A DNA stretch of 36,105 nucleotides. It comes from Flavobacteriales bacterium. Lineage in GTDB: Bacteria > Bacteroidota > Bacteroidia > Flavobacteriales_D > Crocinitomicaceae. The stretch spans positions 1 to 36,105 of the forward strand of contig CANLIL010000028.1 in NCBI GenBank assembly GCA_947491305.1, read 5' to 3'. This document shows positions 1 through 36,105 of the stretch, piece after piece; the stretch's first letter is position 1; each line of letters opens with the position of its first letter. Under the pieces are notes generated by a model. The model worked only from the letters and a program-made list of their open reading frames with translations, was not told where the DNA came from and searched no databases. The translations under genes and the position numbers were made by a program.

Positions 1-1518
1 TTGATTGGAATCACTCACATAAACGGATTGAATGTTCGGAGCAATTTGATCTGCTGTCGTATCATTAACAGAATTAATTAAACCGGGTGTTCCACCAATC
101 ATAGCAATACTGGCTTTCCAGTTATCGTCATCAGAACAAGGATCGTTGGGATTGATTAATTCAAGTGAATACCCGCCATCACCTTTTGTTTCATCTTTGT
201 ACCATTCACTGGAATAAAGTAATTGGTCAATGATTAAATTCCCCGTATCTTTTAAAATAATGGAATCGCCTGAATTGTTTAAACTTGGGAAACTACTCAC
301 TCCAATAGCTACATTAACACTAAACGAATCGACAGAACTATTCGCGCATAAAATAACATATTCCCCCGGGGAAATCCATTTATTACCAATGGTTCCATTC
401 GAACTTCCATCGCTGATTTTAAATCCATTTAAGTTGAAATATTTGCTTGATTTATTGTAAATCTCTATGTATTCCACTTTTGGCAAGCCAACCGAAGGAC
501 TTTCATCGCATAAAAACTCATTAATGATAAGATCACCTTTTTTTACGGTATCATTTATTAAATATTGAAAAGTTGTCTGTTGCGTACCTGCCGTATTTAG
601 TGCTAAATCTTTGATTCCATTGGCGGTTAAAGTATAAACGCCACCATTTGCTAATTGGCTGGTGGTCAAATGAACGATTTTTTTATCAACGGGATCTAAA
701 GTTACTGTATTGATACTAATTGAACTAGTTGCGTTTTGAATCGAATAATTTCCAGTAATTTCAGTTGCGTTTTGATCGAGTTTTTCATCAAAAAGAAGTG
801 TAATAGTTTGGTTGGAAACAGCAGTAGCAGTTAGTAGTTCGGGAGGCATTAGGTCGTAAATGATTGGTCCAACATAAAAGTCGTCAAAAAAATGTTTTTG
901 GAAAAAAGAGGCAGTTGATTGAGTGATGACAATTCCAAAAAAATTGCTGTTCGTTAAACTGTTATCTGTAATCGTTCCAAGCGATTGAAAGTCGGTTCCA
1001 ACTCCTGTTTGATCGCAGAACAATTCCCAATCATTGCTGCTTGAACACGTTATTTTTATTTTCAAACTCGATGACGAAGCATTGAGCATTCCATCTGTCC
1101 CGTCAATGATTTTTGTAGCAATGCCATTGATTTTTTTGTACAAACATACTTCATCTAACGTTCCGCCTAATCGGACAAAATACCCATTTAGCGTAGCGCT
1201 TTTCAAGTTGGATTGGTCCGCTGTTAAAAACACATCCACGAAATTGGTACTTGACGTGTTAAAGGCCAACTTTGTGAAAAATTCCCATTGAGAATTTGTC
1301 AAATTTGTACTTGGTGTAGACAAATAAAAACTCGAATTCGGAATTGTTTTATTGGAACGAAGTTGATCATTTCCAGCAGAGGAAAAAATAGTAAAAACTG
1401 AATCATCGCCTGCCCACGTAGGAATGGATGAAAAATCACCATCAGTGAATGAATCATTGAATTGCGCAATTGCGCCGTTAATAATAATTAACGATAGAAT
1501 GGTTATAAAGTATTGCAT
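1..1518 (-). CDS. Secreted lamin-tail-domain (LTD) protein, C-terminus outside window
   Basis: An open frame of 506 codons starts at ATG 1518 and runs without a stop through base 1, so the 3' end is missing. Residues 1-19 form a signal peptide (hydrophobic ILSLIIINGAIA, then QF). Residues about 20-215 look like a beta-rich, laminin-G or CBM-like region. Residues about 222-320, beginning DLMPPELL, resemble a bacterial Ig-like domain of the SbsA/Big_5 type. Residues about 326-480, beginning with DLIINEF and including YIEIYNKS, ISPGEYVILC and GGYSLELINP, match a lamin-tail domain. Such proteins in Flavobacteriales are usually large, secreted and end in a T9SS sorting tail, which would lie off the edge. 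It is divergent from asd and has no visible link with the glycan genes. The substrate is unknown. Confidence 0.8.
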   Translation of the reverse strand, partial: MQYFITILSLIIINGAIAQFNDSFTDGDFSSIPTWAGDDSVFTIFSSAGNDQLRSNKTIPNSSFYLSTPSTNLTNSQWEFFTKLAFNTSSTNFVDVFLTADQSNLKSATLNGYFVRLGGTLDEVCLYKKINGIATKIIDGTDGMLNASSSSLKIKITCSSSNDWELFCDQTGVGTDFQSLGTITDNSLTNSNFFGIVITQSTASFFQKHFFDDFYVGPIIYDLMPPELLTATAVSNQTITLLFDEKLDQNATEITGNYSIQNATSSISINTVTLDPVDKKIVHLTTSQLANGGVYTLTANGIKDLALNTAGTQQTTFQYLINDTVKKGDLIINEFLCDESPSVGLPKVEYIEIYNKSSKYFNLNGFKISDGSSNGTIGNKWISPGEYVILCANSSVDSFSVNVAIGVSSFPSLNNSGDSIILKDTGNLIIDQLLYSSEWYKDETKGDGGYSLELINPNDPCSDDDNWKASIAMIGGTPGLINSVNDTTADQIAPNIQSVYVSDSNQ

Positions 1519-1546
1519 GATATTCGTGCTTTGATGTTAAATATAC

Positions 1547-1554
1547 TAATTTTG
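1547..1554 (+). promoter_or_regulatory. Candidate -7 element of the asd promoter
   Basis: TAATTTTG is an exact match to the Bacteroidota -7 consensus TANNTTTG and ends 24 nt before the asd start codon. The nearest TTTG upstream (1530-1533) leaves only a 13-nt spacer, shorter than usual, so the -33 element is uncertain. Confidence 0.4.
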
Positions 1555-1578
1555 TTCTTGAATTCAAAAAAATAGAAA

Positions 1579-2565
1579 ATGAGAGTTGCAGTTGTTGGTG
1601 CTACAGGTATGGTAGGTAACATTATGTTGAAAGTATTGCGTGAACAAAATTTTCCAATCACAGAATTAATTCCCGTTGCTTCAGAAAAATCTGTTGGAAC
1701 AACCATTGATTTCGGAGGATTAAACTATCAAGTGGTAGGTTTAGCAACGGCAGTTTCTATGCAACCAGACATTGCTATTTTTTCAGCTGGAGGCGATACT
1801 TCTTTAGAATGGGCACCTAAATTTGCAGCTGTTGGAACAACTGTTATTGACAATTCTTCTGCATGGAGAATGGATCCAACTAAAAAGTTGATTGTTCCTG
1901 AAATAAATGGACATTTATTAACCAAAGAAGATAAAATCATTGCGAATCCAAATTGCAGCACCATTCAGTTGGTATTGACATTATTTCCCTTACATGCTAA
2001 ATTCAAGGTGAAGCGAGTGGTTGTTTCAACGTATCAATCGATCACTGGAACAGGAGTGAAGGCTGTCCAACAACTTGAAAACGAACGCAATGGAATTGAA
2101 GCAGAAATGGCTTATAAATATGCAATTGATAAAAATTGTATTCCACAATGCGATTCGTTTTTAGACAATGGCTACACGAAAGAAGAAATGAAATTGACGC
2201 AGGAAACGAAAAAGATCTTAGATCCTGCAATCAATGTAACGGCTACTGCTGTTAGGGTTCCTGTAGTTGGAGGTCATTCTGAAGCGGTAAATATTGAGTT
2301 TGAAAACGACTTTGATTTGACTGAAATTCGTCAACTATTGCACCAACAAGCGGGCATTGAATTGAAAGACGATCCAACAACTTACACGTATCCAATGCCG
2401 ATCTTTGCGGAGGGAAAAGACGCTGTTTTTGTTGGACGCATTCGAAGAGATGAGTCGCAAGCCAACACCTTGAATTTATGGATTGTTGCAGATAACTTAC
2501 GTAAAGGAGCAGCGACAAATGCCGTACAAATCGCACATTTATTGTTGAAAAACGGATTGGTTTAA
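1579..2565 (+). CDS. asd: Aspartate-semialdehyde dehydrogenase
   Basis: Catalyses NADPH-dependent reduction of aspartyl-4-phosphate to aspartate-4-semialdehyde, the branch point to lysine/diaminopimelate, threonine and methionine, in the cytoplasm. The 328-residue length is normal for the family. The N-terminal GATGMVG motif (residues 7-13) is the Rossmann nucleotide-binding loop. NPNCST contains the catalytic cysteine at residue 126, and GGHSEAVNIEF contains the acid/base histidine at residue 233. ATG 1579 is chosen because the Rossmann strand MRVAVVGATG starts directly there. The gene is convergent with radA and their stop codons overlap (TTAA at 2562-2565). It appears to be a single-gene unit. 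Confidence 0.97.
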   Translation: MRVAVVGATGMVGNIMLKVLREQNFPITELIPVASEKSVGTTIDFGGLNYQVVGLATAVSMQPDIAIFSAGGDTSLEWAPKFAAVGTTVIDNSSAWRMDPTKKLIVPEINGHLLTKEDKIIANPNCSTIQLVLTLFPLHAKFKVKRVVVSTYQSITGTGVKAVQQLENERNGIEAEMAYKYAIDKNCIPQCDSFLDNGYTKEEMKLTQETKKILDPAINVTATAVRVPVVGGHSEAVNIEFENDFDLTEIRQLLHQQAGIELKDDPTTYTYPMPIFAEGKDAVFVGRIRRDESQANTLNLWIVADNLRKGAATNAVQIAHLLLKNGLV

Positions 2566-3923
2566 GCAAATAACGCTCTTACAACCTCATCTATTTTTCC
2601 ACAAAGAACCAATTCTATTTTAAAGTTTTGTTGGTCAATTCCTTTGTTGTATTTAGAGACAATGATTTTGTCGAAGCCTAATTTTTCTGCTTCATAAATG
2701 CGTTGATCGATTCGGTTGACTGGTCGTACTTCACCTGAAAGTCCAATTTCACCAGAAAGCGCAATGTTTTTACTAATCGGTAAATCAGCATTGGAAGACA
2801 AAACAGCTGCGACAACGGCTAAATCGATGGCTGGATCGTCCACTTTTATTCCACCAGCAATGTTTAAAAAGACATCTTTTGCACCCAATTTAAATCCACA
2901 ACGTTTTTCCATTACAGCGAGTAGCATGTTTAAGCGTTTACTGTCATAGCCTGTTGATGAGCGTTGCGGCGTACCGTAAGCTGCCGTGCTCACTAACGCT
3001 TGAACTTCGATCAACATCGGTCGCATTCCTTCCAACGTGGCAGCGATAGAAATTCCGCTTAAGGTATTATCAGTATTGGTAATCAATATTTCTGAAGGAT
3101 TAGCCACTTGACGCAAACCTGTTCCTAACATTTCATAAATTCCCAATTCATTCGTACTTCCAAATCTGTTTTTAATCGAACGCAATAAGCGATAAACATG
3201 GTTGCGATCACCTTCAAATTGCAAAACAGTGTCGACCATGTGCTCCAACACTTTTGGACCAGCTAATGAACCTTCTTTTGTAATGTGACCGATTAAGAAA
3301 ACTGGTGTGCCCGTTTGCTTGGCATAGCGCAGTAATTGAGCAGTACATTCACGGACTTGAGAAATACTTCCCGCAGCACTTTCGATGTGAGAAGAATATA
3401 AGGTTTGAATGGAGTCAATGATTAATAATTTTGGTTGCGTTTCTTCCGCTTGCTGGAAAATGTTTTGAAGGTTTGTTTCGGTTAATATGTAACAATGTAA
3501 ATTCGACAAACCGATGCGTTCAGCTCGCATTTTTATTTGTAATTCGCTTTCTTCTCCAGATACATAAAGGACAGACAAATCCGTTTCTTCAATAGCCATT
3601 TGCAGCAACAAAGTAGATTTCCCAATACCCGGTTCTCCGCCAAATAAAATCAACGATCCAGGCACCAGACCACCTCCCAATACCCGATTTAATTCATCAT
3701 CTTTCAACGATATTCTAACGTGTTCTTGATTTTCAATGGTATGAATCGCTTGTGGCTTTGCATTTCTTGAATTTTTAGAAAATGCTACGACCGTTGAACT
3801 TGTTTTTTCAACGACTTCTTCTACGAAAGTGTTCCATTCGCTACAAGAAGGGCATTTCCCTAGCCATTTTGGGGCTTCATAGCCACAATTTTGACAAAAA
3901 TATGCAGATTTTAACTTCGCCAT
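2562..3923 (-). CDS. radA: DNA repair protein RadA
   Basis: RecA-like ATPase that helps process recombination intermediates by supporting branch migration. The protein has 453 residues from ATG 3923. An N-terminal four-cysteine zinc finger (C10, C13, C24, C27), a Walker A GEPGIGKST at about 96-104, the RadA-specific KNRFG motif, and a C-terminal Lon-like domain (LSGEIGLSGEVRPV) occur in the expected order. The frame extends 23 codons upstream to 3992, but MAKLKSAYFCQNCGYEAPKWLGKCPSC is the normal RadA beginning, so 3923 is preferred. Upstream, TATCTTTA at about 3940-3947 is a near-match to a -7 element. Convergent with asd. Confidence 0.96.
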   Translation of the reverse strand: MAKLKSAYFCQNCGYEAPKWLGKCPSCSEWNTFVEEVVEKTSSTVVAFSKNSRNAKPQAIHTIENQEHVRISLKDDELNRVLGGGLVPGSLILFGGEPGIGKSTLLLQMAIEETDLSVLYVSGEESELQIKMRAERIGLSNLHCYILTETNLQNIFQQAEETQPKLLIIDSIQTLYSSHIESAAGSISQVRECTAQLLRYAKQTGTPVFLIGHITKEGSLAGPKVLEHMVDTVLQFEGDRNHVYRLLRSIKNRFGSTNELGIYEMLGTGLRQVANPSEILITNTDNTLSGISIAATLEGMRPMLIEVQALVSTAAYGTPQRSSTGYDSKRLNMLLAVMEKRCGFKLGAKDVFLNIAGGIKVDDPAIDLAVVAAVLSSNADLPISKNIALSGEIGLSGEVRPVNRIDQRIYEAEKLGFDKIIVSKYNKGIDQQNFKIELVLCGKIDEVVRALFA

Positions 3924-4011
3924 ACGATGCTGATTTGAGCATAAAGATACATTAGAAAATTGTTTTGTATTTCGTTGTAGTGAAATTGTCAATAAATAAT
4001 TTTTAAGTGAC

Positions 4012-4032
4012 TTATTGTAAAAATTACTATAT
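4012..4032 (+). promoter_or_regulatory. Candidate operator, copy 1 (GH3 promoter)
   Basis: Left arm TTATTGTA (4012-4019), five-base spacer, right arm TACTATAT (4025-4032), an imperfect copy of TTATTGTA-N5-TACAATAA. The 14-nt string ACTTATTGTAAAAA at 4010-4023 is identical to strings at 24674-24687 and 34465-34478. Its end is 62 nt before the GH3 start codon, exactly the spacing seen at the copy before the three-repeat protein. It overlaps a possible -33 TTG at 4015-4017. The regulator is not proven. Confidence 0.55.
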
Positions 4033-4036
4033 TTAG

Positions 4037-4044
4037 TATCTTTC
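4037..4044 (+). promoter_or_regulatory. Candidate -7 element for the GH3 gene
   Basis: TATCTTTC differs by one base from TANNTTTG and lies 19 nt after TTG 4015-4017. An alternative -7 is TAATTTTA at 4058-4065, whose distance to the start codon is closer to that of the three-repeat gene promoter. The sequence alone does not decide between them. Confidence 0.35.
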
Positions 4045-4052
4045 CATTTTAA

Positions 4053-4070
4053 TTAACTAATTTTAGTTAA
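4053..4070. repeat. 18-bp inverted repeat in the GH3 leader
   Basis: TTAACTAATTTTAGTTAA has perfect 8-base arms around a central TT. It lies 24 nt before the start codon and overlaps an alternative -7 element (4058-4065), so it could be a second operator. With so AT-rich a composition it could also be chance. Confidence 0.35.
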
Positions 4071-4094
4071 ATAGATTTTATTAAAACACTAAAA

Positions 4095-6383
4095 ATGAAC
4101 AAAATACACTTTTTCACTGCTTTATTTTTCTTGCAATTTTTTGTGATTTCTTCTGTATTTTCACAGGTGGATGAACAGTTAGAAGCCCGCATTCAACAAG
4201 CAATTAGTCAAATGAGTTTGAAGGAAAAAGTTGGTCAAACGTGTCAAATCACTTTAGACGCACTATTGAAAACTGACGCAACAGGAAAAGTGTTAGAACC
4301 AGCTCAATTAGATGAGGTAAAATTGCAAGAAGCCTTGGTTGATTTTCAAATTGGATCGATTTTAAATGTAAGTTCACATACGTTACAACTAAAAGAATGG
4401 CAAACGATTTTAGGTCAAATACATCAATTTTATAAAACTAAAAAAGTTAATACTCCGATTTTATATGGAGCAGATGCGATACATGGAATGAATTATACGG
4501 TTGGAGCAACCTTATTTCCGCAAGAAATTGGTTTAGCAGCAACATGGAATCCAGCATTGGCAGAACAATTTGGAAAGATTACTGCTTATGAATTACGAGC
4601 TTCAGGCATTCCATGGAATTTTTCTCCTGTAATGGATTTGGGTCGTCAGCCTTTGTGGTCGCGCTTTTTCGAAACAATGGGCGAAGATCCTTACCTTTCC
4701 TCATCTTTAGGCAAGCGAATCATTGCTGGATACCAAGGGTCGAATTTAAACAATCCTTACAGTACCGTTTCTTGTTTGAAGCATTTTGTTGGTTATAGTT
4801 TTCCATTATCTGGTCGTGATAGAACACCAGCTTGGATTCCAGAAAAATACATGCAAGAATTGTTTTTACCACCTTTTGAAGCAACGGTAAAAGCAGGCGC
4901 ACTTTCAGTGATGGTGAACAGTGGAGAAGTCAATGGAATTCCAGGTCACATCAACTATCATTTATTAACGGAAGTTTTAAAAGGAAAATGGAATTTCCAA
5001 GGATTTGCGGTTTCAGACTGGGAAGATATTTTGATGTTGGAATCAGTTCATCGCACTGCATCGAATCACAAAGAAGCCATCATACAAGCGCTGAATGCAG
5101 GCTTAGACATGAGCATGGTTCCTTTGTCGCCACAATACAAAGAGTATTGTCGTTTGCTGCTAGATGCAATGAATGAAAAACGCATTTCTGAAAATCGTTT
5201 GAATGATGCTGTTGCTCGAATTTTGCGTGTTAAAATGAAGTTAGGTTTGTATGAAAAACAAGTATTTGAAGCAAAAAATTACCCACTATTTGGAAGTATA
5301 CAACATAAAAACGCTGCAAAAGAAGCCGCTTTAGAATCCATTACTTTATTAAAAAATAATTCCATTTTACCCTTAAAAAAAGGTACTGCTGTTTTGGTTG
5401 CGGGTCCAACATCGGATAATTTAATTTACTTAAATGGTGCTTGGACGCATACTTGGCAAGGAATGGATAGTTCTTACAATACAAAAGGATGTAAAACATT
5501 GGCGCAAGCAATTCAAGCATTGAATGGTCCTGCTACGAAATTCGCTAAAGGCGCACAATTATCTTTGAAAGAAGGGTGGGAGCAGTGCGAATTAGTTGAA
5601 TTGGCAGATTACAAAAATAAATTGGCACAATGCGATGTTGTTGTTTTGTGTTTGGGTGAATTACCTGCAACAGAAAAACCTGGTGATATTCGCAGTTTGG
5701 ATTTGCCAGCTGCACAACTAGCATTGGCTGAAGCAGCATTTGCAGCAAAAAAACCTGTCGTTTTAGTATTATTAGAAGGTCGTCCAAGAATAATTCGTTC
5801 GATAGTCGATCAATCAGCGGCAATTGTTCAAGCTTATTTACCTGGTGATTACGGTGCAGAAGCCATAGCAGATATTCTTTTTGGAGCATGTAATCCGTCA
5901 GGGAAATTACCGTATTCTTATCCAAAATACAACGGAGTAATTGAACATTATGATTTGAAACGAAGCGAAGCTCGTTCTGGAAAAACCAATCAATTTGATG
6001 CCTATGATCCAGAATGGGATTTCGGATTTGGATTAAGTTATACAACGTTTGCGTATTCCAATTTAAAAATCTCTAAGAATGAATTGAAACAAAACGACAG
6101 CATTCAAGTATCCGTTTCTGTTACTAATACAGGGAAAATGGATGGGAAAGAAGTGGTTCAACTTTATTTAACGGATGACATTGCAAGTAGCACAACATTT
6201 GGAAAACGACTAAAAGGATTTGAAAAAATAGCATTGAAAGTAGGGGAGACCAAAACAGTAAATTTTGTCATCTCTGAAAAAGACCTTATGTTTGCAGACT
6301 TTACAAATAAAATGATTTCAGAAAGTGGTTCTTTCACGATCAAAATCAATGAATTAACCACACTTTTTAACTTTTCAAAATAA
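4095..6383 (+). CDS. Secreted GH3 beta-glucosidase
   Basis: Releases glucose from the non-reducing end of beta-glucosides or beta-gluco-oligosaccharides, most likely in the periplasm. The 762-residue protein has a signal peptide (1-24, ending SVFSQ), the GH3 N-terminal barrel (about 35-370, with GADAIHG, DLGRQPLWSR, ETMGEDPYL and KHFVGY), the GH3 C-terminal sandwich (about 410-620, beginning ESITLLKNNSILPLKKG) and a fibronectin-III-like tail (about 675-750, VSVTNTGKMDGKEVVQLYL). The predicted nucleophile is D308 in GFAVSDWED. No T9SS tail is present. The start fits the signal peptide. The Nudix regulator begins one base after its stop codon, so the two are probably cotranscribed. Given GH16 elsewhere in the window, short laminarin oligosaccharides are a plausible substrate, but this is inference. 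Confidence 0.92.
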   Translation: MNKIHFFTALFFLQFFVISSVFSQVDEQLEARIQQAISQMSLKEKVGQTCQITLDALLKTDATGKVLEPAQLDEVKLQEALVDFQIGSILNVSSHTLQLKEWQTILGQIHQFYKTKKVNTPILYGADAIHGMNYTVGATLFPQEIGLAATWNPALAEQFGKITAYELRASGIPWNFSPVMDLGRQPLWSRFFETMGEDPYLSSSLGKRIIAGYQGSNLNNPYSTVSCLKHFVGYSFPLSGRDRTPAWIPEKYMQELFLPPFEATVKAGALSVMVNSGEVNGIPGHINYHLLTEVLKGKWNFQGFAVSDWEDILMLESVHRTASNHKEAIIQALNAGLDMSMVPLSPQYKEYCRLLLDAMNEKRISENRLNDAVARILRVKMKLGLYEKQVFEAKNYPLFGSIQHKNAAKEAALESITLLKNNSILPLKKGTAVLVAGPTSDNLIYLNGAWTHTWQGMDSSYNTKGCKTLAQAIQALNGPATKFAKGAQLSLKEGWEQCELVELADYKNKLAQCDVVVLCLGELPATEKPGDIRSLDLPAAQLALAEAAFAAKKPVVLVLLEGRPRIIRSIVDQSAAIVQAYLPGDYGAEAIADILFGACNPSGKLPYSYPKYNGVIEHYDLKRSEARSGKTNQFDAYDPEWDFGFGLSYTTFAYSNLKISKNELKQNDSIQVSVSVTNTGKMDGKEVVQLYLTDDIASSTTFGKRLKGFEKIALKVGETKTVNFVISEKDLMFADFTNKMISESGSFTIKINELTTLFNFSK

Positions 6384-6384
6384 C

Positions 6385-7086
6385 ATGTCCTTGTATAAAA
6401 TTGAATTTAATGATTTTTTTACGTCTGCTTTTTCAGTGGATTGTGTGATTTTTGGGTACAGTGAAGGTGAAATTAAGGCCTTATTGATTCAACGTGGAAT
6501 GGAACCATTCAAGCATTTTTGGGCCATTCCGGGGGATTTGGTCTATCCAAACGAAGATTTACCCGATGCTGCGAGTAGAATTTTACACGAATTAACAGGT
6601 TTGTCAAATGTTGAAATGCACCAATCGCACACGTTTGGAAATCCAGGTCGACATCCTCAAGGGCGTGTAATAACGATTGCGTATTTTGCATTGATTCGCA
6701 TTACTGATTTTGAAATCAAAGCCTCTTCTTGGGCAGAGAAAGCTCAGTGGGTTTCGTTGAATGAAATTCCAGCATTGGCGTTTGACCATTCCACAATTTT
6801 GAGTTCAACGTATGATTTGTTGAAACAAAAATTAACACACGAACCCATTTGTTTTGAGTTATTGCCGGTACGTTTCACATTGAATGAATTGCAACAATTG
6901 TATGAATATGCATTCAATACAATTATGGATAAAGCGAATTTTAGGAAAAAAATTAAACCCTTGCATTTAGCGCCTTTGAATGAACGTCAAATCAATGTAA
7001 AACACCGTCCTGCAAAATTATTTAAGTTCGACCAACCAGCTTATTTGACGGCTGTTCAAGAAGATAATTACCAGTTTAAAATGTAG
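6385..7086 (+). CDS. Nudix-related transcriptional regulator (NrtR/AraR-like)
   Basis: A 233-residue protein with an N-terminal Nudix fold (about 12-150) and a C-terminal winged helix (about 160-220, including FTLNELQQLYEYAF and the typical HRPAKLFKFD ending). This architecture is that of the NrtR family, which in Bacteroidota includes sugar-sensing members such as the arabinose regulator AraR. The Nudix box (residues 50-73, GDLVYPNEDLP...RILHELTGL) is degenerate: the RE and EE positions read R-I and E-L, so hydrolase activity is unlikely and the domain probably senses a ligand. It follows the GH3 gene by one base, which suggests control of glucan genes. It is the only clear DNA-binding regulator in the window, hence the candidate for the TTATTGTA-N5-TACAATAA sites. 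The effector is unknown. Confidence 0.88.
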   Translation: MSLYKIEFNDFFTSAFSVDCVIFGYSEGEIKALLIQRGMEPFKHFWAIPGDLVYPNEDLPDAASRILHELTGLSNVEMHQSHTFGNPGRHPQGRVITIAYFALIRITDFEIKASSWAEKAQWVSLNEIPALAFDHSTILSSTYDLLKQKLTHEPICFELLPVRFTLNELQQLYEYAFNTIMDKANFRKKIKPLHLAPLNERQINVKHRPAKLFKFDQPAYLTAVQEDNYQFKM

Positions 7087-9384
7087 TTAAATCAAGGTAG
7101 ATGCTTGATACAATTTCAATTCGTCCCAGGTAACTTTGTTTCCTAATTTCTCTTTCAACGGGGTTAAAGATGTGCCTTCGTATCCTTCAAAAAGATTGGC
7201 TAGTTCATGGATGCGTTTAGGAGACATTACATCGCTTAATTCAATTTTTTCTGCACGGATTAAATATACAAAGTGACTGTTTACGGTTTGAGCCGATAAT
7301 TGTCGCGTGCGTGCAATTTCTTTAGCATCGTTGCCTTGTTCAAGCAATTCAAGGGTCTGTTCGTAAGTTGTTTTCTTTTCTTTTTTAGCAACACTTAATT
7401 TTTTGCTTGTTTTCAAGAAGATAATATCTTCGTCTTCCGGCTCATCTAATAAAGAAGGTGTTTGTCTAATTTCCTGTTTTACGGCGGCTAACTTGCTTAG
7501 TTTATAGTTGGCAATTTCGGTGTTCCAAACCACTTCTTTTGTGATTTCTCTGCCTGTTGCAACGGCTTCAATAAGTAAACGGGCTTTTTTAATTTTTAAT
7601 ATTGTTTCGGTAAGCAGTTCATCCAATTCTTCTAATTCTTCAGCGTATTGTTTGGTTTTTTTGACGCGACTGAGTTCAGCGATTTTTTTCAAATTGGAAG
7701 TCAACACACCGTCCAATATTTTAAAGAAATACTGGTAAGCAGCTTGCACCCGTTCATTTAAAAAATTCGCATCAAACTGATCTTTCAAAAACAAGTTATC
7801 CAACTGGTTGCAAAATTTTCGAGCAGGTTCAATGGTTGTTTGAATCGCTTGATTTTGCATGGTTATCCAGCTTTTGTTTTTGCCTTTTTCACTTTTACTC
7901 CCCACATTTTTATAGCTAGCTTCGTGAATAACCCACTTAGAACTTAAATCATACCAATCAAATGCTTGTTTTAACGATTGCAATAAGTAGTTTTTAGTAC
8001 TGCGTTCAAGGTATTTAGGCAAAAGTTCTTCAGCAGCTTTATTTTGACTAAATGCAACTACTTGCTGGTCGTTTGACAAACCATTCATGCGCATTGGTTT
8101 CAATAAAACCAATCCTTCGAGTGAGCGCAATCGCGACAATGCAACGTATGCTTGTCCAGGAGCAAACACATCGGAAACATCTAAAACAGCTTTTTCAAAA
8201 GTTAAACCTTGGCTTTTATGAACGGTTATTGCCCACGCTAATTTCAACGGATAATGCACAAACGTTCCAATCACTTCCTCTTTCACTTCACCTGTTGCAT
8301 CGTTTAATGTGTAACGAATATTGGCCCATTCAAATTTTTCTACGGTAATAGATTTCTTTTCATCTGGAAAAAAAACGGTGATTTCATGTTCGCTTAACGA
8401 CTTGATTTTCCCCATTTTCCCATTGTAGTAATTTTTATCAAAAGAAATATCATTTTTGATGAACATCACTTGTGCGCCTTCTTTCAAGATCATTTGTTCT
8501 TCCAATGGAAACAAATGTTTGGGATATTCACCCGTTACTTCAGCTTCATAGCTTACTTTTTTACCTTTCAACGCTTCCAATGCTTTCGCATTCATTTCAT
8601 CTGCTTTCGAGTTATGTGTTGTAAGGGTAATGTAGCCTTCTACTTTGGATGAATCGAAATCAGGCTGAACATACTTGTTCAGAATTTCAACATCATTTGC
8701 AGTAATTTTATTGTCGCGGAGGTGATTTAAAACTTGAATAAAAGCTTGATCATGTTGGCGGTAAATGGTCGAAAGTTCGATATACAAGGGTTGAATTTCT
8801 CTTAATACTTTAGCATGAAAAAAGAAAAAACCGTCATAATAGGATCTTAATACTTGCCATTCTTCTTGTTTAACAACAGGAGGTAATTGCAATAAATCAC
8901 CAATAAACAACACTTGTACTCCTCCAAATGGCGAATTTTCTCTACGAACATTGCGCAAAGTCCAGTCGATGGCATCTAACAAATCTGCACGCAACATGCT
9001 GACCTCATCAATAATCAATAATTCAATGTTTCGAATAATTTTTTGCCGTTGTTTGTTCATGGCAAAATGCCGCATCAAGGTGTCTTTTGTCTCAAATTTA
9101 ACCGCTTGAGTGAATTGCGGAGAAACGCCAAATTCTGGAATAAATCCTGCGAAGGGCAATTGAAAAAAAGAATGAATGGTAACTCCACCAGCATTTAGGG
9201 CAGCGATTCCTGTAGGTGCAACAATTACAGCATTTTTATGCGTTGCTTCAATGATTTTTTTGAGCAAGGTTGTTTTACCAGTTCCGGCCTTACCCGTTAA
9301 AAAAATCGTTTGATTGGTTTGATTGATAAAACGTTCTGTAAATTCAGCGGGCGAACTATTTTCGTTCATTAAAGTTGATTTCAT
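7087..9384 (-). CDS. PIF1-like DNA helicase with C-terminal helix-turn-helix
   Basis: Superfamily-1 helicase of the PIF1/RecD type, presumably unwinding DNA structures in the cytoplasm. Of its 765 residues, GKAGTGKTT (31-39) is Walker A, ELLIIDEVSM (121-130) is Walker B, and ITVHKSQGLTFEKAVLDVS and YVALSRLRSLEGLVLL are the conserved C-terminal helicase motifs. Residues about 690-760 (TYEQTLELLEQGNDAKEIARTRQLSAQTVNSH and following) resemble the helix-turn-helix domain found at the end of RecQ and PIF1-like helicases. Start ATG 9384 is used; a second ATG five codons later (9369) is equally possible. The gene converges on the Nudix regulator with no gap, and its role is independent of the glycan genes as far as can be seen. 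Confidence 0.9.
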   Translation of the reverse strand: MKSTLMNENSSPAEFTERFINQTNQTIFLTGKAGTGKTTLLKKIIEATHKNAVIVAPTGIAALNAGGVTIHSFFQLPFAGFIPEFGVSPQFTQAVKFETKDTLMRHFAMNKQRQKIIRNIELLIIDEVSMLRADLLDAIDWTLRNVRRENSPFGGVQVLFIGDLLQLPPVVKQEEWQVLRSYYDGFFFFHAKVLREIQPLYIELSTIYRQHDQAFIQVLNHLRDNKITANDVEILNKYVQPDFDSSKVEGYITLTTHNSKADEMNAKALEALKGKKVSYEAEVTGEYPKHLFPLEEQMILKEGAQVMFIKNDISFDKNYYNGKMGKIKSLSEHEITVFFPDEKKSITVEKFEWANIRYTLNDATGEVKEEVIGTFVHYPLKLAWAITVHKSQGLTFEKAVLDVSDVFAPGQAYVALSRLRSLEGLVLLKPMRMNGLSNDQQVVAFSQNKAAEELLPKYLERSTKNYLLQSLKQAFDWYDLSSKWVIHEASYKNVGSKSEKGKNKSWITMQNQAIQTTIEPARKFCNQLDNLFLKDQFDANFLNERVQAAYQYFFKILDGVLTSNLKKIAELSRVKKTKQYAEELEELDELLTETILKIKKARLLIEAVATGREITKEVVWNTEIANYKLSKLAAVKQEIRQTPSLLDEPEDEDIIFLKTSKKLSVAKKEKKTTYEQTLELLEQGNDAKEIARTRQLSAQTVNSHFVYLIRAEKIELSDVMSPKRIHELANLFEGYEGTSLTPLKEKLGNKVTWDELKLYQASTLI

Positions 9385-9429
9385 TTACTTAAAGATACGA
9401 AAATAATTGAATAAAAATGTAAGGATAAA

Positions 9430-10455
9430 TTAAAAAACAACGCTCAGAGAAATATTAGCACTTAAACCACGCATCTCTTTGTTGTACATAAATGGAATAA
9501 AGTAGTTAACTTTTGAGTCAATCAATAAGTATTTGTTTTTATAAATTTCTAAACCTATCGATGGGGCAATGTAAAAAATATCTTTTTTAGATGTTCTGCC
9601 CGTCGCTACCATTCCACCGATTGAATAACCAGAGTATAAGTTTAAAAATTTACGTGAACCACGTCCTAAGTGACGCGAATAAAAATCTTGACCAAACGAA
9701 TAAGCAAATAACTCTGAGAACATTAACGAATCTGATGTTGGTACACTGTTTGCTTTGTAAACACCTAAAGAAATGTAGCTTTTTCCTTGTGTAAACAAGT
9801 ATTTCAACAAGTATCCTTGGTAATTAGCAGCAGAAATACCTTTTGTTGGAGAATCGATGTTTAAAAACGAGAATTCGCCACCTGGCATGTTTACAAATTT
9901 TATCCGTGTATTGTCATTTGTAGTTAATTCTTCAGAAAGAAATAATTCAACAGCATATTGATTATTAGTCGTGCTGAAATTCAATAATTCACGTTCTTTT
10001 TGGTGAATTTGGTCTTCTAAATTTTGTTTTTCTCGCCAAAAATTAAGGTAATTATCTGTTTTTTCCTCATTTTTCAATGCTATTTTTGCTAGTAGTTCGC
10101 TGTATTCTTTTTGTTTAGCTTCTAAATGTGCAATATCAATTTTTAATTCTGAAACGCGAATCGTATTATTGATCGTATTGAATTTTTTAGTCGCAGAATA
10201 GCCGCAACTTTCAATTAAAGAATCATATTTTTCATAAAGATTTTCAGGTAAATTAAAGTGCAATGAAAGTGATTGTTTGTTTTCATCTTGGTAACTTATA
10301 GCAATGTTATTTTTTTGAATGAATTGCGTCACTTTTTGTTTTGCACCTGTATAATCCATTGAATAAACAACATTGTTTAAGGTCGTTGTAGTATAATCTT
10401 GCGCTTTTGCAACAGTGATCAATAGAACGCTAAAAATCGAAAAAAAATAGTTCAT
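9430..10455 (-). CDS. Hypothetical envelope protein, coiled coil plus C-terminal barrel-like region
   Basis: I do not recognise a named family with certainty. The 341-residue protein has a signal peptide (1-18, ending TVAKAQ). Residues about 25-105 look like the periplasmic part of DUF4349-type proteins (alternating strand pattern, LPENLYEKYDSLIESCGY). Residues about 108-158 are a charged coiled coil (ELKIDIAHLEAKQKEYSELLAKI and on). Residues about 185-341 are strand-rich with alternating aromatic residues and end in SLSVVF, a terminal phenylalanine typical of outer-membrane strands. A good promoter lies directly upstream, and the gene is divergent from hemW. Confidence 0.75.
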   Translation of the reverse strand: MNYFFSIFSVLLITVAKAQDYTTTTLNNVVYSMDYTGAKQKVTQFIQKNNIAISYQDENKQSLSLHFNLPENLYEKYDSLIESCGYSATKKFNTINNTIRVSELKIDIAHLEAKQKEYSELLAKIALKNEEKTDNYLNFWREKQNLEDQIHQKERELLNFSTTNNQYAVELFLSEELTTNDNTRIKFVNMPGGEFSFLNIDSPTKGISAANYQGYLLKYLFTQGKSYISLGVYKANSVPTSDSLMFSELFAYSFGQDFYSRHLGRGSRKFLNLYSGYSIGGMVATGRTSKKDIFYIAPSIGLEIYKNKYLLIDSKVNYFIPFMYNKEMRGLSANISLSVVF

Positions 10456-10472
10456 GTTTGCTAATTTGATAC

Positions 10473-10504
10473 CAAAGATACTTTTTCATTCTACTATATC
10501 CAAA
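10473..10504 (-). promoter_or_regulatory. Promoter of the 9430-10455 gene
   Basis: On the minus strand TTTG (10504-10501), a 20-nt spacer and TATCTTTG (10480-10473) match the Bacteroidota TTTG-N19-20-TANNTTTG promoter exactly. The -7 element is 17 nt from the start codon, implying a very short leader. Confidence 0.65.
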
Positions 10505-10540
10505 CAATAATTAAATGGTTCTTTTACTTACTTTTGTTGC

Positions 10541-11662
10541 ATGGCAGGTATTTATATCCATATTCCATTTTGTAAACAGAAATGTACCTATTGTGATTTT
10601 CATTTCAGTACAAGCTTTGAGCACTACCGAAAAGAAATGATTGAAACAATTGGTAAAGAAATAGCATTACGCAAAGAAGAATTAAAGCATGTTACAATTG
10701 CTTCTATTTATTTTGGAGGAGGTACGCCAAGTATTTTAAATACTCAAGAATTAAATTTTTTATTACAAAAAATTCATGCCAATTTTGATGTTGATTCATC
10801 TGCAGAAATCACATTAGAAGCGAATCCAGACGACATTTCAGCTCAACAACTTGCTATGTGGAAAGATGGAGGAATTAACCGACTATCAATTGGATTACAA
10901 TCGTTTAAATCATCAGATTTAAACTGGATGAATCGCGCGCATACTGTTGAAGAAGCATTATCGTGTGTTCAACTTGCCAAAAAGTCTGGTTTCAATGCAA
11001 TCAGTGTTGATTTAATATACGGATTACCTGATTTAACGATGGAAGAATGGAAGCACCACATTGATGAAGTGATTGCGATGGATGTGCAACATATTTCGGC
11101 TTATTGTTTAACGGTAGAAGAGAAAACGGCATTAAATAAATTGGTCAACGAGAAGAAAATTGTTCCAGCAGGAGAAGATGCACAGAGTGAGCAGTTTTTA
11201 GAACTTTCGCATCGCTTGAAAAAAGCAGGATTTTTGCATTATGAAATTTCCAATTTTGGAAAGCCAGGATTTGAAGCTGTACATAATTCAAATTATTGGA
11301 AAGGTGTTTCTTATATGGGCGTTGGACCTTCAGCGCATTCATTCAATGGAAGTAAGCGTCGTTGGAATATTTCAAATAATTCAAAGTACTTGAAACAATT
11401 TGCATCCAATGCTTATTTTGAAGAAGAATTGTTGACCTTAAAAGACCAGTGGAATGAAATCGTTATGACAGGTTTAAGAACTACATCTGGTGTTGCTATC
11501 GAACAATTAAAGGCTCTTTTTCCTTTAGATGAAGCGTTTCAATTAGCACTTCTTTCTTTTCAAAAAGATGGAATGATTGAGTTTTTAAACAATCATTTAA
11601 GTTTAACGGATAAAGGACGTTTACAAGCTGACTTTATTGCCAGCGAATTTTTCAAGGTATAA
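10541..11662 (+). CDS. hemW: Radical SAM family heme chaperone HemW
   Basis: HemW-type radical SAM protein (long annotated as a coproporphyrinogen III oxidase HemN homologue), thought to bind heme and deliver it to target proteins. It is 373 residues long. The radical-SAM cluster motif is CKQKCTYC with cysteines 11, 15 and 18. GGGTPSIL and LEANPDD are the SAM-binding and following conserved segments; RLSIGLQSF and GLPDLTMEEW are typical of the family. The C-terminal HemN-like domain (about 290-373) is present. The sequence starts directly with IYIHIPFC, so ATG 10541 is correct. A terminator hairpin follows the stop codon. It is a monocistronic housekeeping gene. Confidence 0.95.
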   Translation: MAGIYIHIPFCKQKCTYCDFHFSTSFEHYRKEMIETIGKEIALRKEELKHVTIASIYFGGGTPSILNTQELNFLLQKIHANFDVDSSAEITLEANPDDISAQQLAMWKDGGINRLSIGLQSFKSSDLNWMNRAHTVEEALSCVQLAKKSGFNAISVDLIYGLPDLTMEEWKHHIDEVIAMDVQHISAYCLTVEEKTALNKLVNEKKIVPAGEDAQSEQFLELSHRLKKAGFLHYEISNFGKPGFEAVHNSNYWKGVSYMGVGPSAHSFNGSKRRWNISNNSKYLKQFASNAYFEEELLTLKDQWNEIVMTGLRTTSGVAIEQLKALFPLDEAFQLALLSFQKDGMIEFLNNHLSLTDKGRLQADFIASEFFKV

Positions 11663-11690
11663 AAAAAGGGAACCTTTCGATTCCCTTTCC
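11661..11690. terminator. Bidirectional terminator between hemW and susD
   Basis: AAAGGGAA (11665-11672), an 8-base loop and TTCCCTTT (11681-11688) form a perfect 8-bp stem. The A-run 11661-11667 gives a seven-U tail for transcripts coming from susD on the minus strand; on the plus strand the U-run is shorter. Confidence 0.75.
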
Positions 11691-11706
11691 AATTATTCTT
11701 CGGTTA

Positions 11707-13293
11707 TTAATAGCCTGGATTTTGAATCAAATTCGTATTCAATACTAAATCAGCATTTGGAATAGGATACAATTCATAATTTGAATTAATTGCTGTTCCA
11801 GCGGCATCATCACCACCTTTGAATGCCCATAAATACGTTGAACCAGCAAATAAATCAAAACGAATTAAATCTGTTCTTCTTGTACATTCCCAGTGTAATT
11901 CACGCGCTCTTTCATCAATGATATATTGTAAATTGTAATCAGCCAATGTTGAAGTATTTGAACCGTATGCTCTGTCTTTTAGAAGTTGTAAGTAACCCAA
12001 ACCTGTTGCTTTACTTCCAAATCCTCTTTCAGCACATTCTGCATACATTAAGTATACATCTGCTAAACGGAACATTGGGAAATCTGTGTCACATTGTCCA
12101 GAAGTACCGTTATTAGAACCAACTTCTCCTGTTGAAGAAACGTTTTGGTATTTCGGTAAAGCATAACCATCTGTAAATGTTGAAAGTGTCGTCATCTCTT
12201 TTACTTGACCATCCGTATAGAATTGGTAACGACCATCCGTGATTGAATCCGTAAATTTATTCACCAATTGTTGTGGAACTCTTAAACCAGCCCAACCACC
12301 GCTTACTCCGTAATCAGCAGCAACCATTGATCCTCCAATAGAAGCACACGTTAAGAATGTTGTTCCACCATAACTTTGTGTGTACAATGCATCATAAACA
12401 ACCGGGAAAATGATTTCAGGAGAAGTGTTGTTATCTGTTCTGAATAAGTCAGTGTACTTGTCGTCTAGAGAGAATCCACCTTCTGTGATAACTTTTGTGC
12501 AGTATGTTGCACAGTCTTGGTAACGTTGTGTACCTGTATAAACTTCAGCATTTAAGTAAATACGTGCTAATAAAACTTGCGCAGCAGATGAACTTGCTCT
12601 TCCATAAGGAACACTTGTTGAAGGTAATAATTCATTTTCAACAGCTTTCAATTCAGATTCTACGTATGAAAAAAGATTTGTTCTTGTGATGCGTTCTGGC
12701 ATAAAAGCACCAACTAAATCATTTTCATCTACAAATGGAACATTCCCAAATAAATCCATTGCATGCGAATAACTCAAGGCACGTAAGAAACGTGCTTCTG
12801 CTCTGAAGGTACTGATCATTGCTTTGTCTGCTTCTGAAAAACTTCTTTCATCCATTTTAGCATCTGTCGTTTCTCTTACGAACTCATTGCACAAGGCAAT
12901 TTGGAAAAAGATACGGTTGTACATCATTTTTACGAATGTGTTTTCAGCCGACCAAGTTGATTTACATAAATCTGGAATACCTATATCGTTCCAACCACAA
13001 ACTGCTTCATCAGTTGGTAAAACTTGTAAATTATACAAAGCTCTAACATATTGAGAAAAACCTTCATCTGTACTTGCGATGTCTGGGCTTCCTGCAGGAC
13101 CTTGATTTCCAGTTGTTGCTAGACCAGCATATAATTTAGCAAGTACGTGAATGTAATTTTTTGGGTCTTTATAAACCGCTTCTGAATTAAAACCATATTT
13201 AGGCTTTAAATTCAATTGTTTTGTACATGAGTTTAAAGATGCTAATGCGCTTAAACCTACTACAAACAATACTAATTTTAGTGTATTTTTCAT
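11707..13293 (-). CDS. susD: SusD/RagB-type surface glycan-binding lipoprotein
   Basis: Surface lipoprotein that caps the SusC transporter and captures glycan at the outer membrane. The 528-residue protein carries a lipoprotein signal peptide with the acylated cysteine at residue 23 (LASLNSC-TKQ). It has a SusD-like helical repeat scaffold, the typical early segment ending in FFQIALCNEFVRET, FRAEARFLRALSYSHAMDLFGNVPFV and the C-terminal segment ERARELHWECTRRTDLIRF. ATG 13293 is preferred over an upstream TTG at 13299, since the lipoprotein signal begins there. It starts 10 nt after the susC stop codon, in the standard susC-susD order. With GH31 and GH13 upstream, the likely ligand is an alpha-glucan. 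No SusE or SusF homologue follows. Confidence 0.93.
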   Translation of the reverse strand: MKNTLKLVLFVVGLSALASLNSCTKQLNLKPKYGFNSEAVYKDPKNYIHVLAKLYAGLATTGNQGPAGSPDIASTDEGFSQYVRALYNLQVLPTDEAVCGWNDIGIPDLCKSTWSAENTFVKMMYNRIFFQIALCNEFVRETTDAKMDERSFSEADKAMISTFRAEARFLRALSYSHAMDLFGNVPFVDENDLVGAFMPERITRTNLFSYVESELKAVENELLPSTSVPYGRASSSAAQVLLARIYLNAEVYTGTQRYQDCATYCTKVITEGGFSLDDKYTDLFRTDNNTSPEIIFPVVYDALYTQSYGGTTFLTCASIGGSMVAADYGVSGGWAGLRVPQQLVNKFTDSITDGRYQFYTDGQVKEMTTLSTFTDGYALPKYQNVSSTGEVGSNNGTSGQCDTDFPMFRLADVYLMYAECAERGFGSKATGLGYLQLLKDRAYGSNTSTLADYNLQYIIDERARELHWECTRRTDLIRFDLFAGSTYLWAFKGGDDAAGTAINSNYELYPIPNADLVLNTNLIQNPGY

Positions 13294-13303
13294 TTTCAAT
13301 TAA

Positions 13304-16300
13304 TTAAAAGTCAAATGTTAAATTCAATGAATAAACGCGTGGTCTTGGATAAATGTTGTTATCAATACCATTCGATACTTCAGGATCTTGTCCACTGTAC
13401 TGTGTCATCACAAATACGTTGTTTACTGTGAAAGCAGCATTTAAACCAACTCTGTTTTTCGTGAATTTTAATTTCCCAAATTTGTAACCGATGTTGATGT
13501 TATCCATACGCAAGAAATCAGCTTTTTCTAAATAGTGATCGCTTAATAATTGACGTTCGTTACTTTTAACAATTTGATCATCGTAGTATGAAGATGATAA
13601 ATTGTTCAATGATCCTGTTGTTCCATTAATTGATTGGAACGTTCCATTTGCTGAATGAATATTATTGTAAATAGAGCCACCAAATTCACCTCTCATTGAG
13701 AAACCACCGAACCAATTTTTATATGTTACATTCATTGATAAACCAACAAATACATTTGGCGCAGCTTGTTCTGTGATGTAACGGTCATCAATATTAATAA
13801 TACCATCATTATTTCTATCAACATAGGTATCAATTGCTCTCCATTTGTCAGTAGTTGTGATTTGACCATCATTGTTGATGTCAACTGTTGCTTGTTGTCC
13901 TTCTTGAATGATTGTGCCATCAGCAGCATATTTTTGCTCATAAACAAAGTAAGAGAAGGTTGGGTTTCCAAGTTGGTGAACTTGAACTGTATTTCCAATT
14001 CCACTAATTCCACCAACTAAAATACCTGGTGATTTAGGGTCTACTACTTGTGCCAATTTCAAAACTTCATTTTTATTGTAAGAAACATTCGTCATTAACT
14101 CAATACGAAGGTCTTTACGTGCAATTAAACCATAGTTCAAACTAACCTCAACTCCTGTGTTACGCATACTTCCAACGTTAGTTAAGATAGCATTTGTAAA
14201 GTTGGTACCAACAGGAACAGGAACAGTTGCTAATAAATCAGTTGTAGTTTTTTGGTAAACATCAACAGAACCACTCAATCGGTCTTTTTTAACACCAAAG
14301 TCTAATCCAACATTGATTGATGCAGTTTCTTCCCATTTCAAGTTAGAATCATATCCATTTGGACGGTAAACTGTGTAAAATTGTCCTCCAAAAGCATATT
14401 GAGCATTTGCTGACCCTTCAAAGAAGTTACCGATGTATGAATAATCTCCAATACCATCTTGTTGTCCTGTTACACCGTATCCAGCTCTTAATTTCAATAG
14501 ATTCAACCATGTAATGTTTTTCATGAATCCTTCTTTAGAGATGATCCAAGCCGCTGAAACGGATGGGAAAAGACCCCAACGAGTACTTTCACTGAAACGA
14601 GAAGAACCATCGTAACGTAATGTTGCATTTACGATGTATTTATCGTTATAAGTATAAATTCCACGTCCGTAGTAAGATAACAAAGCATTTGCTGTGTAGA
14701 ATGGATTTTGTGCCGCTAATCCGATGATAGAATCACGTGCTTCGTTGTATGTCGCATTGTTCGGACTTGAAGTCTCCCAATTTTGGAACGAGTAACCAGC
14801 TGTTAAATCTACTAAATGCTTGCTTTTTTTATCAGCATTGTTGTAATTTAAATATGCTTCAATCAATTTATTTCCTTTTGATTGGCGGTATTCATTATAA
14901 CTTCCTTTTGTATAATATCCACTTGCAGAAGATGCTTTTGTTGTTACTGTTCCAGTTCCTTCAGATTGATCAATCCCTAAGTTTAAGACTGCTTTCATTT
15001 GAGGGAAGAACGGTAATTTGTATGAAATTTTAGCATTACCAATGTAACGATTTACAGAAGATAAATCAGCACGAGAATTGATTAACCCTAATGGGTTTCT
15101 TGCAGCTAAAACATTTGGTTTTCCATTTTTAATCCATTCAAAATAACCATCGTAAGATGAGTTCCCAGAATAAACACTTTGAGTAGGGTCAAAAAACGCT
15201 GCACCTAAAGCACCTCTATTTGCAAAAGTAGAATTTGTGTGAACGTAACGATTGTTGATTTCTAACGCTAAATGATTTTTTAAGAATGTTGGCGTTAAAT
15301 TTAACGAAACAGATGTTCTATTAAATTTATCAGTTAACAAAATTCCATTTTCATACCGATTCCCGAAAGATAAGCGGTATGGTAATTTTTTAATTCCACC
15401 CATTATGGAAACATTATTATCTGTAATAAGGGCAGCTCTAAACACTTGTTTTTGCCAATCAGTATTTCCAGTTCCTAACAATGCTTTTTGCGCAGTTGTT
15501 CCTTTTGAATTTACTACAGCACGGTATTCGTCACCATTTAAAACATCTGCGTATTTTGCAATCGTAGATAACGAGTTTTTAGTATCGAAAACAACTTTTA
15601 ATTTATCTGTTGAACCGCCATCACCCTTTTTAGTTGTAATTAAAATGACACCATTTGCTCCACGAGAACCATAAATAGCTGTTGCAGATGCATCTTTTAA
15701 TACAACAAACGAAGCAATGTCATTTGGGTTGATTAATGAAAGTGGATTAGAAGCTCCAGCAATTCCTCCATTATCTAATGGAACTCCATCAACAACAATT
15801 AAAGGATCATTGCTCGCATTGATAGATGTACCACCTCTTAAACGAATCGTACTTCCACCACCTGGCGCTCCATCATTTGTATTGATTTTAACACCGGCAA
15901 CTTTTCCTTGAATCAATTGCTCAGGTGTTGAAACGGAACCTTGAACAAAGTTTTTCTCGTTGATAACAGTTGCTGAACCAGTTAAGTCTTTTGTACGAGT
16001 TGTACCATAACCAATAACTACAACTTCATCTAGTTCTTTTTCTGCTGAACCAAAATTTACATCTAATACAAGAACTTGACCGTTTGTCAGGGACGCTTGT
16101 TTTGTGATGTTTTTGTAACCAACATTTTTAAAAACAAGTGTGTATGTTCCTGCTTCAAGTAAGCTGATCTCATAATACCCCTTGTCGTTTGAGAATGCAC
16201 CTCGTGATTTTCCTTCAATCACAACGGAAGCATTAAAGACTGGTTTACCTTCGTCGTCTTTGATCGTTCCTTTGATCACACCATTTTGTCCGAAAACAGC

Positions 16301-16357
16301 AGTGCCAACAAAAAGAAAGAGTAACGATAGTGCAAACGATTTAATCATCATTTTCAT
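13304..16357 (-). CDS. susC: SusC/RagA-type TonB-dependent outer-membrane transporter
   Basis: TonB-dependent oligosaccharide importer of the outer membrane, working with SusD. The 1017-residue protein has a signal peptide (1-23, ending TAVFGQ), a carboxypeptidase-regulatory-like domain (about 27-105, GVIKGTIKDDEGKPVFNASVVIEG), a TonB-box/plug entry (LDEVVVIGYGTTRTKDLTGS, about 109-128), the plug (to about 240, with LRGGTSINASNDPLIVVDGVP and IYGSRGANGVILITTKKG) and a 22-strand-type barrel ending in LNLTFDF. There is no N-terminal secretin/STN domain, so it should not signal to an anti-sigma factor. The preceding gap of 101 nt contains a strong promoter. It is followed by susD after 10 nt. Confidence 0.95.
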   Translation of the reverse strand: MKMMIKSFALSLLFLFVGTAVFGQNGVIKGTIKDDEGKPVFNASVVIEGKSRGAFSNDKGYYEISLLEAGTYTLVFKNVGYKNITKQASLTNGQVLVLDVNFGSAEKELDEVVVIGYGTTRTKDLTGSATVINEKNFVQGSVSTPEQLIQGKVAGVKINTNDGAPGGGSTIRLRGGTSINASNDPLIVVDGVPLDNGGIAGASNPLSLINPNDIASFVVLKDASATAIYGSRGANGVILITTKKGDGGSTDKLKVVFDTKNSLSTIAKYADVLNGDEYRAVVNSKGTTAQKALLGTGNTDWQKQVFRAALITDNNVSIMGGIKKLPYRLSFGNRYENGILLTDKFNRTSVSLNLTPTFLKNHLALEINNRYVHTNSTFANRGALGAAFFDPTQSVYSGNSSYDGYFEWIKNGKPNVLAARNPLGLINSRADLSSVNRYIGNAKISYKLPFFPQMKAVLNLGIDQSEGTGTVTTKASSASGYYTKGSYNEYRQSKGNKLIEAYLNYNNADKKSKHLVDLTAGYSFQNWETSSPNNATYNEARDSIIGLAAQNPFYTANALLSYYGRGIYTYNDKYIVNATLRYDGSSRFSESTRWGLFPSVSAAWIISKEGFMKNITWLNLLKLRAGYGVTGQQDGIGDYSYIGNFFEGSANAQYAFGGQFYTVYRPNGYDSNLKWEETASINVGLDFGVKKDRLSGSVDVYQKTTTDLLATVPVPVGTNFTNAILTNVGSMRNTGVEVSLNYGLIARKDLRIELMTNVSYNKNEVLKLAQVVDPKSPGILVGGISGIGNTVQVHQLGNPTFSYFVYEQKYAADGTIIQEGQQATVDINNDGQITTTDKWRAIDTYVDRNNDGIINIDDRYITEQAAPNVFVGLSMNVTYKNWFGGFSMRGEFGGSIYNNIHSANGTFQSINGTTGSLNNLSSSYYDDQIVKSNERQLLSDHYLEKADFLRMDNINIGYKFGKLKFTKNRVGLNAAFTVNNVFVMTQYSGQDPEVSNGIDNNIYPRPRVYSLNLTFDF

Positions 16358-16403
16358 ACGTATTTAGTTTTTGTTTTTATAAGTGAGTTTATAGCTTAAG
16401 CGT

Positions 16404-16433
16404 CAAATATATTAAATTTTTTTAAACGTCAAA
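16404..16433 (-). promoter_or_regulatory. susC promoter
   Basis: On the minus strand TTTG (16433-16430), an 18-nt spacer and TATATTTG (16411-16404) fit the Bacteroidota consensus. The -7 element is 46 nt from the susC start codon. Each element is followed by ACG, so TTTGACG occurs twice 26 nt apart. This shows that susCD can be transcribed separately from the GH31 gene upstream. Confidence 0.7.
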
Positions 16434-16458
16434 ATGACACTAAGAAAAAATTTATGTG

Positions 16459-18840
16459 TTAAAATGTTAATTCTCCTTTTTTATTCAATAGATTCAGGGA
16501 TATCGTAAGTGTTTTAGTTTTTGAATTATACGTGAAATTTCTTTTCTTTTTATCGAAAAGTACTTTTTTAGGAGCTTTTTTCATGCCATGAATAATTAAA
16601 TTATAGGTTTTTTTGGAATTAATTTTATCTGAATCATTGACTATATCAAATTCGATTTTTCTAGTATTTCTATTTTTTTGAAAATTCATTGATAATAATC
16701 GATAGCGCTTTGAATCAAAATTATTGGGCGTAATTCCATCATCTTCGTACAATCGACCGTGGCTGTTGTTTAGCGTTTCAGTGTAATAAAAATGAATGTC
16801 AACAACTGCAGTTCCATAATCTTCTGTTGCCTTCATATTTTCTGCCATTGGTATAAAAGCGCCTGCACGAATGTATGTTGGAATATGATCAATCGACAAT
16901 GTTACATTTGCACTTGTTCCTCGCATAATGATTGAATCTGTATAAAAGTCAAACCAATCAGCTGTGGCAGGGAAATAAACTGTTTGTTTTTGTTCATCGT
17001 TTGAAAGAACGGGTGAAACTAGGATGTCTTTTCCCCATAAATAAGTTGTGCTATTTTCATAAAGCGCTTGATTTGATGGTTCTTCGTAAAACAATGGGCG
17101 CATTAATGGATGACCTAATTGACTGTTTTCAAATGCGAGGGTGTAATTATAAGGCAATAATTTATAGCGTAATTGTATTGCTTTTTTTACAATTAGTTTA
17201 GTTTCATCGTCTTTAAAAACTACTTCTGAAGGAACAGATTCTTGTGCATGTGGTCTAAATATTGGTTGAAAAACACCGTATTGTAACCAACGAATGTAAA
17301 GCATTCGATCATCTATATCTCCAGCAAAACCACCTAAATCAGAATGCATGTAGGCAATTCCTTGTAAACCCATTTGCAAAGAAATTTCTGGCTGGACTTT
17401 CAATCCTCCCCAAGAACGATTAACGTCGCCCGACCAAGGAATCATTCCAAAGCGTTGAGATCCAGCGGCACCTGCGCGCATTAGAATAAAAGGACGTTCG
17501 TTTGGCAGGTTCGTTTGATAGCCTTCGTGAATTAATTTTGCCCAATCATGCCCATAAACATTGTGCAATTCATCCGCTGTTCCTGTTGCATGTCGCAAGG
17601 CACTTGGATGCACTTCGGGTTCACCTAAATCCCCCCAAAACCCTTTAACGCCCATTTTCGTTAAGTTGAAATAAATGTCCCAAAACCAGGATTTTGTTTG
17701 CGCTGAATAAATATCCAATAAACCGGTATTACCGAAATAGAAATTGTAAACAAAAGGATTTCCTAAACTATCGATTGCTAATAATTTTTTATCAACTGCT
17801 TCTTGCCATTTTTTAGAAGTGGTTAAAACAAATGGTTCTGTAATCAAAACTGTTTTGATGTTATTGGCTGCAAAATCACGGATCATTTTTTGAGGTGTAG
17901 GGAAGGAGTCTTTGTAAAATTCAAAATTTCCCAAGGTGCCTTGAATTTCTTTTCCAAACCAATATAAATCTAAAATTACTGCATCTAAGGGAATAGAATC
18001 TTGTTGAAATTTAGTTACAACAGATCGTACTTCTTGTTCAGAATGGTATCCAAATCGACTTGCAAAATTTCCGAAAGCCCATCTTGGAGGCAAGGGTTGT
18101 CTACCAGTTAATGCTGTGTAATTTTCAATGATTTCTTCCCAAGTTTCACCTGCAATAATTTGGTAAGTTTTGCGTCCTCCAATCGTTTCATACGCTAAAG
18201 TATTGTTGTGTTTTGAATCTAAATCTAACGTACCGATTGGTGCATTATCAAAATGGATCAGGTATTTTTCAGATGAAAACACAATTGGCAAGGTGTAATT
18301 CATTAATTCTGATTTGTTTTCATAGCCGTAATGCGCTTTGTTGTAGAGTGTTAAACGGTTTCCACGTCTGTTCATTCCCAACGCTCGAGCGCCGCCACCA
18401 TATACGATTTCATTTGGGGTCAAATTAAACTCAATCGCTTCACCTTTGTCAATTTTTGCGCACCCAATTTTTTCTGAACTTAACAATTTATTTCCTAAAA
18501 AATAACTTATTTGAAAAGGTGATTTAGTGATTTCAACACGCAGTTTCTTTGTAAAAAGAAGATATTTTGCTCCTGCGTCAGTTGCTTTTAACATACCTGA
18601 TTTAGGAACTAAAACAACTGCATGGGATGATTTTTTAACCGTATCCCCTAAAGGAAAAAAAGAGGTTTCTAACGTTAAATGATTGTAAGCATTGATTTCA
18701 TAAAAACCATCATTGGTTTGAATTCGAAATCCAGTTGGAGTAGTTGTAGCTCCAAGGAAAATACGCGAAGAATTTTGACTGTTTGCGGAGAAAGCAATCA
18801 CCCAAAAAACAACACAAGCAACAAATGATTTAAATCCCAT
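16459..18840 (-). CDS. GH31 alpha-glucosidase or alpha-transglucosylase
   Basis: Exo-acting enzyme on alpha-gluco-oligosaccharides, probably periplasmic (signal peptide 1-22, ending AFSANSQ; no T9SS tail). The 793-residue protein has the GH31 N-terminal beta domain with NEIVYGGGARALGMNRRG, the barrel with LDLYWFG, the catalytic nucleophile D404 in GFWGDLGEPEVHP and the acid/base D472 in PWSGDVNRSW, then SDLGGFAGD. The nucleophile motif reads WGDLGEP rather than the commoner DMNEP form; this subgroup includes enzymes described as oligosaccharide 4-alpha-glucosyltransferases, so hydrolysis is not the only possibility. The gene follows the GH13 gene by 1 nt, clearly in one transcript, and precedes susCD. 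Confidence 0.9.
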   Translation of the reverse strand: MGFKSFVACVVFWVIAFSANSQNSSRIFLGATTTPTGFRIQTNDGFYEINAYNHLTLETSFFPLGDTVKKSSHAVVLVPKSGMLKATDAGAKYLLFTKKLRVEITKSPFQISYFLGNKLLSSEKIGCAKIDKGEAIEFNLTPNEIVYGGGARALGMNRRGNRLTLYNKAHYGYENKSELMNYTLPIVFSSEKYLIHFDNAPIGTLDLDSKHNNTLAYETIGGRKTYQIIAGETWEEIIENYTALTGRQPLPPRWAFGNFASRFGYHSEQEVRSVVTKFQQDSIPLDAVILDLYWFGKEIQGTLGNFEFYKDSFPTPQKMIRDFAANNIKTVLITEPFVLTTSKKWQEAVDKKLLAIDSLGNPFVYNFYFGNTGLLDIYSAQTKSWFWDIYFNLTKMGVKGFWGDLGEPEVHPSALRHATGTADELHNVYGHDWAKLIHEGYQTNLPNERPFILMRAGAAGSQRFGMIPWSGDVNRSWGGLKVQPEISLQMGLQGIAYMHSDLGGFAGDIDDRMLYIRWLQYGVFQPIFRPHAQESVPSEVVFKDDETKLIVKKAIQLRYKLLPYNYTLAFENSQLGHPLMRPLFYEEPSNQALYENSTTYLWGKDILVSPVLSNDEQKQTVYFPATADWFDFYTDSIIMRGTSANVTLSIDHIPTYIRAGAFIPMAENMKATEDYGTAVVDIHFYYTETLNNSHGRLYEDDGITPNNFDSKRYRLLSMNFQKNRNTRKIEFDIVNDSDKINSKKTYNLIIHGMKKAPKKVLFDKKKRNFTYNSKTKTLTISLNLLNKKGELTF

Positions 18841-18841
18841 C

Positions 18842-20692
18842 TTATTTTTTTAATTCAATAATTAAACTAGATTTTCCTGCAATTTCAATGTTGTTTTTAG
18901 AAAAATCGATCGTTTTGTTTGACAAAATATCGGAACCATTTTTAACATTGCTCAGTATTTCTTGAAAGCGGTCTAAAGTTACAGCTTGTTGTTCTTTTGA
19001 ATTGTTGATTACAACCATTATTGTTTCATTATCAGTATATCTGAAGTAGACATACACATTATTTTCAGGAACAAATTGAAGTGTTTTACCTGTTTTTAGT
19101 GCAGCTGATTTTTTTCGATAGTTAAACACTTTTTTGGTAAATGAATGGTATGCTTCTTGATCTTTAGTTCTACCTTCTTTTGTAAATGCATTGATAGCAT
19201 CATTTTTCCATCCGCCAGGAAAATCTTGACGAATGTCTGCATCACCTTTGTTTTTGTCACCTGCCATTCCGATTTCAGAGCCATAATACAGTTGAGGAAT
19301 TCCTCGCACTGTTCCCAATAAGGTCAAAGCAAGTTGATAATCCGCTAAAGAAGGATAAATGGTATTTAAACGCTGTGTATCATGGTTTTCGGCAAAGATT
19401 AATAAGTTGTTAGGATTCGCATACAAGAAATCGTTCACGAAATTTTCGTAAAATCGCATCACACCTTTGTCCCATCCTTGTTTTTCTTCTTTAAATGCTT
19501 CAATAATCCCATCATTTAAGGTGAAATCCATTACACTTGGAAGGTGCGAATTGTAGTGTTGAATGGCACTAACTGGACTGTCTTTTTGCCAAAATGATTG
19601 TTGCGCTTGATCGTGCATCCAAACTTCACCAACGATGTTTGTTTTTGGATATTCTTCCATAATTTTGCGCGTCCATTCAGCAATTCCAGCTTTGTCATTG
19701 TACATGTAGGTATCAACGCGTAAACCATCTACGCCAGAAAATTCCATCCACCATATGTTGTTTTGAATTAAGTAATTTAATACCAATGGATTATTTTGGT
19801 TTAAATCTGGCATTGAACGAACAAACCAGCCGTCAGAATTTATTTTGAGATCTAATTCCGAACGATTTGGGTCAATTTGTGTAGAAGCACGATACGAAGT
19901 TTGTTTGTATCCAGGAAATTGGTGGATCCACGTGTAAGTTGGTAAGTCAAATAGCATCCAATGGTTAGCTCCCCAATGATTTGGCACGACGTCCATGATT
20001 ACTTTAATATTTTTAGCATGCGCTTTTTCCACTAAGCGTTTGTAATCGTCGTTTGTTCCATAACGTGGATCAACTTTGTAAACATCACTTTGGCCATACG
20101 TATGGTAAGAGTAATTAGTGTCGTTGTCTTCTAATAATGGCGTTGACCAAATTGCAGTAGCTCCCAAATCAGCAATGTAATCTAAGTGATCAATGATTCC
20201 TTGAATATCACCGCCGTGTCTGCCACCTGGTTTATCTCTGTTTAACTTTTCAACAACAGATGGATGAGAATCATTTTTTTCATCGCCATTGGCAAAACGA
20301 TCAGGCATTAATAAATAAACCATGTCTTCAGAAGTAAAACCAATTCTGTTTCTTGAATTTTCATTTCTTACTTTTAGTTCATAAGGTATGGAAAGTTTAA
20401 TTTTAGTTCCTTGTTTTAACAAAATCGAATACATTCCCGCTTTCGCTCCTTTTGTTTCGATGGTTACGAAAATATAATTTGGATTTTCTGTTTTTGTAAC
20501 ACCAAGTAAAGTTAATCCATCAATGGAAACTGTATAATTGGCAATATTTTTCCCATGTAACATGACTTCAATTGCATGGTGTTCCATATTGGCCCACCAA
20601 TTAGGTGGTTCAACGTGCTGAAGTAGATCTTTTTGACTCAATAAAAGTTGACTTTGAATGAAAAGCCCAATAATTAAAAGTGTTTTATGCAT
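18842..20692 (-). CDS. GH13 alpha-amylase family protein (SusA/cyclomaltodextrinase-like)
   Basis: Endo-acting alpha-glucan or cyclodextrin hydrolase, likely periplasmic. The 616-residue protein has a signal peptide (1-20, ending LLLSQ) and an N-terminal Ig-like cyclomaltodextrinase domain (about 25-115, beginning VEPPNWWANM). Its catalytic barrel includes VYLLMPDRFANGD, DVVPNHWG, nucleophile D327 in GLRVDTYM, acid/base E356 in IVGEVWM and D438 in FAENHDTQR. A C-terminal beta domain ends at IIELKK. The N-terminal domain and the sequence of the conserved regions are those of SusA, neopullulanase or cyclomaltodextrinase enzymes; the exact specificity cannot be read. It is 11 nt after the CotH gene and 1 nt before the GH31 gene. 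Confidence 0.92.
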   Translation of the reverse strand: MHKTLLIIGLFIQSQLLLSQKDLLQHVEPPNWWANMEHHAIEVMLHGKNIANYTVSIDGLTLLGVTKTENPNYIFVTIETKGAKAGMYSILLKQGTKIKLSIPYELKVRNENSRNRIGFTSEDMVYLLMPDRFANGDEKNDSHPSVVEKLNRDKPGGRHGGDIQGIIDHLDYIADLGATAIWSTPLLEDNDTNYSYHTYGQSDVYKVDPRYGTNDDYKRLVEKAHAKNIKVIMDVVPNHWGANHWMLFDLPTYTWIHQFPGYKQTSYRASTQIDPNRSELDLKINSDGWFVRSMPDLNQNNPLVLNYLIQNNIWWMEFSGVDGLRVDTYMYNDKAGIAEWTRKIMEEYPKTNIVGEVWMHDQAQQSFWQKDSPVSAIQHYNSHLPSVMDFTLNDGIIEAFKEEKQGWDKGVMRFYENFVNDFLYANPNNLLIFAENHDTQRLNTIYPSLADYQLALTLLGTVRGIPQLYYGSEIGMAGDKNKGDADIRQDFPGGWKNDAINAFTKEGRTKDQEAYHSFTKKVFNYRKKSAALKTGKTLQFVPENNVYVYFRYTDNETIMVVINNSKEQQAVTLDRFQEILSNVKNGSDILSNKTIDFSKNNIEIAGKSSLIIELKK

Positions 20693-20703
20693 GGTGTTTT
20701 AAT

Positions 20704-22125
20704 TTATTCGAACGTATATTTTTTTTGTGAATTTCCAAATTTATCCCATAGGATGATTACTTGGTTTGTTGTTTCAATTGGTATTTTTTGACCGATGAGG
20801 TTAGTTGCGTAATCCGCTTCAAATGGCTCTATGCTTAAGGATTCTATCCCAAGTGAACATGGATTTTGTAAATTCTGGAACGGAAGTAATTGCTGTGTTG
20901 CACTCATTGTTCTTAATTGCACAAAATCTTCAATTGAAAAATCAATGTGCCCGCCCCAAGCAGTAGTAATAGCGTCTAAAAAATCTAAATTGGTAAAATT
21001 ATAATCGTATCCTTTGTAATCATCGTCTAGTGCAGCAGTTTCAATCAATGCTTGTTTTTGTTGCGCCAAAGAAACAATTGCTGTTGTGTTGAAAAATGAA
21101 GTTGTAAATGAATCTACGTAGTGCGTAAATCGATCTTTGAAATAAGGCACGGCCATTAATTTCGTATATAAAGGTCGCGGATCAGTTGTGTTTCCCCACG
21201 AATAAATGTTTCGATTGGTCCAATTGATATTTACCCAATCTACCCCAAATGTATTATCCATGTCATATTCAATAAACATGAATTTTCCATCAGAAGGACG
21301 TTGGTATAAGTAGAAGTTGTTTTTGTTGAAAGCATATCCGTCCCAATGACCGGTTAAAATTTCAATCGCTAAAGTTTTTAAATAGGAATCAACGTCAAAA
21401 ACTGCTTGAATTGCGCAGGGAAAATTTGATGAATTCGTATTTAAAACAGCAATAAACTGTATTAAACTTTGAAGGTTATTTCCTTGTTTAAGTTCGTAAA
21501 AAGGGCTGTAATTAGCTTCATTTGTGCCTAAATTTTTGAGGTTTGCACCGTAAGCGGCCTTTATTAATGTACCGTAATTATTTAGCGGAAAACGTTGCTT
21601 CAAAAATTGTTCGTCGATGTGCTCTACATTGATGTAAAGTCCTTTGTATTCATTGTTGACGTATAATTTTACATAACTTGTTCTAGGCGCAACAACTCCT
21701 GCTTGAACCAGCATTTGAGCAGATAAATAAGAACGTAAGATTGAAACATCGTTGTGTTCCCCATTCAAATTCATTTTTTCTAAGTTGTTCCATTTCATCC
21801 CTTGTGTAAATGAATTAAAGGCAACTTTAAAAGATTTTTTGTCAGAATATCTTGATGTATTACCACGTAAGCGAAAACCAACATTATAAACGGTATCGCT
21901 GATCGTTGCACTTTGATAAATAAACGTTGCAGGATATTCAAAGTTGGCTTCTAAACTATCTGGGCCAAGTAACATTGCTAAATTAGCAGGAGCGATTGTT
22001 ATTTTAATAGAAGCCACTTCATTTTGAAGAAATGCTGGGGTGTTTGCAGGATGAATGGTTTGTCCAATAAGTTTAAATTGAACCATTAAAACAACAACAA
22101 TCAACACGTTTTTTTTAACTAACAT
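20704..22125 (-). CDS. CotH-kinase-family secreted protein in the alpha-glucan operon
   Basis: CotH proteins are atypical protein kinases first known from Bacillus spore coats; in Bacteroidota they are common exported proteins of largely unknown role. This 473-residue protein has a signal peptide (about 1-21, ending FKLIGQ) and CotH features VGFRLRGNTSRYSDKKSFKVAF, HIDEQFLKQRF, NKNNFYLY and the metal-binding-type motif YDMDNTFG. The last 30 residues (GQKIPIETTNQVIILWDKFGNSQKKYTFE) resemble the end of a T9SS sorting tail but lack its full length. It is the first gene of the run CotH-GH13-GH31. Its position suggests surface assembly or glycan binding, but nothing in the sequence proves a role. 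Confidence 0.82.
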   Translation of the reverse strand: MLVKKNVLIVVVLMVQFKLIGQTIHPANTPAFLQNEVASIKITIAPANLAMLLGPDSLEANFEYPATFIYQSATISDTVYNVGFRLRGNTSRYSDKKSFKVAFNSFTQGMKWNNLEKMNLNGEHNDVSILRSYLSAQMLVQAGVVAPRTSYVKLYVNNEYKGLYINVEHIDEQFLKQRFPLNNYGTLIKAAYGANLKNLGTNEANYSPFYELKQGNNLQSLIQFIAVLNTNSSNFPCAIQAVFDVDSYLKTLAIEILTGHWDGYAFNKNNFYLYQRPSDGKFMFIEYDMDNTFGVDWVNINWTNRNIYSWGNTTDPRPLYTKLMAVPYFKDRFTHYVDSFTTSFFNTTAIVSLAQQKQALIETAALDDDYKGYDYNFTNLDFLDAITTAWGGHIDFSIEDFVQLRTMSATQQLLPFQNLQNPCSLGIESLSIEPFEADYATNLIGQKIPIETTNQVIILWDKFGNSQKKYTFE

Positions 22126-22143
22126 ACTTTTCTAATCAAAAGC

Positions 22144-22164
22144 TAAATGTAAAATTTACACTAA
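22144..22164. promoter_or_regulatory. Weak candidate operator, copy 4 (CotH divergent region)
   Basis: This 21-mer keeps the TGTA-N5-TACA core (TGTA 22148-22151, TACA 22157-22160) and agrees with the 34467-34487 copy at 16 of 21 positions. It lies 18 nt upstream of the minus-strand CotH start and 171 nt from the plus-strand CotH gene. It overlaps a possible minus-strand -7 TACATTTA, which would suit repression. The match is the weakest of the four. Confidence 0.3.
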
Positions 22165-22335
22165 GCCGTGTGAAAAGTATATAATTTTAAGGAAATATGA
22201 AATAAAAAATAAATATTGTGTTTTGAAATAATTCCAACTGAATGTCAATTTTAAACGTTTCTATAATTAATTTCGACTTTTTCAAAAGAAAAAATTACAT
22301 TTATCATCTAAATATGAAATTAGTATAAAGAAATT

Positions 22336-24597
22336 ATGAAGAACCCATTCTTAATCGTATTATTTTCACTTTTTTTGGTGAATCAACTTTCAGCACAAAA
22401 TTTTTATGATCGTGCGACTGTTCAAACAATAAAAATTTATTTTGCTTCCTCGAATTGGGATGCAATTTTGGATGCAGCAACACAGACAGATGCATATGTA
22501 ATGGCTGATTCAGTTGTGATTAATGGTGTTGCATTTGATAGTGTTGGAGTAAAGTATAAAGGGAACAGTTCTTATAATGCTAACAGCAATAAAAATCCAT
22601 TCAACATAAAATTGGATTACATCAAAGGAAAACAAGATTACCAAGGTTATACAAGTATTAAACTTCAAAATGGGTACAGTGATCCGTCAATGATTCGAGA
22701 AGTATTATCCTATGCAATTTTAGAACAATACATGGATTGCCCAAAAGCAAATTTCGCAAATGTATATGTAAATGGAACGCTACGAGGAATGTATTCAAGT
22801 GCTGAAGACATTGACGATCGCTTCAACGGAGAACATTATTTTTCTACAGATGGTTCATTTTTTAAATGTAATCCAGTTGGAGGAGCTGGTCCTGGAACCA
22901 CTGTGAATCCTGACCTAAAATACATCAATGCAGATAGTACTTCTTATTACAATGGATATGAATTAAAATCGGATTACGGTTGGAAAAATTTAGTTGGTTT
23001 AATTGATACGTTGAACAATAATTTTACTGAAATCGAAAAAGTATTGGATGTAGATCGAGCATTATGGATGTTAGCCTTTAACAATGTATTGGTGAATTTG
23101 GATTCTTATTCTGGTGCATTCCGCCAAAATTATTATTTGTACCACGATTTAAATCACCGTTTTGTTTCAACTATTTGGGATTTGAACATGAGTTTTGCTG
23201 GTTTCCCAGGAGGAACAGGCTCTGGGGCATATACTGCTACGAGTTTAGACCCTATGTCAAATAGCACATCAAATAATCACCCATTAATTAAAAAAATGTT
23301 AGCTGATCCAATGTACAAAAGAATGTACATGGCGCATTTGAGAACGATTGTTCAAGAAATTTTTGCCAATCAAAATTATGTCACAACTGCAAATACGATC
23401 CGTGCAACGATTGATGCATCAGTTCAAGCAGATCCATATAAATTTTACACGTATACACAATACCAAAATAGTTTAACAACAGCTGTAACTGGTGGTGGAG
23501 GACCTGGTTCATCAATTCCTGGCATCAAAGCTTTAATGGATGCACGTGTTACTTTTTTCAATACAAATGCTAATTACATCCTTACAGCTCCAACAATTTC
23601 CAATGTTGGCTCGACTGTTCCTGCTCCAAATTATGGACAAACGGTAACAATTAAAGCAACATGTTCTAACGAAGCAACTGTAATGATGGGGTATCGATTT
23701 GAGCACCCATTGAAATTTAACCGTGTACCAATGTTTGATGATGGAAATCACAACGATGGTGCAGCAGGGGATCATGTATATGGCGCTTCGATTACATTAA
23801 ATGCAACTACTTTTGAGTATTACATCTATGCTGAAAACACGAATGCTGGTTTGTTTAGTCCACAACGAGCGGAACATGCGTTTCATTCATTAGCAATAAC
23901 GATTCCCTTGGCCGTAAACGGTGATGTAAAAATTAATGAGCTTATGGCAGTGAACACACAAACTGCTTATGATTCAAACGGTGAATCGGATGATTGGTTA
24001 GAATTGTACAACACAACCAATCATGCAATTGATGTAAGTGGTTTGTACTTAACAGATGACATTTTCAATTTAATGAATTGGCAAATTCCTGCTGGTACTA
24101 AAATCAACGCAAACGATGTGTTAATTATCTGGGCAGATAATGATGCGAATCAATTTGGTTTACATACAACATTTAAATTAAGCGCATTGGGAGAGTCTGT
24201 TATTCTTTCTAATGGGTCAACAATTTTTGATGGTGTGGATTATTTGCTACAAACGGCTGATATATCTTATGCTAGATGTCCGAATGGCGGCGCAACGTTC
24301 TCCTTGGTTCAACCAACATTTGATGCTTTGAATAATTGCGTGGTTGGATTGAATGAGTTGACAGATGCTTTTTCAATTAAAATCTATCCTGTTCCAGCAC
24401 AAAACATGCTAACATTCGAAGGAGAAGACAAATTATCAGTTGAAGTACTAGATATGCAAGGGCGATTAATCACCCATTTTGAGAAAAATGATTTTTCACA
24501 TCAATTGGATATTTCTTCGTGGAACGCCGGTTGTTACATCACGCGTTTAACAGCTGTAAATGGTCAAACACAAGCGGTTCTTTTTACGAAAGAATAA
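22336..24597 (+). CDS. CotH-kinase and LTD secreted protein with T9SS tail
   Basis: A 753-residue exported protein. Signal peptide 1-20 (LVNQLSA-QN). The CotH domain spans about 25-400, with VGVKYKGNSSYNANSNKNPFNIKL (70-93), LQNGYSDPSMIREVLSY and WDLNMSFAG at 281-289. An Ig-like segment follows at about 425-525. A lamin-tail domain lies at about 533-665 (INELMAVN, DWLELYNTTNHAIDVSGLYLTDD). The T9SS type A sorting domain is at about 676-753 (IKIYPVPAQNMLTFEG ... GRLITHF ... GCYITRL). The second acidic residue of the usual CotH W/Y-D-x-D motif is asparagine here. It is divergent from the other CotH gene, and a terminator follows. The function is unknown; surface attachment or adhesion is a guess. 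Confidence 0.85.
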   Translation: MKNPFLIVLFSLFLVNQLSAQNFYDRATVQTIKIYFASSNWDAILDAATQTDAYVMADSVVINGVAFDSVGVKYKGNSSYNANSNKNPFNIKLDYIKGKQDYQGYTSIKLQNGYSDPSMIREVLSYAILEQYMDCPKANFANVYVNGTLRGMYSSAEDIDDRFNGEHYFSTDGSFFKCNPVGGAGPGTTVNPDLKYINADSTSYYNGYELKSDYGWKNLVGLIDTLNNNFTEIEKVLDVDRALWMLAFNNVLVNLDSYSGAFRQNYYLYHDLNHRFVSTIWDLNMSFAGFPGGTGSGAYTATSLDPMSNSTSNNHPLIKKMLADPMYKRMYMAHLRTIVQEIFANQNYVTTANTIRATIDASVQADPYKFYTYTQYQNSLTTAVTGGGGPGSSIPGIKALMDARVTFFNTNANYILTAPTISNVGSTVPAPNYGQTVTIKATCSNEATVMMGYRFEHPLKFNRVPMFDDGNHNDGAAGDHVYGASITLNATTFEYYIYAENTNAGLFSPQRAEHAFHSLAITIPLAVNGDVKINELMAVNTQTAYDSNGESDDWLELYNTTNHAIDVSGLYLTDDIFNLMNWQIPAGTKINANDVLIIWADNDANQFGLHTTFKLSALGESVILSNGSTIFDGVDYLLQTADISYARCPNGGATFSLVQPTFDALNNCVVGLNELTDAFSIKIYPVPAQNMLTFEGEDKLSVEVLDMQGRLITHFEKNDFSHQLDISSWNAGCYITRLTAVNGQTQAVLFTKE

Positions 24598-24616
24598 ATT
24601 CATATTTTTATTTAAG

Positions 24617-24652
24617 TCCCTCATCTTCAATTTGAAATGAGGGATTTTTTTT
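24617..24652 (+). terminator. Rho-independent terminator after the CotH/LTD gene
   Basis: TCCCTCAT (24617-24624) pairs with ATGAGGGA (24637-24644), with further inner pairing TTCA/TGAA, followed by eight T (24645-24652). Confidence 0.85.
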
Positions 24653-24675
24653 GAACTTTACTTTTTTTAACATAC

Positions 24676-24696
24676 TTATTGTAAAAAATACCATAA
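24676..24696 (+). promoter_or_regulatory. Candidate operator, copy 2 (three-repeat protein promoter)
   Basis: TTATTGTA (24676-24683), AAAAA, TACCATAA (24689-24696): one mismatch from a perfect inverted repeat. It shares the 14-nt ACTTATTGTAAAAA string with the GH3 and permease/glycosidase sites. It ends 4 nt upstream of a likely -33 element and 62 nt before the start codon, a position usual for an activator or for a repressor blocking polymerase entry. Confidence 0.55.
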
Positions 24697-24700
24697 TTTC

Positions 24701-24731
24701 TTTGTTTGTTTCATTTTATTATTTAATTTCG
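24701..24731 (+). promoter_or_regulatory. Candidate promoter of the three-repeat gene
   Basis: TTTG (24701-24704), a 19-nt spacer and TAATTTCG (24724-24731, one mismatch to TANNTTTG). The -7 element ends 27 nt before ATG 24759, which supports that start over an upstream in-frame TTG. Confidence 0.5.
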
Positions 24732-24758
24732 ACACGTAAACAATTAAAATTTAACTCT

Positions 24759-26081
24759 ATGAATACAAAAAATTTACTTAAATTTAGAAAGGCATTTCTC
24801 CTAATAATTGGGTTATGTCTTTTTGCAGTTTCTTATGCACAAAACTTGGTTATTACAACAGAAGTTTGTGCGCCTGCAACATCAGTTCGTTTGACAGGGC
24901 CTTGGTGGAATTGGGATCCAACTGGTGGACCAGTTGCTACAAGTAATGGAAACGGAACATGGACATTTACATTGTCTCCAGCTCCAACTGCTGATATGGA
25001 ATACCTATTAGTTGTGGATGGCGTTCAAGAAAATTTAATTTCTGCAATGCAAAATGGAGGAACATGTGCTCCAGTTACAGATTATGCAAATTATGCAAAT
25101 CGTAAATGGTTAACAACTCAACCTTTAACAATTACGAATACATATGGACAATGTGGTCCATGTAGTAATCAAGGATTATTAATCACAGTTGCAGTTTGTG
25201 ACACAACTCCATCTCCAACATCTGTTAGAATGACAGGTCCTTTCTGGAATTGGGATCCAAATGCTGGTCCAATTGCAACTAGTAATGGTAATGGAACATG
25301 GACTTTTAACTTATTTCCTGTACCTACAGCAGATATGGAGTATTTAATTAGTGTAGACGGAGTTCAAGAAAACTTAATTTCGGATATGCAAAATGGAGGA
25401 ACATGTGCTCCTGTTACAGATTATTTCAATTATGCCAATAGAAAATGGATAGTTGGTTCTGGAAATGTTAATATAAATTACAATCGTTGTGTTCCATGTG
25501 AATATCCTGATTTAATTATTACTACTGAAGTTTGTGATTCTGCAACTCAAGTGAATTTAACTGGCCCGATTTGGCAATGGAACCCAGCGTTTGGGCCTCA
25601 AGCAGTTAATAATGGGAATGGGACATGGACTTTTACTATTTCTCCTGCTCCAACAGATACATTAGAATACTTGTTAGTTAAAAATGGTGTAATGGAAAAT
25701 CTAGTTACAGATATGATAAACGGTGGTGGATGCGCTCCATTAACTGACTATTCAACGTATGCAAATCGTCGTTGGATCATCGGACAAGGGGCTGTTTCAA
25801 ACACATATGATCGTTGTAGTCCTTGTGCTTTGAGTATTGAAGAAAATAATCAAATGGATGTTTCAATTTATCCAAATCCAACAAATTCAATTTTTAAATT
25901 AACAAGCACTAAAGCAATTGAAAAAATAGAAATTTATTCTTTGGTAGGTGAATTAGTTTATTCACTTGAAACGAATAAATTTGTTGTTGATCTTGATATT
26001 TCTTTATTAGAAGCTGGAATTTACACGATTAGTGTAAATGGGTCAAATTCAAATCAAAACGCTAGAATTATCAAAAATTAA
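24759..26081 (+). CDS. Secreted protein with three Cys-containing repeats and T9SS tail
   Basis: A 440-residue protein with a signal peptide (1-28, ending VSYAQ), three tandem repeats of about 110 residues starting at residues 30, 140 and 252, and a T9SS sorting domain (about 362-440, VSIYPNPTNSIFKLTST ... GIYTISVNG). Each repeat shows TGP-x-W-x-W-x-P, NGNGTWTF, a D/T-x-x-EYL strand, ENL, a GG-x-CAP(V/L)TDY-x-x-YANR segment and an (R/Q)C-x-PC end. Each contains four cysteines, so two disulfides per repeat are likely. The aromatic-rich TGPWWNWDP motif suggests a carbohydrate-binding surface similar in idea to starch-binding modules, but I cannot name a family. It is followed by a terminator and the GH16 gene, so it may bind the GH16 substrate. 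Confidence 0.85.
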   Translation: MNTKNLLKFRKAFLLIIGLCLFAVSYAQNLVITTEVCAPATSVRLTGPWWNWDPTGGPVATSNGNGTWTFTLSPAPTADMEYLLVVDGVQENLISAMQNGGTCAPVTDYANYANRKWLTTQPLTITNTYGQCGPCSNQGLLITVAVCDTTPSPTSVRMTGPFWNWDPNAGPIATSNGNGTWTFNLFPVPTADMEYLISVDGVQENLISDMQNGGTCAPVTDYFNYANRKWIVGSGNVNINYNRCVPCEYPDLIITTEVCDSATQVNLTGPIWQWNPAFGPQAVNNGNGTWTFTISPAPTDTLEYLLVKNGVMENLVTDMINGGGCAPLTDYSTYANRRWIIGQGAVSNTYDRCSPCALSIEENNQMDVSIYPNPTNSIFKLTSTKAIEKIEIYSLVGELVYSLETNKFVVDLDISLLEAGIYTISVNGSNSNQNARIIKN

Positions 26082-26098
26082 TAGGTTCTTTTATTAAT

Positions 26099-26127
26099 AA
26101 AGGAGGGTGAATGCCCTCCTTTTTTTT
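26099..26127 (+). terminator. Terminator or attenuator between the three-repeat gene and GH16
   Basis: AAAGGAGGG (26099-26107), a 6-base loop and CCCTCCTTT (26114-26122) form a perfect 9-bp stem; the T-run is 26120-26127. The GH16 start codon is only 10 nt beyond the T-run, which leaves no room for a separate promoter after it. Confidence 0.85.
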
Positions 26128-26137
26128 ACGCTAACAA

Positions 26138-27145
26138 ATGAGAAAAATTATAGTTATTTTAGGATTACTTTCGATCAGTTATCATTCTTCAGCCCAATGG
26201 GAAATGATTTGGAACGATGAATTTAACAATTCTATTTTAGACAATTCTAAATGGATTAATGATGTTGGCGGAAATGGCTGGGGTAACAATGAAGCTCAGT
26301 TTTATACTGCAGGAAGTGCAAATTTAACTATGAATAATGGTTTTGCGACAATCACTGCAAAAGCGCAGCAATTAGGATCTAATCAATACACTTCTGCAAA
26401 AATAATCTCAAAGAATCTTTTTGATGTAAAATATGGAAAAATTGAAGGTCGCATGAAATGCCCAATGGGTAAAGGTTTATGGCCTGCTTTTTGGATGTTG
26501 GGTTCAAATATTGATACTGTCAGTTGGCCACAATGTGGTGAAATTGATATCATGGAGCACATAAATAATGAACCTAAAATTCATGGTACAGCTCATTGGA
26601 ATAATGTAGGGCACCAATATTTGGGAGGAATAATTAATACAGATCCAACATTATTTCATACATACTCTATTGTTTGGGATGCTAATTCTATCAAATGGTA
26701 TATGGATGATCAATTGTACTATATTTTAAATATTTCAAATAATACGAACGGTACAGAAGAATTCCACAAGAAATTTTATTTAATATTAAATTTAGCTGTG
26801 GGAGGAAATTGGCCAGGATATCCTGATGCTTCAACCGTGTTTCCAGCTGAGTTTGTAATAGATTATATTCGTGTCTACAAGCCTGCTGTAGCTGCAACTG
26901 ATGAGTTACTTGCATCTTCAATAGAATTGATTCCTAATCCTGCAGATCAAACAATACAATTGATTTCTAATTTTTCGAACGAATCGTTCTCAAATGGTCA
27001 ACTTTGGTCAATGGAAGGTCGTTTTGTTCAATCTATTGATTTTATAGCTTCTTTGATTGATATCCAACACTTGGAAAAGGGTACTTATTTTATTTCGTTC
27101 GAAGTAAACGGAAAACAAGTTGTGAAACAATTCTTAAAGCAGTAA
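26138..27145 (+). CDS. Secreted GH16 endo-beta-glucanase (laminarinase type) with T9SS tail
   Basis: Endo-hydrolase of beta-1,3- or mixed beta-1,3/1,4-glucan acting outside the cell. The 335-residue protein has a signal peptide (1-19, ending HSSAQ). Its GH16 domain (about 20-252) contains WNDEFNN, WGNNEAQFY, GRMKCPMGKGLWPAFWMLG and the catalytic signature GEIDIMEH with E135, D137 and E140. WPGYPDASTVFPAEFVIDYIRVYK is the usual end of the domain. Residues about 262-335 form a T9SS sorting domain (IELIPNPADQTIQLIS ... GTYFISFEVNGKQVVK). The ExDxxE form and the surrounding residues are those of bacterial laminarinases rather than agarases or kappa-carrageenases. It lies downstream of the three-repeat gene and converges with the CBM9-like gene with one base between stop codons. 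Confidence 0.92.
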   Translation: MRKIIVILGLLSISYHSSAQWEMIWNDEFNNSILDNSKWINDVGGNGWGNNEAQFYTAGSANLTMNNGFATITAKAQQLGSNQYTSAKIISKNLFDVKYGKIEGRMKCPMGKGLWPAFWMLGSNIDTVSWPQCGEIDIMEHINNEPKIHGTAHWNNVGHQYLGGIINTDPTLFHTYSIVWDANSIKWYMDDQLYYILNISNNTNGTEEFHKKFYLILNLAVGGNWPGYPDASTVFPAEFVIDYIRVYKPAVAATDELLASSIELIPNPADQTIQLISNFSNESFSNGQLWSMEGRFVQSIDFIASLIDIQHLEKGTYFISFEVNGKQVVKQFLKQ

Positions 27146-27146
27146 T

Positions 27147-28448
27147 TTAATCTAGCTTTAATTGTCCCCACAAACTAGGATTGGTATTGAATCCATCAGC
27201 ACTTGGATTGTTCCAACGGTCTTGATGGGTTCTTTTTCCTTTCTCGTCTCCTTGATCAATACCCATTTCAAAACCATAAATAGCTGAGGTATTCAATTCT
27301 TTACCACAAATTTGTTGAATAGGCAATTGAATTTCAACGAAACTACCTTCTGAAGTTGGAGTAATTTTAACTGTTCCATTTTCAATAAGTGTATTTGTTT
27401 TCCAATTCCAAATAATTGGGTTTTCATTCATGCGAATTCCGATTTGAACATCACTTAATAAATAAAATTTACGTTTTGGATTAGCTGAAGGATTTGAACC
27501 AAAAGCTATTTCTAGTGCGTCGCCATCCCAAATATCTTTCCCTTGTTTTGTATTGATTAAAGGGGATGCATCGTTGATGTTGAATGCTAAATAAAGGTTG
27601 TTTGCATCGTATTGTATTGCAACTTGGTGTTTTTTATTAATGGTTGAAAATGTGGATTCTTTCCATTCTTTTGGATCTAGAACACCATCAATTATTAAAT
27701 TCGATTTCTTTTTAGTAGCAACTAACTCATTTCTTAATTTTCCTGCATAAGGAACAATTTCAATCGCATCAACTTCAATGGTACCTGATGCTTCAAATTG
27801 AATGATGAGTTGTTTCACATTACTACCATCAAATTTTTCATCTTCAAAATTGAATAATTGTAACGGAATAGTGATTTTTGTCCACTCTTTTGTAATCACA
27901 CCATTTTCAATAAACCCAGCAGAAAAACCAATCCAAATTTGTTGGTTGCTATGGTCCTCAATGCCTAAAGCCAAGGGTAAATTGTAAATATTGACAGAAG
28001 TTGACCGCACATATAGTTGAATAGCAGCGGTATCGTAAATAGCACTTAAATTTTTACCGGTCCAACCGTCCCAGCCAATTCCCATTCCAATCCAAGAACA
28101 TCCGCCAGCAACTTTATCCCATTGAAGTGTAAGATAAGAAGATCCATTTTTTGGGTGTTCAAATCCTTGTTTCATCGCAATACATGCATTGTCATTTGTT
28201 TTCCAAATTTCATCAGAAATGCCATCTGTATACAAATCTAGCGCAGTGAAGTCACGAATGCTTCTTTTTGTTTTTCGTTTATCTTCATCGTATAACCCTT
28301 GTTTTTTAAAACCAGTAACACGTTGTTTACCGAAAACTGTAACCGTGTCTACTTGAATGGTATCGCGCGCACTGATTACAGGTTGAGCGCTGGCAACTTG
28401 AGCAATAAAAAGCAATCCAAAAACTGAAAACGTAAGAAAGAATTTCAT
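27147..28448 (-). CDS. Exported carbohydrate-binding protein with C-terminal CBM9-like domain
   Basis: A 433-residue protein with a signal peptide (1-22, ending QVASAQ). Residues about 60-235 form a beta-sandwich with DLYTDGISDEIWKT, WIGMGIGWDGWTGKNL and a closing VKQLIIQFEASGTIEVDAIEIVPY, similar to CBM11/30-type or ExoP-like galactose-binding folds. Residues about 250-433 are CBM9-like (LIIDGVLDPKEWKES, YDANNLYLAFNINDASP, IWDGDALEIAFG, FVEIQLPI). No catalytic motif or T9SS tail is visible. It is the last gene of the five-gene run, 5 nt after the lipoprotein gene. A role in holding glycan in the periplasm or at the outer membrane is inferred from the domains and neighbours. Confidence 0.8.
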   Translation of the reverse strand: MKFFLTFSVFGLLFIAQVASAQPVISARDTIQVDTVTVFGKQRVTGFKKQGLYDEDKRKTKRSIRDFTALDLYTDGISDEIWKTNDNACIAMKQGFEHPKNGSSYLTLQWDKVAGGCSWIGMGIGWDGWTGKNLSAIYDTAAIQLYVRSTSVNIYNLPLALGIEDHSNQQIWIGFSAGFIENGVITKEWTKITIPLQLFNFEDEKFDGSNVKQLIIQFEASGTIEVDAIEIVPYAGKLRNELVATKKKSNLIIDGVLDPKEWKESTFSTINKKHQVAIQYDANNLYLAFNINDASPLINTKQGKDIWDGDALEIAFGSNPSANPKRKFYLLSDVQIGIRMNENPIIWNWKTNTLIENGTVKITPTSEGSFVEIQLPIQQICGKELNTSAIYGFEMGIDQGDEKGKRTHQDRWNNPSADGFNTNPSLWGQLKLD

Positions 28449-28453
28449 GTTTA

Positions 28454-29461
28454 TTATGGGTTTAATGGTCCGTTTTCAGTGAAAATAATGTAGTCTAATT
28501 TTGTTTTTGCAGGACCTGAAGATGGATTTGCCAAATGCAACATATTAATCTGTTTAATCTTGTTTGGGTTGTGTTGCTGGTTACCATTTGGAGTAGATGG
28601 AGCGCCATTAACTAATGTAGCTAAATCACTGTATTTGATAGAAACTAATTTCCAACCAACCCAATCAACTTTTATTTCCACATCATATTGATCATCACTT
28701 GTTGCGGTAAAGGTACCGTCACCATTTTCATCTTCCTGAAATTGAAAGAGAACAATCGAATTGATTAATCCAGGCTCACCATAAACCATTGCATTGAAAT
28801 AAACATTGTTTCCATTTGCATTTAATGGATAGGTTACGAATCCATCCGCTGAGGCTTTGAAATTGATTAAACCAATCAACCAATCCCAATTGACAGTTCC
28901 TGCCATGTTTAAATAATCGTCTCCTTGAGGCGCAAAATTATCTGTTTTGATTTGAAAATCCATGTTAGCTCCTGATTGTATGAACGAACCCCAACCACTG
29001 TTAAACCCATCTTCAAAATCTGCAATAACATAGCCAGCATTTGCTTTGATGCCTTTAATTTTAACTTGATCAACCAATGTATCCGATTCGCCTTCAAACG
29101 TAAGTTGAATGTCACATAGTTCATTTCTAAACATTGGAAGCTGTGACGTTGAACCAATCCAAAGCGCATCATTCATTGTAATTGTTTTACTTGTACCAGT
29201 TAATTCTTTTACAGCGCCTGATATTTGACCAGTAATGGTAATTTTCCAGTTACTTGTTTTCGACAATCCACAGGTAAAATACACGGTTTCTCCAGCTGAA
29301 AAATCAACTGAATCACGGCTAACGTAAAAAGGATCTAAAATAGAAAAACCGCCATTCAATTCTTCCAACGAAGGCCCATCAATTTTTGGAGCATCTTTTC
29401 TACAAGACGAAATTGAAAATCCCAAAAGGGTCAATGCAACTATTAGTTTAAATGTTTTCAT
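28454..29461 (-). CDS. Putative glycan-binding lipoprotein
   Basis: A 335-residue protein whose signal peptide ends in a lipobox with the acylated cysteine at residue 20 (GFSISSC-RKD). Residues about 45-135 form an Ig/PKD-like domain. Residues about 143-335, from VIADFEDGFNSGWGSF to TKLDYIIF, have the jelly-roll pattern of carbohydrate-binding domains (FEDG opening, WKLVSIKYSDL, closing LDYIIF). In position and architecture it resembles the surface glycan-binding proteins that accompany SusCD, but it lies beside two barrel proteins that are not SusC. The gene starts 3 nt after the stop codon of the barrel gene upstream. No named family is recognised. Confidence 0.78.
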   Translation of the reverse strand: MKTFKLIVALTLLGFSISSCRKDAPKIDGPSLEELNGGFSILDPFYVSRDSVDFSAGETVYFTCGLSKTSNWKITITGQISGAVKELTGTSKTITMNDALWIGSTSQLPMFRNELCDIQLTFEGESDTLVDQVKIKGIKANAGYVIADFEDGFNSGWGSFIQSGANMDFQIKTDNFAPQGDDYLNMAGTVNWDWLIGLINFKASADGFVTYPLNANGNNVYFNAMVYGEPGLINSIVLFQFQEDENGDGTFTATSDDQYDVEIKVDWVGWKLVSIKYSDLATLVNGAPSTPNGNQQHNPNKIKQINMLHLANPSSGPAKTKLDYIIFTENGPLNP

Positions 29462-29464
29462 AAG

Positions 29465-31186
29465 TTAAAATTTCATAGAGTAAACAATTAATAACTGATT
29501 TAAATGATAAGGATTTAATCCATTTGAGTTGATTGTCGAATAATCATACAAACCTGCTAAATAGATTTTATCACTAAAGTTAAAACGAATTCCACCTGAA
29601 TAGATCAATTCGTTCACAGCTATTGAAACAGGTGTGAAATTGTAAATTTCTCCGTTAGGCTTGCGTTCTGGTAGTATTTCATTTCCAGTAGCTTGCATAG
29701 AATTAATGCCTGCTAATAAATGAAATTGTGGGATAAATTCGAAGTCGATACCTGCGTTAAATTGGGTAGATGTTAAATTGATTTGTTCAAATGCTAAATC
29801 ACTTTTTCGTTCGGTTTGCTGTTGATTAAATCCTGAAGTTACAACCAGTGGCATTTTAAACTTAAATGTTTTACTTACATCCCATTTTACTTGAGCTGTC
29901 AATACTGTAAAGTCTTTTAATTTAGTTGTTCCTTGTCCACGAATTTCAGTTAAAAACTGTCCTTCTAATCTTACTTCCAAACGTTTTTTCGGATCTAAAT
30001 AGCTCAATTGTGAAGTCATTCCGTTTCGGTTAAACGTTGCTCTACCATAAGGCGTTGCATTATTAAACACAGGATTGTATGCCATGATGCGATCAGAAAT
30101 CCCAGCATTGTACAAATTACTGTTTTGGTACACATCAAAACTTGAAATTGGTCGAACAATTTGTTCGTTGGTATAGTTTTGATACAAAGTATTTAACTTG
30201 TTGAAGTCAACACGTTTTGATTGAGCTCCAATACTTCTAAAATCATCACCGACATTTAAATAAGAAAGGGCTAAACTTACGTTTGATTTTTTGTGATCAA
30301 TCTTCAATGTAGCATCCACAAAATAATCACTTAAATTATTGTCATCGATTTGTGTTTTAAAAATTTTAGAAGTCCCAGTTTCTCCTTTGATACCAACTTT
30401 CCAATTTTTGTCGTACAAGGTAGATTCAAATGTCAACGTTGACACATTATTGCGGTAAGCATTGCTATCTGTCGCAGTTCCTAAAACATCAAACGCACTT
30501 ACATAATTCAACCCAATTGTAGCGTATTTACTTTGTGTGACAATCACATTTCCACCTCCGTATAAACGCTCTAGTAGAGAAGTAGTAATAGCAGAATTCA
30601 TTCGTGTAATAAATCCATTTACTTTCACTTCTTGTACATATTTTTTAAATGTTAAACCAAAATCCATCGCAGCTCCTTGTTGACGCCACGTGTTGTTATT
30701 GGTATAAAACGATTCGTAATTAACGATGTCTTGCTTGATTTTTTGAATACCGTTCAGTTCTATTAATTGGTCAGGATTGTGATTGTAAAAAGTGTACGGA
30801 GTTAATTTGTAATCTATGTTTCCGAGCTGGTAACGAACGGCATTGGCAATTACACCTCTAACGTACAATTGACGAACATCAAAAGTGACACCAGCGCCCC
30901 AAAATCCTCCAAAAGCATTTTTAATACGGATCATTCCTAAAATTTCGGTTGAACTATTTGGGTTAATTTTAAATCCTAAATCGATTAATGCGTAACCATC
31001 TGAACGTTTTCCTGGTGTTACAGTATCCACAACATTATCTTGTGTTAAACTAAAACCAGACATTTCAGAACGAGCAGCACCAACAAATTCTACTTTTTTA
31101 GTAGCTACTTGCGCCGTTACATTCCACTGAATTGTCAGTAAAAGTGATACGATGAATACTTGTTTTAAATTTTTAAATTGATTCAT
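29465..31186 (-). CDS. Outer-membrane beta-barrel protein B
   Basis: No named family recognised. The 573-residue protein starts at ATG 31186 (MNQFKNLKQVFIVSLLLTIQ), where a proper signal peptide (1-26, ending WNVTAQ) begins; an in-frame start further upstream at 31237 would overlap the previous gene. The rest is a series of amphipathic strands with aromatic girdles and glycine turns, for example FGGFWGAGVTFDVRQLYVRGV and GGIRFNFSDKIYLAGLYDY, ending in LLIVYSMKF with a terminal phenylalanine. This is the pattern of a porin-like barrel of the outer membrane. No plug domain or TonB box is seen, so it is not SusC. It begins 10 nt after the stop codon of barrel protein A. Confidence 0.75.
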   Translation of the reverse strand: MNQFKNLKQVFIVSLLLTIQWNVTAQVATKKVEFVGAARSEMSGFSLTQDNVVDTVTPGKRSDGYALIDLGFKINPNSSTEILGMIRIKNAFGGFWGAGVTFDVRQLYVRGVIANAVRYQLGNIDYKLTPYTFYNHNPDQLIELNGIQKIKQDIVNYESFYTNNNTWRQQGAAMDFGLTFKKYVQEVKVNGFITRMNSAITTSLLERLYGGGNVIVTQSKYATIGLNYVSAFDVLGTATDSNAYRNNVSTLTFESTLYDKNWKVGIKGETGTSKIFKTQIDDNNLSDYFVDATLKIDHKKSNVSLALSYLNVGDDFRSIGAQSKRVDFNKLNTLYQNYTNEQIVRPISSFDVYQNSNLYNAGISDRIMAYNPVFNNATPYGRATFNRNGMTSQLSYLDPKKRLEVRLEGQFLTEIRGQGTTKLKDFTVLTAQVKWDVSKTFKFKMPLVVTSGFNQQQTERKSDLAFEQINLTSTQFNAGIDFEFIPQFHLLAGINSMQATGNEILPERKPNGEIYNFTPVSIAVNELIYSGGIRFNFSDKIYLAGLYDYSTINSNGLNPYHLNQLLIVYSMKF

Positions 31187-31196
31187 TGTTCTAAAT

Positions 31197-33056
31197 TTAG
31201 AAATATATTTTAAGTTCAACTGTGGTTTCCATACCACTGTATTTGTCTAAATGGAAATTTGCATCGCTGTTGTTCATCCAACGATTTCTAACATACAAAC
31301 CGGTGTTTTTAGCAATGTACCAATCAAAGCCTGTTGAGTAACTCCAGCCAGTTTGGTTTTTCGCTTTTCCAGTAATAGCATCTAAACGAGTTTGGTCATT
31401 CCCAATAATGCGGTCATATCCGAAGTAATTTGTCCAGGTAAAGTTTTTCGTAATGCTCAAATAAAATTCCAATTGGTGGTAGTAGGTTTGAAAATAAGCA
31501 TTGGTAGAATATACTGGTGTGACAGAAAAACTTTTTTGAACAGAACTAAACGAACCTAAATAGTAGATAAACAATTCTCGATTGAATAATTTAGTCTTGT
31601 ATTTCGCATTGATTTCAAATGCATTGAAACTTTTTGCTACAGCTGAATCACTGATTTCAACTGTTTCATATACACCTCTGTAAATTTTATTTAATTGACC
31701 GTAAGGTCCAACATTCGCTGGGAATCCCCATCTCCAAAAACGCGATAAAGCTAAATTATTAACAGGATGAGAAAAAGCAATTTTACGGGTCAATGCATCT
31801 ATTTCTTGAGAAGCATTGTAGCCAATACTTATTTTTAATTTCTTGAAGTTGACTTCTGTATTCAGCTCAAGTCCTCTTCTGTTATTCGTCATCTGACCGA
31901 TTTGAAGCATTGAGCTAGCAAATGGAATAAGTACAGTTTGAGTTCCTGTTTCGTTGTTGTTGAATGCATCGTTGTACTCAACTACCGAAGTATTCCAAAA
32001 AACACCATTATTATTGATGACCAACGGACTAATTTGGAAGTAATGAAATTCAATTGGAATTTTGGTCCATTTTTGTGGTAGTTTTAATTTCAAATTAATT
32101 GCTTCCCCCCATTTTGATAAGCTTTGTGGACTTTTATACCTTCCTAATCCTACTTCTCCTTTGAAATTGAATCCAAACTTCTCTACATCAAATTCTACGG
32201 TGTGAACTTCAAACTTGATGGTACGAACAGCTAAACTATCTGTATACGTTTGTGAAGTAAAGGTATTTAAACTGACAAAGTTATTTCCAAATGATTTTTT
32301 CAATTTACCACCTGTTGACGCATTGGGAACATTCATGGATCCACCATTAAATTGCGTTTTTCCATACATAAATGCAAATGAAAATCCAGCAGGTAATTTA
32401 TCTCCATCTACGATAATTCCTTGAAATGCTTGTTGTCCCCAACGCACATCTTGAGACAGAGCACCATCGTTAAAAAACTTTTCGTACCGTTGATTAACGG
32501 AAGCAGTATTTGGATCCCATGGATTGCGCTCAAAAATGCTAAAACGGTTATATCCTGTATTCGTTCCAAACGTTAACGGGCTCAATGAATACCAGTTGAT
32601 TCCACCTGTTCGCACATTGAATGATCCGTATTTTGTAGAATGACTCCCCATTAAATTGACACCTAAATTCAAGCCTTTGACATAATCTGTCTCACTTCCA
32701 GTTAAAGGAGTCCATAAGTATAAATCCGTTGCAAACGTTGTGCGCGCACTTGGACGACCGCTTATTTGTAACATCAACTGTGGAATTTGGCTATCGTCGC
32801 CAATGAAGATTTTTTTTGCAGGAGCAGCACTGAATTCAGGATATTGAATTTTCATGTCTGTATAATTTCCAATAAAACGGTAGTAACCGCTTACTGTAAT
32901 TTTATCCATTGTTTCGGCTAGAATTTTCGGAAAAAGACCACTTTGATTGTTCAAACTTGTTGAGTCTTTCAAACGAATTTCTTGTGCAAATCCAACTTGT
33001 TGCATGCCAAATAAAGCAGCAAATAGGAGTATGATATTTTTGATGTGATTACTCAT
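31197..33056 (-). CDS. Outer-membrane beta-barrel protein A
   Basis: No named family recognised. The 619-residue protein has a signal peptide (1-25, ending QQVGFAQ) and then many strand-like segments (MDKITVSGYYRFIGNYTDMKI, IPQLMLQISGRPSARTTFATDLYLW, GLYVRNRWMNNSD), ending in TTVELKIYF with a terminal phenylalanine. This is a large barrel without plug or TonB box. ATG 33056 overlaps the end of the glycosidase gene in the string ATGAGTAA, which points to translational coupling; a TTG two codons earlier is less likely. No clear similarity to barrel protein B was seen beyond general barrel composition. It probably forms a channel or scaffold for glycan at the outer membrane. Confidence 0.75.
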   Translation of the reverse strand: MSNHIKNIILLFAALFGMQQVGFAQEIRLKDSTSLNNQSGLFPKILAETMDKITVSGYYRFIGNYTDMKIQYPEFSAAPAKKIFIGDDSQIPQLMLQISGRPSARTTFATDLYLWTPLTGSETDYVKGLNLGVNLMGSHSTKYGSFNVRTGGINWYSLSPLTFGTNTGYNRFSIFERNPWDPNTASVNQRYEKFFNDGALSQDVRWGQQAFQGIIVDGDKLPAGFSFAFMYGKTQFNGGSMNVPNASTGGKLKKSFGNNFVSLNTFTSQTYTDSLAVRTIKFEVHTVEFDVEKFGFNFKGEVGLGRYKSPQSLSKWGEAINLKLKLPQKWTKIPIEFHYFQISPLVINNNGVFWNTSVVEYNDAFNNNETGTQTVLIPFASSMLQIGQMTNNRRGLELNTEVNFKKLKISIGYNASQEIDALTRKIAFSHPVNNLALSRFWRWGFPANVGPYGQLNKIYRGVYETVEISDSAVAKSFNAFEINAKYKTKLFNRELFIYYLGSFSSVQKSFSVTPVYSTNAYFQTYYHQLEFYLSITKNFTWTNYFGYDRIIGNDQTRLDAITGKAKNQTGWSYSTGFDWYIAKNTGLYVRNRWMNNSDANFHLDKYSGMETTVELKIYF

Positions 33057-34389
33057 TTTCAAATGAACTTAATGTTGTCTTTTTAAAGCGAACCATTGGT
33101 TGATCTTCAGCAGCTTCTGATGGTTGCACGTAAAATGGGAAATTACAATAGGCAATTTTTTCACCGTCACTAACGGTTAAGAACAAACGGTAACGACCTT
33201 CTTTTTTCGGTGCTTTTAACACACAAGTGGCAGCTTGTTTGGAACGAATTTGCCCACTGATTAATGGTGGTTTAGATTCCACATCTCCACCCGTTTTTAA
33301 ATCTTCACTTTCAGGATACAATTCCCAAGAGTAGTTTAATTTATCATTTTCCTGGTCTTTTGCGAATGCTTTCACTTCAACGAGTTGTCCGCTTTTGAAA
33401 ATTGAATTTAAATTGGGTTTAAGATTATCAACACGAAAAGAATCGATGCTTGGCGCACAATTTTTAGGTGCTTTGTTGGTCCAACAATATTCCATGGCAT
33501 CGTATACTTCTGTTGCAGCGCCATTTTCAGAAAAAATCCCGTACCAAGTACTTGTGTATTCTTGTTTTTGTCCCCATAAAAAAGCAAAAGAGCCAATGCA
33601 TTGTTTGCTATCTTTTGCAATGTATTGTGCATAACGTTCTTTGTAACTTGTTGCTTTTTCTTTACTCGTTTGTTCAATGGATGAACCCCACATTGTTTTT
33701 GGTGATTCCCAATGACCGTTTGGTCCCCATTCAGTTATCATGTAAGGTCCTTGAAAATTACCTTCAGTTAATACGTTTTTCACGTTACCAATATCACCGT
33801 ATGTATTGATTCCATAGATATCAATTGCAGTGAGTTCATTCATCACATGCGTTAATTTTTCAGCATTTGTTCCAGCTGTAACCGTTGCAACAGGATGATT
33901 TTTATCTTCCTCTTTGACCATTTTAGCGATGTCGTTCACTGCTTTCCAAACTTTTCGATTAGAATAATCTAATTCGTATTCATTCCCAACACACCATATT
34001 AATAGTGCTGGATGATTTTTAAATTTTTTAATCTGAGTTCTGAAACCTTCAAGTTGTGCCTTGATTTTAGCTTCGTCATTGTAATCAAAACCATGGCGTT
34101 CATGCTGAACCCACATACCTAACATCACTTTGATTCCTAATTTTTGTGCTTCATCCAATACCGTTTGAGCATTTTCTAAACCCCACGTTCGGATTGTATT
34201 TCCACCAATGGCAACCACTTCTTTCAAGTATTTTTCACCACCCGCCCCACGAATGTAATAGGGCTCGTTGTTGACCAAAAGTGTCCATTGTTGCTCTTTT
34301 TTTACAATTGTAACTACATTGTTTTGCGCATAGGCAAGCACACTTGTTAAAAATAATAGGCAACTTGTTTTTAGAAACTTTAATAGCAT
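33049..34389 (-). CDS. Secreted clan-A (TIM-barrel) glycoside hydrolase with C-terminal Ig-like domain
   Basis: A 446-residue protein with a signal peptide (1-21, ending SVLAYAQ) starting at ATG 34389; upstream in-frame codons to 34431 precede the signal and are not used. Residues about 35-310 form a TIM barrel of the GH2/GH5 type: GGNTIRTWG, VMLGMWVQHERHG, the acid/base E137 in WCVGNEYEL, GINTYGD and the nucleophile E220 in MITEWGP. Residues about 325-440 (APSIDSFRVDN ... GRYRLFLTVSDG) are a PKD/Ig-like domain. The exact family cannot be read; GH158-like beta-1,3-glucanase or a GH2/GH5-related beta-glucosidase are candidates. It is the first gene of the five-gene run and shares its upstream region with the permease gene. 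Confidence 0.85.
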   Translation of the reverse strand: MLLKFLKTSCLLFLTSVLAYAQNNVVTIVKKEQQWTLLVNNEPYYIRGAGGEKYLKEVVAIGGNTIRTWGLENAQTVLDEAQKLGIKVMLGMWVQHERHGFDYNDEAKIKAQLEGFRTQIKKFKNHPALLIWCVGNEYELDYSNRKVWKAVNDIAKMVKEEDKNHPVATVTAGTNAEKLTHVMNELTAIDIYGINTYGDIGNVKNVLTEGNFQGPYMITEWGPNGHWESPKTMWGSSIEQTSKEKATSYKERYAQYIAKDSKQCIGSFAFLWGQKQEYTSTWYGIFSENGAATEVYDAMEYCWTNKAPKNCAPSIDSFRVDNLKPNLNSIFKSGQLVEVKAFAKDQENDKLNYSWELYPESEDLKTGGDVESKPPLISGQIRSKQAATCVLKAPKKEGRYRLFLTVSDGEKIAYCNFPFYVQPSEAAEDQPMVRFKKTTLSSFENE

Positions 34390-34671
34390 GTGGTTGAAAT
34401 TTATGTAACAAGGTACAAAAAAATGCAGCACCTTATTTATTTCTTTTAATTTTCGTTTTCACAAACTTATTGTAAAAAATACAATAAATACCAAAAAATC
34501 AAAAATATTTTTTAATCAATTAATAATCAAGATAGTACAATTATTATTTTTTTAAAAAACAAGATCAAAATAAACATGATTAAAAAAAATATGTATAAAA
34601 AAACTTGTATTCAAGTAAAACTATTTTACTTTTACCCATCAAGAAATTAAAAAAACGAAAATCAAAAACGA
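34390..34671. promoter_or_regulatory. Divergent AT-rich control region between the glycosidase operon and the permease
   Basis: 282 bases with no coding potential and long A/T runs. It holds the best copy of the 21-bp inverted repeat (34467-34487). A minus-strand TTTG (34465-34462) directly abuts that site, and TTTTTTTG (34423-34416) is a possible -7 for the glycosidase, although their spacing is not standard. For the permease no good -33/-7 pair was found; TATTTTTT (34505-34512) is a weak -7. The permease leader would be long (about 150 nt). Confidence 0.55.
34467..34487. promoter_or_regulatory. Candidate operator, copy 3 (perfect inverted repeat)
   Basis: TTATTGTA (34467-34474), AAAAA, TACAATAA (34480-34487): perfect 8-base arms around a 5-base spacer. 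The ACTTATTGTAAAAA string (34465-34478) is identical to those before the GH3 gene and the three-repeat gene. It is 77 nt from the glycosidase start codon and 184 nt from the permease start codon, so one site could serve both directions. Confidence 0.6.
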
Positions 34672-36105
34672 ATGTCAACAGCAACATTTACTAAAACGAA
34701 CTATGGTTCATTAGCAACCATCACTACTGTATTTTTCTTTTGGGGTTTTGTAGCCGCATCGAATGATATTTTAATTCCAGTTTTCAAAGAGCATTTGCAT
34801 TTAGAGCAATGGCAATCTCAGTTAATTAGTTTTGCGTTTTACATAGCTTATACTGTAGGTTCGATTCTTTATTATATGATTTCTTACTTCACAAAAAAAG
34901 ACATCATCAACAGAATTGGGTACAAAAATGGAGTTTCCTTAGGTTTGTTAATTTCAGCAGCGGGAACTTTGTTATTTATTCCAGCAGCCAACTATGAATC
35001 GTTTTATACCATGATTACTGGTTTGTTTATCGTTGGAATTGGTTTTTCGTTGCAGCAAACTGCTGCGAATCCTTTAGCGATTAATTTAGGAGATCCAGCA
35101 AAAGGATCACAACGATTGAGTTTAGCTGGTGGTATTAATAATTTAGGAACTACCATTGGACCTGTTTTATTAGGTTTAGCCATTTTTGGTGGAGTCAATA
35201 ACGACGCGAAAAATGTGAGTATAGACAGTATTAAAATCCCTTATTTGTTATTAGGCTTAGCTTTTGTTTTGGTTGCGATATTATTCAAATTTTCATCTAT
35301 TCCTAACAAACCAGCGATCATTGAAGATGAGGTTGTTGAAGATAAAAGTGCTAAAAAATCAGCTTTAGCCTATCCACAATTGATTTTAGGAATGATTGCG
35401 ATCTTTTTATACGTTGGTGTAGAAGTTTCTACCGCTGGAAATTTATCCGATTATTTGAAACAAAATGTTGGTATCGAAACGCGAAAAGCGGCTCCATTCA
35501 TTTCCTTGTTTTGGGCGAGTTTAATGATTGGCCGATGGACATCTGCCGCTGGAGCATTTAATATGAAAAAATCAACACAAACTCTTTTATCTGTTTTGTT
35601 ACCATTTGTTGCTTTTGGAATATTTATGGGAATTAATTCATTGGTTGGAAATGATGTTTCCATGTTTAATTATTACCCTTTAGTAATTGTTGTAATGATT
35701 TTGGGGGACTTTATGAGTAAAGGAAATCCAGCGAAACAATTATTGATTTTCTCTTTACTTGGCATTCTTTCTTTGTTTATTGGAATGAACACATCCGGAA
35801 TGTTTTCCGTTTATGCCTTTATTAGCGTTGGTTTGTTTTGTAGCACACTTTGGCCATGTATTTTTACGTTGTCGATTAGTGGTTTAGGAAAATTCACCAA
35901 CCAAGGAAGTGGATTCTTAATCATGATGATCATGGGTGGAGGAATCGTAAGTTTGGTACAAGGACGCTTAGCAGGAAATGATTTATTAGGAATTCAAGCA
36001 AGTTACATCGTAGGCGTGATTTGTTTTGCATACTTGGCATTTTTCGCAATCTACGTTCGCAACTTATTGAAAAAGCAAGGTGTAGAATTAGAAGCGCCAG
36101 CTGCT
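34672..36105 (+). CDS. FHS-family sugar permease (FucP/glucose-galactose type), 3' end outside window
   Basis: Inner-membrane proton-linked monosaccharide importer of the major facilitator superfamily. The frame is open for 478 codons from ATG 34672 to the right edge; the sequence has reached a hydrophilic C-terminal tail (KKQGVELEAPAA), so only a few residues are probably missing. About twelve hydrophobic segments are visible. NDILIP at 31-36 matches the conserved FucP segment with the substrate-binding aspartate (D32 here). QQTAANP at 128-134 corresponds to the FucP segment ETAANP, with glutamine in place of glutamate. The likely substrate is glucose released by the surrounding hydrolases. 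It is transcribed divergently from the clan-A glycosidase operon and shares its operator region. Confidence 0.9.
   Translation, partial: MSTATFTKTNYGSLATITTVFFFWGFVAASNDILIPVFKEHLHLEQWQSQLISFAFYIAYTVGSILYYMISYFTKKDIINRIGYKNGVSLGLLISAAGTLLFIPAANYESFYTMITGLFIVGIGFSLQQTAANPLAINLGDPAKGSQRLSLAGGINNLGTTIGPVLLGLAIFGGVNNDAKNVSIDSIKIPYLLLGLAFVLVAILFKFSSIPNKPAIIEDEVVEDKSAKKSALAYPQLILGMIAIFLYVGVEVSTAGNLSDYLKQNVGIETRKAAPFISLFWASLMIGRWTSAAGAFNMKKSTQTLLSVLLPFVAFGIFMGINSLVGNDVSMFNYYPLVIVVMILGDFMSKGNPAKQLLIFSLLGILSLFIGMNTSGMFSVYAFISVGLFCSTLWPCIFTLSISGLGKFTNQGSGFLIMMIMGGGIVSLVQGRLAGNDLLGIQASYIVGVICFAYLAFFAIYVRNLLKKQGVELEAPAA

Follow-up and report, generated by a model that had tools for sequence, protein, structure and literature searches.

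A putative SusCD-independent two-barrel operon for beta-1,3-glucan utilization in a Crocinitomicaceae bacterium

The closest described relative of the operon examined here is chu_1276-chu_1280 of Cytophaga hutchinsonii, an atypical polysaccharide utilization locus (PUL) of the same make-up that has been studied for cellulose (PMC12016534). How Cytophaga-type bacteria capture and import cellulose-derived sugar without SusCD has been named as unknown (PMC6247017). In Bacteroides, AraR (BT0354) is described as an NrtR-family regulator of carbohydrate genes (PMC4666351), and one Crocinitomicaceae strain was reported as having no PULs (PMC12313589).

In the current study, we describe a five-gene operon in a 36,105-nt stretch of Flavobacteriales DNA (contig CANLIL010000028.1), hereafter the window. 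Our main reading, to which we assign a probability of roughly 0.8, is that the operon is a SusCD-independent two-barrel system of the chu_1276-1280 kind, which would serve the utilization of a beta-1,3-glucan (laminarin or similar); the substrate and the cell location of each part are putative assignments from sequence. The open-licence literature searched covers cellulose, in three species; the form for beta-1,3-glucan appears to be new, as do its distribution and its regulon.

The operon and its predicted proteins

The operon comprises the following genes, for each of which an ATG start is most likely:

33049-34389, minus strand: GH158 glycosidase
31197-33056, minus strand: barrel A (the ORF may begin at TTG 33062)
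29465-31186, minus strand: barrel B
28454-29461, minus strand: lipoprotein
27147-28448, minus strand: CBM30-like + CBM9 protein

An earlier note on this DNA had claimed five genes on one strand, separated by 3-10 nt and with a single overlap, and the ORF coordinates match this exactly (27147-34389, minus strand). Barrel A overlaps the GH158 gene by 8 nt (14 nt with the TTG 33062 start), and the gaps are 10 nt between barrels A and B, 3 nt between barrel B and the lipoprotein, and 5 nt between the lipoprotein and the CBM protein. No tRNA was found in the window.

The first gene, proposed earlier to encode a clan-A glycosidase, indeed matches the GH2 TIM-barrel model in Pfam. When a profile of nine orthologues was compared with the PDB, the best-scoring entries were 9oro_A ("Glycoside hydrolase family 158", E 6.5e-125) and 6pal_A (E 7.3e-99), and the single sequence matched the same two chains (E 1.8e-84 and 1.8e-69, respectively), with the family match spanning the TIM barrel and the Ig-like domain and covering nearly the whole protein. 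N136, E137 and E220 are invariant in the alignment of the nine orthologues and have equivalents in the 6pal alignment; the same catalytic residues (N/E and E), identically numbered, were shown to be essential in BuGH158 (PMC7157763). The product is predicted to be an endo-beta-1,3-glucanase-type GH158 enzyme and, with an N-terminus judged by eye to be a type I signal peptide, is probably periplasmic. In the genome that contains the window, nothing matched the cellulase family PF00150 at E <= 0.001.

Structure prediction of both barrels, which the earlier note had proposed as a check, yielded beta-barrels in AlphaFold2. The barrel A model (mean pLDDT 80.5) has 27 strand segments, the first starting at residue 54, and falls below pLDDT 50 at residues 24-42; that of barrel B, built without the first 8 residues, has 22 strand segments (mean pLDDT 90.5). 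Relatedness between the two is not detectable (hhalign probability 2%). Pfam contains porin families such as OprB, OprD, OprP and LamB, and neither barrel belongs by sequence to these or the like; no Pfam family was found for either window protein, profiles of both had nothing at E <= 10 among PDB sequences, and none of the four non-enzyme operon proteins matched NCBIfam. Assignment to a known porin family, which the earlier note had named as grounds for abandoning its reading, thus did not occur; the orthologues gave only sporadic weak Pfam matches to barrel families (MipA in 1/58 for barrel A; DUF2490 in 3/54, OMP_b-brl in 2/54 and OmpA_membrane in 1/54 for barrel B). The claim that both barrels are devoid of the SusC plug and N-terminal domain also held, as Plug, TonB_dep_Rec and CarboxypepD_reg were absent at E <= 0.01 from 58 barrel A and 54 barrel B orthologues. 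In the same kind of search, the window's own SusC and SusD served as a positive control and matched the following models:

13304-16357: SusC (Pfam Plug, TonB_dep_Rec, CarboxypepD_reg)
11707-13299: SusD (Pfam SusD)

Fold comparison placed barrel A near pilus ushers, porins, and TonB-dependent transporters, the last with their barrel portions (VIA-align). Across the fold searches of the barrels, usher, TonB-dependent, OprD-type and LamB-type structures tied, so that no porin family was either singled out or excluded; Foldseek gave target-normalised TM-scores up to 0.48 and 0.49 among the matches listed, and VIA-align Z values were about 13-17 for unrelated barrels. The second-ranked VIA-align match of barrel A was 5t3r_D, chain D of the BT1762-1763 SusCD crystal (Z 14.9, 3.8 Å over 383 residues, chain 211-1016 only), with several siderophore receptors close behind, and CHU_1276 is described as matching such transporters too (PMC12016534). 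These matches would suit a barrel A that is a disguised TonB-dependent transporter, its plug lost or replaced and its transport still energised by TonB/ExbBD. We regard this as improbable, given a model that has neither plug nor N-terminal domain and the lack of any Plug match in the 58 orthologues; moreover, ushers and porins score equally, so the resemblance may be one of barrel size only. Barrels A and B are best described, from their models, as putative plugless outer-membrane barrels with a presumed role in transport.

The lipoprotein carries a lipobox cysteine (Cys20) followed by RKD, and this cysteine is invariant in an alignment of 46 family members. A simple pattern, with some loci counted twice, detected a lipobox-like motif in 93/112 family members, and in 70 of these 93 a basic-then-acidic stretch follows the cysteine. 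The C-terminal half shows a weak Pfam match to CBM11 (E 0.0019, under the cut-off), CBM_11 being found at E <= 0.01 in 10/46 family members, and the profile had nine matches among PDB sequences, all at E 0.18 or worse. The glycan-binding-type jelly roll envisaged earlier rests on this weak CBM11 match. Neither the window lipoprotein nor the 46 family members matched the SusD domain in Pfam, in keeping with the earlier view that SusD is absent from the operon. We consider the protein a candidate surface glycan-binding lipoprotein. The last gene product is CBM9-like, as had been suggested (Pfam CBM9_1, E 1.1e-14), with a weaker CBM30 match (3.7e-4, under the cut-off); in its family, CBM9_1 was found in 19/29 and CBM30 in 17/29. 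Here it bears a type I signal peptide, as judged by eye, and many of its relatives are lipoproteins (lipobox-like motif in 42/93 by the simple pattern, some loci counted twice).

Conservation and spread of the cassette

Relatives' loci, with ORFs called by a simple script, were examined on 80 named contigs with a barrel A relative; these are the best 80 of 186 relatives, which biases the named loci towards the query's own type. Regions with unnamed handles, which partly overlap the named contigs (e.g., L023 with L118), were left out of the 80. Within this best 80 of 186, the order barrel A > barrel B > lipoprotein was found in 69, the remaining 11 contigs ending too early (<= 1,864 nt after barrel A); a CBM-type gene was also present in 67, and GH158 lay <= 8 kb away in 77, with the three other loci (L123, L132 and L196) beginning at or within barrel A. 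By the probes used, GH3 was present in 46 and GH16 in 17 of the same best 80 of 186. The gene order, whose conservation the earlier note had proposed to check, is thus kept among these relatives, and the loss of order that it had named as an argument against itself was not seen. Conservation of the order across genomes is far above chance expectation, and chance clustering was rejected.

A probe consisting of the window's own SusC and SusD was applied to the window, L023-L037 and L069-L196. The only ORFs recovered were the SusC and SusD of the window itself and a single SusD-like one (L141, > 8 kb from the cassette), and no SusD-like ORF lay within 8 kb of the cassettes when the window's SusD was used. 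Both features of a canonical SusCD PUL, the SusC-type transporter and SusD, are missing from the operon. Barrel A occurs in 49/396 sampled Bacteroidia genomes (about one in eight) and, outside Bacteroidia, in one genome among 203 sampled across the phylum; its distribution is patchy, with 15/59 other relatives positive. Five of the 49 positive genomes (G214, G273, G302, G307 and G428) were left out of the locus set.

Other cassettes adjoin GH18 or GH16/GH3, and related ones carry GH9. In a tree of 76 barrel A sequences (>= 500 aa, picked from the fetched loci; quick tree method), the enzyme labels need 10 changes vs 22.2 in shuffles; the branch leading to L114 is long. For the most part, then, barrels group by the enzyme beside them. 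We lean, with some reserve, towards a general second route of polysaccharide uptake in Bacteroidota, in which a modular cassette of two barrels and a surface lipoprotein, having neither SusCD nor plug, would exchange its enzyme according to the glycan: GH158 or GH16/GH3 for beta-1,3-glucan, GH9 for cellulose, and GH18 for chitin. PUL surveys and predictors keyed on SusCD would miss such a cassette.

A shared palindrome and a probable regulon

Three sites of the palindrome TATTGTA-N5-TACAATA and the genes that accompany them were located:

34468-34486: palindrome, 0 mismatches, between the divergent GH158 operon and permease
24677-24695: palindrome, 1 mismatch, before the CBM/GH16 pair
4013-4031: palindrome, 1 mismatch, before GH3-NrtR
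34672-36105, plus strand: MFS glucose/galactose transporter (gluP subfamily, TIGR01272), cut by the contig end
26138-27145, plus strand: GH16 endo-1,3-beta-glucanase (Pfam GH16 and Por_Secre_tail, a T9SS sorting tail)
24651-26081, plus strand: secreted protein with a T9SS tail and weak matches of CBM48/CBM56 type; lies upstream of GH16 and probably starts at ATG 24759
4095-6383, plus strand: GH3 beta-glucosidase-type enzyme (Pfam, NCBIfam)
6385-7086, plus strand: NrtR-family regulator, Nudix and winged helix (Pfam NrtR_WHD, NUDIX, AraR_C)

At <= 2 mismatches to the motif, which was defined on the window itself (34468 site), exactly three sites exist in the 36 kb, each ahead of one of three operons, and no site at <= 1 mismatch appeared in 60 dinucleotide shuffles. 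At <= 3 mismatches there is no enrichment in the window (8 sites vs 5.3 expected; 16/100 shuffles had as many). The placement is the same in selected relatives, most of which had been picked for having a site in an earlier upstream scan. Upstream of GH158, 33/72 regions have a site at <= 3 mismatches and 39/72 do not, vs 172/1,440 single-letter shuffles with a site.

The permease scores 203.8 bits against TIGR01272 (gluP), just above the curated cut-off of 202.55. The GH16 gene is convergent with the operon, and its product best matches 4crq, an endo-1,3-beta-glucanase, in the PDB (E 1.3e-71); the best NCBIfam model for the GH3 enzyme is exo-beta-1,3/1,6-glucosidase, far under its cut-off. Orthologues of the GH3 enzyme (54-63% identical) and of the regulator (62-74% identical) were each found in 9/12 related loci examined. 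The protein at 6385-7086 combines the Nudix domain and winged helix of the NrtR family and is a candidate regulator that may bind the palindrome. Because the palindrome is common to the GH158 operon and permease, the CBM/GH16 pair, and GH3/NrtR, the three operons form one probable beta-1,3-glucan regulon. The PUL logic proposed in the earlier note gains support from the GH158 family, the conserved order, and a palindrome common to the operon, the GH16 laminarinase, the GH3 enzyme and the glucose permease.

We propose that the GH16 enzyme and the CBM protein paired with it, both exported by the T9SS, would cut the glucan outside the cell, and that the lipoprotein and the CBM30/CBM9 protein would retain the resulting fragments on the cell surface. 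Oligosaccharides would then cross the outer membrane via barrel A and/or barrel B, both plugless, GH158 and GH3 would complete cleavage in the periplasm, and glucose would enter through the GluP-type permease. The NrtR-family protein would control all three operons via TATTGTA-N5-TACAATA until a product builds up.

The barrels might instead carry no sugar and hold surface lipoproteins or secreted enzymes (in scaffolding, adhesion or secretion), with uptake left to another channel. In the C. hutchinsonii study, cells that lack CHU_1279 do not grow on cellulose, yet binding-deficient variants still work, from which its authors infer a structural role (PMC12016534), and pilus ushers stand beside porins among the fold matches. 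We nevertheless judge this unlikely: chu_1276 and chu_1279 mutants are reported to grow poorly on low glucose (PMC12016534) and a role in the assimilation of cellooligosaccharides is ascribed to CHU_1277, both of which point to transport, and the palindrome is common to the operon and the inner-membrane glucose permease. Far less probable still is a role in exporting or assembling a beta-glucan that the cell itself makes, the alternative offered in the earlier note. AlgE and usher barrels do occur among the fold neighbours, but the 20 window ORFs scanned include no glycosyltransferase, and the palindrome is shared by hydrolases, the regulator and an importer, which indicates uptake rather than export; glucan export was rejected on this basis.

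Comparison with known systems

Utilization of a beta-1,3-glucan, our preferred reading, invites comparison with the 1,3GUL of Bacteroides uniformis, which likewise has GH16, GH158 and GH3 enzymes and an extra surface glycan-binding protein (PMC7157763). The 1,3GUL is a canonical SusCD system, whereas the window operon has two plugless barrels in place of SusC/SusD, and no hybrid two-component regulator was seen. BuGH158 (6pal) and GH158(Pro) (9oro) resemble the window enzyme over nearly the full length and in the catalytic residues but differ in context, the window gene lying in an operon with two barrels. The window regulator belongs to the same family as AraR (BT0354) and is likewise linked to sugar genes, with a different regulon.

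The chu_1276-1280 cluster, as described (PMC12016534), and the window operon both have two adjacent outer-membrane proteins, one GH, one direction of transcription, no SusD, and two bimodular beta-sandwich proteins; like barrel A, the predicted CHU_1276 barrel has TonB-dependent transporters among its fold matches (PMC12016534). The window operon has the layout of a chu-type atypical PUL (two adjacent barrels, surface glycan-binding candidates, a GH, and no SusCD in the cluster). The earlier note's view of an undescribed glycan-handling system thus stands as to glycan handling and only in part as to novelty, since this cluster is known for cellulose (PMC12016534).

C. hutchinsonii is not among the best 80 of 186 relatives in the contig scan. 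Nor was the species found with two of its proteins as probes: PPK2 (6an9; PMC8776046) reached at best 65% in 396 Bacteroidia and, within one order sampled with 129 genomes, 67%, and SAHase (6gbn; PMC7765604) at best 84% in 396 genomes of the same order. The connection instead runs through four GH9-type cassettes (L071-L074), which reproduce the published chu order: barrels A and B, then the lipoprotein, a protein of 380-381 aa and GH9. Their barrel A, barrel B and lipoprotein match the window homologues at 394-405, 425-477 and 178-199 bits, respectively. The published CHU_1279 residues are W89, F92, F180, Y253, F256 and F343 (PMC12016534); the 380-381-aa proteins have Tyr/Phe/Phe at 89-90/92-93/180-181 and Tyr/Phe at 255-257/258-260, with Tyr in place of W89 and the Phe answering F343 at +94, not +90, from the Tyr. 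In a test framed after the sequences had been seen and with position tolerances, this fingerprint was found in 4/4 of these proteins, which are close kin (58-84% identical), vs 0/172 other ORFs of 340-420 aa.

A layout shared with chu_1276-1280 could have arisen independently: the link to the CHU proteins is by layout and published residues, and homology of the fourth gene between the GH9 and GH158 types is not clear (hhalign probability 15-20%). Such analogy seems quite unlikely, as the GH9-type cassettes that have the CHU layout and most CHU_1279 residues carry clear homologues of the window's barrels and lipoprotein. The window system would work like chu_1276-1280 and, through this indirect chain, is probably homologous to it. 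The cellulose cluster may then represent a single branch within a large family whose enzymes are exchangeable. For tests of the barrels, the window operon offers laminarin, a soluble and easy substrate, and it also supplies a regulon marked by a clear palindrome.

Several differences from chu_1276-1280 give the window system its own character. GH158 replaces GH9, so its substrate is probably beta-1,3-glucan rather than cellulose, and the GH gene stands at the front of the operon, whereas it lies behind in L100, L102, L104-L107 and L114. The fourth protein, unlike that of the chu cluster, has a CBM9 domain. An NrtR-type regulator and palindrome accompany the operon, whereas an ECF sigma factor is named for chu_1276 (PMC12016534), and the taxa with window-type cassettes lie far outside Cytophaga/Sporocytophaga.

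The GH158 operon and its two barrels

The window is one entire contig (36105 bases) from a near-complete 2.5-Mb genome, and its operon at 27147-34389 (-) comprises five ORFs, packed tightly on one strand as an earlier note had described:

33049-34389 (-), GH158 enzyme
31197-33056 (-), barrel A
29465-31186 (-), barrel B
28454-29461 (-), lipoprotein
27147-28448 (-), CBM30/CBM9 protein

Pfam places a clan-A glycosidase in the first gene and CBM9 in the last. The enzyme belongs to GH158: a profile of nine orthologues matched the PDB entries 9oro ('Glycoside hydrolase family 158', 6.5e-125) and 6pal (7.3e-99), with remaining matches at 9e-10 or worse (among 60 of 110 listed), and the window protein alone aligned with both over nearly its full length. 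Asn136, Glu137, and Glu220 are invariant among the orthologues; in BuGH158, loss of residues bearing these same numbers is reported to abolish activity, and GH158 is presented there as an endo-beta-1,3-glucanase family (PMC7157763).

As the earlier note had maintained, the barrels are not of the SusC type: a Pfam scan matched no family in either window barrel, yet recognized at once the SusC/SusD pair of the same window, approximately 11 kb from the operon. When proteins were searched one by one (E <= 0.01), a single barrel A protein of 58 had any family match, a weak one, and the 54 barrel B proteins gave six match entries, all weak; at the sequence level, the match to a known porin family that the note had named as refuting its proposal failed to appear. 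AlphaFold2 predicted beta-barrels for both, with 27 strand segments for A (58 orthologues, confidence 80.5, the less certain model) and 22 for B (54 orthologues, 90.5). The model of A has no plug: its first strand starts at residue 54, and what precedes it is modeled with low confidence. By VIA-align, the neighbors of A include ushers, the SusC-type chain of BT1762-1763, siderophore receptors, and porins (Z 13-16), and those of B include ushers, OprD-type porins, and LamB (Z 14-17); the predicted folds have neighbors spread over many families, none singled out. Both barrels carry an N-R-x-G stretch (NNRRG, A ~389-401; FNRNG, B ~371-385), their profiles being otherwise unrelated.

Conservation of the cassette and exchange of its enzymes

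Gene order is conserved across relatives, contrary to the second outcome that the earlier note had named as refuting its proposal. Barrel A occurs in 16 of 60 relatives (the window's genome counted), and the fetched regions of the other 15, some cut by contig ends, all carry barrel A, barrel B, the lipoprotein, and a CBM-type gene consecutively. The order barrel A, barrel B, lipoprotein is found in 69 of 80 named contigs (the best 80 of 186), with a median gap of 1 nt, the remaining 11 ending too early; the nearest two of these 80 are Crocinitomicaceae MAGs with barrel A 97-99% identical. Further afield, barrel A was detected in 49 of 396 sampled Bacteroidia, in 13 of 396 genomes from a different order within the class, and in 3 of 203 genomes across the phylum—the window's own and one outside the class included, the latter also holding GH158, lipoprotein, and barrel B together. 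The trio is present in 44 of 48 regions fetched from all but five of the class-sample hit genomes; three stop at contig ends, and locus L094 has both barrels and a CBM-type ORF, with no lipoprotein recognized.

Several loci are unusual. In L226 (genome G967), outside the class, GH158 lies within an 813-aa ORF close to the lipoprotein and both barrels; its length may reflect a fusion or simply a mis-set start. L154 (PBNL01000046.1), labeled a euryarchaeal MAG, is probably mis-binned, carrying a full bacterial cassette that falls inside Crocinitomicaceae in the tree; L121, labeled Chitinophaga pinensis, also groups there. The fourth cassette gene has a C-terminal half exchanged between lineages (alignments A4, A9, and A11), being CBM9 in close relatives and a second CBM30-like copy in others; in many (e.g., L153 and L161) the gene encodes a single ~215-aa domain.

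Cassette neighbors were clustered and cluster representatives scanned. GH158 accompanies most cassettes, and GH3 and GH16 many. Within one family, f24, the neighboring enzyme is GH9 with a cellulase N-domain in L071-L074, GH18 in L069, L115, and L116, and GH16 together with GH3 in L108-L112. The cassettes adjoining GH18 chitinase (L069:11752-13912; L115:2902-5082; L116) have two lipoprotein genes and are candidates for a chitin version; L069 and L115 also carry a glucosamine-6-phosphate-isomerase/PIG-L fusion nearby, and L069 a sodium symporter. Four f24 genomes carry three separate two-barrel cassettes each, namely G070 (L069, L070, L074), G211 (L071, L076, L111), G238 (L072, L108, L110), and G149 (L073, L109, L112), with differing enzymes nearby (GH9, GH18, GH16/GH3, GH97).

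In a barrel-A tree of 76 sequences, the four GH9 barrels group in a single clade (100), and a second clade unites the GH18 barrels, three in all, with L070, a locus where no probed enzyme lies within 8 kb; GH16/GH3 arises at several places. All enzyme labels together required 10 changes against 22.2 in shuffles (as low in 0/200), and the GH18 label alone, less telling with three members, required 2 (as low in 16/500). The barrels thus largely travel with substrate class, as expected of transporters or binders.

A common palindrome and the probable beta-glucan locus

Upstream of GH158 lies the palindrome TATTGTA-N5-TACAATA, which has three window sites at two or fewer mismatches:

34468, between the divergent GH158 operon and GluP permease
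24677, before the CBM protein and GH16
4013, before GH3 and the NrtR-family regulator

No palindrome at one mismatch arose in 60 dinucleotide shuffles of the window; at three mismatches, a level at which 33 of 72 regions upstream of GH158 have a site, the window shows no excess over chance. Among 17 relatives, most of them selected for having a site, all sites of one mismatch or fewer fall between genes (reaching no more than 150 nt into any long ORF). Almost all stand ahead of genes of the same kinds as in the window; one in L129 lies before a 1,164-aa ORF of no assigned kind. A ~960-aa Reg_prop/LuxR-type (GerE) sensor-regulator lies near the cassette in L034-L037, L094-L098, L100, L102, and L104-L107, where no nearby NrtR gene was found.

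GH3, NrtR, the CBM protein, and GH16 adjoin the cassette in L122, L125, L137, L142, and the like, and keep that order and orientation in the window, split by 17.5 kb (7087-24650). Because GH3-NrtR and CBM-GH16 are neighbors in relatives, this stretch is likely an insertion or rearrangement inside a beta-glucan locus. It holds a PIF1-type helicase, a HemN-like radical-SAM gene, a starch PUL (complete SusC/SusD, GH13, GH31), and two adjacent CotH kinase-like genes on opposite strands (20704-22125 and 22336-24597), one with a lamin-tail domain and T9SS sorting tail.

GH16 is closest to solved laminarinases; the closest model for GH3 is an exo-beta-1,3/1,6-glucosidase, at a score far under the cut-off, and the permease is barely above the gluP cut-off. 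Secreted GH16 and CBM protein (T9SS tails), the surface lipoprotein, the two barrels, periplasmic-type GH158, GH3, and GluP would together lead all the way from beta-1,3-glucan to glucose with no need of SusCD. The sequences show the enzyme family, the operon, its conservation, and the palindrome held in common by the three gene groups; substrate, location, control, and transport are inferred from them. The earlier note's alternative, export of a self-made beta-glucan, found no support.

Comparison with the Cytophaga cellulose cluster

The earlier note's suggestion that the system may be undescribed holds only in part: an atypical PUL is already described for cellulose, in the open literature searched only for C. 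hutchinsonii, C. aurantiaca, and S. myxococcoides. For the GH158 form and its spread we saw no description in that literature. The C. hutchinsonii cluster chu_1276-1280 has genes for an endoglucanase, a pair of outer-membrane proteins, and a pair of bimodular beta-sandwich proteins, without SusD; a part in cellulose use has been shown for all five except CHU_1278, at that time uncharacterized (PMC12016534). CHU_1280 is given as GH9 (PMC6247017).

The GH9-adjoining cassettes (L071-L074) share the chu_1276-1280 gene order and score 394-405 (barrel A), 425-477 (barrel B), and 178-199 bits (lipoprotein) against the window-family profiles; fourth genes of the GH9 and GH158 types are only weakly alike. 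The fourth protein of L071-L074 has 380-381 aa (CHU_1279, 375), with Tyr, Phe, and Phe at 89-90, 92-93, and 180-181 (W89, F92, and F180 in CHU_1279) and Tyr/Phe at 255-257/258-260 (Y253 and F256); the last Phe of the CHU_1279 set is four residues off. This fingerprint, with tolerances set after inspection, was passed by all four proteins, themselves kin at 58-84% identity, and by none of the 172 other ORFs in the 340-420 aa range. The chain from the window through L071-L074 to the CHU cluster, its last link drawn by indirect comparison, is thus likely one of homology. The window operon would work like the chu_1276-1280 cluster and likely belongs to the same kind.
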